Assembly: GCA_022822085.1 (NCBI GenBank)
Contig: JAJECK010000116.1
Span: forward strand, 1 to 54,782
Direction of reading: 5' to 3'
Length of the DNA: 54,782 nucleotides
Source: Candidatus Poribacteria bacterium
GTDB lineage: Bacteria > Poribacteria > WGA-4E > WGA-3G
The notes below the pieces were generated by a model. The model was not told where the DNA came from. It did no database searches and was given only the letters and a program-made list of their open reading frames with translations. Position 1 is the first letter of the stretch. The number at the start of each line of letters is the position of its first letter. Made by a program: the position numbers and the translations under genes. Shown here in pieces: positions 1 to 54,782 of the stretch.

Positions 1-102
1 CGTCGCACGTTCCATCAAATACAACTTGAACTCACTGGACGAAGACACATGTTACTTGAGATCATAACGCATTTTCATGAACTAAACCCAAAAGAACCTT
101 GA
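1..102 (+). CDS. 3' end of a truncated gene (partial, uncertain)
   Basis: Frame 1 is open from the first base to a TGA at 100-102, giving 33 residues that end in HELNPKEP. The composition looks protein-like, with mixed charged and aliphatic residues, but the piece is too short to place in a family. It runs off the left edge of the window, so start and function are unknown. It could also be a chance open stretch. Confidence 0.35.
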   Translation, partial: RRTFHQIQLELTGRRHMLLEIITHFHELNPKEP

Positions 103-223
103 TAAATACTGATATTCAACAACTTTTGAGAAATATCAGATAAGTTAATCTTCATCCAATTTACGCTCTTTGACGCACAAACTGGAAGTTTATGCTACAG
201 ACACACAAGGTTCCCCTCCTCCT

Positions 224-282
224 GCTGGCGAGGCGGGGAATGCCTAAATGGCATTCATACCGTTGATTTCTTCCTAACCCCG
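224..282. repeat. Expanded core hairpin (loop replaced by a second hairpin)
   Basis: The unit begins like the core hairpin (GCTGGCGAGG). Before the closing CCTAACC it carries about 38 extra bases, including the nested palindrome GAATGCC/GGCATTC. An inverted copy is at 461-525, and a third copy inside the composite element at 2654-2979 is itself interrupted. The loop of the basic palindrome seems to be where extra sequence accumulates. Confidence 0.65.
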
Positions 283-301
283 TTCTCTTCCCAATGCCGC
301 T

Positions 302-323
302 GGCGAGGTTTCCTAACCTCGCC
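302..323. repeat. Core hairpin, stem GGCGAGGTT, loop TCCT
   Basis: This is a perfect 9-bp stem (GGCGAGGTT paired with AACCTCGCC) closed by a TCCT loop. The same core, sometimes with an 8-bp stem, recurs at 403-424, 2802-2823, 18357-18376, 18435-18454, 21534-21553, 46844-46865 and 49444-49463. All copies are outside genes and most are inside one of the miniature elements. The role is unknown; it could block or terminate transcription or be a repetitive extragenic palindrome. Confidence 0.8.
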
Positions 324-402
324 AATTATTGAACCCCATTTTAACAGGATAACAATTTTAAAAAAAATCAAGCAGAATAGAAGTGCGTTGCCCTTAGGTA
401 AA

Positions 403-582
403 GGCGAGGTTAGGAAACCTCGCCAGCGGTAGATGATGAGCAGCGTGGGTGCCTTGGGTAGAGGTGAGGTTAGGAAGAAATCAACGGGACCAATGCCATT
501 TAGGCATTCCCCGCCTCGCCAGCGGAGGAGCGAAACCTGCCTCGTACGGATAAAAAGGACCGAATTAATAAATTAATCTTCA
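403..582 (-). mobile_element. Family D miniature element, reversed, with expanded interior
   Basis: Read on the minus strand, it starts with the family D terminus TGAAGATTAATTTATT (582 leftward). It continues through the family's GGACGGAT/GAGGCAGG-like interior and then has an expanded hairpin (525-461) and a core hairpin (424-403) where other copies have only the core. The far terminal repeat is not recognisable, so the left boundary is uncertain. Confidence 0.5.
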
Positions 583-706
583 TTTAGTAATATACGTCAA
601 CAAAGAATTCTTAAAACTAAATAACCCTGCTATAGTTACAAAAGTGTGGTTTAATTCACAAAAATCGTGTAAAATCTTATGATATAATAAACGAAAGGAA
701 ACAGTA

Positions 707-2623
707 ATGAAACATTTTTTAATTTTTGTCGGATTGCTGATTATCACTACAACAGTTCTTGCACAAGGCACAACTTTGACATCTATAAACTACCGCAAGG
801 ACATGCTGTTGGTAGATGAACCCAAAATAACAGGATTTGAAGGCGCATCAGCGATAGTTGAATTTGAGACATTGATTGATACTCCCGCAGCGGTCGCATA
901 TTACGGTGTTCCACATACCGAAGGAAACTTGACCACTCCAAGATACCGTAAAGCAGTGAAAGGAACACACATTGGCAATAAAGAAACTAAACATCGTATC
1001 GCAATGGACTTGTCAAAACTTGAGGATGTGCATTATGATACAGGGTTGATTGCGAATAACGGTGGGACAATTGTCTATCGGATCGAGGTGTTTGATCCGC
1101 GAATCCAGACGGCCCGCGCTTATGATAGACGATTGCGATACAAAAGAGACGGTGCTCCTAAAACCGGCACTTATACAAAACTTGTAACTTTGACAGAAGG
1201 TCCATTTGTTGATCTCGTTACGCATAATTCAGCAGTGATTTCTTGGGAAACAGATATTCCTACGAAAGGTACAGTTTTAGCAGGAAATAGGGAATTTCTA
1301 TCTTTAGAACCTTCAATTCGACACGAAGTTCATCTTACCCGATTAAAGCCGAATACAGTCTATACTTATCAGGTCAATTACGACATCTACACACCGAAAT
1401 ATACATTTAAAACAGCACCGGATATAGGCACTCGAATTAAATTTAAGTTTGGATTTATGTCCGATTCACGTGCGGGTGTCGGTGGCGGAGAACGTGCGCA
1501 GAACGGTGTTAATGCTAAAGACCTTGGACGTTTTGCAATAGAGCTCTACAACAAGAAAGCGGATTTTGTATGTTTCGGTGGTGATCTCATCAACGGTTAT
1601 ACTTCAGATGTCAAGGACTATACATGGCAACTGGAAACATGGAAGCGGACAATACAACCAGTTGCTGCGAATATTCCATTTTATGAATCAATGGGTAACC
1701 ATGAACAGGTAGGTGCGTATTACAAAGTAACTGCACCACATCTGAAGCAGGACGAATTCTATATTCAATTCACCGGCACAGTAGGAGAAGATAGTGCGGA
1801 GGCGATATTTGCAAAGGAATTTGTCAATCCTACAGACAGTCGGTATGAGTTGGGTATACCAAGTCCAGAGAAAAAAGGCAGCAAAGATATGGCTGGTGCT
1901 GATGTCGGTCCTACATATCGAGAAAACGTATATTCATTCATTTACGGTAGAGTTCATTTTATTTCTCTAAATACCAACTACTGGGGAACAGGTTATAGGT
2001 CCATCAGCAATTTCGGTCAGAAGTCGCAGGATAAAACTGCGATAAATCATGCACTGAAGCATCTTGGTGGCAATAGAGAAGGTTATGTCCTACCCAATCA
2101 GATGGAGTGGTTGAAAAATGAATTGGATGCCGCGCAAAAAGACATCAGTGTAGATTGGGTGTTCATTATACTCCATGAACCTCCTTTTCCAAATGGTGGA
2201 CATGTCAAGGATGCAATGTATTGGGGCACACCTGGTGAAGGTGGAACTGGTGGCTACAACGATAAAGACGTTCCTTTGGGGGATGTGCTTGATATGCGAA
2301 ACAGATTTTGGAAGATAGTTTCAAGTAAGTCAAAAGTGTTAGCCGTGCTTTGCGGCGATGAACACAATTACAGCCGCACCTTAATTGATTCGTCTGTACA
2401 CCCGGATTTTAGGTTCCCAGTATGGCAAATTATAAGTGGCGGTTGTGGCGCACCATATTATGTGCAAGACAAATCTGTACCTTGGGTCGATAAGGTAAAA
2501 GCGTTTACTATTGATAAACATTACTGTCTATTTTCTATTGATGGAAATCAGGTCGGATTAGAGGTCTACAATGACAGTAGTCAATTATTAGATAGTATTG
2601 GGAATCTAACAACGATACGATAG
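707..2623 (+). CDS. Secreted metallophosphoesterase, purple-acid-phosphatase type
   Basis: A 638-residue calcineurin-like phosphoesterase with a signal peptide (about residues 1-19, ending VLAQ), so probably periplasmic or secreted. After a beta-sandwich region typical of purple acid phosphatases (about 130-235) come the metal-binding blocks: MSDSR near 250, GGDL near 291, GNHE near 330, a histidine in ILHEPP near 489 and GDEHNYSR near 552. The first block has S-R where many relatives have DxH, and the last is GDEH rather than GHxH. It probably releases phosphate from organic esters, which would suit the phosphate transport genes downstream. An AAAGGA ribosome site lies 7 nt before the ATG. 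The exact substrate is unknown. Confidence 0.88.
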   Translation: MKHFLIFVGLLIITTTVLAQGTTLTSINYRKDMLLVDEPKITGFEGASAIVEFETLIDTPAAVAYYGVPHTEGNLTTPRYRKAVKGTHIGNKETKHRIAMDLSKLEDVHYDTGLIANNGGTIVYRIEVFDPRIQTARAYDRRLRYKRDGAPKTGTYTKLVTLTEGPFVDLVTHNSAVISWETDIPTKGTVLAGNREFLSLEPSIRHEVHLTRLKPNTVYTYQVNYDIYTPKYTFKTAPDIGTRIKFKFGFMSDSRAGVGGGERAQNGVNAKDLGRFAIELYNKKADFVCFGGDLINGYTSDVKDYTWQLETWKRTIQPVAANIPFYESMGNHEQVGAYYKVTAPHLKQDEFYIQFTGTVGEDSAEAIFAKEFVNPTDSRYELGIPSPEKKGSKDMAGADVGPTYRENVYSFIYGRVHFISLNTNYWGTGYRSISNFGQKSQDKTAINHALKHLGGNREGYVLPNQMEWLKNELDAAQKDISVDWVFIILHEPPFPNGGHVKDAMYWGTPGEGGTGGYNDKDVPLGDVLDMRNRFWKIVSSKSKVLAVLCGDEHNYSRTLIDSSVHPDFRFPVWQIISGGCGAPYYVQDKSVPWVDKVKAFTIDKHYCLFSIDGNQVGLEVYNDSSQLLDSIGNLTTIR

Positions 2624-2653
2624 AAACTGATTTCCGATGTCTGGTAGAATTGA

Positions 2654-2979
2654 TTATAGTAAAATCCGAAAATATGTTCACATTTCAATGAACAACAATC
2701 CCCACACACTCGTGCTGGCGAGGCGGGGAATGCCTAATGAAGATTAATTTATTAATTCGGTAATTTTTTTATCCGTCCGAGGCAGGTGTCCCTCCGCCGC
2801 TGGCGAGGTTTCCTAACCTCGCCACATTACCGATTTATTTTCTTAATCTTCATATGGCATTCATACCCGGGGAATGACTAAATCATGCGAATACCATACG
2901 CGTATTCGCTTCATACCGTTGATTTCTTGATTTCTTCCTAACCTCGCCAATGTCCAGGTAATTGTGGTTTTTACTATAA
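2654..2979 (+). mobile_element. Family C miniature element carrying nested insertions
   Basis: Outer termini are TTATAGTAAAATCC and GGTTTTTACTATAA, as in the simple 116-bp copy at 21470-21585. The interior core hairpin is expanded with the GAATGCC-type block, which is interrupted by a complete family D element at 2738-2852. A second, related block ends in a GCGAATAC/GTATTCGC stem. It fills most of the gap between the phosphoesterase and the next element; no gene is seen here. Confidence 0.7.
2738..2852 (+). mobile_element. Family D miniature element nested in family C
   Basis: A 115-bp element with termini TGAAGATTAATTTATT and its near complement ending in TTAATCTTCA, around a core hairpin at 2802-2823. 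It splits the sequence AATGCCTAAATGGCATT, which is intact at 239-255, so the insertion point is visible to within a base or two. No clear target duplication is seen. A related copy is at 46782-46894. Confidence 0.7.
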
Positions 2980-2999
2980 TTAACAGGCATCTTTATATA

Positions 3000-3119
3000 C
3001 AGGACTTACGCATTCCCCCTTGATAAGGGGGTAGGGGGGTTAAAAAGTCGCCAGTTTAGATATTTAACCCCCTAAATCCCCCTTATCAAGGGGACTTTAA
3101 GAGGAAATGCGTCTGTCCA
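3000..3119 (+). mobile_element. Family A miniature element, copy 1
   Basis: The left end is CAGGACTTACGCA; the right end is a decayed complement. The interior is a long imperfect palindrome of TTGATAAGGGGG-type and CCCCCTTATCAA-type arms. ATATA flanks both sides (2995-2999 and 3120-3124), consistent with a 5-bp target duplication. It sits upstream of pstS, outside the predicted pstS promoter. Confidence 0.7.
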
Positions 3120-3165
3120 ATATAACATCATTTATTACAGATTATGACAAAAACAATACCCAGTT

Positions 3166-3199
3166 TTGTCTTATTTTCGTAACATTTCATCGTTATAAT
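3166..3199 (+). promoter_or_regulatory. Candidate Pho box and -10 upstream of pstS
   Basis: Two related 7-mers, TTGTCTT (3166-3172) and TCGTAAC (3177-3183), are each followed by ATTT, giving an 11-bp period. The second 7-mer ends 10 bp before a perfect TATAAT (3194-3199), and no good -35 hexamer is present. This spacing is that of PhoB-activated promoters in enteric bacteria. The 7-mers match the known consensus only partly, so this is an inference from geometry. Confidence 0.4.
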
Positions 3200-3231
3200 A
3201 CATAGTTAGATTTAGGAAAAGGACTATTTAT

Positions 3232-4143
3232 ATGAAATACAGAGGACTGATTATATATGTTGCTCTAAGCATACTTGTCTTTTCAATATACGGTTTCGTC
3301 ATACGAGATAGTTCATCTGAAAAGCAATCAGGGGGAGAATCGGGACAATCCATTATCAAGAACAAAGGTTCCGATACTATGGTCAATTTGGCGCAAGCCT
3401 GGGCAGAGGCATATTCTGATATTTCAGACACAGTTTCTGTAGAGGTATCAGGTGGGGGATCGGGAACTGGTGTTGCTGCATTGATCAACGGAACAGTTGA
3501 CATCGCAAACTGCAGCCGACAGATAAAACCCAAGGAGAAGGACGAAGCACAGAAAAACACCGGAAAAGAACCGATTGAGTTTATTGTCGGCTATGATGCG
3601 CTTGCTGTTTACGTGCATAAAGATAACCCTTTAGATAGAATAACTATTCCAGAACTGGCAGAAATATATGGTGAAGAAGGTGAGATTACTTTGTGGCATC
3701 AACTTGGCACTGCAAATGCAGGCTGTCATAGCGATAAAATCATCCGAATCAGTCGGCAGTCAAACTCTGGCACCTATTTCTATTTTAGGGAAGCACTTCT
3801 TGGTAAAGATCGAGATTTTGAGTTAGGGTCGTTAGATTTACACGGTTCAAAAGACGTTGTGGAAGTAATCGGACGCACACATTGCGCGATCGGTTATAGT
3901 GGTATGGGATACGCAACTGACCATGTGAAGATGTTAGAAGTCGCAACTGCATCAGATCAACCGTATTTCGCTCCGAACCTTGAGAACGTTATTGCCAAAA
4001 CATACCCAATTGCGCGTCCATTGTATATGTATTCACTGGGTGAACCAACGGGTCAAGCGAAAGCATATCTGGATTGGATTCTGTCCTCTGAAGGACAAAA
4101 AATAGTTGAAGAACTCGGCTTTGTACCGTTAACAAGAAACTGA
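3232..4143 (+). CDS. pstS: Phosphate ABC transporter substrate-binding protein PstS
   Basis: A 303-residue periplasmic-binding protein of the PstS family. It has an N-terminal hydrophobic segment (about residues 5-24) serving as signal or anchor. Phosphate-binding loops are recognisable: KGSDTMVNLAQAW near 45, SGGGSGTGVAALINGTVDIA near 75 and SNSGTYFYFREALLG near 180. It captures phosphate and delivers it to the membrane permease encoded next. AAAGGA lies 8 nt before the ATG. First gene of the pst array; the fused permease follows after 18 nt. Confidence 0.93.
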   Translation: MKYRGLIIYVALSILVFSIYGFVIRDSSSEKQSGGESGQSIIKNKGSDTMVNLAQAWAEAYSDISDTVSVEVSGGGSGTGVAALINGTVDIANCSRQIKPKEKDEAQKNTGKEPIEFIVGYDALAVYVHKDNPLDRITIPELAEIYGEEGEITLWHQLGTANAGCHSDKIIRISRQSNSGTYFYFREALLGKDRDFELGSLDLHGSKDVVEVIGRTHCAIGYSGMGYATDHVKMLEVATASDQPYFAPNLENVIAKTYPIARPLYMYSLGEPTGQAKAYLDWILSSEGQKIVEELGFVPLTRN

Positions 4144-4161
4144 AGGAACCTCTCGTTTTCG

Positions 4162-5439
4162 ATGAAATTTATCCATATCTTATTTTCAATTAATGGACGT
4201 ATCAATAGAGCCGGTTGGTGGTTACTGAATTTACCGATATTTGTAACAATTGCAATATCCATTACAACTTTTGATTTTCCTGCCACTTTATTCCTTGAAC
4301 ATATACATTTACTGCTTCTTTTAGGACTCGTTTGGATACACATTGCGGTATCAGCCAGACGTTGGCATGACAAAGACAAATCCGCGTGGTGGTTGCTGTT
4401 CCATATTACTCCGCTTATCTGTTCGATCTGTGTATACGCAGCGAAACCGCCTTCAGTCTGGTGGGACCTGATTCATGTCATTACAGTTGTTACTTGTCTG
4501 TGGACATGTGTTGAATTGGGATTATTCAAAGGAACAGCGGGTGGAAATCAATATGGACCGGACTCTGAAACTTCATCGGAAACTGTTATTGATTTCTATA
4601 TTAGTATTTGCGGAATAAGTGCAATACTCTTTGTTTTCGGTATTTTCTTTTTTGTATTTAAGGAAGGGGCAGGTTTTCTATTTAGTGGTTTAAATATATG
4701 GGAGTTTCTGACAAGCGAAGAATGGTATCCTACCTCATTGAACAATAAAAGATACGGCACATTCGCGCTGGTCCTTGGGACTTTTAGTGTGACAGCATTA
4801 GCCATGCTGCTTGCTGTTCCGTTTGGACTCGGGGCGGCAATCTACGTATCCGAATTTTGTAGTCCCAAACTAAAAGAAACCTTTAAAATTGTCATTGAAT
4901 TTCTCGCAGCGATTCCATCTGTTGTCTGGGGTTTCATCGGTTTGACGTTGATGAATGAGATGATTATAAAGGTATTTAACGCCGCCATCGGTTTAACGAT
5001 GTTAAATGGTGGCATCATGTTGGCATTAATGAGTGTTCCGATCATCGTATCCATTGCTGAGGACGCATTGAAGGCAGTACCAGATTCATATAGAGAGGCT
5101 GCTGAAGCACTCGGAGCAACACGATGGCAAGTCATTTACCGTGTTCTTTTGCCAGCTGCGAAAAATGGATTACTGGCTGCGGTCCTACTCGGAGCAGCGC
5201 GCTCCATCGGTGAAACAATGGCTGTTTTGATGGCAACAGGACACTCCGTCAATATACCAGATGGCCCCCTTTCTTGGATACGCACACTCACTGCTACCAT
5301 CGCAGCAGAATTAGGTGAAGTTGCAAAAGGTGGAGAACACTATCAGGTTCTATTTATTATTGGTATATTACTTTTTACAATAACATTTATCGTAAACCTC
5401 ATCGCAGATTTAGTAATCAAAGGAATACGTCAAAGTTAA
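4162..5439 (+). CDS. pstC: DUF805-PstC fusion, phosphate ABC permease subunit
   Basis: Residues about 140-425 are a PstC permease with several membrane spans and the ATPase-contacting EAA loop (REAAEALGATRWQ, near residue 312). Residues 1-135 are an added DUF805-like membrane module: NGRINRAGWW at 11-20, RRWHDKDKSAWW at 66-77 and KGTAGGNQYGPD at 123-134, the three conserved patches of that family. PstC proteins are usually about 300 residues, so the N-terminal extension explains the 425-residue length. The reading frame is continuous. Function of DUF805 is not known to me; here it is physically tied to phosphate import. Confidence 0.88.
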   Translation: MKFIHILFSINGRINRAGWWLLNLPIFVTIAISITTFDFPATLFLEHIHLLLLLGLVWIHIAVSARRWHDKDKSAWWLLFHITPLICSICVYAAKPPSVWWDLIHVITVVTCLWTCVELGLFKGTAGGNQYGPDSETSSETVIDFYISICGISAILFVFGIFFFVFKEGAGFLFSGLNIWEFLTSEEWYPTSLNNKRYGTFALVLGTFSVTALAMLLAVPFGLGAAIYVSEFCSPKLKETFKIVIEFLAAIPSVVWGFIGLTLMNEMIIKVFNAAIGLTMLNGGIMLALMSVPIIVSIAEDALKAVPDSYREAAEALGATRWQVIYRVLLPAAKNGLLAAVLLGAARSIGETMAVLMATGHSVNIPDGPLSWIRTLTATIAAELGEVAKGGEHYQVLFIIGILLFTITFIVNLIADLVIKGIRQS

Positions 5440-5462
5440 TATATACAACATCATAGGAATTT

Positions 5463-6380
5463 ATGAATAGCACCACAGAAATATCTGCACAGGATATGTT
5501 CACAGAAACTGCTGTAGGCAAGCAGAATAGATACATAGAGAACGCGGTAAAAATCTTCTTTCTCATCATGACTTGTCTGATGATTCTTCCGCTACTGTTA
5601 ATCATTGGCTATCTTTTCTACAAAGCATTACCTGTGTTATCTTTAGACTTTCTGTTTACAAATCCACAAGATAACATGCGTGCGGGTGGGATATGGGCTC
5701 CGTTTCTTGGCACAATATATTTGGTAGTGGTCTCACTCTTGGTTGCTGCACCGATTGGGGTCTTCGCTGCAGTTTACCTAAACGAATATGCACGGGACAA
5801 TTGGTTCACTCGGATAGTTAATTTAGCAGTCGTAAACCTTGCAGGTGTACCAAGTATTGTACATGCGTTGTTCGGAGTTGGTGCTTTTGTGTTGTTTGCT
5901 GGATTGGGTGAGTCAATCCTCGCAGCATCTCTTACATTAGCAATTATGACGTTACCCGTGATTATCGCAAGCACAACGGAGGCACTGAAGGCGGTCCCGA
6001 TGGCATTCCGTGAGGCGTGCTGGAATCTTGGAGCAACACGTTGGCAAACGATTCGTCGCATTGTACTACCAAACTCTATCAGCGGCATTCTGACAGGAGT
6101 AATTTTACAAGTCTCGCGTGCAGCAGGTGAAACCGCACCGATTATGTTCACAGGAGCGGTATTCTATAAAGCTATTGCAGAAGGTGACATTTTTGCATAT
6201 AATATAACCGACCAGTGTATGGCACTTTCATTACACCTCTATACAATTTCAACACAAGTTCCAGATGTAACAGAGGGAATTCCCTACGGTACAGCGATTG
6301 TGCTTGTAGGTAGTGTTCTACTTGTTAATGCAGCAGCGATCGTGTTACGGGTATACCTTAGAACGCGAAAGAAATGGTAG
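5463..6380 (+). CDS. pstA: Phosphate ABC transporter permease PstA
   Basis: A 305-residue integral membrane protein with a PstA-type permease domain, including the EAA loop (REACWNLGATRWQTIRRIVLP, starting near residue 183) and the downstream SRAAGETAPIMFTGA segment typical of PstA. It pairs with PstC to form the phosphate channel. An AGGAA site precedes the ATG by a few bases, and the gap to the upstream permease is 23 nt, so the two are probably co-transcribed. Length and motifs look normal. Confidence 0.92.
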   Translation: MNSTTEISAQDMFTETAVGKQNRYIENAVKIFFLIMTCLMILPLLLIIGYLFYKALPVLSLDFLFTNPQDNMRAGGIWAPFLGTIYLVVVSLLVAAPIGVFAAVYLNEYARDNWFTRIVNLAVVNLAGVPSIVHALFGVGAFVLFAGLGESILAASLTLAIMTLPVIIASTTEALKAVPMAFREACWNLGATRWQTIRRIVLPNSISGILTGVILQVSRAAGETAPIMFTGAVFYKAIAEGDIFAYNITDQCMALSLHLYTISTQVPDVTEGIPYGTAIVLVGSVLLVNAAAIVLRVYLRTRKKW

Positions 6381-6469
6381 TCTTTGACATATAAGGCTTG
6401 TGTGTCAACACATGGTATCTTAACCTTATAGAACAAGGTCGCTATCTCGCCAAGAAGGCGGACATTAGG

Positions 6470-7228
6470 ATGTTACCGATGCAGAATAATGTTACCGATG
6501 AATACACAGGTTTCAGAAAAGATATCTATGAAATAATTGAAGGGCCTGTTGTAAGCGGGATTATCCAATTCTTAATTCTCGCTTCTGCAGTAGCCTTTGT
6601 TCTTGAAACTGAACCTGCATTTGATAGGTATCATATTCTTTTTATTTATTTAGATTGGACATTTTTAACGCTTTTTACAGTAGAATACATATTACGTATC
6701 TATACCGCACCGGATAAGAAAGCGTTTATATTCAGTTTCTTCGGCATTGTTGATCTGCTTGCAATTTTACCGGCTCTCATGTTGATTCCTGGGTTTCGTG
6801 TGCTACGTGTTCTCAGATTCTTACGGATTTTCAGAATCTTTAAAGCTACACGATTCGTTCTGGCAGTAGATAGAATGATTGATGCATTAACAGAAGTTAG
6901 AAGGGAACTGCTGGCACTTGTGATTCTAAGTTCATTGTTTGTTTATTTAGCTGCATGTGGCATCTTCTTCTTTGAAAAGGATGCACAACCTGAAGCATTT
7001 GGTTCTATTCCTGATGCAATGTGGTGGGCAATCGTATCATTAACCACAATCGGATATGGAGATGTGTATCCTGTAACGCCTGGTGGTAAGATATTTACTG
7101 CATTAGTTGCTTTGGTCGGTGTTGGACTTATTGCAATTCCATCTGGATTGTTGGCATCTGTCCTAACTGAAGCGCGGGTTGAAGAAGAAATGCAAGACGA
7201 GGAGAATGATGAAAAAAATGAAAAATAA
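6470..7228 (+). CDS. Voltage-gated-type potassium channel
   Basis: A six-segment cation channel. The fourth segment has arginines at every third position (FRVLRVLRFLRIFRIFKATRF), the hallmark of a voltage sensor, and the pore carries the potassium filter TTIGYGDVYP. I start it at ATG 6470 because AAGGCGG lies 8 nt upstream; the frame stays open back to a TTG at 6398, which would add 24 residues. The C-terminus is a short acidic tail with no nucleotide-binding domain. It sits between pstA and the ATPase genes, which is unusual, and overlaps the next small channel gene. Confidence 0.85.
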   Translation: MLPMQNNVTDEYTGFRKDIYEIIEGPVVSGIIQFLILASAVAFVLETEPAFDRYHILFIYLDWTFLTLFTVEYILRIYTAPDKKAFIFSFFGIVDLLAILPALMLIPGFRVLRVLRFLRIFRIFKATRFVLAVDRMIDALTEVRRELLALVILSSLFVYLAACGIFFFEKDAQPEAFGSIPDAMWWAIVSLTTIGYGDVYPVTPGGKIFTALVALVGVGLIAIPSGLLASVLTEARVEEEMQDEENDEKNEK

Positions 7229-7538
7229 ATTGGGTGCTTCCCGGATGGTATTAGTGTGTGCATTCGTATTGCTAAATATGCTGTTCTTCTCAGCAGTTGC
7301 GCTATATTTCTTTGAAAAAGATGCACAACCAGTAGAATTTGGCTCAATCATTGACACAATAGAATACATCTTATTAACATTCTTTACAGTAGGCTATTCA
7401 GATATATCTCCGTTATCTTTAGGTGGGAAACTAATTTGTATCGGAGTATCCATGATTGGTAGTTTACTCGGTGTCGCAATATTTATAGCAATAGTAGTTT
7501 GGATATTTAGGTCTGTATTATCCTATAGAAGAATATAA
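7209..7538 (+). CDS. Pore-only channel paralogue with altered filter (GYSD)
   Basis: A protein of about 109 residues with two membrane segments around a pore loop. It is clearly a partial duplicate of the preceding channel's pore: YFFEKDAQPVEFGSI here versus FFFEKDAQPEAFGSI there, then TVGYSDISP against TIGYGDVYP and LGGKL against PGGKI. The second filter glycine is serine, so potassium selectivity would be altered or lost. GAGGAG at 7199-7204 places the start at ATG 7209 or 7206, inside the end of the upstream gene. It may modify the full channel, form a different pore, or be a decaying duplicate. Confidence 0.7.
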   Translation: MKKMKNKLGASRMVLVCAFVLLNMLFFSAVALYFFEKDAQPVEFGSIIDTIEYILLTFFTVGYSDISPLSLGGKLICIGVSMIGSLLGVAIFIAIVVWIFRSVLSYRRI

Positions 7539-7554
7539 ATGGATAATAATAATT

Positions 7555-7686
7555 AGAGTGTATCTCATAAATCACTTGTAGGGGCGGGGTCTCCCCGCCC
7601 GTTTAGAAGAACCCTTTCTATATAGGGGCGAGGTAACCTCGCCCCTACAATGAAGGTGTCCTATTATGATTTATGAGATATACTGT
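7555..7686 (+). mobile_element. Family B miniature element, copy 1
   Basis: A 132-bp element with terminal inverted repeats AGAGTGTATCTCATAAATCA and TGATTTATGAGATATACTGT. Inside are two strong palindromes: GGGGCGGGG/CCCCGCCC, and GGGGCGAGGT with ACCTCGCCCC around a single A. Copies of the same family are at 40971-41102 (also 132 bp) and 18151-18254 (one end missing). It separates the channel genes from the first PstB-like ATPase. Confidence 0.75.
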
Positions 7687-7703
7687 AGAAAATAGAGGGA
7701 ATA

Positions 7704-8459
7704 GTGAAACCTGTAATTGAAGTTTCAGATTTAAAAGTGTTCTATGAAGACACACAAGCATTGAATGGGATATCATTGGATGTTTATCCTAACGAAATCC
7801 TTGGTATCATTGGACCAGCACAATCAGGAAAAACGACTTTGTTAAAAGTCATCAATAGAACCTTGGAATTTACACAAGGCACATCTTTAGAAGGCACAGT
7901 AAAGTTAGACGGTGTTGACATCAATTCCATAAGTGATGTCCATGGGTTACGTAAACGAATCGGAATGGTGTTACCGTTACCAGTGGGTTTGCCGTTGTCT
8001 ATTTATGACAATGTGGCGTTTGCCCCAAGAACATCAGGCCTTCGCAACAAATCAGAATTAGATGAAATTGTAGAACGATGCCTGCAGCAGGCAGCCTTAT
8101 GGGATGAAGTGAAGGATCGTTTAGACAGCCTTGGCACGAAACTCTCAGGCGGTCAGCAACAACGGCTGACGATTGCAAGAGCACTCTCACATAAACCAGA
8201 AATCCTTTGTCTTGATGAATTCTCTATTGCAGTTGATCCGATTACAACGATGCGTATAGAAGATGTCCTCAAAACACTCAAAGAAGAGATGACCATTTTG
8301 CTTGTTACGAATTTAGTTCAACAGGCGAAACGATTGGCAAACCGCACTGCATTTATGCTCAACGGAGATTTAATTGAAATTGATGAGACCGATGTAATCT
8401 TCTCTGATAATCCTACCAGTCAATCCACTTATGACTATGTGAATGGTAATTTTGGCTAA
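7704..8459 (+). CDS. PstB-like ATPase 1: intact signature, Q- and H-loops lost
   Basis: A 251-residue ABC ATPase closest to PstB. Walker A is GPAQSGKTT (37-45), the signature is the canonical LSGGQQQR (147-154) and Walker B is ILCLDE (167-172). The Q-loop glutamine is proline (GMVLPLP, position 91) and the H-loop histidine is asparagine (VTNLVQQ, N203). It can thus supply a good signature to a partner but should be a poor catalytic half itself. GTG start with AGAGGGA just upstream. The MITE at 7555-7686 separates it from the upstream genes. It likely pairs with the next ATPase. Confidence 0.82.
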   Translation: MKPVIEVSDLKVFYEDTQALNGISLDVYPNEILGIIGPAQSGKTTLLKVINRTLEFTQGTSLEGTVKLDGVDINSISDVHGLRKRIGMVLPLPVGLPLSIYDNVAFAPRTSGLRNKSELDEIVERCLQQAALWDEVKDRLDSLGTKLSGGQQQRLTIARALSHKPEILCLDEFSIAVDPITTMRIEDVLKTLKEEMTILLVTNLVQQAKRLANRTAFMLNGDLIEIDETDVIFSDNPTSQSTYDYVNGNFG

Positions 8460-8479
8460 CAGCAATAGGAGTTCCTCAA

Positions 8480-9253
8480 TTGGATACGATTAATTACAGT
8501 ATAGAAACAGAGAATCTTAGTCTGTGGTATGGCGATTTTCAGGCACTGATTGACGTGAGTGTTAAAATCCCTACTGGCAAAATAACGTCCCTGATTGGAC
8601 CGTCTGGGTGTGGCAAAACAACACTTCTTCGCTGTTTTAACCGGGTGAATGAAAGATACGGGAACGTTACAACAAAAGGTGAGATAAAGATATTAGGTAA
8701 AAATATCTACGATCAGGATGTCTCTCTGCTTGAGTTGCGAAAAACTGTGGGTATGGTATTTCAACGACCTAATCCGCTACCTATTTCGGTATATGAGAAT
8801 GTCCTTTTCGGTTTGCGTATACATTCTCCGTTTAGAAGTCTAACGCGTACACAGACCGATGAAATTGTAGAAGATGCACTCACATCAGTATTCCTATGGG
8901 ATGATTTGAAAGATAAATTGAAAACGCGTGCGACAACATTACAATTAGAACAGCAACAGAAACTTTGTATTGCGCGGCTTTTGCCACTCAAACCACAAGT
9001 AATATTGATGGATGAGCCTTGTTCTGCACTTGATGCAAAAGGGACACTTGCAGTGGAAGAATTAATGTCAGTTCTCGCTGGTACATATACTTTTTTGATC
9101 GTTACACATAATATGGCACAAGCAAAACGGGTTAGTAATGAGTGTATTTACATGTTCCTTGGTGAACTCATTGAACATAGGGAAACGCAGGCACTATTTG
9201 AAACTCCTGAACACCCCAAAACTGCCGACTATGTGCAGATGCGTTACGGATAG
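8480..9253 (+). CDS. PstB-like ATPase 2: catalytic residues intact, signature lost
   Basis: A 257-residue PstB homologue with a canonical Walker A (GPSGCGKTT, 40-48), Q-loop (VFQRPNP, Q95), Walker B (ILMDEP, E179) and H-loop (VTHNMAQA, H210). The signature that should read LSGGQQQR is LQLEQQQK (154-161), without both glycines. It would therefore need a partner's signature to close its ATP site. The preceding ATPase keeps that signature, so a 1+2 heterodimer would have one good and one degenerate site. TTG start with AGGAG 7-10 nt upstream; 20-nt gap from ATPase 1. Confidence 0.82.
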   Translation: MDTINYSIETENLSLWYGDFQALIDVSVKIPTGKITSLIGPSGCGKTTLLRCFNRVNERYGNVTTKGEIKILGKNIYDQDVSLLELRKTVGMVFQRPNPLPISVYENVLFGLRIHSPFRSLTRTQTDEIVEDALTSVFLWDDLKDKLKTRATTLQLEQQQKLCIARLLPLKPQVILMDEPCSALDAKGTLAVEELMSVLAGTYTFLIVTHNMAQAKRVSNECIYMFLGELIEHRETQALFETPEHPKTADYVQMRYG

Positions 9254-9331
9254 AGCACATTCAAAGAGAAACAGTAGTTACTAAATTCAGTCAACAATTA
9301 TCGCTACCTGTCCGGAAAAAGGCATTCCTTT

Positions 9332-10063
9332 ATGAATGCAAAAATCATGAACAGGTCAGAACTCATATATCACATCATTGCCATAGTTACTCTGGCAATA
9401 ATTATATTTCTGTTTTGGAACTTCAGTACAGATAAGCCCCATGTTGAAGGTGAAATTACCTCTGATTTGGCTGTAGACGATACTTCGTCGTTAATTGATC
9501 GGTATCTTTACAGAATGATTCCAATTTTATGTGGTGCAGGATTATTCAGTATTGTTATCGCGTTATATTTAGAAGAATGGCTAACACAAACAACATGGCA
9601 ATATAGAATTATAGAACGGTATATTGTTATTTTAGCAAAAGTACCATCACTTGTTTATGGGATATTTGCTGTTTACTTTATAGTTTTTCATTCTCAAAAG
9701 GTCTTGAATTATCCCCTATTGCTGATAGCTATCTTACTTGTGATGCCAGTTACCATTCGGTCCACACAAAAAGCAATTCAAAGTGTTGACATATCTGTCC
9801 GAGAAGCAGCTTATGCGTTGGGAGCAACAAAATTGCGGATGATTGCCGATAATGTTTTACCGAACGCATTTCCTTTGATTGTAGCTGGAATATGTACTGC
9901 AATTTCAAGAATACTCGCAATTGTTGCATTAATTGTCATAATTAGTAATTGGATAAATTCATCTAATATTTTTACTATCCCCAAAAGTGCAGTTGTGTTA
10001 ATATCCTCCGCAGTGATAGCAAGTATATTTTCAAGTATACTTGATTACAAACAGGTAACTTAG
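9332..10063 (+). CDS. Second, divergent PstA/PstC-like permease
   Basis: A 243-residue membrane protein with about six hydrophobic segments and a clear EAA loop (REAAYALGATKLRMIADNVLP, near residue 157), so an ABC permease contacting an ATPase. It is shorter and more divergent than the PstC and PstA upstream, with an added region after the first segment (about 33-62) that is acidic and polar. It lies between PstB-like ATPases 2 and 3. It could be the membrane half of a second transporter or a dispensable relic of a duplicated pst set. Its substrate cannot be read from sequence. Confidence 0.75.
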   Translation: MNAKIMNRSELIYHIIAIVTLAIIIFLFWNFSTDKPHVEGEITSDLAVDDTSSLIDRYLYRMIPILCGAGLFSIVIALYLEEWLTQTTWQYRIIERYIVILAKVPSLVYGIFAVYFIVFHSQKVLNYPLLLIAILLVMPVTIRSTQKAIQSVDISVREAAYALGATKLRMIADNVLPNAFPLIVAGICTAISRILAIVALIVIISNWINSSNIFTIPKSAVVLISSAVIASIFSSILDYKQVT

Positions 10064-10089
10064 GACACATTTAACTCAATGGATAAATT

Positions 10090-10221
10090 CAGGACTTACG
10101 CATTTTCTCTTAAAGTCCCCTTGATAAGGGGGATTTAGGGGGTTAAAAAGACTAAAAACACTGAAATATCGCACCATTTAACCCCCCTACCCCCTTATCA
10201 AGGGGGAATGCGTAAGTCCTG
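10090..10221 (+). mobile_element. Family A miniature element, copy 2
   Basis: A 132-bp element with ends CAGGACTTACGCA and TGCGTAAGTCCTG. It is flanked on both sides by AAATT (10085-10089 and 10222-10226), a clean 5-bp target duplication. Its interior pairs as one long hairpin of G-rich and C-rich arms. It ends only 10 bp before the start codon of the third ATPase, so the normal ribosome-binding region there is replaced by element sequence. Confidence 0.82.
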
Positions 10222-10231
10222 AAATTGATAA

Positions 10232-11002
10232 ATGCAACATCCAATAAATGCCCCCATTTTGTATATAGACGATTTGAATGTATGGTACGGTAAAAACCAT
10301 GTGCTGAAAAATTTAACATTTGATGTTTTTCCAAGACAGGTGACTTCATTTATTGGACCTTCAAAATGTGGTAAAACAGCATTAGTCCGTTGCTTTAATA
10401 GGTTAAATGATTTGAAATCAGACTTTAGATATACTGGTAAGATTCAGTTTAATGGAGTTGATCTATATGCATCCAATGTTAATGTCACTGAAATTGCCCG
10501 AAAGATAGGGATGGTATTTCATAAACCGATTCCTTTCCGTAAATCTATCTACGATAATGTTGCTTATACTGCGCGACTTCGCGGAATAAAACAATCCCTT
10601 CAACTTGATACTATTGTTGAAGATTGTCTGAGAGCGGTGCAGCTTTGGGATGAAGTCCGTAATGACCTTCACGCATATCCAGAAATACTAACTATCGGAC
10701 AACAGCAACAGCTCTGCATTGCACGTGCATTAGCAGGTAATCCAGAGATATTGATATTCGACGAACCGTGTGAACAACTGGATGCTACAGAGACCCCTAA
10801 ACTGGAAGCGACTGTGCAGAGACTCAAAAGCCAGTATTCGCTTATATTCGTTACTAACAAGCGAAGGCAAGCTGCCCGTGTGTCTGATATTGCTGGATTT
10901 CTATATAACGGTGAATTGATAGAATTTGGACAGACTGAACATTTATTTACAAACCCAAAAAACAAACTTACCGAAGACTATGTAACAGGTCGTTTGGGAT
11001 AA
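10232..11002 (+). CDS. PstB-like ATPase 3: signature, Q- and H-loops all altered
   Basis: A 256-residue PstB homologue with Walker A GPSKCGKTA (42-50) and Walker B ILIFDEP (E178). The Q-loop glutamine is histidine (VFHKPIP, H97), the signature is LTIGQQQQ (153-160) and the H-loop histidine is asparagine (VTNKRRQ, N209). The C-terminus still reads like PstB (EDYVTGRLG). It may bind but scarcely hydrolyse ATP. No good ribosome site precedes the ATG, because a miniature element ends 10 bp upstream. It could be a structural partner for the second permease or a gene on its way out. Confidence 0.75.
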   Translation: MQHPINAPILYIDDLNVWYGKNHVLKNLTFDVFPRQVTSFIGPSKCGKTALVRCFNRLNDLKSDFRYTGKIQFNGVDLYASNVNVTEIARKIGMVFHKPIPFRKSIYDNVAYTARLRGIKQSLQLDTIVEDCLRAVQLWDEVRNDLHAYPEILTIGQQQQLCIARALAGNPEILIFDEPCEQLDATETPKLEATVQRLKSQYSLIFVTNKRRQAARVSDIAGFLYNGELIEFGQTEHLFTNPKNKLTEDYVTGRLG

Positions 11003-11014
11003 TTCGTAACGTTA

Positions 11015-11146
11015 TAGGACTTACGCATTTTCTCTTAAAGTCCCCTTGATAAGGGGGATTTAGGGGGTTAAAAAGACTAAGAACACTGAAATATCGCACC
11101 ATTTAACCCCCTTACCCCCTTATCAAGGGGGAATGCGTAAGTCCTG
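11015..11146 (+). mobile_element. Family A miniature element, copy 3
   Basis: A 132-bp element nearly identical to copy 2, with ends TAGGACTTACGCA and TGCGTAAGTCCTG. It is flanked by CGTTA at 11010-11014 and 11147-11151, a second independent example of a 5-bp target duplication. It separates ATPase 3 from phoU. The close similarity of copies 2 and 3 argues for recent movement. Confidence 0.82.
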
Positions 11147-11163
11147 CGTTATAGGATATACGG

Positions 11164-11823
11164 ATGCAACATTACTTGGAATCAGAACTCAAAGCACTGC
11201 AGCACCAACTGCTTAAAATGGGTGGAATTGCAGAAAATATGTTGCGGGATGCTGTCCAATCTGTTCTCAATCGGGATGGGGAATTAGCACAACGTGTTAT
11301 CGTAGTTGATGATACGGTGGACAAATTGGAAAATGAAATTGAAGCGCAATGTATCCAACTCATCGCGCGTCATCAACCTGTTGCTTTTGAGCTACGTTAC
11401 CTGACTATGACAATGAAGATCAATAGGAACATTGAAAGGATGGCGGATAAATGTGTTTCTATTGCCAGACGGACTATTGAGTTATTAGAATATCCACCGC
11501 TGCAACCATTTGTTGATCTTCAATCTGTAACCCGTCTTATACAAGGGATGGTGAAGGATTCACTTGACGCATTGGTGAACAGAAATGCGGAACTTGCACG
11601 AGAACTCCGTGCACGTGATAGCAAAGTCAATACATTCTACGAACAGATGTACCGTGATCTCTGCTCTCTATTGTCAGATCAACCCCAGCATATCCAATCC
11701 GGTCTATGCCATCTACTTATTTTCCGTCATTTGGAACGGGTTGGAGATTTAGCTGTGAATATCGGTGAAGAGGTATATTACCTCGTAGAAGGTGAAGTTA
11801 TTCGTCATACGGAGATAGCATAA
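11164..11823 (+). CDS. phoU: Phosphate transport regulator PhoU
   Basis: A 219-residue, all-helical PhoU protein with two three-helix repeats and their metal-binding motifs, e.g. ERMADKCVSIARR near residue 95 and ERVGDLAVNIGEEVYYLVEG near 192. PhoU links the Pst transporter to the phosphate sensor kinase and damps uptake when phosphate is plentiful. It ends the pst array, as usual. TAGGAT lies 6-11 nt before the ATG and derives partly from the target-duplication sequence of the miniature element. No PhoR/PhoB genes are in the window. Confidence 0.92.
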   Translation: MQHYLESELKALQHQLLKMGGIAENMLRDAVQSVLNRDGELAQRVIVVDDTVDKLENEIEAQCIQLIARHQPVAFELRYLTMTMKINRNIERMADKCVSIARRTIELLEYPPLQPFVDLQSVTRLIQGMVKDSLDALVNRNAELARELRARDSKVNTFYEQMYRDLCSLLSDQPQHIQSGLCHLLIFRHLERVGDLAVNIGEEVYYLVEGEVIRHTEIA

Positions 11824-11864
11824 TACCCCGCTTTCCACGCTGCAATATGTCCGCCAATAGATTC

Positions 11865-13097
11865 CTACCTCTGGTCCATTGGGTAAAAATGAACATCTCG
11901 TTGCGGGAATGGAATTTTGATATCGCATTCCTTAAACTTCTCCCAAATCATAAAATGAAGGTCGCTTGCGACATCAAAACGTGCAAAGGAGTCTGGAATC
12001 CACGCTAACAATTCAAAATCTAAGGACGAGTCACCAAAATTGGTAAACCGAACGAAAGGGACGGTAACGTCTTCCATCTCTAATGTCGGTTCTTTAATCA
12101 CCTTAGGATGTGCGTTTGCTACTTCAAGTAGTGCATTTTTCACGAGGTCTACGTTAGAATTAAACGACACATTTACTTCAACGCGGACGCGAAAATAATT
12201 GTTATAGTGTGTAAGGTTATGCACCGGCTCAGTAATCAATTGTGAATTTGGAACAATAATCTCCTTCTCATCAACTGCTATAATGACTGTGGATCGGAGA
12301 TTGATACTACTTACTCTACCAAATATGTTAACATCCATGATTTCAACTAAATCCCCAATTTTGATAGGCTTTTCAAACATTAGAATAAATCCTGATATTA
12401 AATTTGATACCACATTCTGCAAACCGAAACCGATACCGATACTCAACCCGCCAAATATTAACGCAATGCTCGTGAGACTAATACCGAGTGTGTTAAATGT
12501 AATAAGGATGCCGATAGTGATAAGACTGAAGTGTAAGATGCGAAGAAGGATGAACTGTGTATGTCTCTCAATTTGAAATTCCTGTAAAACCTGCCGCCTA
12601 ATTACATATTGTGCGTACTTGGAGAGAATGAACATTCCGAAGATAATGGCAAATCCATAAAATAGACTTACTAATGTTAATCTTCGCGCACTGTCATCAA
12701 CAACTTCCGGTTTTCTGCCGAGAAGTGTTTGAAAGAAAGATGAAATACCGGTTGTTTCTTCTGTCTGTTGTTTAGAGGGTTGAAAAAGTTCTGTGATTGG
12801 ATAATGTAAAATCTGTCCAAAGAGTCCTGTACTAATTCTCGCCACATTTAATGCTACACCTATTCCAACAATCAAGATGATTAGGAATAGGATTGCGATA
12901 ATTCGGTTCTTAATGTTTTGCGAAATCTGTAACCGATTTAGAAATTTGCGTAACCAACGACGTAAGAATTCACCAATAACTAACGTCAACACCAAGATAC
13001 CGATAAATACGATGATCTGCCAGACTTTCACCTCATTGTCTAAGGTGAGAGCCTTTTTGTCCAGAAAAACCCATATTTGTTCAAAAAGTTCGAGCAT
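11865..13097 (-). CDS. Small-conductance mechanosensitive channel (MscS family)
   Basis: A membrane protein of about 410 residues. The MscS pore helix and beta domain are plain: GLSIGIGFGLQNVVSNLISG, then FEKPIKIGDLVEI, INLRSTVI and the IIVPNSQLI segment. Additional N-terminal spans make it longer than the 286-residue E. coli MscS. It releases solutes on osmotic downshift. I place the start at the ATG at 13097 because AGGG lies 9 nt upstream; a TTG at 13106 directly abuts that site. It converges on phoU with a 41-nt gap. Confidence 0.88.
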   Translation of the reverse strand: MLELFEQIWVFLDKKALTLDNEVKVWQIIVFIGILVLTLVIGEFLRRWLRKFLNRLQISQNIKNRIIAILFLIILIVGIGVALNVARISTGLFGQILHYPITELFQPSKQQTEETTGISSFFQTLLGRKPEVVDDSARRLTLVSLFYGFAIIFGMFILSKYAQYVIRRQVLQEFQIERHTQFILLRILHFSLITIGILITFNTLGISLTSIALIFGGLSIGIGFGLQNVVSNLISGFILMFEKPIKIGDLVEIMDVNIFGRVSSINLRSTVIIAVDEKEIIVPNSQLITEPVHNLTHYNNYFRVRVEVNVSFNSNVDLVKNALLEVANAHPKVIKEPTLEMEDVTVPFVRFTNFGDSSLDFELLAWIPDSFARFDVASDLHFMIWEKFKECDIKIPFPQRDVHFYPMDQR

Positions 13098-13133
13098 CTT
13101 AGCCAACCCTATCTAAATAGGTACAGCACAACA

Positions 13134-15446
13134 TCAATCAATAGCAATCTGTTTTATTGAATGAACGAATAAGACATCATTGACACCTTGGTAGCGTTGC
13201 AGGACTTCAGCAAAGTCATGGGAATTAATATCTTCTGCGGTTAGACCTACGATAACTAAGTCTGCTTGTGCAGACCTTTGTGCGACATCTTCCTCTAATC
13301 CTTCCTGACTATCATAAGAAACAGAAGTTACATTCTGCATAGAAATTGGCAGTCTTCCCTCTTTGATAAATGTAGAGAGTTTATCCGCTTCCAACTCAGC
13401 ATCCCAAGAACCAGAACATGCAAACAGGCGTATCTTTGCCTTTTTCCATTCAGGGTGTCCAACCAAAATATATGCAAGTAGTAGCATCATGGGGACATTA
13501 CTGATATTGTCATCTGTTACCCATATATGAATTGATGATCTATAACCAAATCGGTATTTCGTTGAACGAAGTACAAGTACATCAAATAGAGAATCTACAG
13601 CAAGTTGAGAACCGAGCATGACTTCATCTATTTCATCGGGGTTTTCTTTATCAAATTCAAGTAGGATAGAGTTGTTTGAATAGCCAGAGATGCCGGGCAT
13701 CTGTAATACTTGTGCTAAAGCAAGTTGGAATGTAGGACATATAAGAGAATCGACAAAGATACCTGCTCCACTTGCCTCTGTCTGTTCTATAAGCGACTGA
13801 ACATGAATACGAGCAGATAATTCTTCTTGTATAGAGTAATCACCTGGGAAAAATTGTATAAAATGTCCAAATCCTTGTCTATGGCATATCCAACGTAGCA
13901 GATCAAAATGTCCGAGTCGTCGATCCCCGAATTGTGTTATAGCGACGATTGCTGGCCGCCAATCACTTTCATCTGCGGTCGCTCTGTTTTTTTGTAACGT
14001 AGTTTGCAACCACCGGGTTAATTGGAACATTGTGCCTTGGAAGATTCCCGACATACCTCGTTGTTCTTGATGTCCGCGTCTAAGTCCGATATAAATTGCA
14101 AGTATGAGTATAATTGATATCATTGCAAATAATAGGTCTATCTGAATCATCATCAACCCACACATAACGAAACCTAACAGTGAGACATACCAACGTGAAT
14201 TGAATGTTGGCCGATAGGATGGGTTTCCTGCAAAGTGTTCAAGGAACGAGACAACACAGAGAGCCCCGTAAGTTACCAAGAAGAACATAGTGAGTATTTG
14301 TGCAATGAAGTTTAATTCACCAATTGCAACAAACACTATTGCAATTACACCGGAAACAAAAGTTGCAGGTATGGGTTCTTGGGTTTTGCCGACCCCAAAT
14401 TTCATGAGTCGGTTTAATCCAGGAATAGGTAAAACGTTGTCTCGCGCAAGTGCCTGCAGTGTTCTTGGTGCGACCATAATAGACCCCAGCGCGGATGATA
14501 GTGATGCAGCCCCCAAACCGATAAAAATAGCAGGTCCCCAAGCAGATATTTTCGCCATAATGAATGTATCATTTGCTAACCTATCAGGCAATGCACTTTG
14601 ACAAAGTTTGAATGCCACAAGAATATAGATAACCATACCAGCAAGCGTTGCACTGATTGTTCCGAGCGGTATACTTCTTTGAGGGTTCTTGAGATCGCCT
14701 GACAGGCCTAATCCTGCTATCATTCCAGTAAAAGCGGGAAAACAGATAGCAAAAACTTTGCCGAATCCATCACCACCTTCTATACCTTCTGTGATATTTA
14801 GAGTTTCAGGACGAAATCGTTGTAATTCGCCATCAATAGTGATAAATTCCTCAGGTCTCCCAAGAAAAAATGTAGAAATTGATACTGCAAGAATGGCACA
14901 GATTAACCATAACATCGATACGCCTAAATTCGCGCCTCTTGTCAACATAATTATGATAAGTACAAGCGTGCTTGGGACACTGATCCACCGCGGATCAATT
15001 ATCCACCTGAAATCTGGGTATTGTTTACCTAACATCTCCAGTACAGGTTCAAAAGCATCTGCAAATGCGACCATGTAAAACGCGATTGAAATTGCCTGTG
15101 AGAGATATAATGCTATTCCTATAGTACCACCGATACTTGTTCCGAAGGATCGACTAACGATATAGTATGCGCCACCACCGGCAACGCGCCTATTCGTTGC
15201 TACTTCAGAGACAGCGAGGACTGTCGGTATGGTAACAAGATGTCCAAGTACTATGATTGCGAGGCTCTTCAAAAAACCTACGTGTCCCACAGCATAACCG
15301 AAACGTAAGAAGAGAATTGCCCCAAGAATTGTACTTATAGATGCAAGAAAGACAGGGGCAGTTCCAAATCCGTGCCCATGTCCTTCATCAGCGAAATTGC
15401 TATGACCAGCCCCTGATTGGTTTTGTTGTCTGAATTTAGAAAACAT
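13134..15446 (-). CDS. SLC12-type cation-chloride cotransporter
   Basis: A 770-residue transporter of the amino acid-polyamine-cation superfamily, most like Na-K-Cl cotransporters. It has a short His/Gly-rich N-terminus, then about twelve membrane spans (residues about 28-470) opening with GTAPVFLASISTILGAILFLRFGYAVG and containing RVAGGGAYYIVSRSFG. A soluble C-terminal half (about 480-770) resembles the cytosolic domain of SLC12 carriers. It probably moves ions or amino acids with cations. An AAGGAT site precedes the ATG. With the MscS and K+ channels nearby, it makes this stretch rich in ion transport. Confidence 0.82.
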   Translation of the reverse strand: MFSKFRQQNQSGAGHSNFADEGHGHGFGTAPVFLASISTILGAILFLRFGYAVGHVGFLKSLAIIVLGHLVTIPTVLAVSEVATNRRVAGGGAYYIVSRSFGTSIGGTIGIALYLSQAISIAFYMVAFADAFEPVLEMLGKQYPDFRWIIDPRWISVPSTLVLIIIMLTRGANLGVSMLWLICAILAVSISTFFLGRPEEFITIDGELQRFRPETLNITEGIEGGDGFGKVFAICFPAFTGMIAGLGLSGDLKNPQRSIPLGTISATLAGMVIYILVAFKLCQSALPDRLANDTFIMAKISAWGPAIFIGLGAASLSSALGSIMVAPRTLQALARDNVLPIPGLNRLMKFGVGKTQEPIPATFVSGVIAIVFVAIGELNFIAQILTMFFLVTYGALCVVSFLEHFAGNPSYRPTFNSRWYVSLLGFVMCGLMMIQIDLLFAMISIILILAIYIGLRRGHQEQRGMSGIFQGTMFQLTRWLQTTLQKNRATADESDWRPAIVAITQFGDRRLGHFDLLRWICHRQGFGHFIQFFPGDYSIQEELSARIHVQSLIEQTEASGAGIFVDSLICPTFQLALAQVLQMPGISGYSNNSILLEFDKENPDEIDEVMLGSQLAVDSLFDVLVLRSTKYRFGYRSSIHIWVTDDNISNVPMMLLLAYILVGHPEWKKAKIRLFACSGSWDAELEADKLSTFIKEGRLPISMQNVTSVSYDSQEGLEEDVAQRSAQADLVIVGLTAEDINSHDFAEVLQRYQGVNDVLFVHSIKQIAID

Positions 15447-15512
15447 TTCATGAATCCTTGTGAATTATATAGAGGATAATTCAGTTATGATAATCATGTA
15501 TTTAAGTCTATG

Positions 15513-16238
15513 TTATAGTGTAATTCGTAAAATTGATAGATATTTATAATTGAAATTTTCAGTCAATGGTTCACTATTATACGCCAAAGAACCGCTCATA
15601 CGCAACCCAAGTCGAGTGGTAAGACTAAATGCCATTGCCGGTTCTGCTGAAAATCTATAATTTTTGAAACCAACTTCCGGTGTAAATTTGAGTAGGACAT
15701 TTAGTTTTTTCCATCCTATAGAGGAAAACGCCAGCCATCGAAATGAGGTAGGATCAAATTTCCTGATTGTTAGGTCTTTACGTGGTTGTATGTTTTCAAT
15801 GAAGTAGCCAATCCCGCCTGAAATACGAAGTGTTTCCTTTTCATATATTCCAGGACGGATGTAACTTCCGATTTGTGATGTCAAAGCACTTCCTTGACTA
15901 ATGTTGCGTTCTAAATCTGTAAATGCTTCAATACCGAGTTTCTTTATTCGCATTCCTCCCTGTATATGTGCCTTGATGATTTCAGAATGAACACCCTCTT
16001 CACCTGACGCACGCGAACCAAAGATGCCTCCCCAGCCGTTGATGTTTTTGAATGGGACAACTGCGGTTAGGGAGAGGGTTTGGGATGCCCCATCACCTGA
16101 AATACCGAAATCCATTGTTTTGGCATCGGTTGGTAAATCAGCAAACTGACTATGGACAGGTCCAGCATTATAAATACATAAGAGTGTTATAATTAAAAAA
16201 AGATAGACAATTTTGCGTTTCGGACAATTAAAGGACAT
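15513..16238 (-). CDS. Exported, probably beta-barrel protein of unknown function
   Basis: About 241 residues with a signal peptide (KIVYLFLIITLLCIYNAGPVHSQ). The mature part has alternating polar/hydrophobic strands such as LSLTAVVPF, IQGGMRIKKLGIEAFTD and LGLRMSGSLAYN, and ends in an aromatic/hydrophobic strand (YLSILRITL). This pattern suits an outer-membrane barrel, perhaps like DUF481 proteins. ATG 16238 is chosen because AAGGAA lies upstream, against a GTG at 16274 with no ribosome site. Function unknown. Confidence 0.65.
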   Translation of the reverse strand: MSFNCPKRKIVYLFLIITLLCIYNAGPVHSQFADLPTDAKTMDFGISGDGASQTLSLTAVVPFKNINGWGGIFGSRASGEEGVHSEIIKAHIQGGMRIKKLGIEAFTDLERNISQGSALTSQIGSYIRPGIYEKETLRISGGIGYFIENIQPRKDLTIRKFDPTSFRWLAFSSIGWKKLNVLLKFTPEVGFKNYRFSAEPAMAFSLTTRLGLRMSGSLAYNSEPLTENFNYKYLSILRITL

Positions 16239-16313
16239 TATTTGATAACCAATTCCTTGTTCCCTAAGTTCCACCGAGTAGAATCACAAAATAGATGAAA
16301 CGATACTGCTTTC

Positions 16314-16805
16314 TCAGTCAGTATTTGCGTTGATTAGTATTCCCAATAGGCAGACATCTACCAATCCACCAACAATACAGCCGCCTAACGCCCAATTGTA
16401 TCGTTGTTTTTTCATATAAATCTCATAATAGTCAATATAAAAGGCAACATATTGTGGTGACTTACCGAGTGTCCGTGCTGCAGGAATTGATTTAATATCT
16501 CTTTGCGATACAAGAGGGCCGATGATAGGCAGAAAACACCCTGTAGTGAACCATAATGTTTGATTAAAATGTGCCTTAACATCTTTTTTGGCATCAGCGA
16601 TTGCTTGTGTCTCATCATTTGTCATCACTTCTTCTTTACTCTTAATCTCTCCTGGTATAATAATATCAACTTTACCTGAAGGTAATTGCTGAACTTCATA
16701 CTTTGGTGTTGGTTGCTCCTGTGCAGAAGTTGGTGTTTGTAAAACCACACAGAACAATATGAAAATGAAAAACATCAATAACTGAGAATCAGAGCGTTTC
16801 TTCAT
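16314..16805 (-). CDS. Small exported protein with hydrophobic C-terminal segments
   Basis: A 163-residue protein with a signal peptide (residues 1-28, ending TSAQ). It has a charged central part and two hydrophobic, glycine-rich segments: LWFTTGCFLPIIGPLV near 84-99 and ALGGCIVGGLVDVCLLGILIN near 139-159. Cysteines occur in both segments. AGAGGAAG precedes the ATG. It belongs to no family I recognise. It lies in a run of three exported proteins of unknown role on the same strand, with gaps of 75 and 116 nt. Confidence 0.6.
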   Translation of the reverse strand: MKKRSDSQLLMFFIFILFCVVLQTPTSAQEQPTPKYEVQQLPSGKVDIIIPGEIKSKEEVMTNDETQAIADAKKDVKAHFNQTLWFTTGCFLPIIGPLVSQRDIKSIPAARTLGKSPQYVAFYIDYYEIYMKKQRYNWALGGCIVGGLVDVCLLGILINANTD

Positions 16806-16921
16806 AGATTCTTCCTCTTACATAAGGCGTTCATCGTAAATAAATGAATAAGAAAGTAATATTCAAGTTTGAATACCAAGTTACCTTTTATGCTGTTGAA
16901 TACACATGTGTTCTGAAATTT

Positions 16922-17629
16922 CTAATTCCTTTTTTCATACACATGTATAGTAGCAGTCCCTTCCCAATATATCACAAGGAGTTGACCGTCCCAAGTATAT
17001 GTACTAACAGAAAGTTGTTGTAGCCCATCAGGATACCAATTGATTGTCCCTTTGTTGTTGCTAAAAGGTTCCACTAACTGATATGAACCAGAGAAAAATT
17101 GCGTGCCGTCTCCGAGTTGTCTGGTATAAGTCGTTGTTGTTAAACGCATTGTTCCACTTAATGCTTCTTCTACTTCTCCATTCACTTCTGATCTAACAAG
17201 TTCATATATCCCTTTTAATCCGTTTCCGACTTCATAGGCTTTAGAATAGACAACAACGTTTGCTGATCTTGATGCTTCCTTTTCGCCACCGTCCCGAACC
17301 AATAGAGATACCGTTACTGTTCTCGGTGGAGAAATTTCATCGTCAAGTAATGAAGGTGCTATCCATTCAACCTTTGATTCGGTAGTGTTCTTTAAGATAC
17401 CTTCAGATACATCCCATGCATAAGTTATGGTGTCATCTTCTGGATCAAAGGCAGTTACTCTGAACTCCACAGTTTCTCCATACTGCACTTCATTTGGTAC
17501 GGTGAAACTACTTATTTCGGGGGCATCGTTCCCCCAATCTTCATAGAAACCACATCCCCATATAGTAGTTATGTGCAATAACAGAAGGAGTATCCAAACA
17601 TGAGATGTTGTGATAAACTTTGTTTTCAT
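16922..17629 (-). CDS. Putative lipoprotein with PKD/Ig-like domain
   Basis: About 235 residues. The N-terminal hydrophobic stretch ends in TTIWGCG, a possible lipoprotein cysteine although W at the -2 position is unusual. Residues about 40-125 form an Ig/PKD-like fold with FDPEDDTITYAWDVSEG and VTVSLLVRDGG, as in surface and extracellular proteins. The rest (about 130-235) is a beta-rich region of unknown type. ATG 17629 is preceded by AAAAGGATT. This site lies in a 25-bp tandem duplication (17636-17685). Confidence 0.65.
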   Translation of the reverse strand: MKTKFITTSHVWILLLLLHITTIWGCGFYEDWGNDAPEISSFTVPNEVQYGETVEFRVTAFDPEDDTITYAWDVSEGILKNTTESKVEWIAPSLLDDEISPPRTVTVSLLVRDGGEKEASRSANVVVYSKAYEVGNGLKGIYELVRSEVNGEVEEALSGTMRLTTTTYTRQLGDGTQFFSGSYQLVEPFSNNKGTINWYPDGLQQLSVSTYTWDGQLLVIYWEGTATIHVYEKRN

Positions 17630-17635
17630 ACTACA

Positions 17636-17685
17636 AATCCTTTTCTGTTGTATGTATATCAATCCTTTTCTGTTGTATGTATATC
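17636..17685. repeat. 25-bp perfect tandem duplication spanning a ribosome site
   Basis: The unit at 17636-17660 is repeated exactly at 17661-17685. On the minus strand each unit contains AAAAGGATT, so the ribosome-binding region of the lipoprotein gene exists twice, with only the proximal copy at proper distance from the start codon. Probably a replication-slippage product. Confidence 0.85.
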
Positions 17686-17689
17686 AATG

Positions 17690-18150
17690 TATGTATTAGA
17701 CATCAACCTATCCTACTTGTTCAGAAATTAGAACCGTTTGGACCATTTATATTTGGTAAAACATATATGACCGTTTATATTATACTTAGACAGAGCATGT
17801 TTGTCAAATCAAATAGTAAGAAGGGGTGTGTCCAGTTTTTGGCATGTGTTGTCAGAATCGCGGAGGACACCAAACTCGCCAGCGTTTTGTAACATAACGC
17901 AAGTTGTGCTATCCCCCAATGCGCAATCTGGAAGCGGACGGTACAAAAGACCGCGAACTTCCAGTTTATGCTACAAAGACGGGTTATCGCCCAGACGCAA
18001 AACGACTTGGCATCTCCAGGCATATAATCCGCGCAATCGGTAAAATCCGGGGAATGCTTAAAGCATCATGCTCCATGATGCGGACCTTTGATTTGGCAAT
18101 AATCGGTGTTCAGCCAGATAAGTGACAAAAACTTTACACACCCATATTAC
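17690..18150. other. Intergenic stretch without a supported gene
   Basis: This stretch looks richer in G and C than its surroundings between about 17860 and 18080. It has short overlapping open frames on both strands, none with a ribosome site or recognisable domain. A small palindrome (GCATCATG/CATGATGC) lies near 18064-18082. It may be a decayed gene fragment or mobile remnant; I cannot say which. Confidence 0.4.
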
Positions 18151-18254
18151 ACCTTCATCGTAGGGGCGAGGTTACCTCGCCCTATATATAGAAAGGGTTC
18201 TTCTAAACGGGCGGGGAGACCCCGGCCCTACAAGTGATTTATGAGATACGCTCT
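18151..18254 (-). mobile_element. Family B miniature element, copy 2, one end missing
   Basis: Reversed relative to copy 1. The right side ends in TGATTTATGAGATACGCTCT, matching the family terminus, and the interior GGGGCGAGGT palindrome and GGGCGGGGAG stretch are present. Homology to the other copies stops at ACACCTTCAT (18151), so the opposite terminal repeat is lost. It is probably immobile. Confidence 0.7.
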
Positions 18255-18291
18255 AATAGAAATGGTATTATTTACCACAACTCGTTATTAT

Positions 18292-18486
18292 ATATAGTAA
18301 AATCCGAAAATATGTTCACATTTCAATTAACAACAATCCCACACTATTGCCCGCTGGCGAGGTTTCCTAACCTCGCTAATGTAAGGTAATTATTGATTTA
18401 CCTATAACAACAATCCGCACACTATCACCCGCTGGCGAGGTTTCCTAACCTCGCTAATGTTCAGGTAATTATGGATTTAACTATAA
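18292..18486 (+). mobile_element. Family C miniature element with a doubled interior
   Basis: The termini match family C (TATAGTAAAATCCG at left, GGATTTAACTATAA at right). The internal unit, starting AACAACAATCC and running through the core hairpin to the closing CTATAA-like end, occurs twice (about 18329-18405 and 18406-18484). It therefore has two hairpins (18357-18376 and 18435-18454) instead of one. This could come from tandem insertion or unequal exchange. The following 100 bp before the helicase gene hold nothing I can identify. Confidence 0.65.
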
Positions 18487-18599
18487 TATCTGGTTGGGGT
18501 GTTGGGTAGGATGGGTTTTGTGATTAGGAACAATGGGTTTCATGTATGTTTGGGATGATTTTATGTTGTATGAATTTCGGTCTCATTTCTGGATATGTT

Positions 18600-20423
18600 C
18601 TATTCTTCGACTTCCTTATACCCCTTTGGCAACGGTTTCCCTGCGACAAGTGCTGTTTTCAAAGGACGAACATGTCGGCAACTCCCACGATGCTGGAATC
18701 CGGGACAATCACAGGTGATATCCACACCAATTACCTCCAATGTATAGAACTTACCTTTTTGTGACGAACTTTCTGCGTGATAGACAGAACGTTGTGGACC
18801 CGTAAGGACTTCAGCTAAAATACGAATTGCTTCATCAGAATAGGGTATTAGTTTTTTGCGGGTGGCTTCTTCAAGATGTGATGCGTTCTCTTCAATGTAT
18901 GCATTTCCAGCATTCTGTAATACTTCTTGTACATTATCCTCCGTAATTTCGGAAGTTTTAACAGAAAGTGCGTTCATCATTCTTTTGAGTTCGCTGAGAA
19001 CATCTAACTTAATCGCTGCTTCTCCTCCTGGTACTAATATAGAACCCTCAACGATAGATTCCATCAAGGCTGCCTTTGTTTCTAAAACAGTCTTGACAAA
19101 GGAATCAACAGTCCCGGATGCAATCATATAGGTTACATTGACAGTGCCAGTTTGTCCGATACGATAGGCACGGTCCTCGGCTTGCCAATGGTTAGCAGGT
19201 ACCCAATCTAAATCGTTGAAAACAACTTGACGTGCAGCAGTAAGGTTTATACCTACGCCTGCTATGTGCATATTCGCGCAAAATATTCTAATATCCTCAT
19301 CGTTTTGAAACCTATCAACCCTTTCCTGTCTTCTATGTGTTGGCACGTTACCTGAAACGTATACTGCTCTGTCTTTGAAATGTTGTTGGAAACGTTGCAT
19401 CGTATTGAGAAATGAAGTGAAAATAATGACCTTTTCACCCTGTTCTAAAGCATTTTCAACGAATTTAATCGTGTGGCGACATTTGAGAAATGCAATTGCT
19501 CTACGCACTTGTGTCACTCGTCCCATTGCATTTCCTAAGTCTGTCAGGTCTATCGATTCCTCAAATTCTTCGCGTTGTTCCGTTGTTAGTTCAATAGATT
19601 CAGGTAATCCAATCATGGCTTCTGGCGACTCAAATTTAGTAAGAAAATCCTGTAGTAATCGGTTGTAGTGCTGTACTGCATAAGGATGCATTTCAACATC
19701 TAACCAAGTTCGGACTTTAGGTGGTAGGTCTAAAACTTCATCTTTTGTACGTCGTAGCATAACACCGTGTAACTGCACGGTTAATTCCTCGATATTGCTT
19801 GCCCCATCTGCTACTAACCCAAAATCTCCCTGATATGCTTCACAATAACGTTTTGCGAAACTAAGAAAACTTTTTCCAAGTGGATGGTCAAGTATCTGTA
19901 ATAGTGGGAATAGGTCACGCGGCCGATTTGTCATCGGGGTACCTGTGAGTGCATGTACAACAGGTTCAACAGTAATTTCTTTTACCAATTTTGACGCGTT
20001 TTTACTTCGTTGACTCTGGTAGTTTTTCAGGTAATGTGCCTCGTCAAAAACAACACCTTTCCAATCAAACGCCAATAGTTGGTCAAGGTTTTTTCCGAGG
20101 ATTTCATAGTTGATTATAACCCAATCTTGATAATCAGGTTTAGGGAGAGGTGCCGGACCAACGATTGCCGATTCAGCATGTGGTAGAACAATTTCTATTT
20201 CTCGCGCCCAATTACGTTTGATAGAAGCAGGGCAAATTACAAGGTAGGGACCGACGGGTTCGGCTTCAACCATTGCTAATACTGATTGCCGAGTTTTTCC
20301 TAAACCCATGTCATCGGCAAGGAGTGCACGCCGACGTCCTAATAAGAAGGCAATCCCTTCTATTTGATGCGGAAACAAACCCTTAGCAATTTCTTCAGCA
20401 CGATCTGTTCCAGTGTGCTGCAT
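18600..20423 (-). CDS. SNF2-family helicase with C-terminal SWIM zinc finger
   Basis: A 607-residue SNF2/Swi2 ATPase. The first lobe has HQIEGIAFLLGRRRALLADDMGLGKT (motif I, near 20-45), a DEAH box (VVFDEAHYLKNY, near 130) and ALTGTP. The second lobe carries VIIFTSFLNT, GVGINLTAARQVVFNDLDW and QAEDRAYRIGQ. The C-terminus has a SWIM motif, CDCPGFQHRGSCRH (about 576-589), which binds zinc and often DNA or protein. It is a compact relative of HepA/RapA-type remodellers. AAGGAAA precedes the ATG. The target is unknown; no nuclease partner lies alongside. Confidence 0.88.
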   Translation of the reverse strand: MQHTGTDRAEEIAKGLFPHQIEGIAFLLGRRRALLADDMGLGKTRQSVLAMVEAEPVGPYLVICPASIKRNWAREIEIVLPHAESAIVGPAPLPKPDYQDWVIINYEILGKNLDQLLAFDWKGVVFDEAHYLKNYQSQRSKNASKLVKEITVEPVVHALTGTPMTNRPRDLFPLLQILDHPLGKSFLSFAKRYCEAYQGDFGLVADGASNIEELTVQLHGVMLRRTKDEVLDLPPKVRTWLDVEMHPYAVQHYNRLLQDFLTKFESPEAMIGLPESIELTTEQREEFEESIDLTDLGNAMGRVTQVRRAIAFLKCRHTIKFVENALEQGEKVIIFTSFLNTMQRFQQHFKDRAVYVSGNVPTHRRQERVDRFQNDEDIRIFCANMHIAGVGINLTAARQVVFNDLDWVPANHWQAEDRAYRIGQTGTVNVTYMIASGTVDSFVKTVLETKAALMESIVEGSILVPGGEAAIKLDVLSELKRMMNALSVKTSEITEDNVQEVLQNAGNAYIEENASHLEEATRKKLIPYSDEAIRILAEVLTGPQRSVYHAESSSQKGKFYTLEVIGVDITCDCPGFQHRGSCRHVRPLKTALVAGKPLPKGYKEVEE

Positions 20424-20464
20424 GTAGTTTTCCTTATGAATTGTCTATATAACTATATACCCAA

Positions 20465-21436
20465 TCAATCTCTATCAACGAGCCAAAAATCACCATTACT
20501 GACGACACTGAGATGCTTTAGCATCACAGCACCAGGGAAGTCTGGGGCAAGACCGATACTCATCGCAAATATTTTACCATTTCCACCTGCGTGTTCACCA
20601 ATTAATTTCAGATCAGGCGTATCAATACTCGTAGGGATTCCATCACTAAAGAGCACGACGATTGTGGGAGATTCTTTCGCTGTTTCTGTCAATGCTGTTA
20701 GCATGTCATGATCAGAACCGTCAGTATGGATACGCGATTTTATGTCCGCTAAATACCCAGATGAAATATCCACCGAGTCTTGTGTCACAGGAACATAACC
20801 ATCTTGATACGCTACCAATTCCGTGCTAAATGCAATGATGTTATATGAGTCGTGCGGTTCAAGAAAAGTCAAGGAATCCCGCATAATGTCTATAATCTTT
20901 TTCAGTTTGTAATCTGCTAAGTTTTGGAGACTTGAAGACAGGTCAATGCAGTAGACAATACGTTGCGGTCCTTGCTGTGCCTCAATGAACTTTACTAATC
21001 GACTCTTTGGACGTTCTGGGGTTTTTTGCTGTTTTTTGACAGGTTGTTCAACTCCCCTACGAATTTGCACTGGTCCCTCAAACTTTATATCAACTGGTTC
21101 AGGTGCGACTCCTTCGCTTAGGTTTACTTTCTCAAAAGGTTGAAACACAGTGGGTTCAGATGCAGAAACAACACCTTGCTGTGAAACGGGTTGGTTGCTT
21201 GTAAGTATCTTCAAATTGGTCTGATTTGTGGTTTGTGCGGTATCTCGTCGGATCTGCGTACGTTTTGGAGGTGTAATCCGTTTAGTCTTCGGATCTTCCA
21301 CAGTTGTAAAAATTGCATCGATACTGTCAGCATGATGGCTTGGCATAGTGTTAAACCAGTAAAAGAAACCGATGATGCCGATGATGAGATGTAATACAAA
21401 TGAGATAAAGAGTGACGTGCTTGATTTATATTTCAT
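20465..21436 (-). CDS. Membrane-anchored von Willebrand A domain protein
   Basis: A 323-residue protein with one N-terminal membrane segment (residues about 9-29) and a proline/glutamine-rich linker (about 45-145) reminiscent of TonB-like periplasmic stalks. A VWA domain follows (about 155-323). The metal-ion site is partly visible as YCIDLSSSLQ (DxSxS) and VVLFSDGIPTS. It probably mediates metal-dependent protein contacts at the cell envelope. No chaperone ATPase (MoxR) is adjacent, so the partner is not evident. It lies 41 nt upstream of the SNF2 gene in the same orientation. Confidence 0.75.
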   Translation of the reverse strand: MKYKSSTSLFISFVLHLIIGIIGFFYWFNTMPSHHADSIDAIFTTVEDPKTKRITPPKRTQIRRDTAQTTNQTNLKILTSNQPVSQQGVVSASEPTVFQPFEKVNLSEGVAPEPVDIKFEGPVQIRRGVEQPVKKQQKTPERPKSRLVKFIEAQQGPQRIVYCIDLSSSLQNLADYKLKKIIDIMRDSLTFLEPHDSYNIIAFSTELVAYQDGYVPVTQDSVDISSGYLADIKSRIHTDGSDHDMLTALTETAKESPTIVVLFSDGIPTSIDTPDLKLIGEHAGGNGKIFAMSIGLAPDFPGAVMLKHLSVVSNGDFWLVDRD

Positions 21437-21469
21437 AATCTGTGTTGAATTATGTTTGGGGATTTAGAT

Positions 21470-21585
21470 TATAGTAAAATCCGAAAATATGTTCACATTT
21501 CAATGAACAACAATCCCTCCACACTCACGCTGGCGAGGTTTCCTAACCTCGCTACTGTCCAGGTAATTATGGTTTTTACTATAAT
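21470..21585 (+). mobile_element. Family C miniature element, simple copy
   Basis: A 116-bp element with termini TTATAGTAAAATCC and GGTTTTTACTATAA and a single core hairpin at 21534-21553. This is the plainest copy and serves as the reference for the nested and doubled ones. It lies between the VWA gene and the dehydrogenase gene. Confidence 0.75.
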
Positions 21586-21626
21586 ATTGATACCGCAAAT
21601 CTAAACCAAAATGTATCAGGATATTA

Positions 21627-23084
21627 TTAACTCCATCTTTCCACAACAACCTTCTTTTGTGTGAAGAAGTCAACAGCATCCCAACTTTGTCCGTGCAAAT
21701 CACCGAAGAAGCTATCTTTCCAACCACTAAAGGGGAAGAAAGCCATCGGGGCTGCGACTCCGATATTTATACCGATGTTTCCAATCTGTGCTTCGTATCG
21801 GAACTTGCGTGCAGATGCACCACTGCTTGTAAAGAGACACGCCATATTGCCGTAACTACCACTATTAATGAGCGAGATAGCATCATCAATAGTTTCAACA
21901 TGGATAAGTCCTAACACGGGTCCGAAGATTTCAGTTGTGGCAATTTCACCTTGCGGATCAATATCAGAAAGCACGGTTGGACGGATGAAGTTCCCATTTT
22001 CACATCCAGGTATACTCGGATAACGACCATCAACAAGGACACGAGCACCCGCATCAATCCCTGTCTGAATAACACCTTCGATACGTTTACGACTTTCATC
22101 CGTAATGACAGGTCCCATCTGGACGCTATCATCCAATCCGTTACCTACGACTCTATTAGTTGCTGTTTCACTAATAGATTTCGGGAACCAGTTCCGAGCA
22201 CCGCCTACAGCAAAAACAAGTGAAGCGGCGAGGCATCGCTGCCCAGCACAACCGAAAGCACTATCAGCAGTGGCATTGACAGTGAACTGTGGATCGGCAT
22301 CAGGTAACACAATTAAAGGGTTTTTCGCTCCCCCCTGACACTGAACACGTTTTCCATGTGCTGCGGCTTTAGCATAGATCGCTTTTGCTGTGGTCGTTGA
22401 ACCGACAAAACTAATTGCACGGATTTCAGGATGCTCCAAGATTGCGTTCACAGTCTCCTGTCCACCATTGACGAGATTGACAACCCCTTCAGGTAACCCG
22501 GTCTGTTCAAGGATCTGGAAAATCTTCTGCATCGTAAGCGGAACTTTTTCAGAGGGTTTTACAAGGTAAGTATTGCCACAGGCAATGGCATAGGGAAGAA
22601 ACCAGAAAGTTATCATACCCGGAAAATTGAAAGGTGCGATGACAGCACATACACCGACTGGTTGCCGGACCATGAATTCGTCAATCCCCGCGGCGATGTC
22701 TTCCAAATTTGTTCCTTGCATCATTGTGGGAATTCCACAAGCTACTTCAACGTTTTCTATAGCACGTCTCATCTCACCTTTTGCTTCTGCAAGTGTCTTC
22801 CCACACTCCATTGTGATTGTTTGTGCTATGTCGTCAATGTTATCCTCAAGTAGATTTTTTAGTTTGAATAAGTATTGAACACGTTGGACAGGTGGTGTGC
22901 GTCTCCACGTATCAAAGGCATTTGATGCAGCAGATGCAGCTTGATTGACTTCATCGGCTGGAGATAACGGCACTTGAGATAACACCTTACCCGTAGCAGG
23001 ATTTGTTACATCAAGCAATTCAGAAGTCTCTGATTGATGCCATGTGTTGTTAATATAGTTCAGAATTGGAGTCTGTTGGTTCAT
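21627..23084 (-). CDS. mmsA: Methylmalonate-semialdehyde dehydrogenase (acylating)
   Basis: A 485-residue aldehyde dehydrogenase that oxidises methylmalonate semialdehyde to propionyl-CoA (or malonate semialdehyde to acetyl-CoA) with CoA and NAD, in valine or inositol breakdown. Family-specific stretches include [23 protein letters not shown], the Rossmann turn [15 protein letters not shown] and the nucleophile in GQRCLA (Cys near 286). The C-terminal FFTQKKVV is also typical. ATG 23084 is chosen because GAGG lies upstream; an ATG at 23105 has no ribosome site. It stands alone here, with no valine or inositol pathway genes nearby. Confidence 0.9.
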
Positions 23085-23150
23085 AGAACGGTAGCCTCTG
23101 TGCATTATGTATTCTGGTTTAGGATGAACTATTATAGCGTAAACCTTATA

Positions 23151-24560
23151 TCAGTTTTGCTTTGCAAAGAGTTCAAGAACTTTCAGCTGTTCCATAGCAG
23201 CAACGACCTGTGGATCGTGCATTATTTCATCCTTGATATTTTGGGTTTCTAATGCAATAGCGTATTTAATCCCGATATCACTAAGGATAATCTGCTCTTC
23301 TGTGAATGCATCAGTCAACCTTCTATATGCCCGTAATAATTTTCCAGCCTGCCGGTCATCGCGTGATGCATGTTCAGCCGCATATAACTTTTCAAGGACA
23401 TCATCTCCGTTTTCTTCAACAAATGTTTTGATTTTTTGGTGATCTCGCAACTTAATCTGCATTTGTTGTTCAGACCGACTAAAATATGATGTTTCAACAT
23501 CAGGCAATATTCCTATTTGGTCAATATCAACACCTTTCGGTGTGAAATACTTTGCCACGGTTAATTTAACAGCCGCTTTTGTGCCAGCAAGTGAAAAGAC
23601 CTTCTGAACTGATGCCTTTCCAAAGGTTTTGCTGCCCATTACGAGGCCGCGCCCATGATCTTTTATCGCACCTGCAACGATTTCAGATGCACTTGCACTA
23701 CCGCCATTAACTATGACAATCAAAGGCAGTTTTTCTCTTGATATACCCTGTGCGGGAAAATCTTTACGTTCCTCTTTTCCTTGACTGTAAACGACGAGTT
23801 GCCCGGGTTCAAGAAAATCACTGGAAATCGCAACAGCAGAACCGAGAAGTCCACCTGGATTTGATCGTAAATCAAGGATGATACCTCGGATATTATTTTG
23901 ACGAAATTCTTCAATGGCATTATCAACATCGTTTTCAGTTGTCTGAAGGAAATTATTTATCTTGATATACCCGATTTTATCACCAATAATTTCTTTTTCC
24001 ACGCTCGGGATACGTATGACTTCCCTTGTAATAGTGACCTCAATAGGTTGACTCACCTTCGGTCGAATTAAAGTAATAGATACAGAAGTACCGGGTTCCC
24101 CTCGTAACAGATCGACAGCATCATCTAAAGTCATAAGACCAGTAGGTTCCCCATCAATCTGACTGATAATATCTCCGTTTTGCACACCTGCAAGTGCAGC
24201 AGGATTTCCCTTAAAGGGTGTGATAACGGTAATCATATCTTCGCGTATGCCTACAGTCATACCTACACCACCGTAATTCCCCTGATTCTGTGTCCGAAAA
24301 GCTATATAATCCGGTATAAATTGACTGTATGGGTCTAAAGTGCGAAGCATCCCCTTGATTGCACCCTCCATAAGTTCTTTTTTATCAGGATCTTCAAGGT
24401 GTTCTTGTTCAATGTAGGCAAGGATTTCTGAAAAAAGTGCAATGTTTTCTAATAGCATATTCTCTGAATTATCTGCGTCTTCAGCAAAGATCAGACCAGA
24501 AATAAGGAATATTGAGAAGAGAAATGTTACTATTATGATGGACGTATATTTACTTTTCAT
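23151..24560 (-). CDS. C-terminal processing peptidase (S41, CtpA type)
   Basis: A 469-residue periplasmic serine protease. It has a signal peptide (residues about 1-27), a PDZ domain (about 90-175, with GNYGGVGMTVGI and LDDAVDLLRGEPGTSVSITL) and the S41 catalytic core with the Ser/Lys dyad: NGGSASASEIVAG (nucleophile) and GSKTFGKASVQ (lysine). It cleaves proteins at the C-terminus in the envelope. Length and domain order are normal. GGAG precedes the ATG. It is followed by the dehydrogenase and preceded by a small membrane protein, both on the same strand. Confidence 0.9.
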   Translation of the reverse strand: MKSKYTSIIIVTFLFSIFLISGLIFAEDADNSENMLLENIALFSEILAYIEQEHLEDPDKKELMEGAIKGMLRTLDPYSQFIPDYIAFRTQNQGNYGGVGMTVGIREDMITVITPFKGNPAALAGVQNGDIISQIDGEPTGLMTLDDAVDLLRGEPGTSVSITLIRPKVSQPIEVTITREVIRIPSVEKEIIGDKIGYIKINNFLQTTENDVDNAIEEFRQNNIRGIILDLRSNPGGLLGSAVAISSDFLEPGQLVVYSQGKEERKDFPAQGISREKLPLIVIVNGGSASASEIVAGAIKDHGRGLVMGSKTFGKASVQKVFSLAGTKAAVKLTVAKYFTPKGVDIDQIGILPDVETSYFSRSEQQMQIKLRDHQKIKTFVEENGDDVLEKLYAAEHASRDDRQAGKLLRAYRRLTDAFTEEQIILSDIGIKYAIALETQNIKDEIMHDPQVVAAMEQLKVLELFAKQN

Positions 24561-24597
24561 ATCTGACTCCGTTTCTATAATAAACAGTTATTAATTT

Positions 24598-25095
24598 TTA
24601 ATTATCCTTTAGAGTGTAGAAGATTTTTCGTATTCGTTGGTTTGACGTGATATAAAATGCGACAAATACCGCAATGGCACTGAAGAATAGGTCAAACCAA
24701 TCCATTCTGCTTTTCATAAGTTCCCACTTTGAACTCCCTGAATATCTTGTTTTTGCAATTTCAGTGGCTGCATCATCTGATATTAATGGTTGACTTGCGA
24801 TAATCTCTTCAACAAATTGTGTAATTGCGTTCCATTGCACATCAAGATATTTTCCAATCACAATTCCGACTAAAGCGAAAAATGCGGCACCAACAGCGAG
24901 TAGCAACCAATGCCTCTGTCCACTCGGATCAATTACTCTTGAAGATGTTAGCACCATTCCAAACCCTGTCAATACACCAATACCGATCGCAATGAATCCA
25001 GCAGTGTTACCAGTCCACTGAATATATTTTGCCCAGAGAACACCACCTAATATTGCCCCGATGAGACCGCCTATAGGAACAAGTATTACCTTCAT
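24598..25095 (-). CDS. Membrane protein of unknown function
   Basis: A 165-residue protein with about four hydrophobic segments (residues 3-24, 30-50, 63-85 and 133-152) and a polar loop of about 45 residues before the last. The first segments are glycine-rich (GGLIGAILGGVLWAKY). AAAGGAT precedes the ATG within the end of gatA, and the intergenic gap is 2 nt, so it is probably translated from the gat transcript. No family recognised. Confidence 0.65.
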   Translation of the reverse strand: MKVILVPIGGLIGAILGGVLWAKYIQWTGNTAGFIAIGIGVLTGFGMVLTSSRVIDPSGQRHWLLLAVGAAFFALVGIVIGKYLDVQWNAITQFVEEIIASQPLISDDAATEIAKTRYSGSSKWELMKSRMDWFDLFFSAIAVFVAFYITSNQRIRKIFYTLKDN

Positions 25096-25097
25096 AT

Positions 25098-26573
25098 TTA
25101 TCCTTTTGAACTATTGATTTCAGGTTTTCTTAAATGATGTTCTGTATTTTGTTGGTATGTATAGGCAACACGGAATAGGACCTCTTCAGCAAATGGTTGT
25201 GCCAATAATTGCAACCCAACTGGTAAACCGCTATCCACGAACCCGCATGGAACAGAGATCCCCGGTAATCCCGCATGACTCGCAGGTGTTGTCATGACAT
25301 CACAAAGATACATTTGCAATGGATCGGCAGTACGTTCACCGATCTTGAAGGCAGGTGTCGGCGAGGTAGGTGTTGCAATAACATCAACCTTTTCGAATGC
25401 AGCATCAAAATCGGACTTGATCAAGGTGCGAACTTTCTGTGCCTTTCGATAATATGCATCCTGGTAACCCGCACTTAGCGCGAAAGTTCCGAGCATAATA
25501 CGTCGTTTTACCTCTTGACCAAAACCCTTACTGCGTGTCTTTTTATACATATTTATCAGGTCTGTTTGTTCCTCAGTCCGAAAGCCGTAGCGGACTCCAT
25601 CGTAACGTGCAAGGTTTGCACTTGCTTCTGCAGGTGCGATGATATAATATGTTGCTATTGCATATTCAGTATGCGGTAACGAGATTTCCTCAACAGATGC
25701 ACCAAGTTTTTCCAAATCAGCGATTGCATTCTGAACCTGATCCGCTACCTGCTCATCTAAACCTTCAGCGAAATACTCCTTTGGAACACCTATCTTGAGT
25801 CCTTGAACATCGTTCACCAGGCTCTGCGTAAAGTCTGGAACAGGGACATCAACGGAGGTAGAATCCATTTCATCCTTGCCACAGATTGCATTGAGGACCA
25901 GAGCACAATCGGTAACATCTTTGGTAAATGGACCAATTTGATCGAGTGAAGAAGCAAATGCGATAAGTCCGTAGCGAGATATACGTCCGTATGTCGGTTT
26001 CATACCAACAACACCACAAAGTGCTGCGGGTTGACGAATAGAACCACCTGTATCCGAACCTAACGAACAGATTGCGGTATCTGCAGAAACGACCGCTGCT
26101 GAACCTCCACTTGACCCACCCGGAATCGTCCCCAAATCCCACGGATTGTGTGTAATCTGATACGCCGAATTTTCGGTGGATGACCCCATCGCAAATTCGT
26201 CCATATTCGTCTTGCCTATCATAACCACACCTTGGCTATGTAAATGTTGCATGACAGTTGCATCGTAAGGTGGTACGAAGTTACTGAGAATTTTAGAGGC
26301 ACATGTTGTTCGGACACCTTTAGTACATATCACATCCTTAATTGCGATTGGGATACCAGCGAGAGGCGGCATATCATCGCCATTCTGAAATCCTTTGTCA
26401 GCAGCATTCGCTTGTTCCAATGCAATTTCTTCGGTTAATGTCAAATACCCTTTTACTTTGGACTCCACCTCTTCTATTCGTTGGTAGACAGATTCTGTCA
26501 ATTCTACTGATGTTATTTCACGGTTCTTTAGTTTGTCATGAAGTTCGTGTGCTGTCAATTGATTTAGCGACAT
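25098..26573 (-). CDS. gatA: Asp-tRNA(Asn)/Glu-tRNA(Gln) amidotransferase subunit A
   Basis: A 491-residue amidase-signature enzyme. It releases ammonia from glutamine to amidate misacylated Glu-tRNA(Gln) or Asp-tRNA(Asn) in the GatCAB complex. The Ser-cisSer-Lys machinery is complete: [10 protein letters not shown], then GSSGGSAA and [16 protein letters not shown] 26573 is preceded by AAGGAG at 8 nt, better than a TTG 27 nt further upstream that overlaps gatC. gatC lies 13 nt upstream. gatB is not in the window, so the organism presumably keeps it elsewhere. Confidence 0.94.
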
Positions 26574-26586
26574 TTCGTTCTGCTCC

Positions 26587-26883
26587 TTATTCTGTGTCAA
26601 TTACTCTGGGAACACCGAAATATCCTTCTTCAGGTTCCGGGGCATTTTTGAGAACTTCGTCGCGGGGTAATGAAGTTTTTACTACATCTGGTTTGGTAAT
26701 ATTGTGTAACGGATGTATATGAGATGTTGGTTCAACGTCATCCGTCTCTAATTCGTTCAACTTACCGATATAGTCTAAGATTCGTGCAAGTTGCTCTGTG
26801 AAATCTTGTGTTTCTTCCTCATCAAACTCAAGACGTGCTAAGTTTGCGACATGGGAAACACCTTCTGTTGTTATGGTTGCCAT
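26587..26883 (-). CDS. gatC: Asp-tRNA(Asn)/Glu-tRNA(Gln) amidotransferase subunit C
   Basis: A 98-residue GatC. The N-terminal helix ([20 protein letters not shown]) and the C-terminal [26 protein letters not shown] are characteristic. GatC clamps GatA and GatB together. ATG 26883 is favoured by GAAAGG at 7 nt; a TTG at 26898 would add five residues without a better site. It is just upstream of gatA and just downstream of the pcrA-type helicase in one minus-strand run. Confidence 0.93.
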
Positions 26884-26909
26884 GTTTATACCTTTCAAGT
26901 AATGTTATC

Positions 26910-29087
26910 CTATGAAACTGTTTGCAACTGTGCCATCGCTGCATCAAATTGTTTGGATCCAGAACGATCAAATCTAACTGTCACATAAGTATCAGAACCA
27001 GATTCGATGAGTTTCGTCACCTTTCCTCGTCCAAATTTAGAATGGTATACTATTTGACCAACATCGTAGGAATCTTCTTGTTCCTCTTTGATGTCTTGTT
27101 CCTCTTTGATGTAATTTACTTCTGGTTGTGAAAAAGCAGAATTGTATCTGTCAACATGTCTTATTACATCAGGAGAAATTTCTTCAAGGAATCTGGATGG
27201 CACTCTATATTCTGCTCCACTCCAAGTTCTACGCGCATTAGCATGCACCAGATAAAGCTGCTCCATCGCACGCGTGATTCCGACATAACAGACCCTCCGT
27301 TCCTCCTCTAATTCCGTTTCTGAATTAATGGAATTTTTATGTGGTAGAAATCCTTCCTCCATACCGACAATGAAAACGAAAGGAAACTCCAATCCCTTCG
27401 CACTATGGAGAGTCATCAGCGTAACGATATTAGTTTCATCTGTATTATCATCTGTTTTCATCGTGTCAATATCTGCAATGAGAGCGACATTTTCTAAATA
27501 ATCTGCAAGTGTGGGTTCCTCAGCAATCATTTCATATTCATAAACAGCATTGCGTAGTTCTTCTATATTTTCCACACGATTCTGTGCTTCTATTGTCCGT
27601 TGCCCTTTAAAGTTTTCCAAATAACTTGTAGTGTCTAACACATGCTCAAGTGCATCAGCGGGTAGGTCATCTGGTTCGTATCCTTCAAAAATTTTGGCAA
27701 AACGGCGAATTTTGGTTTTGATCCCGCTGTTAATAGTATCAATCTCATCAACGCGTTCAATAGCCTCAAAAAGCGTTGTTTCTTGGTCATCGGCAAAATT
27801 CATCAGGCGTTCAAGCGATGTTGCACCAATACCACGAGATGGGACATTTATAATACGCCTCAAACTTATTGAGTCAAAAGGGTTGCACATCACACGGAGA
27901 TAGGCAATCAAGTCCTTAATCTCCATTCGGTCATAAAATCCCAGACCACCGACAATCTGATACGGTATATTTGCTGAACGGAGTGCTTCCTCAAAAATAC
28001 GCGATTGGGCATTCGTCCGGTAAAAAATAGCGAAGTCTCTAAACTCAACGCCGTCTGCATGCCAATCTTCTATCTTCGTCCCAACGAAACCTGCTTCATC
28101 ACGTTCATCCATCGCTTCATAGCAGGTAACAAGTTCACCCACATCATTTTTTGTCCACAGTTTTTTCGGTTTCCGTGCTTTATTATTTTGAACAACACTC
28201 CACGCTGCCTCTAATATATTTTTCGTTGAACGGTAATTTTGTTCTAATCGTAATACACGGGTATTAGGGTAATTTGTTTCAAAATCAAGTATGTTATGAA
28301 TGTCTGCTCCCCGAAATCCGTAAATAGACTGATCATCATCACCAACGACACATACGTTCTGTTTTTCACCTACCAAATAACGCACCAAGTCATATTGGCA
28401 GCGATTCGTATCCTGATATTCATCTACAAGCACATGTGCAAACTTCTCCTGATAGTGTTCAAGCACATCAGGATGTTTTCTAAAGAGTTCTACTGTGAAG
28501 TTCAACAAGTCATCAAAATCTAAGGCGTTGTTCTTACGAAGCGTGTCCTGATAGAGTGGATATACTTGCGCGACAATCTTTTCATAATAGCCATCAGCAG
28601 TATTGGCATAAGTCCCTGGTTTAATAGAATTGTTTTTAGCCTTACTGACCAAATCGTGTATAGTGCGTGGATTGTACATCTTGTCATCTAAATTGAATTG
28701 TCTGATAATATCTTTGACGACAGTAACCTGTTCACCTTTATCGTATATTGTAAAGTTGCGAGTAAAACCGTCTAATTGCTCAATGTCTCGGCGTAAGATT
28801 CGCGAACAAGTGGCGTGGAACGTAGATACCCATAAGTTTTTGCTCGTTCCTTCTCCGATGAGTGAATCCAGACGTTCTTTCATCTCATTGGCTGCCTTAT
28901 TTGTGAATGTCACTGCAAGGATACGGAAAGGTGAGACACGGTGGTGTTTGATAAGGTATGCGACGCGGTGGGTAATGACGCGCGTTTTTCCGCTACCAGC
29001 ACCAGATAGGATAAGGAGCGGTCCTTCGGTGTGTTGGACTGCCTCCTGCTGTACACTGTTCAAGGAACTTAATAGATTGTCGGACAA
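26910..29087 (-). CDS. pcrA: ATP-dependent DNA helicase PcrA/UvrD
   Basis: A superfamily 1 helicase of about 725 residues with all motifs: Walker A GAGSGKT near 31, VTFTNKAANEMKERL, VDEYQDTN, GDDDQSIYGFRGA, LEQNYRS, TLHSAKGLEF and VGITRA. It unwinds DNA in mismatch and excision repair and clears recombinase filaments. The C-terminal Tudor-like PcrA domain (about 675-725) is present. The start is probably TTG 29087 because GGAGG lies 8 nt before it; the upstream GTG at 29096 overlaps that site. An 18-bp tandem repeat doubles IKEEQD near residue 665. Confidence 0.92.
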   Translation of the reverse strand: MSDNLLSSLNSVQQEAVQHTEGPLLILSGAGSGKTRVITHRVAYLIKHHRVSPFRILAVTFTNKAANEMKERLDSLIGEGTSKNLWVSTFHATCSRILRRDIEQLDGFTRNFTIYDKGEQVTVVKDIIRQFNLDDKMYNPRTIHDLVSKAKNNSIKPGTYANTADGYYEKIVAQVYPLYQDTLRKNNALDFDDLLNFTVELFRKHPDVLEHYQEKFAHVLVDEYQDTNRCQYDLVRYLVGEKQNVCVVGDDDQSIYGFRGADIHNILDFETNYPNTRVLRLEQNYRSTKNILEAAWSVVQNNKARKPKKLWTKNDVGELVTCYEAMDERDEAGFVGTKIEDWHADGVEFRDFAIFYRTNAQSRIFEEALRSANIPYQIVGGLGFYDRMEIKDLIAYLRVMCNPFDSISLRRIINVPSRGIGATSLERLMNFADDQETTLFEAIERVDEIDTINSGIKTKIRRFAKIFEGYEPDDLPADALEHVLDTTSYLENFKGQRTIEAQNRVENIEELRNAVYEYEMIAEEPTLADYLENVALIADIDTMKTDDNTDETNIVTLMTLHSAKGLEFPFVFIVGMEEGFLPHKNSINSETELEEERRVCYVGITRAMEQLYLVHANARRTWSGAEYRVPSRFLEEISPDVIRHVDRYNSAFSQPEVNYIKEEQDIKEEQEDSYDVGQIVYHSKFGRGKVTKLIESGSDTYVTVRFDRSGSKQFDAAMAQLQTVS
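27077..27112. repeat. 18-bp tandem repeat inside pcrA
   Basis: CTTGTTCCTCTTTGATGT occurs at 27077-27094 and again at 27095-27112. On the coding strand it encodes the repeated hexapeptide IKEEQD in the linker before the C-terminal domain. In-frame slippage is the likely origin. Confidence 0.85.
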
Positions 29088-29172
29088 AAAGGACACCTCC
29101 GTTGATGTGAATTGTGGTGTAATGTATAAAGTATACGCAATTAAGGTTTTGTTTGCAAGGAAATTACACGAA

Positions 29173-29201
29173 TTGCTTTTTTAGAGAAAAGATGCTATAA
29201 T
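29173..29201 (+). promoter_or_regulatory. Promoter of the hsdM transcript
   Basis: TTGCTT (29173-29178), a 17-bp spacer and TATAAT (29196-29201), with an extended -10 (TGC just before). It would give an mRNA leader of about 70 nt. A similar sequence, including the surrounding T-run and CACCTA, is found at 49241-49268. Confidence 0.7.
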
Positions 29202-29280
29202 TTCACCTATAATTTGTAGGCTGAGTAGAGTTAGCGAAACCCAACGCTCTCATAACACAAAAACCGAAGGAGCATCTCCA

Positions 29281-30921
29281 TTGCCGAAAAAGAAAACCTC
29301 AACAGATTCCTCCCAAACCACACTCCTCCTGGAAACCGAAAACGAAGAACAATTAGATTTACCTAAACTTGAAACATGGCTGTGGGATGCCGCTTGTGTG
29401 ATACGCGGCGCAACCGACGCACCAAAATTCAAAGATTTCATCTTACCGCTGATCTTCTACAAACGACTCTCCGATGTATTTGATGACGAATTTGAAAAAC
29501 ACGTTGAAGAATTCGGAAATGAGGAAATTGCCAGAAAGATTACTGAAGCAGACCATGCGGATGCACTTGAAAAGGATCGCGACGACCCGATTGTTCGGTT
29601 TTATATTCCACAAGAATACAGTTGGGAAGCACTTCGTAACCATCCCGCTGACGGTAATCTGGGACAGTTTGTTACCGATGCAATGCGTGAGGTTGCGCGT
29701 GCTAACCCTCGGCTACAAGGTGTGCTGAATGTAGAAGATTTTAACGAACGTCAGAGCGGACAACGACTTATTGACGATGATCGCCTCGAAAAATTGATTG
29801 AGGTTATAAGTCAACATCGGCTTGGACTTGAAGATGCGGAACCAGATATCCTCGGACGGGCTTACGAATATCTGTTGCGGAAGTTCGCCGAAGGACAGGG
29901 ACAAAGCGCAGGTGAGTTCTACACGCCGAAAGAGGTCGGAGCGTTAATGGCACGTCTTATTAACCCTGAACCCTATACCACGATATACGATCCTGCGTGC
30001 GGTTCTGGCGGTTTGCTTATCAAAGGAAAACTTCAATTTGAACAGACACATTCAGATCAAGAAAAAAGCCAAGCACCAAATATTTATGGACAGGAATTAA
30101 CCCCAACAACCTACGCAATGGCAAAGATGAACGCCTTTCTGCACGACTTTATCAGCGCGGATATTCAGATAGGCGATACCTTCCGCAATCCCCGTTTCGT
30201 GGCTGATAATTCAAAACTCCAAAGGTTTGACTATGTAATTGCTAATCCGATGTGGAATCAGAAGGAATATGACGATGACTTTTACGAAAATGATAATTGG
30301 AACCGATTCTCGGACGGAACCCCACCAAGTTCCTCAGCAGATTGGGCATGGGTACAACACATGCTTGCCTCTCTAAAAGATAATGGACGCGCAGCGATTG
30401 TCCTTGACACTGGTGCTGTCTCCCGCGGTTCCGGTAGCAAACACACCGACCGCGAACGTGATATCCGCAAAAAATTCGTTGAAAAAGACCTAATTGAAGG
30501 CGTGGTCCTGCTACCCGAAAACCTGTTTTATAACACAACCGCACCGGGCATTATATTGCTACTGAACCGCAGCAAACCCGAGGAACGCAAAACACAATTC
30601 CTGCTTATCAATCTCTCACAGCATTTTGAGAAGGGAAAACCGAAAAACATCCTAACTGATGAAGGAATTACTGCAGCAACAGAGGTCTATGAAGCATGGG
30701 AATCGCGTGAAAAGCTAAGCAGCGTCATCACACTTGAAGATGCACAGAAAACAGATTACAACCTCAGTCCCTCCCAGTTTGTAGATGTCGGAGACAAAGT
30801 TGAGCACCGTCCAGTGAATGAAATATTAGCAGACCTAACAGAAGCACGCATCGCCCGCGAAAAAGCAGATAACGCATTGGAAGATGTGTTAGCGCAGCTT
30901 GGATTAAATGAAAGGCATTAG
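29281..30921 (+). CDS. hsdM: Type I restriction-modification DNA methyltransferase HsdM
   Basis: A 546-residue N6-adenine methyltransferase subunit. The N-terminal HsdM helical domain (LETWLWDAACVIRGATDAPKFKDFILPLIFYKRLSDVFDDEF) precedes the methylase fold with the S-adenosylmethionine motif YDPACGSGGLL (near 236). The catalytic motif is ANPMW (near 321), where NPPF or NPPY is more usual. With HsdS it methylates the host's recognition sites. TTG start, with AAGGAG 8 nt upstream. The last 180 bases recur, decayed, at 35773-35936 and 37112-37242. Its partners hsdS and hsdR are 7.7 and 12.4 kb downstream, separated by other genes. Confidence 0.93.
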   Translation: MPKKKTSTDSSQTTLLLETENEEQLDLPKLETWLWDAACVIRGATDAPKFKDFILPLIFYKRLSDVFDDEFEKHVEEFGNEEIARKITEADHADALEKDRDDPIVRFYIPQEYSWEALRNHPADGNLGQFVTDAMREVARANPRLQGVLNVEDFNERQSGQRLIDDDRLEKLIEVISQHRLGLEDAEPDILGRAYEYLLRKFAEGQGQSAGEFYTPKEVGALMARLINPEPYTTIYDPACGSGGLLIKGKLQFEQTHSDQEKSQAPNIYGQELTPTTYAMAKMNAFLHDFISADIQIGDTFRNPRFVADNSKLQRFDYVIANPMWNQKEYDDDFYENDNWNRFSDGTPPSSSADWAWVQHMLASLKDNGRAAIVLDTGAVSRGSGSKHTDRERDIRKKFVEKDLIEGVVLLPENLFYNTTAPGIILLLNRSKPEERKTQFLLINLSQHFEKGKPKNILTDEGITAATEVYEAWESREKLSSVITLEDAQKTDYNLSPSQFVDVGDKVEHRPVNEILADLTEARIAREKADNALEDVLAQLGLNERH

Positions 30922-30976
30922 TTTATTGCAGAAGTTAACTCACACTGAACAAACACCTGATAGGAGCTGAAAATCC

Positions 30977-33900
30977 ATGACAATACTCGATTTAGTCTTC
31001 ACAGCCTATAATATTATAGGCACTGGATTTTCTATTGCTGGTGGTATCAACCACGCCATACAACATCTTTGCGAAACTACAGCAGAAGATCTTTTCAAAA
31101 AATCTTTTGATAAGGTAGTTAAGCAATACGCGTCTGACTTCGCGGATCAAACTGACCCAAAAACAGTTGAAGTTGATTCTAATTTACTTGATAAAGTTAT
31201 TACTTCACTTAAAGATGTTGATGAAGTCCAATTCGCACAATTATATGAAAGTGAGAAAATCGCAAAAATCACAACACTTTTTCAGAACTGTATTATCGTT
31301 CCCAACCATCAATTGCCCAACATGGATTTTGAACGAAGAATTCGTCCAATTATTGAGAGAGTGATAATTGATTTTTATGCACAACTTCCATTCAATCAGG
31401 GAGCATTCAATCAAATTGTCCTTGAATTTATACAAAAAAACACTACAAATCAAGAGGCCACTCAATCTACACTAACGGAGTTTATCAGAGAAATTGAACA
31501 GGTGCAGTTGGAAGTTAGTGACCGTTTAACGCAAGATCTCCAAGCCATAAAAGATGATACCGAAAAAATTAAGGATGATAATAAGGAGCTTAAGCAAACG
31601 ACGGGTGCGATTTTAGATGAAGTACGCCGCATTAACACACCAAACAATGATTTAATAAAAACAGCAGTCGCAAGAGAACATCATGCAGAAATAGACAATG
31701 CTCGAAACTTTCTCAAAAGTCACAAACCTAAAACTTCTCTTGAGTTATTAGAAACCCTGAAGAAACGAACATGGAAAGATGCTTCGGATGATCTAAAATT
31801 TAGTATTCTCACTAATATGGCAGCTGCTCAATTTGCCCTAAATAACGAACAAGATGCTGCAAAGTTGTTACTTCAGGCATTTCAATACGATTCTGAAGAC
31901 GAAAAAGCATTATCTAACCGTGCTTTGGCTCACCTCTTATTGGGAGAAACGGAATATGCTGCAGACTACGCAAAACAGACACTGGAAAAGAATCCTACAA
32001 ATACGGATGCTTATGTAATTCTCATTGGAATTTCTGAAGAGAAAGAAACACTTGATGAAATAATTGCTAAAGTTCCTGACTATTTGCAAGATTCCCTACA
32101 AATTGCTTACGCTATCAGCGAATTAGCAAAGCAACGTGAGAATTTTGATGCTGCTAAAAGATGGGGTGAAATCATGGTAGACCAGGGAAACGCTCCTGAT
32201 TTCAAGGCTGCTTTCGCAACTATCCTGATTAACCAAGTATTAGAAGATAATCTTGCTGTAGGTACTAGTCAACTCTATAAGGCACAAAAGGAACAATTAC
32301 AACGGGCAATAGGATTTCTTACTGAAGCGTGGGATTGTGTTTCCAATACAGAATTAAAAGATTATAGAGTAGATTGGATCATTAACAGAGGAATGGCACA
32401 TTTTCACCTTGGCGAGTTGATAGAAGCAAAAGAAGATTTTGATACTGCCTTAGAAATTGAAGACTCAAATCCAAGTCTGATCAAAAACCGTGCGTTTTTA
32501 GCTTTTGAGTGTGGAGATATAGCGGAAGCGATTGAATTTATAGAATCAATCCAATCTGCCCCCGAAGTGCCTGAAGCACCTATTATACTTGCTAATTTTC
32601 TCTTAGCAGATAAACGGTTAGATGAGTCTATAACAATACTTAATGATTTTTTGCAGACAGATTTACCACCAGAACTTCAAGAAAAAGCAAGCCGTTTGCT
32701 CATTGATGTTTATATTACTGATAAACGTTTTGATGATGCATTAGAAATATCAATAGCGATGCGCGAGTCAACACCAAAGAGTATACCAAATCTTGTTGAC
32801 GCTGCTTGCATTTTTAGCGCAGATCAAAAACGAGATGAAGCAATTTCTCTACTCAAAGAAGCATACGACTATGTTCAGGATGGTGAGGAATTTCTTGATA
32901 TTGTGGAATTGGCTGACCAACTCTACAGCCATAAACAATTTAAAGAAGCTGCAACACTTTATGAAAAACTTGCCGACACAAATCAGAACTCCCAATTGAC
33001 ACAATGGTTAGTGCAAAGTTACTATAATTCTGGTGAAATTGCAAAAGCACTTAAGATATGTCAGAAACTTCGTGAGAAATATGGACCACTTGAAAACATT
33101 TCTGTGATGGAAGTGATGATTCATGAAGAATATGGTGATATGAACCAAGCCGAAACGGTATGTAAAGAATATTTAACAAAATTTCCTACTGATTATGATA
33201 TGCGAATTCGTCTCGGAATGATTCTAATTCGATCTTCTAAAGAAACTGAAGTTGATAATGTGTTAGATAGTTTTTCTGAAATCAAAGACTTTTCATACCT
33301 AAATGATCTTTCTTTGGAAGGATGCTTTGAATTAGCCCTATTACATCAAATGAGATTTCAGCCGGAAAAAGCACTGGAGATAATGTATGAAGTGCGTAGA
33401 AAACATTTTGATGATCCCAATGCCCATCTTTTATATGTCAAGACCTTCCTTTCAGTTGAAAAAGAAATTCCTGAGGTGCTAAACCCTACTCAAGTTGAAA
33501 AAGATACAGCCGTCAAGATCAGCATTTCTGACGAAGACCAATGGTATATCATAGAAAAACGTGTAGATGCAGATATTAAACGCGACGAACGTGATGTGAA
33601 TGACCCTTTCGCTCAACAATTAACCGGGAAAAACATAAAAGACGAGGTGGGTTTAGGGGAGAAAATCCTCGGACCAAAGACTGGAAAGATCGTTGATATC
33701 AAGAGTAAATTTTCTTATGCCCATCAAGAGAGTTTTCGTAAATACGAACATCTATTTCCTTTAGACCAGGGCATGGATAATATGAAAATAGATGATTCAG
33801 ATGACATCGATGATAAAGAAAGATTTCAACAAATGTTTGAAATGATTGATAGGAGACAAGATAAAATAAATGAAATTGAAAAACTATATAAGGAAGAGAA

Positions 33901-35362
33901 CCTGACAATCGGGACTTTTTCAAGATTAGTTGGTAGCAATAGTTTAGATACATGGGGCACCCTCATGGGTAACCTTGACTTAGGGATTAGGTGTGGTATC
34001 GGTGACCTTGACGACAGAAACAGGTTACTTAACCTACTTAATGACTCCAACCCCAAACTGGTTGTAGATATAATTTCTCTAATCACTTTACACAGTTTGG
34101 ATGCTGCGGATATTGTGGTCAGAGCATTCGGAAAATTATGCGTTGCTCAATCGACTATTGATGAATTACAGAGCATTATCATTGAAAGAGAGGGAATGTG
34201 GTCTAAACGCGAGGGAATGACAGTTGGTAAAAAAGGAAATCGGTATGTAAAACAAATTATCAGTCCTGAGGAAATGAAGCAGGGAATAGAATATTTAAAA
34301 GACATTATTGACTGGATTAGGGAGAACTGTGAAGTTGGCAAAGCCACCGCTGGGTCAGAGATGAACCAATTACGCAGGAGAGAACTCAATGACATGCTGC
34401 AACCGCATTTCCTTGATACTGTCCTTCTTGCAAGCCAACCAGGGCACCTACTTTTTTCGGATGATGGTCGACTCAGACTTTATGCAAAAACAAGCCTCAA
34501 TAGCGATGCTGGCACAAACTTTCAAATTGACGGTGTGTGGACACAAGTTTTATTGGAACACTGTGTTATGCAAAATCTCCTTGATAAATCTGATTACGAT
34601 GAGATGACAATAAAATTAGTTTGTTCACATTACTATCACACGCAATTTGATGCCGATTTGTTAATGGAAGTGGCTAAACTTTCAAATTGGAAGCTCTCTG
34701 AGCCTTACAACAGTTTTGTACTTGCTTTAGGTAGAGAACGAATGCATGGACATTCGGCATTAGACGTGTGCGTTGATTTTCTCTTTAAACTTTGGGAGGA
34801 ATCAATTACTTTCAGACAAAGAGAATTCTTGACGTTGGGTTTATTAACTGGACTTACTTATGGACGAAATGCTGACACAGTATTGAACCGACTTGAATAT
34901 CTAATTCAAAATAAGCATAGACTTTTTTTGCCCGTTGAAAACAGTATTCTCAGACAAATCCGTAATTTTCAACAGATCTATCCTCTTAAAGATAATTTCA
35001 TGTTTTTGGCAGAAAATGATATTCGTCTTAAAGGAACACGTGTAGGTATAGAAACTATCCTATACGAATATATTGACAATAGTAGACCGCCAGAAGTAAT
35101 CGCTGATCACTACTATACACCCACACTGGAACAGATTTACGCAACGATCCTATATTATCTTCAAAATCAAGAAGAAGTTGGTACATATTTGGAGGATCAT
35201 CTGGAATACTGCCGAACGGCCCGGGAGGAATACGAGAAAGATCCGCCACCCGGAGTTGTTCGCCTACGTAAACTTATAGCAGAAAGTAAAAATGTCTCCA
35301 ATAATTCGCAACATGACTCAGCATGCACACCACAATCTCCATCTAAAAACGAACAGGAATAG
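30977..35362 (+). CDS. Giant TPR protein with GreA/B-C-like and PIN nuclease domains
   Basis: A 1461-residue protein. The N-terminus (1-230) has a short hydrophobic start, a helical region and a coiled coil (about 175-225). Residues about 230-840 are degenerate TPR-type helical repeats. Residues about 850-930 (DQWYIIEKRV to GPKTGKIVDIKSKFSY) resemble the C-terminal fold of GreA/GreB. Residues about 1020-1200 look like a PIN ribonuclease: VVDIISLITLHSL, then QSTIDELQ, then LLFSDDGRLRLYA supply the acidic residues in order. This matches the TPR-GreABC-PIN architecture associated with conflict systems; I infer an RNA- or transcription-directed defence effector. It lies 55 nt after hsdM, and the next gene overlaps its stop. 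Confidence 0.72.
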   Translation: MTILDLVFTAYNIIGTGFSIAGGINHAIQHLCETTAEDLFKKSFDKVVKQYASDFADQTDPKTVEVDSNLLDKVITSLKDVDEVQFAQLYESEKIAKITTLFQNCIIVPNHQLPNMDFERRIRPIIERVIIDFYAQLPFNQGAFNQIVLEFIQKNTTNQEATQSTLTEFIREIEQVQLEVSDRLTQDLQAIKDDTEKIKDDNKELKQTTGAILDEVRRINTPNNDLIKTAVAREHHAEIDNARNFLKSHKPKTSLELLETLKKRTWKDASDDLKFSILTNMAAAQFALNNEQDAAKLLLQAFQYDSEDEKALSNRALAHLLLGETEYAADYAKQTLEKNPTNTDAYVILIGISEEKETLDEIIAKVPDYLQDSLQIAYAISELAKQRENFDAAKRWGEIMVDQGNAPDFKAAFATILINQVLEDNLAVGTSQLYKAQKEQLQRAIGFLTEAWDCVSNTELKDYRVDWIINRGMAHFHLGELIEAKEDFDTALEIEDSNPSLIKNRAFLAFECGDIAEAIEFIESIQSAPEVPEAPIILANFLLADKRLDESITILNDFLQTDLPPELQEKASRLLIDVYITDKRFDDALEISIAMRESTPKSIPNLVDAACIFSADQKRDEAISLLKEAYDYVQDGEEFLDIVELADQLYSHKQFKEAATLYEKLADTNQNSQLTQWLVQSYYNSGEIAKALKICQKLREKYGPLENISVMEVMIHEEYGDMNQAETVCKEYLTKFPTDYDMRIRLGMILIRSSKETEVDNVLDSFSEIKDFSYLNDLSLEGCFELALLHQMRFQPEKALEIMYEVRRKHFDDPNAHLLYVKTFLSVEKEIPEVLNPTQVEKDTAVKISISDEDQWYIIEKRVDADIKRDERDVNDPFAQQLTGKNIKDEVGLGEKILGPKTGKIVDIKSKFSYAHQESFRKYEHLFPLDQGMDNMKIDDSDDIDDKERFQQMFEMIDRRQDKINEIEKLYKEENLTIGTFSRLVGSNSLDTWGTLMGNLDLGIRCGIGDLDDRNRLLNLLNDSNPKLVVDIISLITLHSLDAADIVVRAFGKLCVAQSTIDELQSIIIEREGMWSKREGMTVGKKGNRYVKQIISPEEMKQGIEYLKDIIDWIRENCEVGKATAGSEMNQLRRRELNDMLQPHFLDTVLLASQPGHLLFSDDGRLRLYAKTSLNSDAGTNFQIDGVWTQVLLEHCVMQNLLDKSDYDEMTIKLVCSHYYHTQFDADLLMEVAKLSNWKLSEPYNSFVLALGRERMHGHSALDVCVDFLFKLWEESITFRQREFLTLGLLTGLTYGRNADTVLNRLEYLIQNKHRLFLPVENSILRQIRNFQQIYPLKDNFMFLAENDIRLKGTRVGIETILYEYIDNSRPPEVIADHYYTPTLEQIYATILYYLQNQEEVGTYLEDHLEYCRTAREEYEKDPPPGVVRLRKLIAESKNVSNNSQHDSACTPQSPSKNEQE

Positions 35363-35364
35363 TG

Positions 35365-35721
35365 ATGCGTCGGTATTTGATAGACGAAAATCTTTCTCCG
35401 CAATACCGTACGCAATTGCTCAACCATGAACCATCACTAACAGTCTTGGCGGTTGGCGATGAAGGTGCTCCTCCGAAAAGCACACCAGACCCAGAAATCT
35501 TAGTATGGTGTGAACAGAACGATTTTATCTTGATAACAAACAATCGGAAAAGTATGCCGCAACATCTTAAAGATCATCTGGCAGCAGGAAACCACGTCCC
35601 GGGCATTTTCACGATTAATCGCAAAGTCCCAATGGGAAAGATTATTGAAGAGTTACTTCTCATCGCTGGGGCATCTGACGAAGACGAATATATTGACCGG
35701 ATTACTTACATCCCACTTTAA
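35365..35721 (+). CDS. DUF5615 PIN-like protein (Mut7-C type), probable toxin-like nuclease
   Basis: A 118-residue single-domain protein. RYLIDENLSPQYRTQLL at the start, DPEILVWCEQNDFILITNN in the middle and HVPGIFTINRKVPMGKIIEELL match the DUF5615 PIN-like family. Conserved acidic residues are D and E in LIDEN and D in PDPEIL; the usual TND is TNN, as in part of the family. The start codon (GTG 35362 or ATG 35365) abuts or overlaps the stop of the giant TPR/PIN gene, so the two are translationally coupled and probably act together. Such proteins often pair with a small DUF433 antitoxin, which is absent here. Confidence 0.75.
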   Translation: MRRYLIDENLSPQYRTQLLNHEPSLTVLAVGDEGAPPKSTPDPEILVWCEQNDFILITNNRKSMPQHLKDHLAAGNHVPGIFTINRKVPMGKIIEELLLIAGASDEDEYIDRITYIPL

Positions 35722-35772
35722 CAATGAACCGACTCCGTTCAATCTGCTTCATTCGCGAAAAGTTGAAACATT

Positions 35773-35936
35773 GAAAATGCACAGAAAACGGATTACAACC
35801 TCAGTCCCTCCCAGTTTGTAGGTGTCAATGCCGCAGTTGTACACCGTCCCGTAAATGAGATATTAGCAGACTTAACAGAAGTACGTATCGTTCGCGAAAA
35901 GTAGATAACGCATTGGAAGATGTGTTAGCGCAGTTT
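35773..35936 (+). pseudogene. Remnant 1 of the hsdM 3' end
   Basis: This stretch repeats the last part of hsdM (from about 30739): GAAAATGCACAGAAAACGG onward, with the codons for DYNLSPSQFV, HRPVNEILADLTE and NALEDVLAQ still readable. A 2-nt deletion in the codons for EKADN creates a stop, and the end has drifted to CAGTTTAAA. It has no start and no methylase domain, so it is a tail fragment, not a gene. It lies directly after the DUF5615 gene. Confidence 0.85.
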
Positions 35937-35982
35937 AAACTTAATAATAACAAAATTATTTAGTTTCTCTATTTCATTGAAA

Positions 35983-36012
35983 TTGGTATGTACTCCAAAT
36001 GTATGCTATAAT
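35983..36012 (+). promoter_or_regulatory. Promoter of the Rpn nuclease gene
   Basis: TATAAT at 36007-36012 is preceded by TGC (extended -10). The best -35 is TTGGTA (35983-35988) with an 18-bp spacer. The leader is about 75 nt. It lies in the DNA joining the hsdM tail remnant to the nuclease gene. Confidence 0.5.
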
Positions 36013-36093
36013 TTATTTAAGAGATAAGTTAAAAACTTTTTCGTTTTTACAGAAGATCTAAATGATTTTTACCATAACTGTGAAAGGAAGTAA

Positions 36094-37047
36094 ATGGCAA
36101 GTTTTGACACTACCTCTAAGAAACAGGTAGAGACGAACCCTCAAGATTTTGTCCACCTCTGTTTTAAGTTCGGATTAGAAAATATCACTGTGCTGGAGGT
36201 TATTACTCCTGAACAACCAACCGTTGAAATGCATCAGGCAGACACTCTCATCAAAGTCCTTTACGAAGGGACAGAAGCACTTGTGCATTTCGAGTTTCAA
36301 ACCGCTGACAGTTATGATCCGGAGATGTCACTACGGATGGCAGGTTACATCATTAGAGCGATTGAAGTCTACCGTTTGCCAGTGTATTCCAATGTCCTCT
36401 ACTTGGGGCCTGATGCGGGGAGAAACGACCCGGGAAAGTTCACACAAAATCTGGAAAACCACAATATTTCTATTGAATACCAAGTTTTCCGGCTAAGTGA
36501 AATAGATGGACAAACAATACTCGATTTAAAACTCGCAGGGTTAGTCCCTTTCACACCGCTCATGAAGCATCCGTCAGACATAGATGCTGAGCAATGGCTT
36601 CGCCGGTGCGTTCAAATAGCTGATAGTATTGATGTCCCCAACAAGCCTGAATATCTCGGAAGTCTGACTGTTTTAGGGAATTTAATTTACGATTCACAAA
36701 CGATTTTAGATATTATTTCGGAGGAAACCATGCAACACCCACCGATTGTTGAATACGTGGCACCACAAGCACATGAACGAGGAAGGCAAAAAGGCATACA
36801 ACAAGGTAGGCAGCAAGGTATACAGCAAGGTAGACAACAGGGCATACAGCAAGGTGCCCAAGAAACTACACGCGAGATTATCCTTGAGACCCTCGCCTTA
36901 CGAGGACAAACCGAAGACGCGCAAACCTTGAGACCCGCTTTAGAGAAGATTGACGACCTCCAACGCCTTAAACAGCTATTTCAAGTTGCAATGCAAGTGG
37001 AAACCCTGGAAGAGTTCACCCAAGCGTTGAACGAAAACAGCGAATAA
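36094..37047 (+). CDS. Rpn family PD-(D/E)XK nuclease
   Basis: A 317-residue protein of the recombination-promoting nuclease (Rpn/YhgA) family. The PD-(D/E)XK core reads ADTLIKV (D50), then ALVHFEFQT (E67 and Q69), the usual E-x-Q of this family. MAGYIIRAIEVYRLPVYSNVLYLGP is the conserved helix-strand region. Residues about 229-256 repeat GRQQGIQQ, encoded by three 24-bp units. Family members nick or cut DNA and are sometimes mislabelled transposases; no insertion-sequence ends surround it. GAAAGGAAG precedes the ATG. It sits between the two hsdM tail remnants. Confidence 0.82.
   Translation: MASFDTTSKKQVETNPQDFVHLCFKFGLENITVLEVITPEQPTVEMHQADTLIKVLYEGTEALVHFEFQTADSYDPEMSLRMAGYIIRAIEVYRLPVYSNVLYLGPDAGRNDPGKFTQNLENHNISIEYQVFRLSEIDGQTILDLKLAGLVPFTPLMKHPSDIDAEQWLRRCVQIADSIDVPNKPEYLGSLTVLGNLIYDSQTILDIISEETMQHPPIVEYVAPQAHERGRQKGIQQGRQQGIQQGRQQGIQQGAQETTREIILETLALRGQTEDAQTLRPALEKIDDLQRLKQLFQVAMQVETLEEFTQALNENSE
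36783..36860 (+). repeat. 24-bp tandem repeats in the Rpn gene
   Basis: About three imperfect copies of a 24-bp unit encode GRQKGIQQ, GRQQGIQQ and GRQQGIQQ followed by GAQE. Similar Gln/Gly-rich expansions are common in Rpn proteins and may vary between strains. Confidence 0.8.
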
Positions 37048-37111
37048 CCGATACACGTTTTCTTGTCAGAGGTCGCGACTTCTAAATAACAGAATTTGAG
37101 TGGTCATAGCA

Positions 37112-37242
37112 GTAGATGTGGTGACAAGGTAGTACACCGTCTAGTGAATGAAATATTAGCGGACCTAACAGAAGCACGTATTGCTCGCGAAAAAGCGGAT
37201 AACGCATTGGAAGATGTGTTAGCGCAGCTTGGTTTACAGTAA
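37112..37242 (+). pseudogene. Remnant 2 of the hsdM 3' end
   Basis: A second copy of the hsdM tail, more intact than remnant 1. After a 1-nt deletion near 37120 it reads VHRLVNEILADLTEARIAREKADNALEDVLAQLGLQ and stops at TAA 37240-37242. The only differences from hsdM over this part are a few substitutions and the very end (GLQ instead of GLNERH). It follows the Rpn gene and precedes the small membrane protein. Confidence 0.87.
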
Positions 37243-37336
37243 AACGCAATTACTAATTTGGACTTGGAAGTTTATGATTTTTTGTAGACTTTTATTATCA
37301 TATACGTTATAATGTATGATACACACTGTTTTATAG

Positions 37337-37933
37337 GTGCAACTCATTTTGATATCAATTTGGAAAGAACATAAGACAGGTATTACACTCTTTATCGGTG
37401 CAACGCTCACTGTCTTATACGGTTTAATCCAAATTATTTTTACAATAAAAGGCGGGTGGAACGGATACGATTCTGTTCAAGACATAATAGAACAAACATC
37501 TCAATTCGTTCCGGTAGCTGCCGCAGTTGTAACATTTATCGCGGGGGTTATTGATATGTCATTATGGTTTTCTGATAGCGAGAGAAAACGGATGAAGGAA
37601 AAAATAGAACGACAAACACGTGAAGCTGAGGCTATCTATCCTTTAGCGTTTCTGGTAGCAACTGACTTTGTGGAAGAACACGATACTACGCATCTGGCAG
37701 AAATGACAGATTATCAATTGTTGGAAGAAGTAAAAGAATTCGGGGCGGATAAAGCACTTGACATTGCCGCACAACAAGCAGGAAAAGATATCTTAGAATT
37801 CATCACCAGCATTCAGCATAATGTACGGGACAATCAAATAGTATGTAGAGTTTCTGATATGTTAGTTCAGGACGATTTTGCTGCGCAAGTTGTCAAATTA
37901 ATCAGAGCACATCTCTACGCAGACATCCAATAA
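37337..37933 (+). CDS. Two-span membrane protein with soluble helical C-terminus
   Basis: A 198-residue protein with hydrophobic segments at about residues 15-36 and 54-75, then a charged, helical region of about 120 residues. The sequence belongs to no family I recognise. The start is uncertain: GTG 37337 has a ribosome-like AGG too close, while TTG 37349 has AGGTG at 8 nt. A possible promoter (TATAAT 37308-37313) lies directly upstream. By position it is the next cargo gene after the second hsdM tail remnant. A small two-TM effector is possible, but this is only context. Confidence 0.6.
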   Translation: MQLILISIWKEHKTGITLFIGATLTVLYGLIQIIFTIKGGWNGYDSVQDIIEQTSQFVPVAAAVVTFIAGVIDMSLWFSDSERKRMKEKIERQTREAEAIYPLAFLVATDFVEEHDTTHLAEMTDYQLLEEVKEFGADKALDIAAQQAGKDILEFITSIQHNVRDNQIVCRVSDMLVQDDFAAQVVKLIRAHLYADIQ

Positions 37934-37966
37934 TCATGGCATAAACGTGTCTTGTATGAAGATCAA

Positions 37967-38085
37967 TAGAACTTACGCAAATTGAGCAGAAAAAAGGTAT
38001 ATTTTGCTTAAAAAGTCGTTATTTCAGTGTTTTAATTCTTAAATCCCTTTATCAGTAGGATTTTAAGATAAATACGTAAGTCCTG
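37967..38085 (+). mobile_element. Family A miniature element, decayed copy
   Basis: The ends TAGAACTTACGCA and TACGTAAGTCCTG and the middle (GCTTAAAAAGTCGTTATTTCAGTG) match family A, but the G-rich and C-rich arms are worn to AT-rich sequence and no target duplication remains. An old insertion. The rest of the gap up to 38274 contains nothing recognisable beyond a CCTTTTTAAGG-like palindrome near 38155. Confidence 0.6.
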
Positions 38086-38274
38086 GTTAGATGCTTGTGA
38101 TGCTAAATTAAAGTGATTATGATAAACTTTCCCTTAATACATCAAATTGAGGAACCTTAAAAAGGTTTACCATCACCAATGATGAATAGAAGTTTTTTAA
38201 TCGAGTCCATTTACTATTTGACTTAGCGTCTAATCATTGCGTTTAGAAACATAGGTAATTTAACGGCCCATATT

Positions 38275-38310
38275 TAATAGGAGAGTGAAATGTAATAGGA
38301 GAGTGAAATG
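38275..38310 (+). repeat. Doubled ribosome site and start codon (18-bp tandem repeat)
   Basis: TAATAGGAGAGTGAAATG occurs at 38275-38292 and exactly again at 38293-38310. Each unit holds an AGGAGAG ribosome site and an ATG. The first ATG is followed at once by TAA, giving a minimal start-stop; the second starts the 93-residue gene. The first site could stall or preload ribosomes, or simply be a slippage scar. Confidence 0.85.
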
Positions 38311-38589
38311 AAAGCTAAATTTACTTTTACGCCTCAAAGCGATTTTATAAACTTTGTTGATAGTTTTGGTTATGATGATGTCAAACTCGATGAACTTAAA
38401 TCTAAACTCAAATCACTTGAAGTATATACTAATTCATATTCAAGCCTACTTCAGATTAACGACGACCTTACCACAGTTCATAAAGTACGCGGTGAAGAGT
38501 ATAAGAAAATTGAGTTAGAAATTACGAAAATTTTATGCAGTAAAAATCCCAAGCTTTATTTTGAAAAATGGCTAGAATTTAATGGCTGA
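38308..38589 (+). CDS. Small protein of unknown function, coupled to hsdS
   Basis: A 93-residue, charged, mostly helical protein (KLDELKSKLKSLEVY, KVRGEEYKKIELEITKIL) with no motif I recognise. It has a strong AGGAGAG site, and its stop overlaps the hsdS start by 8 nt, so the two are translationally coupled. Possible roles include a restriction accessory or antitoxin-like factor; nothing in the sequence decides. Confidence 0.6.
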   Translation: MKAKFTFTPQSDFINFVDSFGYDDVKLDELKSKLKSLEVYTNSYSSLLQINDDLTTVHKVRGEEYKKIELEITKILCSKNPKLYFEKWLEFNG

Positions 38590-39901
38590 TATTTCTCAAA
38601 ACCCCTCAGATATCAATAAACAGACAGAGGTTATCGAGATACTTGAGAGTTGGAAGACTATACGATTTGGAGAAGCAGTAACATTTACAAAGAAGCCGAG
38701 GGATTTACGATATTCAGAATATAATAAAATTCCGTTTGTGCCGATGGAATTGATTCCAATTGCCAAATTATCTTCTGAAGAATTCATTCTCAAAACGAAC
38801 GATGAACTAAAAAGCGGCACCTATTTTGAACCTGGGGACATTCTACTACCTAAAATCACACCATCCTTTGAAAATGGGAAACAGTGCATCATTAAGGAGT
38901 TGCCTACGCCATTTGGTATTGCAACAACCGAGGTCATTCCAATTCGAGAAGTGGAAGGCATCAGCGATATATCCTATCTTTTTTATTTCCTATTGCTCTC
39001 TAATGTTCGCACTTCGCTTGCTGGAAAGATGCAAGGGACAACTGGTCGACAGCGATTAAGTAAAAACGCGCTTGTCAACTTGCAGATTCCCCTACCCCCA
39101 CTCCCCGAACAACGCGCCATCGCCTACACCTTACAAACAATCCAAGAAGCAAAGTTCACCCGCCAACGCGAAATCGCATTAGAACGAGAACGCAAAGCAG
39201 GGTTGATGGATTATCTCTTTTCACACGGCACGAAAGGCGAACCCCGCAAGCAAACCGAAATTGGCGAGATTCCTGAGAGTTGGGAGACAAAACGTTTGGG
39301 GGAAGTGGTTACATTTACAAAGAAACCGAGAGACTTACGATATTCAGAATATAATGAAATTCCGTTTGTACCGATGGAATTAATTCCGATTGCCAAACTA
39401 TTCTCTCAAGAATTCATGCTAAAAACGAATGACCAACTAAAAAGCGGTACCTATTTTGAGACTGGAGATATCTTGCTACCTAAAATTACACCCTCTTTTG
39501 AGAATGGAAAACAGTGTATCATAACGGAAATGCCAACGCCATTTGGTATTGCAACAACTGAGGTAATTCCAATTCGGGAAATAGAAGGCGTTACCGATAT
39601 ATCCTATCTTTTCTATTATCTATTACTTCCTAATGTTCGTACTTCACTTGCGAGTAAAATGGACGGTTCAACAGGTCGACAGCGTTTAAGAAAAGAAGCA
39701 CTTGTTAACTTGGAAATTCCGTTACCCTCCCTTCCCGAACAACGCGCCATTGCCAATGTATTTCGAGCAATTGATGAAAAAACAGCAGCCCTTGAAAAAG
39801 AAGTTGAACATTTAGATGAACTATTTCACGCCATGCTTGAAGAACTCATGACAGGGCAGCGGTCTGCTGTACCGCTAATTGATACTGAGATGAACGTGTG
39901 A
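38582..39901 (+). CDS. hsdS: Type I restriction specificity subunit HsdS with two near-identical TRDs
   Basis: A 439-residue HsdS. Two target-recognition domains (about 22-175 and 228-385) are separated and followed by the helical spacers (LPEQRAIAYTLQTIQEAKFTRQREIALERERKAGLMDYLFSHGT and LPEQRAIANVFRAIDEKTAALEKEVEHLDELFHAMLEELMTGQ). The TRDs are almost the same protein: both read TFTKKPRDLRYSEYN.IPFVPMELIPIAKL, LLPKITPSFENGKQCII and PTPFGIATTEVIPIRE. Usually the two differ and read two unrelated half-sites. Here the pair predicts a symmetric, palindromic target. DNA identity between halves is also high, with many silent changes. Confidence 0.92.
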   Translation: MADISQNPSDINKQTEVIEILESWKTIRFGEAVTFTKKPRDLRYSEYNKIPFVPMELIPIAKLSSEEFILKTNDELKSGTYFEPGDILLPKITPSFENGKQCIIKELPTPFGIATTEVIPIREVEGISDISYLFYFLLLSNVRTSLAGKMQGTTGRQRLSKNALVNLQIPLPPLPEQRAIAYTLQTIQEAKFTRQREIALERERKAGLMDYLFSHGTKGEPRKQTEIGEIPESWETKRLGEVVTFTKKPRDLRYSEYNEIPFVPMELIPIAKLFSQEFMLKTNDQLKSGTYFETGDILLPKITPSFENGKQCIITEMPTPFGIATTEVIPIREIEGVTDISYLFYYLLLPNVRTSLASKMDGSTGRQRLRKEALVNLEIPLPSLPEQRAIANVFRAIDEKTAALEKEVEHLDELFHAMLEELMTGQRSAVPLIDTEMNV

Positions 39902-39938
39902 TCAATTCTTAATTTTTGTTTGAGTGACAATTAACAAC

Positions 39939-39968
39939 TTGACAACTTTTTTACCAATATGTTATACT
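39939..39968 (+). promoter_or_regulatory. Promoter upstream of the hicA remnant/hicB
   Basis: TTGACA (39939-39944), an 18-bp spacer and TATACT (39963-39968) with TG one base before the -10. The -35 is perfect. Transcription would begin around 39975, at the very start of the surviving hicA fragment. That is strange if the fragment is only a relic. Confidence 0.65.
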
Positions 39969-39978
39969 ATATATATCC

Positions 39979-40047
39979 AGTTTGGGCAAAGATGTCCCGA
40001 AAGGCACACTCAAAAGCGTTCTGAAACAAGCAGATATTGAGCAATGA
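39979..40047 (+). pseudogene. 3' remnant of a hicA toxin gene
   Basis: The frame reads SLGKDVPKGTLKSVLKQADIEQ and stops at TGA 40045-40047. This matches the C-terminus of HicA mRNA interferases (typically GKDLPKGTLRSILRQAGI). The catalytic histidine region is gone. The stop overlaps an ATG (ATGA) at the hicB reading frame, the usual hicA-hicB junction. The antitoxin is thus orphaned. Confidence 0.7.
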
Positions 40048-40058
40048 GGGATAAACGA

Positions 40059-40601
40059 ATGGATTATGTTGTAATTTATGAGAAAGGCGATAGCAGTTAT
40101 GGTGCTTATGTTCCGGATCTCCCTGGATGCATAGCTGTAGGTGAGACACTGGAAGAAGTCCAAACGTTAATTGATGAAGCTATCGAATTTCATATTGAAG
40201 GATTACAAGAAGACGGTGACGATGTTCCGCAACCGTCTTTAAACCTCTCTATTCAATATGATATTCCATACCTTGGCGTCCACAAAGTCGTCGAAAACTA
40301 TGTCCATAACGACGATCTTGCTCTCTTTTCATGTAAAGATTCTGCAGGTCATCTTTACCTTGTTACCGTTAGTGAAAACGATCAACATAAAACATGGCTG
40401 CGTGTTGGAATTTCTAAAGAACGTTTTAATCTTTTCCGTTCTGGTGGAATAGACATTCGTCTTGCGTTCACCGAAGCTGAAAATGGTGTCCTATTCCAAA
40501 TAAGAATTCCACACGACGATCATACAAAACCATCTTTGGAAGTCATTAAGTCCAATCAAATTAAAAACACAATACCGAATAATGTCTTTGAGGTGAGATG
40601 A
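40059..40601 (+). CDS. HicB-type antitoxin with an extra C-terminal domain
   Basis: About 180 residues. The N-terminus (MDYVVIYEKGDSSYGAYVPDLPGCIAVGETLEEVQTLIDEAIEFHIEGL) is a HicB partial RNase-H fold, which normally neutralises HicA. The usual C-terminal DNA-binding domain is replaced by a different segment (about 70-180) with LALFSCKDSAGHLYLVTVSE and WLRVGISKERFNLFRSGGIDIRLAF, resembling DUF6575-like domains. ATG 40059 has GAGGG at 8 nt; ATG 40044 would add five residues. With hicA truncated, it may serve another partner or be idle. Confidence 0.75.
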   Translation: MDYVVIYEKGDSSYGAYVPDLPGCIAVGETLEEVQTLIDEAIEFHIEGLQEDGDDVPQPSLNLSIQYDIPYLGVHKVVENYVHNDDLALFSCKDSAGHLYLVTVSENDQHKTWLRVGISKERFNLFRSGGIDIRLAFTEAENGVLFQIRIPHDDHTKPSLEVIKSNQIKNTIPNNVFEVR

Positions 40602-40622
40602 ACCGAATTCGCAACTAAAGGC

Positions 40623-40751
40623 AAAAAAGTTACCGCTTCATAATTTTTTTTCTAATTGTCAAAAACACCTATAAACATAATCAGGGACTGGGTTTATCAC
40701 AAAATAAAAAAGTTACCAAAATACGAAAAAAGTTACCATTTGGTAACTTTT
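40623..40751 (+). promoter_or_regulatory. Iteron-like AAAAAAGTTACC cluster with a perfect hairpin
   Basis: AAAAAAGTTACC occurs at 40623-40634, 40706-40717 and 40726-40737. The last copy pairs with GGTAACTTTT (40742-40751) across an ATTT loop to make a perfect 10-bp stem. The direct-plus-inverted layout is that of an operator or of a transcription terminator active in both directions. It lies after hicB. Confidence 0.6.
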
Positions 40752-40970
40752 GAAAATCTTAGGTTGATTTGAACAAACGCAAAACTAAAAGCCGCGTCAG
40801 CCGTGAAATCTGCGATTCAGATAACCCAAAGTGAGAAACCTCAATTTTCCCTTGGCAACCCAATATATATGTTAAAATTAATATCACACAGTAAACGGAA
40901 GACATGATGCAAATTCCGTAATCGTAGGAACGGAATATGAATAGAACTAGTGGATAGTCCAAGTTAAACT

Positions 40971-41102
40971 TGAGCGTATCTCATAAATCACTTGTAGGGG
41001 CGGGGTCTCCCCGCCCGTTTAGAAGAATCCTTTCTATATAGGGACGAGGTAACCTCGCCCGGACGATGAAGGTGTCCTATTATGATTTATGAGATATACT
41101 GT
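40971..41102 (+). mobile_element. Family B miniature element, copy 3
   Basis: A 132-bp copy with ends TGAGCGTATCTCATAAATCA and TGATTTATGAGATATACTGT, nearly identical to the copy at 7555-7686. It lies in the gap between hicB and the FRG-TPR remnant. Together with the hairpin cluster it accounts for most of the 586-bp gene-free stretch. Confidence 0.75.
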
Positions 41103-41187
41103 AGTTGTTTTCGTGTTTTATATCATCTGCCCATTATAGTTTCTTATTATGCTATGCTTAGGTTTAAGGAAACTCGCTGCAGGGATC

Positions 41188-41853
41188 CTATTCGCTTCCA
41201 ATCCTTCTTGGTCGCTCTTTTTCATGCAAAGTGAAAAATGTCCATTTTTTATCTCGTTCCTCCTCTGAAGGTGAACCTGATACGGGATTAAGTATGGGTA
41301 TATAGAACCGATCAGTAGCGATTTCTAATTCATTTTTAATATGGATCATGACTTGGCTATCACGCTCAGCATCCAAGAAATCATCTTTAACTTTAACCCG
41401 GAGTTTAACAATGCCTTCGGAATTACTTTCATCATATTCCAGATAGTCATAGGAGTCCAGAATACGATTGAGTGCACTTATAGGATCCTGAATTACCATC
41501 CCTGACCAGGCTCCCTTTGGATCACGGTAAGTGTCGGGATCAAGGGCCATGTCAGGATATATTTCCCATGCTCTTAAACGATCTTCCCTAGCTTTACTAT
41601 ATTCCCCTTTATTCCAGTATAGAGTACTACGATTAGCATAAGCAGGATAGAAGTTAGCATTATACCCTATTGCCTCACCATATCGTTCAATCGCTTTATC
41701 CCATAACTCATGCTTTTCTTCTGGATTCTCCATACTCTCCGCTTTGTTCTGGTAGGTGAAAGCTATGTAAAATTCTCTATAAGAAGATTTGTGTAAATCT
41801 TTAGTTCTGATATATCCGTGGATATCGTTATAAATCTTTTCTGTAGTAATACC
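41188..41853 (-). pseudogene. TPR half of a frameshifted FRG-TPR gene
   Basis: From 41853 this frame reads GITTEKIYNDIHGYIRTKDLHKSSYREFYIAFTYQNKAES, then MENPEEKHELWDKAIERYGEAIGYNANFYPAYANRSTLYWNKGEYSKARED, a TPR helix pair, and a C-terminal region ending at 41188. FRG proteins commonly continue past the FRG domain with exactly such a YNDIHGYI linker and TPR, so this is the second half of the FRG gene upstream. An extra base in the triple A (41855-41857) breaks the frame. An internal ATG at 41733 could give a 181-residue product, but no strong ribosome site is evident. Confidence 0.75.
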
Positions 41854-42430
41854 GTTTGTATTTCTGAAGATACTTTAGTATGTGCTGTTTAAGGTTTGCC
41901 GGAATACAGACAACCTTGTAATTGGCTTCTTTTGAATCAATATAGCCTCGTTTTGGGCGAACAAACACACTCTTTTGAGCTAAAATACGATGTTCTATCC
42001 CTGATGGTTGTTCTATAGGAACTAAATTTCTTTTCTGGACAATAACCCTTCCATTCTCATTTGGTTGACCATCACAAGCAAAGAATAACGCAATATTAAA
42101 ATCGGTTGTAAAATCAATAAGATTCGTTTGACTCTCGTAGTGTTGTAATTGTGTAAAAATAGCTAAGTCAGACACTTGATCACCAGAAGTCATGAATGCT
42201 TTAACTTGACCTGGAATTTCACTCTCTATATTCTCAATGTTAAAATCAGATAATTCACCCTCAAGACCCGCATCCTTAATAATACGCTCACATTCACGAT
42301 AAAGTGTTGATGATATTTTACTATGGTGTTTTGGTTCTCCACGGAAGAGAAAGTTACCCTCAATAGAAAGGTCGGCAATTTTTTGAATTATTTCAAAAAT
42401 CTCACTTGGAAAAGTGTCTTGCTGAGGCAT
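41828..42430 (-). CDS. FRG domain protein, truncated by a frameshift
   Basis: A 200-residue FRG domain: NFLFRGEPKHHSKISSTLYRE near the start, then TQLQHYESQTNLIDFTTDFNIALFFACDG, HRILAQKSVFVRPKRGYI and YKVVCIPANLKQHILKYLQKY. FRG domains occur in prophage and defence contexts, but their activity is not well established. After KYLQKY the frame runs into KRYYYRKDL and stops; removing one A restores the usual YNGITTEKIYNDIHGYI continuation. It is transcribed on the minus strand behind an unknown gene, divergent from hsdR. Confidence 0.8.
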   Translation of the reverse strand: MPQQDTFPSEIFEIIQKIADLSIEGNFLFRGEPKHHSKISSTLYRECERIIKDAGLEGELSDFNIENIESEIPGQVKAFMTSGDQVSDLAIFTQLQHYESQTNLIDFTTDFNIALFFACDGQPNENGRVIVQKRNLVPIEQPSGIEHRILAQKSVFVRPKRGYIDSKEANYKVVCIPANLKQHILKYLQKYKRYYYRKDL

Positions 42431-42457
42431 TCCTTGTTTTACTCCCTTTTCATGAAA

Positions 42458-43015
42458 TTATAACCTTGCCAATTCTGAAGCCATTATGGAACACCATTCC
42501 TTAAATCCGGCAGCAGACAATCCAATTTTTGTGTCATATTTTTCACCTAAATCTGGTATTGCCAACATTGTTACGTACATACCCAAATTTTCTATATAAA
42601 AACGAAAAGTCTCATGAGGCATTTCAGGTAATTTATCCCAAAATGTATCCTCAAATAGACGTTTGATAGGAGATGGATATTTTGATGAATGTTCTGAATA
42701 CATACCAATCAATGACACTATTCTTTTATTAGGATCATCCATTTTATAATACGCTATCTCAAGATCACTATTAGCATCTTGCCAGTCTGATCGAAACGCA
42801 AATGCAGTGCAATTTGGAATCGGATATCTAAATACCCCTATCTTCTCAATTGGTATGTCTTTCCCAACAGAATCTGGATACCCATTATGCTCCTTCTCAA
42901 TTACCGGAGACGTAAACAGAGATAGCAGACGATCAGGCACTTCATCATGAAGATCATTCGGCATTGCTTCATCTGATACTAACAATATCGTTTTTAACAC
43001 CTTTTTATTATCCAT
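42458..43015 (-). CDS. Protein of unknown function upstream of the FRG gene
   Basis: A 185-residue, soluble, mixed alpha/beta protein with no motif I recognise. Notable stretches are FRYPIPNCTAFAFRSDWQDA and FRFYIENLGMYVTMLAIPDLGEKYD. AGGAG lies about 10 nt before the ATG, and a good minus-strand promoter is at 43189-43217. The FRG gene follows after 27 nt, so the two probably form one transcript. Confidence 0.65.
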   Translation of the reverse strand: MDNKKVLKTILLVSDEAMPNDLHDEVPDRLLSLFTSPVIEKEHNGYPDSVGKDIPIEKIGVFRYPIPNCTAFAFRSDWQDANSDLEIAYYKMDDPNKRIVSLIGMYSEHSSKYPSPIKRLFEDTFWDKLPEMPHETFRFYIENLGMYVTMLAIPDLGEKYDTKIGLSAAGFKEWCSIMASELARL

Positions 43016-43188
43016 AGGTTACACTCCTCATAATATCTTTTACAAGATAAGTTCTTTGTTACGTTCTCTGTAGTAGTTATTAGATATTTTTATACTGTCT
43101 GCAGACTTTCCTACTAAGTACTCAATAGTATAATTATACCAAATGCCAGGACAATCAAACCAACGCTTCAGGTGAAAAGTGTGAATAT

Positions 43189-43217
43189 ATTATAGCACAA
43201 ACACATATATGTTTCAA
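43189..43217 (-). promoter_or_regulatory. Promoter of the FRG operon (minus strand)
   Basis: On the minus strand, TTGAAA (43217-43212), a 17-bp spacer and TATAAT (43194-43189), with TGC as extended -10. A leader of about 165 nt would precede the 185-residue gene. A weaker TGGTATAAT lies closer, at 43133-43138. Confidence 0.65.
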
Positions 43218-43251
43218 CATGGTAGCAGAAAGGGGATCCTGCCATTTTGAA

Positions 43252-43280
43252 TGAATAGAATTCGGCATTTATGTTATAAT
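43252..43280 (+). promoter_or_regulatory. Probable hsdR promoter with extended -10
   Basis: TATAAT at 43275-43280 is preceded by TGT (extended -10); the -35 region at 17 bp is weak (TGAATA). It is divergent from the FRG operon promoter and 89 nt before the hsdR start. hsdR therefore seems to be transcribed separately from hsdM and hsdS. Confidence 0.5.
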
Positions 43281-43368
43281 ACAGTTCGTAACTCAACATC
43301 ATGTGCGCGTATGGCACTTGTGGGTATTTGTTTCTATTGGTTATATTGAATGAGATTAGGAAACGATT

Positions 43369-46290
43369 ATGTCTGAACGTTCAGCAGTCCAAGAACCGAT
43401 GCTTGAATATGCCGATGAAATCGGGTGGCAGCGAATTTCGCCATCAGAAGCCATGCGCATGCGTGGTGGCAATACCGCCGCGCGCTATTTTACTGATGTG
43501 TTACAAGCGCAACTCTTAAAACTCAACAAGGGTATCATAGACGGCTCCAACTGTGATGACGTGATGCGGAAGCTCGGTTTACTCAAATCAACACTTGAAG
43601 GTAACCAGATAGCACTATCTTGGATGCGTGGTGAACAGTCAACTTTTGTTCCAAGCGAAAACCGAGAACTCAATGTCACACTTATTGATTTTGAGAACCC
43701 CGACAATAACCTATTCCATGTCACCGATGAATGGGAACAGAAAGGTGTTGTCCACACCAACCGCGCCGATGTGGTCTTTCTAATAAACGGCATACCAATT
43801 GCAGTAGTGGAAACAAAATCCGCCCACAAACGGGACGGATTAGCACTCGGTGTTGATCAGATTCGCCGTTACCATCGCGAAACGCCTGAAATGTTCACCA
43901 CTGCACAACTCTATGTTGTCACGCATCTACGAGACCTTCTCTATAGCGTGACGTGGAACACCAACCGCAAAAATATCTTCAATTGGAAAACAGACGAAGT
44001 TTCCTGTCCACCTGATAAGGGGGATTTAGGGGGTTGGGACGTTAGTGGGGTAAACTATGAACAGAAGGTAAAGACATTTTTCGAGCGCGAACGTATGCTG
44101 CAAGAATTGCAGCGGTCTATTATTTTCCAGAGCAGAGACGACCAACTCACTAAAGTTGTGCTGCGTCAACACCAGACGCGTACAGTGGAAAAAGTGATTG
44201 ATCGGGTTAACGATCCGAACAAAACGCGCGGGCTTGTTTGGCATACGCAAGGCAGCGGCAAAACGCTCACTATGATAACAATTGCCTCACGACTCCTGCG
44301 CGGTGGGGAACAAGCGGAAAAGCTTACCGTACTAATGATTGTTGACAGGAATGAACTGGAAAGCCAACTCTTTAGAAATATCAACGCTTACGGCATCACA
44401 ACGCTTGAAGTCGCACAAAGCAAGGAGGACTTAGAAAGGATTTTAGCGTCCGATCACCGCGGTTTGATCGTGTCCATGATTCACAAGTTTGATAAGAGAC
44501 CCGCAAACCTTAACACAGGAAAAAACGTTATCGTCCTGATTGACGAAGCACACAGAACGACAGGTGGGGATTTCGGAAATTACTTGATGGCTGCCCTGCC
44601 AAAGGCAACCTATATCGGATTTACCGGCACCCCGATTGATAACCTTTCTAAAGGGGAAGGCACTTTCAAAATATTCGGCAAAGACGATGAACAGGGATAT
44701 CTTGATAAATATGGTATCGCCGAATCTATTGAAGATGGCACAACTTTAAGGTTAAACTATGCCCTTGCACCATCTGGATTACGGGTGGAGCCAGAGATAT
44801 TAGATCAGAAATTTCTAAGTCTGGTAGAAGCGGAAGGTGTTAGCGACCCCGATGAACTCAACGCAATCCTCGACCAAGCTGTCAAACTAAAAGAGATGAT
44901 GAAAGCATCTAACAGGATTGAGGCAATTGCTAAGTTCGTCGCTAAAGACTTCAAGGAAAGAATTGAACCGATGGGATTCAAGGCGTTTCTGGTCGGAGTA
45001 GACCGTGAGGCGTGCGCCCTTTACAAAGAAGAATTGGATAAGCACCTACCACCAGAATATTCGGAAGTCGTCTATTCACATAACAATCAGGATAACGAGT
45101 TAATGAAAAAATATCATCATTCGGAGGAGCAGGAAAAGGAGGTCCGTAAGAATTTTATTGACAAAAAATCGCAACCGAAAATCCTGATTGTAACCCAAAA
45201 ATTATTAACTGGATTTGATGCGCCGATCCTTTACTGCATGTATCTTGACAAACCGATGCGGGATCATGTGTTGTTACAGGCAATTGCACGTGTCAATAGA
45301 CCGTATGAAGATGACGATGGATTGGTAAAACCCGTAGGGTTCGTAGTAGATTTTGTCGGTATCTTTGAGAAATTGGAGAAAGCACTCGCCTTCGATTCTG
45401 ACGAAGTGGAGAGCGTCCTTCAAAACATTGACGAACTCAAAGAAAGATTTGCAGAGATGATACGCGAAGACGCACAGCAATATCTACCTTTCGCCGAAGG
45501 CTCGGACGATAAAGCAATAGAACGTGCAATTGAATATTTTGCGGATAAGGAGGTCCGAGAAACTTTTTTCACCTTCTTCAAACACTTACAGAATCTCTAT
45601 AACATCCTTTCACCTGATCCTTTCTTACACCCATTTTTAGAGGATTATCAAGCACTTGCATCGCTATATAGATTAATTTATAACGCAAATTCTGACAATA
45701 TTCCTGTTGATAAAGAATTGACAACTAAGACACAAGAACTGTTACAAGCGCACACGGAAGGCAATTTAGTTGAGTTGCCTGATGAAATTTATGAATTGAA
45801 CGAAACCACTTTGAAGGAACTAAACCAGAGCGATGTCTCTGATACGGTTAAAGTGATGAATTTGCGGAAAGCGTTGCGGCAAACAGTAATCAAGGAAGGT
45901 GAATCAAAACCGTTTCTTATCCCAATCGGTGAACGCGCGGAAGCAGCCATAGAAACCTATGACAATCGTCAGTTAGGAACAAAAGATGCATTAACTGAGT
46001 TCCTGAAGTTAGCTGAAGAAGTTTCACGCGCTGAAAGAGAACAAAATCAGGCAGAATTAGGTGATAACGCTTTTGCTGTCTATACAGTTCTGAGAAATGT
46101 TAGAGATGATGTTACACCCGAACAAGCACAAGCTGTCAATCAAATTTTTGAGAAATACCCTGACCATCAGTGGGACGAACACCAAGCAAAAGAATTACGC
46201 AGTATGCTCTATAAAACGTTAAGCCCAACAGTTGGGACAAAAGATCTTATTGAAACAACAAACAAATTGCTAAAGTTGAAACGTGTATGA
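43369..46290 (+). CDS. hsdR: Type I restriction endonuclease subunit HsdR
   Basis: A 973-residue HsdR. The N-terminal nuclease has the D...ExK site: NRADVVFLINGIPIAVVETKSAHK (ETK near 147). The helicase core follows with WHTQGSGKTLTM (near 291), VLIDEAHRTTGGDFG (near 390), GFTGTP and the motif VI region QAIARVNRPY, then a helical C-terminus that docks on the methylase. It translocates DNA and cuts unmodified foreign DNA. Between NIFNWK and NYEQKVKTFFERERML there is an extra SCPPDKGDLGGWD stretch encoded partly by family A element sequence (44013-44035). Its stop overlaps the next start as ATGA. Confidence 0.94.
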   Translation: MSERSAVQEPMLEYADEIGWQRISPSEAMRMRGGNTAARYFTDVLQAQLLKLNKGIIDGSNCDDVMRKLGLLKSTLEGNQIALSWMRGEQSTFVPSENRELNVTLIDFENPDNNLFHVTDEWEQKGVVHTNRADVVFLINGIPIAVVETKSAHKRDGLALGVDQIRRYHRETPEMFTTAQLYVVTHLRDLLYSVTWNTNRKNIFNWKTDEVSCPPDKGDLGGWDVSGVNYEQKVKTFFERERMLQELQRSIIFQSRDDQLTKVVLRQHQTRTVEKVIDRVNDPNKTRGLVWHTQGSGKTLTMITIASRLLRGGEQAEKLTVLMIVDRNELESQLFRNINAYGITTLEVAQSKEDLERILASDHRGLIVSMIHKFDKRPANLNTGKNVIVLIDEAHRTTGGDFGNYLMAALPKATYIGFTGTPIDNLSKGEGTFKIFGKDDEQGYLDKYGIAESIEDGTTLRLNYALAPSGLRVEPEILDQKFLSLVEAEGVSDPDELNAILDQAVKLKEMMKASNRIEAIAKFVAKDFKERIEPMGFKAFLVGVDREACALYKEELDKHLPPEYSEVVYSHNNQDNELMKKYHHSEEQEKEVRKNFIDKKSQPKILIVTQKLLTGFDAPILYCMYLDKPMRDHVLLQAIARVNRPYEDDDGLVKPVGFVVDFVGIFEKLEKALAFDSDEVESVLQNIDELKERFAEMIREDAQQYLPFAEGSDDKAIERAIEYFADKEVRETFFTFFKHLQNLYNILSPDPFLHPFLEDYQALASLYRLIYNANSDNIPVDKELTTKTQELLQAHTEGNLVELPDEIYELNETTLKELNQSDVSDTVKVMNLRKALRQTVIKEGESKPFLIPIGERAEAAIETYDNRQLGTKDALTEFLKLAEEVSRAEREQNQAELGDNAFAVYTVLRNVRDDVTPEQAQAVNQIFEKYPDHQWDEHQAKELRSMLYKTLSPTVGTKDLIETTNKLLKLKRV
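44013..44035 (+). repeat. Family A element fragment inside hsdR
   Basis: Twenty-three consecutive bases (TGATAAGGGGGATTTAGG followed by GGGTT) match the left arm of the 132-bp elements at 10090 and 11015 exactly. They are in frame and encode DKGDLGG in an HsdR loop. The flanking bases CC on the left also match the family partly. Confidence 0.8.
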
Positions 46291-46631
46291 ATTCAGAAAA
46301 TAGATTGGATAGTCCTATAGATTTGAAAGATGCAGTGTTGCAGTGGGCAGACCGCATCGGTGTTGAGGTGCGGGAGATACATTTGCGTGAAATGCGACAG
46401 AAGTGGGCGTCCATATCAACCAACGGTAGATTGACACTCAACACTGAACTGCTCAATTTACCGGAAACGTTGACAGAATTTGTAATTGTGCATGAACTGG
46501 TGCATCTCCTTGTACCAAATCACGGCAAATTGTTTAAAGGGTATATGTCGGCATATCTACCAGATTGGGAAGAACGGCAGCAGTGCCTAAAAATGAACGG
46601 CGATGCACTTAGTGAGAACCCCGCTAAATAA
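46287..46631 (+). CDS. DUF45/YgjP-type zinc metallopeptidase
   Basis: A 114-residue zincin with the site HELVHLLVPNH (H69, E70, H73, H79) and the LNTELLNLPETLTEFVIVHELVH context of YgjP/DUF45 proteins. Its ATG overlaps the hsdR TGA (ATGA), so translation is coupled. Genes of this family are often found beside hsdR, but their role is not clear to me; cleavage or turnover of a restriction subunit is a guess. It is shorter than free-standing YgjP (about 160-230 residues), lacking the N-terminal beta part. Confidence 0.85.
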   Translation: MNSENRLDSPIDLKDAVLQWADRIGVEVREIHLREMRQKWASISTNGRLTLNTELLNLPETLTEFVIVHELVHLLVPNHGKLFKGYMSAYLPDWEERQQCLKMNGDALSENPAK

Positions 46632-46647
46632 CAGATCAATTTATTGG

Positions 46648-46724
46648 CTACGCGAGATACTCCTTCAACAACCTTCCTATAAAATACTTACGCATCTTAG
46701 TATTTTCCATTGGCGCACCTTGTG
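46648..46724 (-). pseudogene. Remnant of the uvrA 3' end, copy 2 (77 nt)
   Basis: This stretch aligns without gaps to the last 77 bases of uvrA (51533-51609), about three in four positions identical, and the minus-strand frame reads QGAPMENTKMRKYFIGRLLKEYLA and stops at the same TAG. The uvrA original reads [24 protein letters not shown]. It lies just beyond the DUF45 gene, 4.8 kb from uvrA. Confidence 0.8.
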
Positions 46725-46781
46725 TCTATGATTATGGCTCATATAATAACTTAAGTTGCTACCTATGTAGCACAAACTTCC

Positions 46782-46894
46782 TGAAGATTAATTTATTAAT
46801 TCGGTCCTTTTCTATCCGTACGAGGCAGGTGTCCTCCGTCGCTGGCGAGGTTTCCTAACCTCGCCACATTACCGAAATTATTTTTTAATCTTCA
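46782..46894 (+). mobile_element. Family D miniature element, isolated copy
   Basis: A 113-bp element with ends TGAAGATTAATTTATT and TTTTAATCTTCA and a core hairpin at 46844-46865. Together with the uvrA tail remnant it accounts for the left half of the gene-free stretch 46632-47247. The right half (46895-47247) is AT-rich, with no recognisable feature. Confidence 0.75.
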
Positions 46895-47247
46895 TACGGG
46901 ACTAAAGACACGGACATGATGCTATAAAACATTAACACAATAGAAAAAACTGTTTGATAATATTGAAAACTAAATAACCCAGTCACAAAAGAAAACAACT
47001 TGACAAATTTAGTCTAATTTGAGAACATAACAACGTCCCTCCTACGTACTGACAGTTCAGAAACAGTCAATCTATCGGTTGAATCTAATACAATAGTGAT
47101 ATTGACACAACGTAGAAAAAGCAACCAATTTTCAATCTCTAAGACATGCAGATTAATCTTCAATTTTCATAAATAGACCACTAATCAGATAAATAAGGTA
47201 AACGATTCATGCAGGAATGCACTTACTATTCCAATTTGGAGGACACG

Positions 47248-48021
47248 ATGATTATGAGAATTCTAAGACTAATGTTTGTTCTTTCCACTATAGCAACTGT
47301 TTTAACTACTATAAATATTGCACAAGCACAACAAGCGATTACAGATGGATTGATCAGTTATTGGTCATTTAATCAGAATACAGTCGCTGACAATACGGTT
47401 GAAGATATTTTTGGCACTAACAATGGAACGATGGACGGGAATGTAGAGGTAGTTAACGGTAAAATCGGAGATGCACTCAAGTTTAGTGGGGGACATGTTG
47501 ATTGCGGTTCAGCACAGGATTTAGCCGAAATCGGTGACCAGGTTACATTAGAGATGTGGATAAAACCTGAAAAAGCTGGATGGGCAATTATTGCGGGAAT
47601 TTCAAAGTCTGGCAGTAATACTTATGTCATTGCATGGTCAGATCAAACTCGTGTTGATTTTAATATCTGGAACGGTGCTGTAGAGACTTGGCCTTTTCAT
47701 AGCGTAGCACAACCAGCGTTAAATGAATGGCATCACGTCGCTGGTGTCTACGACGGTTCGGAAGCGATTATATATATCAATGGTGAAATAGATAGTAAGA
47801 AAGACTTTGAAGGTAATCTTAAACACAATGGAGAGAACTTTTGGATGGGCGCAAGAAAAGTTGGTGGACTTCAATACAACGGACTTATTGACGAATTACG
47901 CATCTATAACCGGGGTTTGAGTCAAGATGAGGTGAAGAATAACCTTGATGCAACAAGACTTGCTGTTGAACCCTCCAATAAATTGGCACTCTCATGGGGA
48001 ATGATAAAAGTGTCAAAATAG
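47248..48021 (+). CDS. Secreted LamG (concanavalin-like) domain protein
   Basis: About 257 residues: a signal peptide (ending NIAQAQQ) and one LamG/pentraxin-like domain. The domain runs from GLISYWSFNQNTVADNTVEDIFG through LEMWIKPEKAGWAIIAG and NEWHHVAGVYDGSEAIIYINGEI to GLIDELRIYNRGLSQDEVKNN. Such domains bind sugars or proteins outside the cell. GGAGG 5 nt before ATG 47248 decides the start; an upstream ATG at 47209 has none. The short C-terminal tail suggests it acts alone. It lies between two uvrA tail remnants. Confidence 0.85.
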   Translation: MIMRILRLMFVLSTIATVLTTINIAQAQQAITDGLISYWSFNQNTVADNTVEDIFGTNNGTMDGNVEVVNGKIGDALKFSGGHVDCGSAQDLAEIGDQVTLEMWIKPEKAGWAIIAGISKSGSNTYVIAWSDQTRVDFNIWNGAVETWPFHSVAQPALNEWHHVAGVYDGSEAIIYINGEIDSKKDFEGNLKHNGENFWMGARKVGGLQYNGLIDELRIYNRGLSQDEVKNNLDATRLAVEPSNKLALSWGMIKVSK

Positions 48022-48136
48022 GTGGGAGTTCGTAGGAGTCAACAATCCAATTATAACGAACAAGTATCTACACGTAAATTCTGTGAATGAGAGTTAAAGT
48101 ACATCATAGTCTAATCTTCAAAATTCTCAATGGTCC

Positions 48137-48175
48137 ACACAATAAGCGCGGGATTTACACCCTCGCTTATTGTGT
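48137..48175. terminator. Hairpin between convergent LamG and Uma2 genes
   Basis: ACACAATAAGCG (48137-48148) pairs perfectly with CGCTTATTGTGT (48164-48175) over 12 bp with a 15-nt loop. It stands between two converging genes, where a shared terminator is expected. No long T-run follows on either strand, so intrinsic termination is not certain. Confidence 0.5.
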
Positions 48176-48200
48176 TATAGAATATTGGCAATAGGACTGA

Positions 48201-48231
48201 CTACGCAAGATGCTCCTTCAATACTTGTCCC
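48201..48231 (-). pseudogene. Remnant of the uvrA 3' end, copy 1 (short)
   Basis: CTACGCAAGATGCTCCTTCAA matches the last 21 bases of uvrA at 20 positions, and the minus-strand frame still reads VLKEHLA followed by the TAG stop. Similarity fades after that. It lies just past the end of the Uma2 gene, 3.3 kb from uvrA. Confidence 0.65.
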
Positions 48232-48247
48232 AGGGGCAATAGATGTA

Positions 48248-49111
48248 TTAGGGTGTCCTATCTTTATTCTCATTGAGTTGTCCCCGCAGCCGTTCCAACT
48301 CAGCCTCTAACTGCTGTCGCCTTTCAGTTTCCTGTTTAGCAAGTTCTTCAGCTTTCTGCCGCCGTTCTGCTTCTTCGGCTGCAATCGCTTCTGCAGTTTC
48401 TCGGAGATGCTGCTCCTGCTCTCTGAGTTGTTTCTCCTGCTTCCGAAGTTGTTGTTCCTCCATAGATGTTGTTATAGGAGTGCCATCTGGTAGATATGGT
48501 CGTAATAACCTAACATGGGTAGTCTGATCATCTTCCCATCGAAACCACAAATTTAACGCTTCACTGAACAGACCACCTTGTTCATCCGGCTCAATCTCAA
48601 TAACTTTCCCAGAAGCGCGACGATGCCAACCTCGAAATTCTGATGGTTTTTTCATTTCCGGTTGATGGATAAAATATTCTTGAACGCCAATATCATTCAT
48701 ATAGATAGAGACTTTTTCATCCCGATCCTGATGTGCTGTGGCGTCAGAAAGAAACTCAATAACTGCAACAGGCACAGCACCCTCTGCCCACGTATAGAAA
48801 CTGCGACGGAGCGGATATTTATCAACTCCAAACACGATGAAAATATCTGGTGCGACACATTTTGTCATGTCTCCTTCGCTATAATATATAAAACTGTCAA
48901 CGGCGATATAGATCAGTTCGTTGATTGTATAATATCGCTTGAATTGGTCAGACAACGTAGTTATCTGTTCAGCATGAAAATCGGTTGCGGCCATAGGTTC
49001 GTCGTCCTCACACGGATAACCTTCTATGTAAATGGTCGGTTTTCCATTTGCTATCGGAAAATTAGGTATATATTTGTTTTGTTTAATTCTGAAATCGTCA
49101 TGTGTATCCAT
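48248..49111 (-). CDS. Uma2 family endonuclease (DUF820) with coiled-coil tail
   Basis: About 287 residues. The PD-(D/E)XK fold of the Uma2 family shows as CVAPDIFIVFG (P88, D89), VPVAVIEFLSDAT (E119) and DRDEKVSIYMNDIGVQEYFI (K133). Residues about 223-285 form a Gln/Glu/Arg-rich coiled coil (LRKQEKQLREQEQHLRETAEA). ATG 49111 is preceded by CGGAGA; an upstream start at 49192 lacks a site. Families of Uma2 genes are common in cyanobacteria and Poribacteria-like genomes; their biological role is unsettled. Confidence 0.8.
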   Translation of the reverse strand: MDTHDDFRIKQNKYIPNFPIANGKPTIYIEGYPCEDDEPMAATDFHAEQITTLSDQFKRYYTINELIYIAVDSFIYYSEGDMTKCVAPDIFIVFGVDKYPLRRSFYTWAEGAVPVAVIEFLSDATAHQDRDEKVSIYMNDIGVQEYFIHQPEMKKPSEFRGWHRRASGKVIEIEPDEQGGLFSEALNLWFRWEDDQTTHVRLLRPYLPDGTPITTSMEEQQLRKQEKQLREQEQHLRETAEAIAAEEAERRQKAEELAKQETERRQQLEAELERLRGQLNENKDRTP

Positions 49112-49240
49112 GATTATCTCCGTGTTTGTATTAGGAAAGGAATAGGAACGCACGAGTATAACAACTGATTTAGATTTTAACAGAATATACAACTATTTTC
49201 AAGGAAAAGTGGACGACCGGGAAAAGAGAAATTATTGATA

Positions 49241-49268
49241 TTGCTTTTTTAGGAAAAGTTGATATAAT
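49241..49268 (+). promoter_or_regulatory. Upstream promoter of the Panacea operon
   Basis: TTGCTT (49241-49246), a 16-bp spacer and TATAAT (49263-49268) with TG one base before the -10. The sequence around it closely resembles the hsdM promoter at 29173-29201 (TTGCTTTTTTAG, then GAAAAG, TATAAT and CACCTA). The stretch 49112-49617 has no gene. Confidence 0.55.
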
Positions 49269-49322
49269 CACACCTAAAGTAAATTAGAAAATTATAATCT
49301 TCACCCATGTGCGAAAAAATCA

Positions 49323-49351
49323 TTGACTGCAGTGGAAAAACATGTTATAAT
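49323..49351 (+). promoter_or_regulatory. Main promoter of the Panacea operon
   Basis: TTGACT (49323-49328), a 17-bp spacer and TATAAT (49346-49351) with TGT as extended -10. It is one of the best promoters in the window. A family C element lies between it and the first gene, so the transcript would start with a strong hairpin in a leader of about 260 nt. Confidence 0.65.
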
Positions 49352-49411
49352 ATTCACACTGCAATAATTTAATAATGTACTAAAAGTTAATTAAGGGAAA
49401 TACGTTATTAA

Positions 49412-49528
49412 TTATAGTTAAATCCATAATTATCTGGATATTAGCGAGGTTAGGAAACCTCGCCAGCGGGGATGGTGTGGGGATTGTTGTTAATTGAAAT
49501 GTGAACATATTTTCGGATTTTACTATAA
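49412..49528 (-). mobile_element. Family C miniature element in the operon leader
   Basis: A 117-bp copy in reverse orientation to 21470-21585, with ends TTATAGTTAAATCC and GGATTTTACTATAA and a core hairpin at 49444-49463. It lies between the promoter at 49323-49351 and the first operon gene. Confidence 0.72.
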
Positions 49529-49617
49529 GTATATTTTATGATTATGACTGTTATACTTTTGTAAAAGATTATTGAAATGCTTGAAAACTACTTTAGTAGA
49601 CATTGAAGGCATTGCTT

Positions 49618-50274
49618 ATGAAATTAGACCATACCGCAAGTGCTTTAGTTATCGTCGGGGGATGGAATAGTAGCATATTTACCCCCCCATGGATAAAAAA
49701 GTACCTTTTTCCTGGTGAACACGAGGATTTCACAATTGAGATGCCAGCTTCATTCTCTCTTGATTTCAACACACAATTTATTTCGCCACGTATCTCGTCC
49801 AAAGAAGTTCGAATTCTTTTGCAAGAAAATAGGCTAAGTTTTAGTCCAGTAGAAAACAAAAACGAACATTTTGATCAAATACAAGAACTTGCTCTACAGC
49901 TCGCCGATTACCTGCCGCATACTCCTGTCACGGCGTACGGTGTTAACTTTCTCTTTACTGAGGAACCCATTAGTGAAGAATTGGTAAACCGTATACGCCT
50001 AAGAGACTTAGAGGAATTTGAACAGTTAAACGATGCATTGACCAGTGAGCAATATACTCGTCGTTTGACGTTAAATGGACGAACACTGAATTTCACAATA
50101 AAACTTAATGGAGAAAAAGTTACGTTTGATTTTAATTTTCATTTTAAAATTGACGACCTCGTTGCGTTTAAGGCAAAAATTGCAGAAATCTCGATACTTG
50201 AATTAAAACAGGAAGCAGTGCAATTCATGAGTAAAATTTACCATTTGGAATTGGAGGAGGGACTGAATGAGTAA
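49618..50274 (+). CDS. Unknown protein, first gene of the Panacea operon
   Basis: A 218-residue soluble protein. LVIVGGWNSSIFTPPWIKKYLFPGE near the start and TAYGVNFLFTEE near 115 look like conserved strands, and the C-terminal third (FDFNFHFKIDDLVAFKAKIAEISILELKQEAVQFMSKIYHLEL) ends in a helix. I recognise no family. GAAGG lies 8 nt before ATG 49618; a TTG at 49603 is an alternative. Its stop overlaps the next start by 8 nt, so it is made together with the Panacea protein. Confidence 0.65.
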   Translation: MKLDHTASALVIVGGWNSSIFTPPWIKKYLFPGEHEDFTIEMPASFSLDFNTQFISPRISSKEVRILLQENRLSFSPVENKNEHFDQIQELALQLADYLPHTPVTAYGVNFLFTEEPISEELVNRIRLRDLEEFEQLNDALTSEQYTRRLTLNGRTLNFTIKLNGEKVTFDFNFHFKIDDLVAFKAKIAEISILELKQEAVQFMSKIYHLELEEGLNE

Positions 50275-50905
50275 ATGGACTGATACAAGCACAATCTTTG
50301 AAGATGATGATACTTCTTCTAAAAATGTGATAGATTTTGAGGAACAGAAAAATACATTTGATTTAGAATTTGAGGAAAACACTGACTCAGAAGCATCGGA
50401 AAAAGATGTAACTTGGAAAGAATTGCAGAAACAGAATCTTGAGACCCCGAAAATCCGTGTCTTTGATGTTGCAGCTTACATTTTGGAGAAAAAGGGGACT
50501 ATGAGTACTATGAAACTCCAAAAATTAGTATACTACAGTCAAGCTTGGTCATTGGTATGGGATGAGCAACCACTATTTGAGGAAAAAATTGAGGCTTGGG
50601 CAAATGGTCCGGTGGTCAGAGATTTATTTGATTATCATCGCGGAATGTACGAAATATCCGAAATACCAATAGGCAACCCACGTTTGTTAGATCAGGAACA
50701 GCAGGATACGGTCGATGCTGTCCTTGAATATTATGGGGATAGACCAGCTCAATGGTTAATTGACTTATCGCACATGGAAGATCCTTGGATTCATGCAAGG
50801 AAAGGGTTGCCTCCATTGGAACGAGGCAATCGGGTTATGCCTTTAGACTCTATGGCAGATTATTATAGTTCCTTATCTGCTGCTGAAGACCTTGAAGATG
50901 AATAA
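50267..50905 (+). CDS. Panacea-domain (DUF4065/SocA-like) antitoxin
   Basis: A 212-residue protein. An acidic N-terminus (1-60) precedes a Panacea domain (about 65-190): VFDVAAYILEKKGTMSTMKLQKLVYYSQAWSLVW, IEAWANGPVVRDLFDYHRG and AQWLIDLSHMEDPWIHARKG. This domain is known as a versatile antitoxin module (PanA), and SocA is a relative. GGAGG precedes the ATG. Both neighbours overlap it by 8 nt, so three proteins are made in fixed proportion. Confidence 0.82.
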   Translation: MSKWTDTSTIFEDDDTSSKNVIDFEEQKNTFDLEFEENTDSEASEKDVTWKELQKQNLETPKIRVFDVAAYILEKKGTMSTMKLQKLVYYSQAWSLVWDEQPLFEEKIEAWANGPVVRDLFDYHRGMYEISEIPIGNPRLLDQEQQDTVDAVLEYYGDRPAQWLIDLSHMEDPWIHARKGLPPLERGNRVMPLDSMADYYSSLSAAEDLEDE

Positions 50906-51332
50906 GAAAACACCAAAACGAAAAGACAATCCTAAGAAAAAACAGCACCCTGTATCACCACCCATTACTTCAACCCAAAATAAGAAACTTGTATGGAGAG
51001 TTTCAAGCATTGATGATAGCAGCGAATGGGGTTGGCATAAAATAACTTGTCCTGATTTCCTGAGAAAAATATGGGAAAAGATGCACAACTTTGAAACTAT
51101 GAGATGGGTTGACATACTCGGAGCAAGTCACCATGCAATACCTATTAACAACATCATAAGACCTGCCCAAAAGCGGCTTGAAGAGTTGGGACATGATGAC
51201 AAAGAGACATTAGTTTCATTTCATATAACTGGTAAGCAGCGGATATGGGCAATTAGACGAAAAGAAGAGGCATTTCTGCTATGGTGGGATCCCAACCATG
51301 AAATTTGCCCTTCACATTTGAGGCACACGTGA
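50898..51332 (+). CDS. Probable toxin partner of the Panacea protein
   Basis: A 144-residue basic protein. The first 30 residues are lysine/proline-rich. The core reads WHKITCPDFLRKIWEKMHNFETMRWVDIL, then AQKRLEELGHDDKETLVSFHITGKQRIWAIRRKEEAFLLWWDPNHEICPS, a pattern I associate with small proteins next to Panacea genes. The catalytic mechanism is unknown. The start at ATG 50898 overlaps the Panacea stop by 8 nt. Toxin identity rests on context. Confidence 0.6.
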   Translation: MNKKTPKRKDNPKKKQHPVSPPITSTQNKKLVWRVSSIDDSSEWGWHKITCPDFLRKIWEKMHNFETMRWVDILGASHHAIPINNIIRPAQKRLEELGHDDKETLVSFHITGKQRIWAIRRKEEAFLLWWDPNHEICPSHLRHT

Positions 51333-51477
51333 CATTTTTACCATCAGAAACAACTATATGTTAAAAACCAGGCACTTAGAATCCCATATTAAACCTATAT
51401 TTTTGATGGTCAGTACTACACAAAAGGCTTTCAGCACCTCCGGCAGAGACCTAACCTAAAATCAATGAGACACAATA

Positions 51478-51502
51478 GGCGAGGCACAAAAACCTCGCCC
51501 TA
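51478..51502. terminator. Hairpin between the toxin gene and uvrA
   Basis: GGCGAGG and CCTCGCC pair over 7 bp with a loop of about 8 A-rich bases, between two converging genes. It resembles the core hairpins but lacks their loop. It may stop transcription from both sides. Confidence 0.45.
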
Positions 51503-51532
51503 CAGTTGTTTAAAATTGCCTAATGTAAAAGT

Positions 51533-54403
51533 CTACGCCAGATGCTCCTTCAAAAACCTGCCAGTGAAAGACTTACGCACCTTTGCAATTTCCTCTGGCG
51601 TGCCTTGTGCTAAAACCTGTCCACCCTTATGTCCACCCTCAGGACCGAGGTCAATCACATAATCCGCAGTTTTAATCACATCCAGATGATGCTCAATGAC
51701 AATCACCGTATGTCCAGAATCTACCAGTCGTCCGATGCTATCCAAAAGTTTCTGAATATCCGCAAGATGTAAACCAGTCGTCGGTTCATCAAGTATATAA
51801 AGATTGTGTTTTCCACGTTTGAGTTTACTCAGTTCGTTCGCGAGTTTAACCCGTTGTGCTTCACCACCCGAAAGGATAGGGGCAGGATGCCCAATTTTGA
51901 GGTAACCGAGACCGAGTTCGTTCATAACACCTAATTTATGGCAAATCAGACGTTGGTCAGTAAAGAAGTCCACACCCTCTTCAATTGACATTTCAAGGAT
52001 TTCGGAGATGTTCTTATCGTTATAGGTGACTTCAAGCGTGTCGTCATTGTAGCGTGCTCCTTTACAAGTTGGACACGTAACCTCAACGTCCGGCATAAAG
52101 TGTAGTTGTGTGGTGATTGTGCCTTCACCGTGGCATTCCTCGCAGCGTCCACCTTTCACATTGAAACTGAAACGAGAGGCAGTATAGCCGCGTAATTCCG
52201 CCGCAGGCGTACTTGCAAAAAGTTTACGAATATTGTCATAGAAACCGATGTAGGTGGCAGGATTTGAACGGGGAGAACGTCCAATCGGGGATTGGTCAAT
52301 GTTGATTACATCACTAATATGTTCGTGCCCTTCAAGTTCATCGTGCTCCCCATAAAGTGTGCGGCTATCGTGGTAGATAGAATAGAGTTTCTTATAGATA
52401 ATTTCATTAAGCAGCGTACTCTTCCCTGAACCAGAGGCTCCAGTGATACAGATAAACACACCTAATGGAATATTAACATCAATATCTTGTAGGTTGTTTT
52501 CTCTTGCACCTTTGACGCTCAAAAATTTGCCATTTAGGTTGCGTCGTTCCAAAGGCATTGGAATTTCACGTTTTCCACTCATATACAGACCAGTCAAAGA
52601 ATCGTCGCTCTTTATGATTTTATCGAATGCACCTTGGATTACAACCTGTCCGCCATGGACACCGGGACCGGGTCCCATCTCAATGATGTGGTCTGCAGCG
52701 CGGATTGTACTTTCATCGTGTTCAACAACGATCACAGTATTGCCGATGTCCCGAAGTTTCCGTAAGGTTTCAATCATCTTAACGTTGTCTTTCGGGTGTA
52801 ATCCGATACTCGGTTCATCAAGGACATATAACATCCCCATTAACCCCGAACCGATCTGTGTAGAGAGACGGATACGTTGAGACTCTCCACCCGATAACGT
52901 TGCAGAACGTCTGTTGAGATTTAGGTAATCTAATCCGATACCGAGGAGTAATTCAATGCGTTCAATCAATTCTCTAATTACCCGTTGGCCAGCCTCTCGC
53001 TGCTTTTCTGGTATATCTGATATTTCAGATAGAAAATCGCGCAACTGTTCAAGATGCAATTCACCTACATCATGGATTGTTTTGTCGTCAATGGTAACAA
53101 GCAGTCGTTGTCGTTTTAGTTTTGCCCCGTGGCAATCTGGACAGGTGTGTTCCACCATCACTTTTCGCAAGTATTCTTCCATGCCCGAGTGTGCCTCACC
53201 CTGTTTCCGATAACGACGATAACGTCTGTCAATACGCGTGATAATACCATCAAATCGGACAGGCATCCCGAGATGTCGTTTTTGCATCGGTTTTGCATCC
53301 TCTGCTTGACAGAGTGGAAATTCTTCACCGCGAGTGCCATAAAACACTATATCAACAATCTCGTCAGGTAGATCACCAAAAGGCATGTTTAGGTCGATCT
53401 TGTAGTGTTGGGCAAGACTGAACATCATCCGACCATCCCATCTGTCAGGCTCGTAGTTGAATGCCTGCTTTACAAATGCACCATCAGCAATACTTCTCGT
53501 CTTATCGGGTACAAGTAAGTTGGGATGTACCTGCAGATAAGTGCCCAAACCTGAGCAAGTCACACAAGCACCAGTAGGTTCATTAAAGGTAAAGTGATGG
53601 GGTCCCAATTGACACATTAAAACGCCATGTTCCGGACAACCGAAGTCACCGAGTAATTCGTCAATGTCAACATCTTCGTCATCTGGAACTTGAACCTGAA
53701 AACGCAAGAATCCCTCACCGACCAACAACGCATGATCTAAGGAGGCAAGAACTTGCTTGTCAATGTCTTTTTTAACAAAGAACTTGTCAACTATAACTTG
53801 AATGTCGTAAGTTTTATCCTGATCTAATTCTATTTCTTCACTGATATCGTGTTCAACACCGTCAATACGGACATGTCTGCATCCTTTTGTCCTTATATCG
53901 TCAAAAAGGTATTCATAATCTTCACCGTATATTTTGAAGACGGGTGCATGTATTTCTACTTCTGTATCTTCTGGAAAAGAGAGAAGTCGTTCCACAATTT
54001 GATAGTTAGTTCTGATAGGAATTTCTGTTTCACAATAGGGACAGTGCGATATGCCGATAGTTGCGAAAAGCATTCGCAGATAGTCCTGCAAATCGGTCAT
54101 TGTTCCTACGGTGGAACGGGGGTTCATTGTAATTGTTTTCTGTTCTATAGAAACAACAGGCGACAACCCATCTATAAAGTCAACATCAGGTTTTTTTAGT
54201 TGTGTGATGAACCGTTTGGCATAAGTAGACATGGATTCCAGAAATCTGCGTTGCCCTTCAGCATAGACGGTATCAAATGCTAATGACGATTTACCGGATC
54301 CGCTAATTCCTGTAACAACGACAAGTTGATCGCGTGGTATCTCTAATTCTATGTTTTGTAGGTTATTTTCTCGCGCGCCTTTAACTGAGACCACTTGCCT
54401 CAT
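51533..54403 (-). CDS. uvrA: Excinuclease ABC subunit A (UvrA)
   Basis: A 956-residue UvrA with two ABC ATPase halves. The first has [10 protein letters not shown] (31-40) and [16 protein letters not shown]. The second has [27 protein letters not shown] and the [14 protein letters not shown] zinc module. It finds bulky DNA lesions and loads UvrB. AGGAGGAA precedes the ATG. The last 77 bases have decayed relatives at 46648-46724 and 48201-48231. Length and motifs are normal. Confidence 0.96.
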
Positions 54404-54651
54404 TTGCTTCCTCCTAAATATATAATTCTAATGTCATTGGGGATAGATTTAGACAAGGTTATTATTGAAAAATGACAATAAATACTAATGAAAATTACGA
54501 AAAATATATACTTAAGTTACACTGTTCACTGATAGTAAAATTACATAAATTTCTGTCTCATTTGTCTTACAATCACCTGCGACCTTCGTTTTTCCAATTC
54601 ACCACCTCTTGAGCTGTCCCTATAGGATGTTCGTTTATTATAGAAGTCATA
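54404..54651. other. Intergenic region upstream of uvrA
   Basis: AT-rich stretch between two divergent genes. It should carry the uvrA promoter, but I see no SOS box or clear -35/-10 pair on the minus strand that I could defend. Confidence 0.3.
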
Positions 54652-54680
54652 TTGAGTAAAACCTATAAATATGTTAGAAT
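54652..54680 (+). promoter_or_regulatory. Promoter of the gene at the right edge
   Basis: TTGAGT (54652-54657), a 17-bp spacer and TAGAAT (54675-54680), with TGT as extended -10. It lies 53 nt before the start codon of the truncated gene that follows. Confidence 0.55.
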
Positions 54681-54732
54681 AAAGATATGAACATTAATAA
54701 TTTAGGTACTATTTTTTATGAAAGGTTCTCTT

Positions 54733-54782
54733 ATGGCTAACACACCTAAAAAACAACTTAATTTCAAGAGTCTTCCGAAACA
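54733..54782 (+). CDS. 5' end of a gene cut by the window edge
   Basis: ATG 54733 is preceded by AAAGG at 8 nt and begins MANTPKKQLNFKSLPK, open to the last base. An in-frame ATG at 54718 would add five residues. Too short to identify. Confidence 0.55.
   Translation, partial: MANTPKKQLNFKSLPK

What the first reader, a model, noticed from the sequence alone, without database searches (positions are those of the whole stretch)
38582..39901. HsdS with two nearly identical recognition domains: predicted palindromic target
Type I specificity subunits normally carry two different TRDs and read an asymmetric split site. Here both TRDs share nearly all residues over about 150 positions. Each half should read the same half-site in opposite orientation, giving a symmetric site of the form N-half, spacer, inverted half. 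Silent differences at DNA level show the duplication is not brand new, so identity of the protein seems to be maintained. It also may allow a half-size HsdS to work as a dimer.
Basis: partly seen in the sequence, partly recalled or inferred. Interest (0 to 1): 0.74.

Follow-up and report, generated by a model that had tools for sequence, protein, structure and literature searches.

The report
Specificity subunit with doubled recognition domain
A sponge-symbiont (Poribacteria) defence enzyme carries nearly the same DNA-reading domain twice, so it probably recognises a mirror-image site; this kind of thing is already known elsewhere, but relatives with the same domain in the first slot, the second slot, both, or alone on a half-size protein make it a useful natural test set.

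Summary
Confirmed: the 439-aa HsdS at 38582-39901 carries two TRDs that are 85% identical in protein (136/160 core residues) and 83% in DNA. It sits in a type I R-M locus with intact-looking hsdM and hsdR in a Poribacteria MAG. The two conserved helices have equal length, so a site of the form half-site, spacer, inverted half-site is the natural prediction. This principle is already shown experimentally: H. pylori JHP1422 with identical TRD2/TRD3 methylates AAGN5CTT, and NgoAV, EcoR124I and EcoDXXI half-subunits read palindromes.

First, the halves are not an in-situ duplication kept alike: TRD1 is nearest to position-2 and half-size TRDs of other genomes, TRD2 to another genome's TRD2, and pairing the window's two TRDs is rejected (AU p=0.0003). 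dN/dS (0.093) is ordinary for the family (median 0.108). The gene looks assembled by recombination (domain movement). Second, half-size HsdS with this TRD really exist, one as the only S visible in a complete hsdM-S-hsdR operon.

Doubling recurs: 6 of 128 HsdS examined (3 of 79 in a survey not selected by TRD), in at least four TRD types. The methylation motif is untested.

The parts
38582..39901 (+). hsdS, type I specificity subunit with two near-identical TRDs (439 aa)
38618..38653 (+). N-terminal flank KQTEVIEILESW, of the kind otherwise found in front of TRD2 (5' end of the moved segment)
   Evidence: DNA homology begins at 38618; upstream BLAST hits beginning there are position-2 flanks, best L008 85.5% over 62 nt; most position-1 TRDs begin xFPEHW/xLPxHW
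38645..39124 (+). TRD1 core (residues 22-181)
   Evidence: 85.0% aa / 82.7% nt to TRD2; 92.5/86.9 to L008 TRD2
39101..39226 (+). central conserved helix CR1 (model helix 174-215), position-1 type
   Evidence: model; same length as CR2 (PxLxEQ to LF/LMTG 40 residues) in all scaffold members measured
39275..39754 (+). TRD2 core (residues 232-391)
   Evidence: 95.6% aa / 91.5% nt to L006 TRD2
39731..39850 (+). C-terminal conserved helix CR2 (model helix 384-423)
29281..30921 (+). hsdM (HsdM_N + N6_Mtase)
43369..46290 (+). hsdR (HSDR_N, ResIII/SWI2_SNF2, T1R_D3)
38308..38589 (+). 93-aa orphan ORF whose stop overlaps the hsdS start by 8 nt (possible translational coupling)
   Evidence: no relative in 84 other genomes of the phylum

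Best explanation
A type I R-M specificity subunit whose two slots hold two alleles of one TRD family. Recombination put a position-2-type TRD (nearest: other genomes' TRD2 and half-size HsdS) into the first slot of a gene that has a TRD of the same family in the second. Because the tandem TRDs face opposite ways on equal-length antiparallel helices, HsdM2HsdS should methylate, and with HsdR restrict, a palindromic bipartite site X-Nk-X'. Shown here: the doubling, the equal helices, the non-sister origin, the same TRD in position 1, in position 2 and in half-size proteins. Inferred: activity, same half-site for both TRDs, palindromic methylation.
For: Internal identity 85% over the whole TRD core. 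AF2 model has two TRDs and two long helices (pLDDT 74.5, pTM 0.70, 28-row alignment) and matches HsdS structures 1yf2, 3okg, 5ybb. CR1 and CR2 isometric. Intact-looking hsdM and hsdR in the locus. TRD1+TRD2 as sisters rejected, AU p=0.0003; TRD1 nearest L008 TRD2 and half-size L013/L062; TRD2 sister of L006 TRD2 with 100/100 support. 22 of 24 core differences lie at columns that vary among the other 13 family members; 87 columns are invariant in those. Precedent: JHP1422 TRD2+TRD3 identical gives AAGN5CTT (PMC3936762); half-S palindromes (PMC3874165); TRDs keep their half-site when moved between slots in H. pylori (PMC3983042).
Against: No methylation data. A few residues can alter a half-site within a TRD group in H. 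pylori, and no identity threshold was found, so 24 differences leave room for two related but unequal half-sites. hsdS is 7.7 kb from hsdM and has a rebuilt 5' end behind an orphan ORF, so expression is not assured. Parts of the TRD model have low confidence.
Confidence: 0.75

Rival explanations
1. In-situ tandem duplication of one TRD inside this gene, kept alike by selection for a palindromic site.
For: Silent differences dominate. Doubled genes in this scaffold are more frequent than random pairing of the sampled TRD types gives: 4 of 28 against 1.3 expected, p=0.016.
Against: Sister grouping rejected for the window (p=0.0003) and for L005 (p=0.0048). Window-pair dN/dS 0.093 ranks 34 of 105 family pairs, median 0.108. 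The N-terminal flank is of position-2 type. Partial gene conversion with other alleles could mask an old duplication, so it is not fully excluded.
Confidence: 0.12
2. The two TRDs have drifted to related but different half-sites (as VTAY against RTAY in H. pylori), so the site is only nearly palindromic.
For: 24 of 160 core differences; specificity changes with few residues are documented (PMC3983042).
Against: 22 of the 24 differences sit at columns that vary freely in the family and 87 columns are invariant elsewhere; dN is low (0.077).
Confidence: 0.2
3. Non-functional or poorly expressed gene: a recombination by-product whose HsdS has lost its native start and its junction with hsdM.
For: Homology to the HsdS family starts only at residue 13; upstream is an orphan ORF and 7.7 kb, mostly cargo genes, lies between hsdM and hsdS.
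Against: Full-length frame and low dN/dS; L005, the same kind of locus in another genome, also holds a doubled HsdS far behind the cargo.
Confidence: 0.1

Closest known systems
H. pylori J99 M.Hpy99XV (JHP1422/JHP1423), TRD2 and TRD3 identical (PMC3936762)
   Same: Type I S subunit with repeated TRDs; the TRD2+TRD3 construct, and TRD3 alone, methylate the palindrome AAGN5CTT
   Different: JHP1422 has three TRDs and exact identity; here two TRDs at 85% identity, in a Poribacteria MAG, motif unknown
Domain movement (DoMo) in H. pylori hsdS (PMC3077401, PMC3983042)
   Same: The same TRD found in slot 1 and slot 2 of alleles, single-TRD genes, and (in a type IIG S) the same TRD in both slots
   Different: Different phylum; here the moved segment is joined at conserved flanks (KQTE..ESW and EQRAIA) and compared between species, not strains
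NgoAV and the EcoR124I/EcoDXXI half-S homodimers (PMC3874165)
   Same: Symmetric specificity from two copies of one TRD; half-size HsdS of relatives (L013, L014, L015, L062) resemble these
   Different: There the symmetry comes from truncation; in the window both TRDs are on one full-length chain
M.BstXI S subunit (PMC3874165)
   Same: Full-length S with two similar TRDs reading the same half (CCA), symmetric site
   Different: Belongs to a type II system; here a type I hsdR is present

Membership tests
Type I R-M specificity subunit (HsdS) | Two Methylase_S TRDs, each followed by a long conserved helix | tested here: met
   Pfam PF01420 two stretches, PADLOC Specificity_I, model helices 174-215 and 384-423, HsdS folds in PDB
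Type I R-M system | hsdM and hsdR in the same locus | tested here: met
   hsdM 29281-30921, hsdR 43369-46290
S subunit with homologous (same) TRDs, palindromic specificity | TRD1 and TRD2 near-identical | tested here: met
   85.0% aa over 160 core residues
S subunit with homologous (same) TRDs, palindromic specificity | Palindromic m6A motif | not testable with these tools
   no methylation data
Domain movement (DoMo) | Same TRD family in slot 1 and slot 2 of related genes | tested here: met
   slot 1 in L009, L011, L012; slot 2 in L006, L007, L008, L010; both in window and L005
Domain movement (DoMo) | Exchange at repeated sequences flanking the TRD | tested here: inconclusive
   sharp 5' boundary at 38618 with position-2 flank and a switch to position-1 CR1 near EQRAIA; breakpoints not modelled formally
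Half-size HsdS homodimer (NgoAV-like) | Single TRD plus one helix as the only S in the operon | tested here: not met
   not met by the window gene (full length); met by relative L015, hsdM 8391-10031, half S 10028-10675, hsdR 10755-13625

The most novel reading that the evidence does not exclude
In Poribacteria, symmetric specificity is a recurrent state rather than an accident: several R-M families repeatedly reach it by putting one TRD in both slots or by shrinking HsdS to a half-size homodimer, and doubled genes in this scaffold exceed random TRD pairing (4 of 28 against 1.3, p=0.016), suggesting some advantage of symmetric sites or a mutation bias towards them.
Probability: 0.25. Interest if true: 0.55.

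Novelty: new member of a known kind. Interest (0 to 1): 0.4.

Why it matters
The same TRD occurs in one R-M scaffold in four architectures: slot 1 only, slot 2 only, both slots, and alone on a half-size S. Methylation motifs from these relatives would give the half-site once and test directly whether a fused doubled S and a half-size homodimer read the same palindrome with the same spacer. That bears on how type I S subunits gain and lose the second TRD.

Tried and rejected
In-situ duplication: rejected by tree and AU test. Selection specific to symmetry from dN/dS: the window pair is not unusual. Transfer of a known half-site from a named relative: the listed plasmid hits are about 36% identity or less and phage hits are weak, so no half-site is proposed. 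A control survey of doubled HsdS in another phylum could not be run. Promoter and terminator scans gave no excess over shuffles.

Full report
Observation. The ORF at 38582-39901 encodes a 439-aa HsdS. Its two halves align without gaps at an offset of 210 residues: 142 of 173 residues are identical, and nucleotide differences fall 22/10/67 on codon positions 1/2/3. Over the TRD core the halves share 136/160 residues (85.0%) and 82.7% of bases. This is far outside the normal range: among 128 full-length HsdS collected here, 122 have internal alignment scores of at most 215, and six stand apart at 554-832; the window gene scores 751.

What it is. hsdM (29281-30921) and hsdR (43369-46290) are in the locus and match the type I families. 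An AlphaFold2 model built on 28 HsdS of relatives (mean pLDDT 74.5, pTM 0.70) has two TRDs and two long helices, 174-215 and 384-423, and its best PDB matches are HsdS subunits 1yf2, 3okg and 5ybb. The distance from PxLxEQ to the helix end is 40 residues in both CR1 and CR2, and constant in every scaffold member where the pattern could be measured, half-size forms included. Relatives are mostly Candidatus Poribacteria MAGs; that they are sponge symbionts is my own knowledge of that group, not a tool result.

Natural series. In the same R-M scaffold this TRD occurs in slot 2 with another TRD1 (L006, L007, L008, L010), in slot 1 with another TRD2 (L009, L011, L012), in both slots (window, L005), and alone on half-size HsdS of 214-217 aa (L013, L014, L015, L062). 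L015 is a compact complete operon: hsdM 8391-10031, half-size S 10028-10675, hsdR 10755-13625. A further half-size S, L173, carries a different TRD, and its helix switches cleanly from CR1-type to CR2-type sequence, which suggests that half-size genes can arise by in-register recombination between CR1 and CR2.

Origin. TRD1 of the window is nearest to L008 TRD2 (92.5% aa) and to half-size L062 (91.2%), not to its own TRD2 (85.0%); TRD2 is nearest to L006 TRD2 (95.6%). On a codon-core tree, holding TRD1 and TRD2 of the window together is rejected (AU p=0.0003), as is the same for L005 (p=0.0048); window TRD1 with L005 TRD1 is weakly rejected (p=0.034), so the two doubled genes may have arisen separately. 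The N-terminal flank of the window's TRD1 is of the kind that precedes TRD2 in relatives; homology begins sharply at 38618, and the BLAST hits that begin there are position-2 flanks. Sequence then switches to position-1 type CR1 after EQRAIA. This is the pattern of domain movement described in H. pylori (PMC3077401; PMC3983042).

Selection. dN/dS between the window halves is 0.093; over 105 pairs of TRDs of this family in all contexts the median is 0.108. Each TRD is under ordinary purifying selection; nothing singles out the doubled pair. Of 24 core differences, 22 are at columns that vary among the other 13 members, while 87 columns are invariant there. That favours equal half-sites but does not prove it, because few residues can change a half-site.

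How common. Of 100 stretches fetched from the top of a PF01420 search of 85 genomes of the phylum, 79 gave distinct full-length HsdS, and 3 are doubled: L149, L180 and L087. With the window, L005 and L047 that makes six, in at least four TRD types. All six pairs are old or assembled from diverged alleles (dS 0.5-3.1, dN/dS 0.04-0.16). Within the window's scaffold 4 of 28 full-length genes are doubled, against 1.3 expected if TRD types were paired at random (p=0.016). The sample was partly drawn by similarity to the window and related genes are not independent, so this is a hint only.

Known precedent. Krebes et al. (PMC3936762) state that S subunits with identical TRDs recognise palindromes and show it for JHP1422 constructs (AAGN5CTT), including a single TRD acting alone. 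NgoAV (GCAN8TGC), EcoR124I and EcoDXXI half-S and M.BstXI are further cases (PMC3874165). The window gene is therefore a new member of a known kind.

Steps shown: doubling, equal helices, non-sister origin, existence of slot-1, slot-2, doubled and half-size forms, presence of hsdM and hsdR. Steps inferred: expression, activity, equal half-sites, palindromic m6A, dimerisation of half-size S.

Noticed in passing
window 35771-35936 and 37112-37236: Two extra partial copies of the 3' end of hsdM (86.8% over 167 nt, 89.7% over 126 nt) lie between hsdM and hsdS, each behind a block of other genes (TPR-GreABC-PIN + DUF5615; Rpn-like). It looks as if cargo was inserted behind hsdM with duplication of its tail. 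Similar tail fragments sit just before hsdS in L027 (9860-9973) and upstream of it in L033 (8566-8679).
   Followed up: partly
window 30977-35362: 1461-aa TPR protein with a PIN-TPR-GreABC domain directly behind hsdM; homologues lie upstream of hsdS in L005, L013 and L062 too. No PADLOC match.
   Followed up: partly
window 38308-38589: 93-aa ORF overlapping the hsdS start by 8 nt; no relative in 84 other Poribacteria genomes.
   Followed up: yes
L149, L180, L087, L047: Other doubled HsdS with unrelated TRDs in Poribacteria (internal identity 57-77% over 190-210 residues); L087 is in a compact hsdM-S-R order.
   Followed up: partly
L173 1485-2132: Half-size HsdS with a hybrid CR1/CR2 helix, a likely recombination product.
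   Followed up: partly
L005 4279-10034: Between DUF5615 and hsdS, the slot that holds an Rpn-like gene in the window, L005 has what looks like a C5-cytosine methyltransferase and a 1456-aa NTPase-like protein: variable cargo slot (names from reading the sequence, not searched).
   Followed up: no

Follow-up and report, generated by a model that had tools for sequence, protein, structure and literature searches.

An in-frame copy of a short G-rich palindromic repeat in the hsdR gene of a Candidatus Poribacteria bacterium

The stretch of DNA analysed here, called the window in what follows, comprises 54,782 nucleotides of a Candidatus Poribacteria genome and holds the hsdM, hsdS and hsdR genes of a type I restriction system (Table 1). 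The identity of HsdR is supported by the curated cut-off of TIGR00348, which its product passes, and by the presence of hsdM and hsdS within the same window; HSDR_N and SWI2_SNF2 domains were found in the product. The last 200 bases of hsdM are followed downstream by two repeats that are 60-85% alike (30734-30929, 35771-35965 and 37064-37259), and each hsdM-end repeat precedes another gene separating hsdM from hsdS. Judged from this arrangement, the intervening genes look as if they had been added along with duplications of the hsdM end; a TPR protein with a PIN-TPR-GreABC domain also lies between hsdM and hsdS (30977-35362). The two halves of hsdS (38618-38917 and 39248-39547) are 82% identical over 300 bases, and the half sites read by the two target recognition parts may therefore be almost the same. 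Another palindrome, GGCGAGGTTTCCTAACCTCGCC, occupies at least seven places in the window, inside larger repeats (289-324, 2789-2824, 18343-18378, 18421-18456, 21519-21554, 46831-46866 and 49444-49469). No match to Rfam was obtained in the window.

Table 1. Positions of the genes, insert and repeat elements in the 54,782-nt window
Feature	Position	Strand	Remarks
Family A-like MITE, third copy	3000..3119	-	One end diverged
Family A MITE, 132 bp	10090..10221	+	Terminal repeats CAGGACTTACGCATT; 5-bp target duplication AAATT
Family A MITE, second copy	11015..11146	+	CGTTA at both flanks
hsdM, same type I system as hsdR	29281..30921	+	N6_Mtase and HsdM_N
hsdS, same type I system as hsdR	38582..39901	+	Methylase_S
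hsdR, type I restriction subunit R	43369..46290	+	973 aa, intact frame; TIGR00348 478 bits against a cut-off of 284.55
Inserted stretch in hsdR, VSCPPDKGDLGGWDVSGV	43999..44052	+	18 codons in place of the PT of relatives; protein and DNA alignments
G-rich palindromic core CTGATAAGGGGGATTTAGGGGGTT, common to MITE arms	44012..44035	+	Sequence match
YgjP-like metallopeptidase gene	46287..46631	+	Overlaps the end of hsdR

Where HsdR relatives read NWK-TDEPT-NYE, the protein of the window reads NWK-TDE-VSCPPDKGDLGGWDVSGV-NYE, as seen when it is aligned with other Poribacteria rows, 24 in one case and 31 in the other. The first-pass annotation of this DNA had described an inserted loop of about 18 residues between NWK and NYE, which agrees with the 18 codons found there, whose net gain is 48 bp (18 codons for 2), or about 16 residues. 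It had placed the segment at 44005-44045, a range that covers most of the insert and falls short of the full replaced stretch. The peptide across the insert is VSCPPDK-GDLGGWDVSGVNYEQK. Except for its first base, the segment 44012-44035 has the sequence of the family A MITE arm, and the 23 bases from 44013 to 44035 match exactly and encode, in the hsdR frame, DKGDLGG (residues 216-222), just as the annotation had noted. Extended to 30 bases (44006-44035), the match with the family A copies at 10115-10144 and 11040-11069 is 28/30. Only the hairpin arm is represented in hsdR; the ends and the middle of family A are absent. In an alignment to EcoR124I HsdR, the loop falls where the nuclease region ends, ahead of the motor. 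An AlphaFold model, which is of modest quality (mean pLDDT 68.8, pTM 0.38), predicts residues 208-228 as coil with pLDDT below 50. A 29-nt unit of the repeat is predicted to form a 7-bp hairpin (z -1.60, 6 of 200 shuffles equally good), and for the stretch in hsdR the prediction is weak (z -1.04, 32 of 200 shuffles).

The 23-mer occurs at four places in the window, namely in hsdR, at 10122-10144, at 11047-11069 and, on the reverse strand, at 3066-3088, while 100 dinucleotide shuffles of the window gave a mean of 0.00 occurrences with up to 3 mismatches. In the whole genome (5.63 Mb, 158 contigs) it was found at 60 places with up to 2 mismatches, and the reversed-pattern control gave 0. The hsdR copy is the only one of these 60 that lies in frame in a clear gene; two further places fall in antisense open frames, which have 352 and 164 codons. 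Within this genome the core is most often carried by family A. Intact family A copies, with terminal repeats of 15 bp, measure 131-133 bp in 14 of 15 cases and 186 bp in one, and all 15 are flanked by a 5-bp target duplication, which brings the typical total to 136-138 bp; the copy that was tested (132 bp, or 137 with the duplication) has stops in all six frames. The core is also present within a second MITE family with other ends (type B), in 12/12 of the copies found in the same genome (a thirteenth pattern match, L224, is an unrelated gene), and type B elements lacking the core, which would reveal its entry, were sought among them with none found. CTTCC was considered as a target duplication around the core in type B and dropped, as it is not present in all copies. 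At several intergenic places the core stands without either set of terminal repeats. Since it occurs in a second MITE family and also outside both sets of ends, the core behaves as a cassette carried by MITEs. In a relative, an insertion sequence of about 1.1 kb (L391:352-1437) has the ends CAGGACTTACGCATT, a 5-bp duplication TCATT and a DDE_Tnp_1 transposase of 353 aa, and its ends do not contain the G-rich core. This insertion sequence is likely to be the mover of the family A MITEs.

HsdR relatives were drawn from the family, the phylum and named contigs, and among 31 distinct Candidatus Poribacteria proteins covering the site five are filled and 26 are empty, the latter with NWK-xDE-PT-NYE or nearly so; the loop, which the first-pass annotation had suggested seeking in homologues, is therefore present in several of them. 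Besides the HsdR of the window (genome G000, row L003), the filled alleles are L007 of G008, with the insert APRPSDKGDLGDWRVGEL, L013 of G030 and L026 of G046, both with APLIRGVGGL, and L225 of G073, from another family, with APLIRGVEGL and then 14 more residues. All five inserts start three codons past the conserved W-K and have lost the same PT codons. Those of L003 and L007 place 54 nt where relatives have 6, and their types differ in reading frame and length from those of L013, L026 and L225. Full-length proteins measure 955-957 aa when empty and 964-978 aa when filled, which makes the insert loop the only site of length difference greater than about 2 residues. The hsdR of L026 is split over two frames near residue 850, and this allele may thus be broken. 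Elsewhere, in G005:C211 (L176), an hsdR fragment covering residues 1-84, with one stop, has a complete family A-like MITE at a distance of about 1 kb.

The same peptide in homologues from genomes without MITEs, which the annotation had named as the contrary case, did not turn up in the sequences compared: it is absent from 28/28 HsdR proteins of other phyla (49 rows of at least 40% identity among 79 named loci, 28 of them outside Poribacteria), and all five genomes with a filled hsdR bear other hairpin copies. The pattern CCCCYTGATAAGGGGG has 80 places in G000, 17 in G008, 15 in G030, 26 in G046 and 12 in G073, with the hsdR copy included where it matches. It is present in 55 of 84 Poribacteria genomes, with 0 for the reversed control; two genomes with an empty hsdR (G004 and G017) have none and G010 has one. 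Y1 transposases were considered as movers of the cassette, and no clear link with cassette numbers was seen in 21 genomes: 18 of these have Y1 genes, including the cassette-free G004, G013 and G017, and G016 and G006 have neither.

The cassette is not confined to hsdR, as it was found in frame in six further gene families, with some orthologues filled and others empty. A short-unit pattern, searched in 84 genomes with at most 1 mismatch, gave 46 places among the matches listed, and 20 of 30 loci taken from it were in frame in an ORF of more than 300 aa (one gene being counted twice). Filled rows were 8 of 24 plus one degenerate in F1 (no Pfam match), 4 of 22 in F2 (peptidase M24, where LLA-GIKTV becomes LLA-TPQPPLSGGQDGDF-GIKTV), 4 of 15 in F3 (radical SAM), 3 of 18 from two genes in F4 (ABC ATPase), 2 of 10 from one gene in F5 (multihaem cytochrome) and 3 of 11 in F6 (sulfatase-modifying factor with BNR), fractions that are not estimates of frequency because the families were chosen for the repeat match. 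Four rows of F1 (L249, L257, L260 and L265) come from genomes outside the 22 searched, and L238/L277 and L274/L304 are the same genes entered twice. Both orientations and four frames are represented among the copies, and five of the six frames of the short unit are open. No target duplication was seen at the in-frame copies of F1-F6. Tandem enlargement of the cassette was found within F1, F2 and F3; in L257, L249, L288 and L282 the enlarged cassette lies in coding genes and the frame is always kept. Two long ORFs, L382 (657 codons) and L380 (609 codons), also contain an in-frame hairpin (AITPLIRGARGVAQ and HSIIPLDKGASR, respectively). When 30 hairpin copies were sampled irrespective of genes, 5 fell within ORFs of 200 aa or longer, compared with 547 of 846 random positions at the same loci, which indicates that most copies are intergenic, like ordinary MITEs.

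Taken as an explanation of the insert, the direct in-frame capture of a G-rich palindromic cassette of about 30 bp in a flexible loop of hsdR is the reading that we consider quite probable. The cassette, with the consensus GCCCCCCTGATAAGGGGGG(T/A)NGGGGGGTT or the variant CTGATAAGGGGGATTTAGGGGGTT, would be a module that at least two MITE families in these genomes contain and that also stands alone, and would have been copied directly into the hsdR frame near the end of the nuclease region, adding about 16 residues without stopping translation. Because it is readable in nearly every frame, an insertion that is a multiple of three can survive in a tolerant loop. We infer that the cassette is either mobile on its own or copied through template switching with no target duplication; such switching at C-runs would leave none, nor would the action of a single-strand transposase. 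It seems that translation runs through the insert, that the loop is tolerated, that the added peptide is neutral or almost neutral, and that the HsdR enzyme bearing it works. What the alleles and genomes show in favour of direct capture is an insertion with empty counterparts, a sequence shared with the repeat, recurrence in hsdR, presence and absence in six further families and a lack of MITE ends. Against it stand the inserts of L003 and L007, which at 54 nt for 6 exceed a bare cassette and leave tails over, the intergenic position of most copies in the unselected sample, the single clear in-frame case among the 60 places of this genome and the modest quality of the structure model. The material analysed also gave no direct evidence that the bare cassette moves.

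The first-pass annotation had proposed another origin, in which a whole family A MITE entered hsdR and was trimmed by deletions to an in-frame remnant. An in-frame insertion in a variable loop, derived from a genomic repeat, is borne out by the alleles; reduction of a whole element is not, and we regard it as unlikely. The arm match extends to the ATTTA variant of the core, which is typical of MITE arms and makes descent from a MITE copy possible, and family A is also the commonest source of the core at hand, yet the match is limited to the internal hairpin cassette, which is not exclusive to family A, and short forms free of MITE ends occur within the reading frame of many other genes. None of the 31 hsdR alleles contains a complete family A element, its terminal repeats or its interior, and neither CAGGACTTACGCATT repeats nor a 5-bp duplication surrounds any of the five filled inserts. 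Furthermore, an element of 132 + 5 bp is not a multiple of three and has stops in every frame; it would have left the gene dead pending repair, and this repeatedly at one codon. A role as a functional linker, for which selection would have retained the peptide in the R subunit, appears more doubtful still, and indeed very unlikely: the frame is kept in every carrier and the loop, by the alignment to EcoR124I HsdR, lies between nuclease core and motor region, but 26 of 31 relatives lack the peptide, its sequence and even its frame vary between carriers, and the loop is predicted to be disordered. Chance or convergence of low-complexity sequence, for which the glycine-rich peptide might speak, can practically be dismissed, in accordance with the earlier judgement that a chance match was very improbable, since the identity is at the DNA level over 23 bases and the shuffles and reversed-pattern controls, which refute it, gave 0.

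Whether direct capture took place once or several times is a separate matter. In a gene tree of 31 rows with the insert columns omitted (L054 was dropped as a copy of L229, and L029 and L031 do not reach the site), five changes are needed for the five carriers, and single clades of L013 with L026 (p-AU 2e-07) and of L003 with L007 (p-AU 0.007) are rejected. One ancient insertion in hsdR, spread among Poribacteria by recombination of the restriction locus and diverging afterwards, would be compatible with direct capture, as it concerns only the number of events; we hold it to be conceivable, though somewhat doubtful. The common start codon and the common loss of the PT codons in all carriers speak for it, as does L003, which at nucleotides 500-800, around the insert, agrees with L007 at 31 sites and with its sister L006 at 20, the counts elsewhere being 106 and 253 (Fisher p 2e-05, for an interval picked after seeing the data); L003 and L007 thus probably represent one insertion with exchange. 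The inserts of L013 and L026 differ at 1 of 33 bases, yet their flanks (30 nt on each side) are alike at only 51 of 60 positions, no better than with empty rows, and the difference in frame and length between the two groups of inserts also opposes a single event. From the tree, the exchange signal and these flanks, we count two to four events and claim no more. The use of one codon in all carriers may reflect a preference for this target, exchanges confined to very short tracts or a tolerance for inserts that is limited to one very narrow place. A bolder proposal, which we find rather improbable, treats the cassette as a self-contained mobile element of about 30 bp that is coding and can home to preferred sites with no target duplication. 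It would have reached the same hsdR codon by independent entry into three or four lineages of Poribacteria, and would be distributing short Gly/Pro-rich linkers across the symbionts' proteome.

Several known systems resemble the cassette in part. The sections on Rickettsia palindromic elements (RPE) in two papers describe units of about 100-150 bp, in frame in many unrelated genes, in only some orthologues and at tolerated places (Ogata et al., 2000, 2002; PMC10969869, PMC2229807). The Poribacteria cassette shares with these elements the in-frame position, the orthologues with empty sites (in hsdR and all six families) and a predicted hairpin; unlike RPEs, which in those sections yield longer peptides, it measures about 30 bp, belongs to another phylum and is also nested inside MITEs. 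REP sequences are characterized, in the part of the source that deals with them, as short, high-copy, extragenic hairpins moved by RAYT (Y1) transposases, two inverted hairpins forming a REPIN (PMC3116915). Family A is like a REPIN in having two inverted hairpins, whereas the cassette is also found in frame in genes. Its 15-bp terminal repeats, its 5-bp duplications and the DDE insertion sequence with the same ends in a relative liken family A to MITEs moved by DDE transposases, from which the hsdR insert differs by having neither ends nor duplication, its resemblance being to the internal arm. Small dispersed repeats of cyanobacteria, reportedly described by Elhai et al. in 2008, are said to be apparently mobile and to occur also inside other repeats; they have their very small size in common with the cassette, which is from Poribacteria and not from cyanobacteria.

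To our knowledge, the discussion of coding palindromes has dealt mainly with Rickettsia and Wolbachia, and a search of open papers on MITEs, palindromes and inverted repeats of Poribacteria found none describing such an element. We rate the Poribacteria cassette as a new variant of coding palindromes, which brings this habit, with a unit of only about 30 bp, to a sponge-associated phylum unrelated to Rickettsia. Orthologues with empty sites are at hand, so each birth of a peptide loop can be traced as a separate event, and it becomes directly testable whether very small repeats move alone. Working proteins thus seem able to gain short peptides from a very small repeat.
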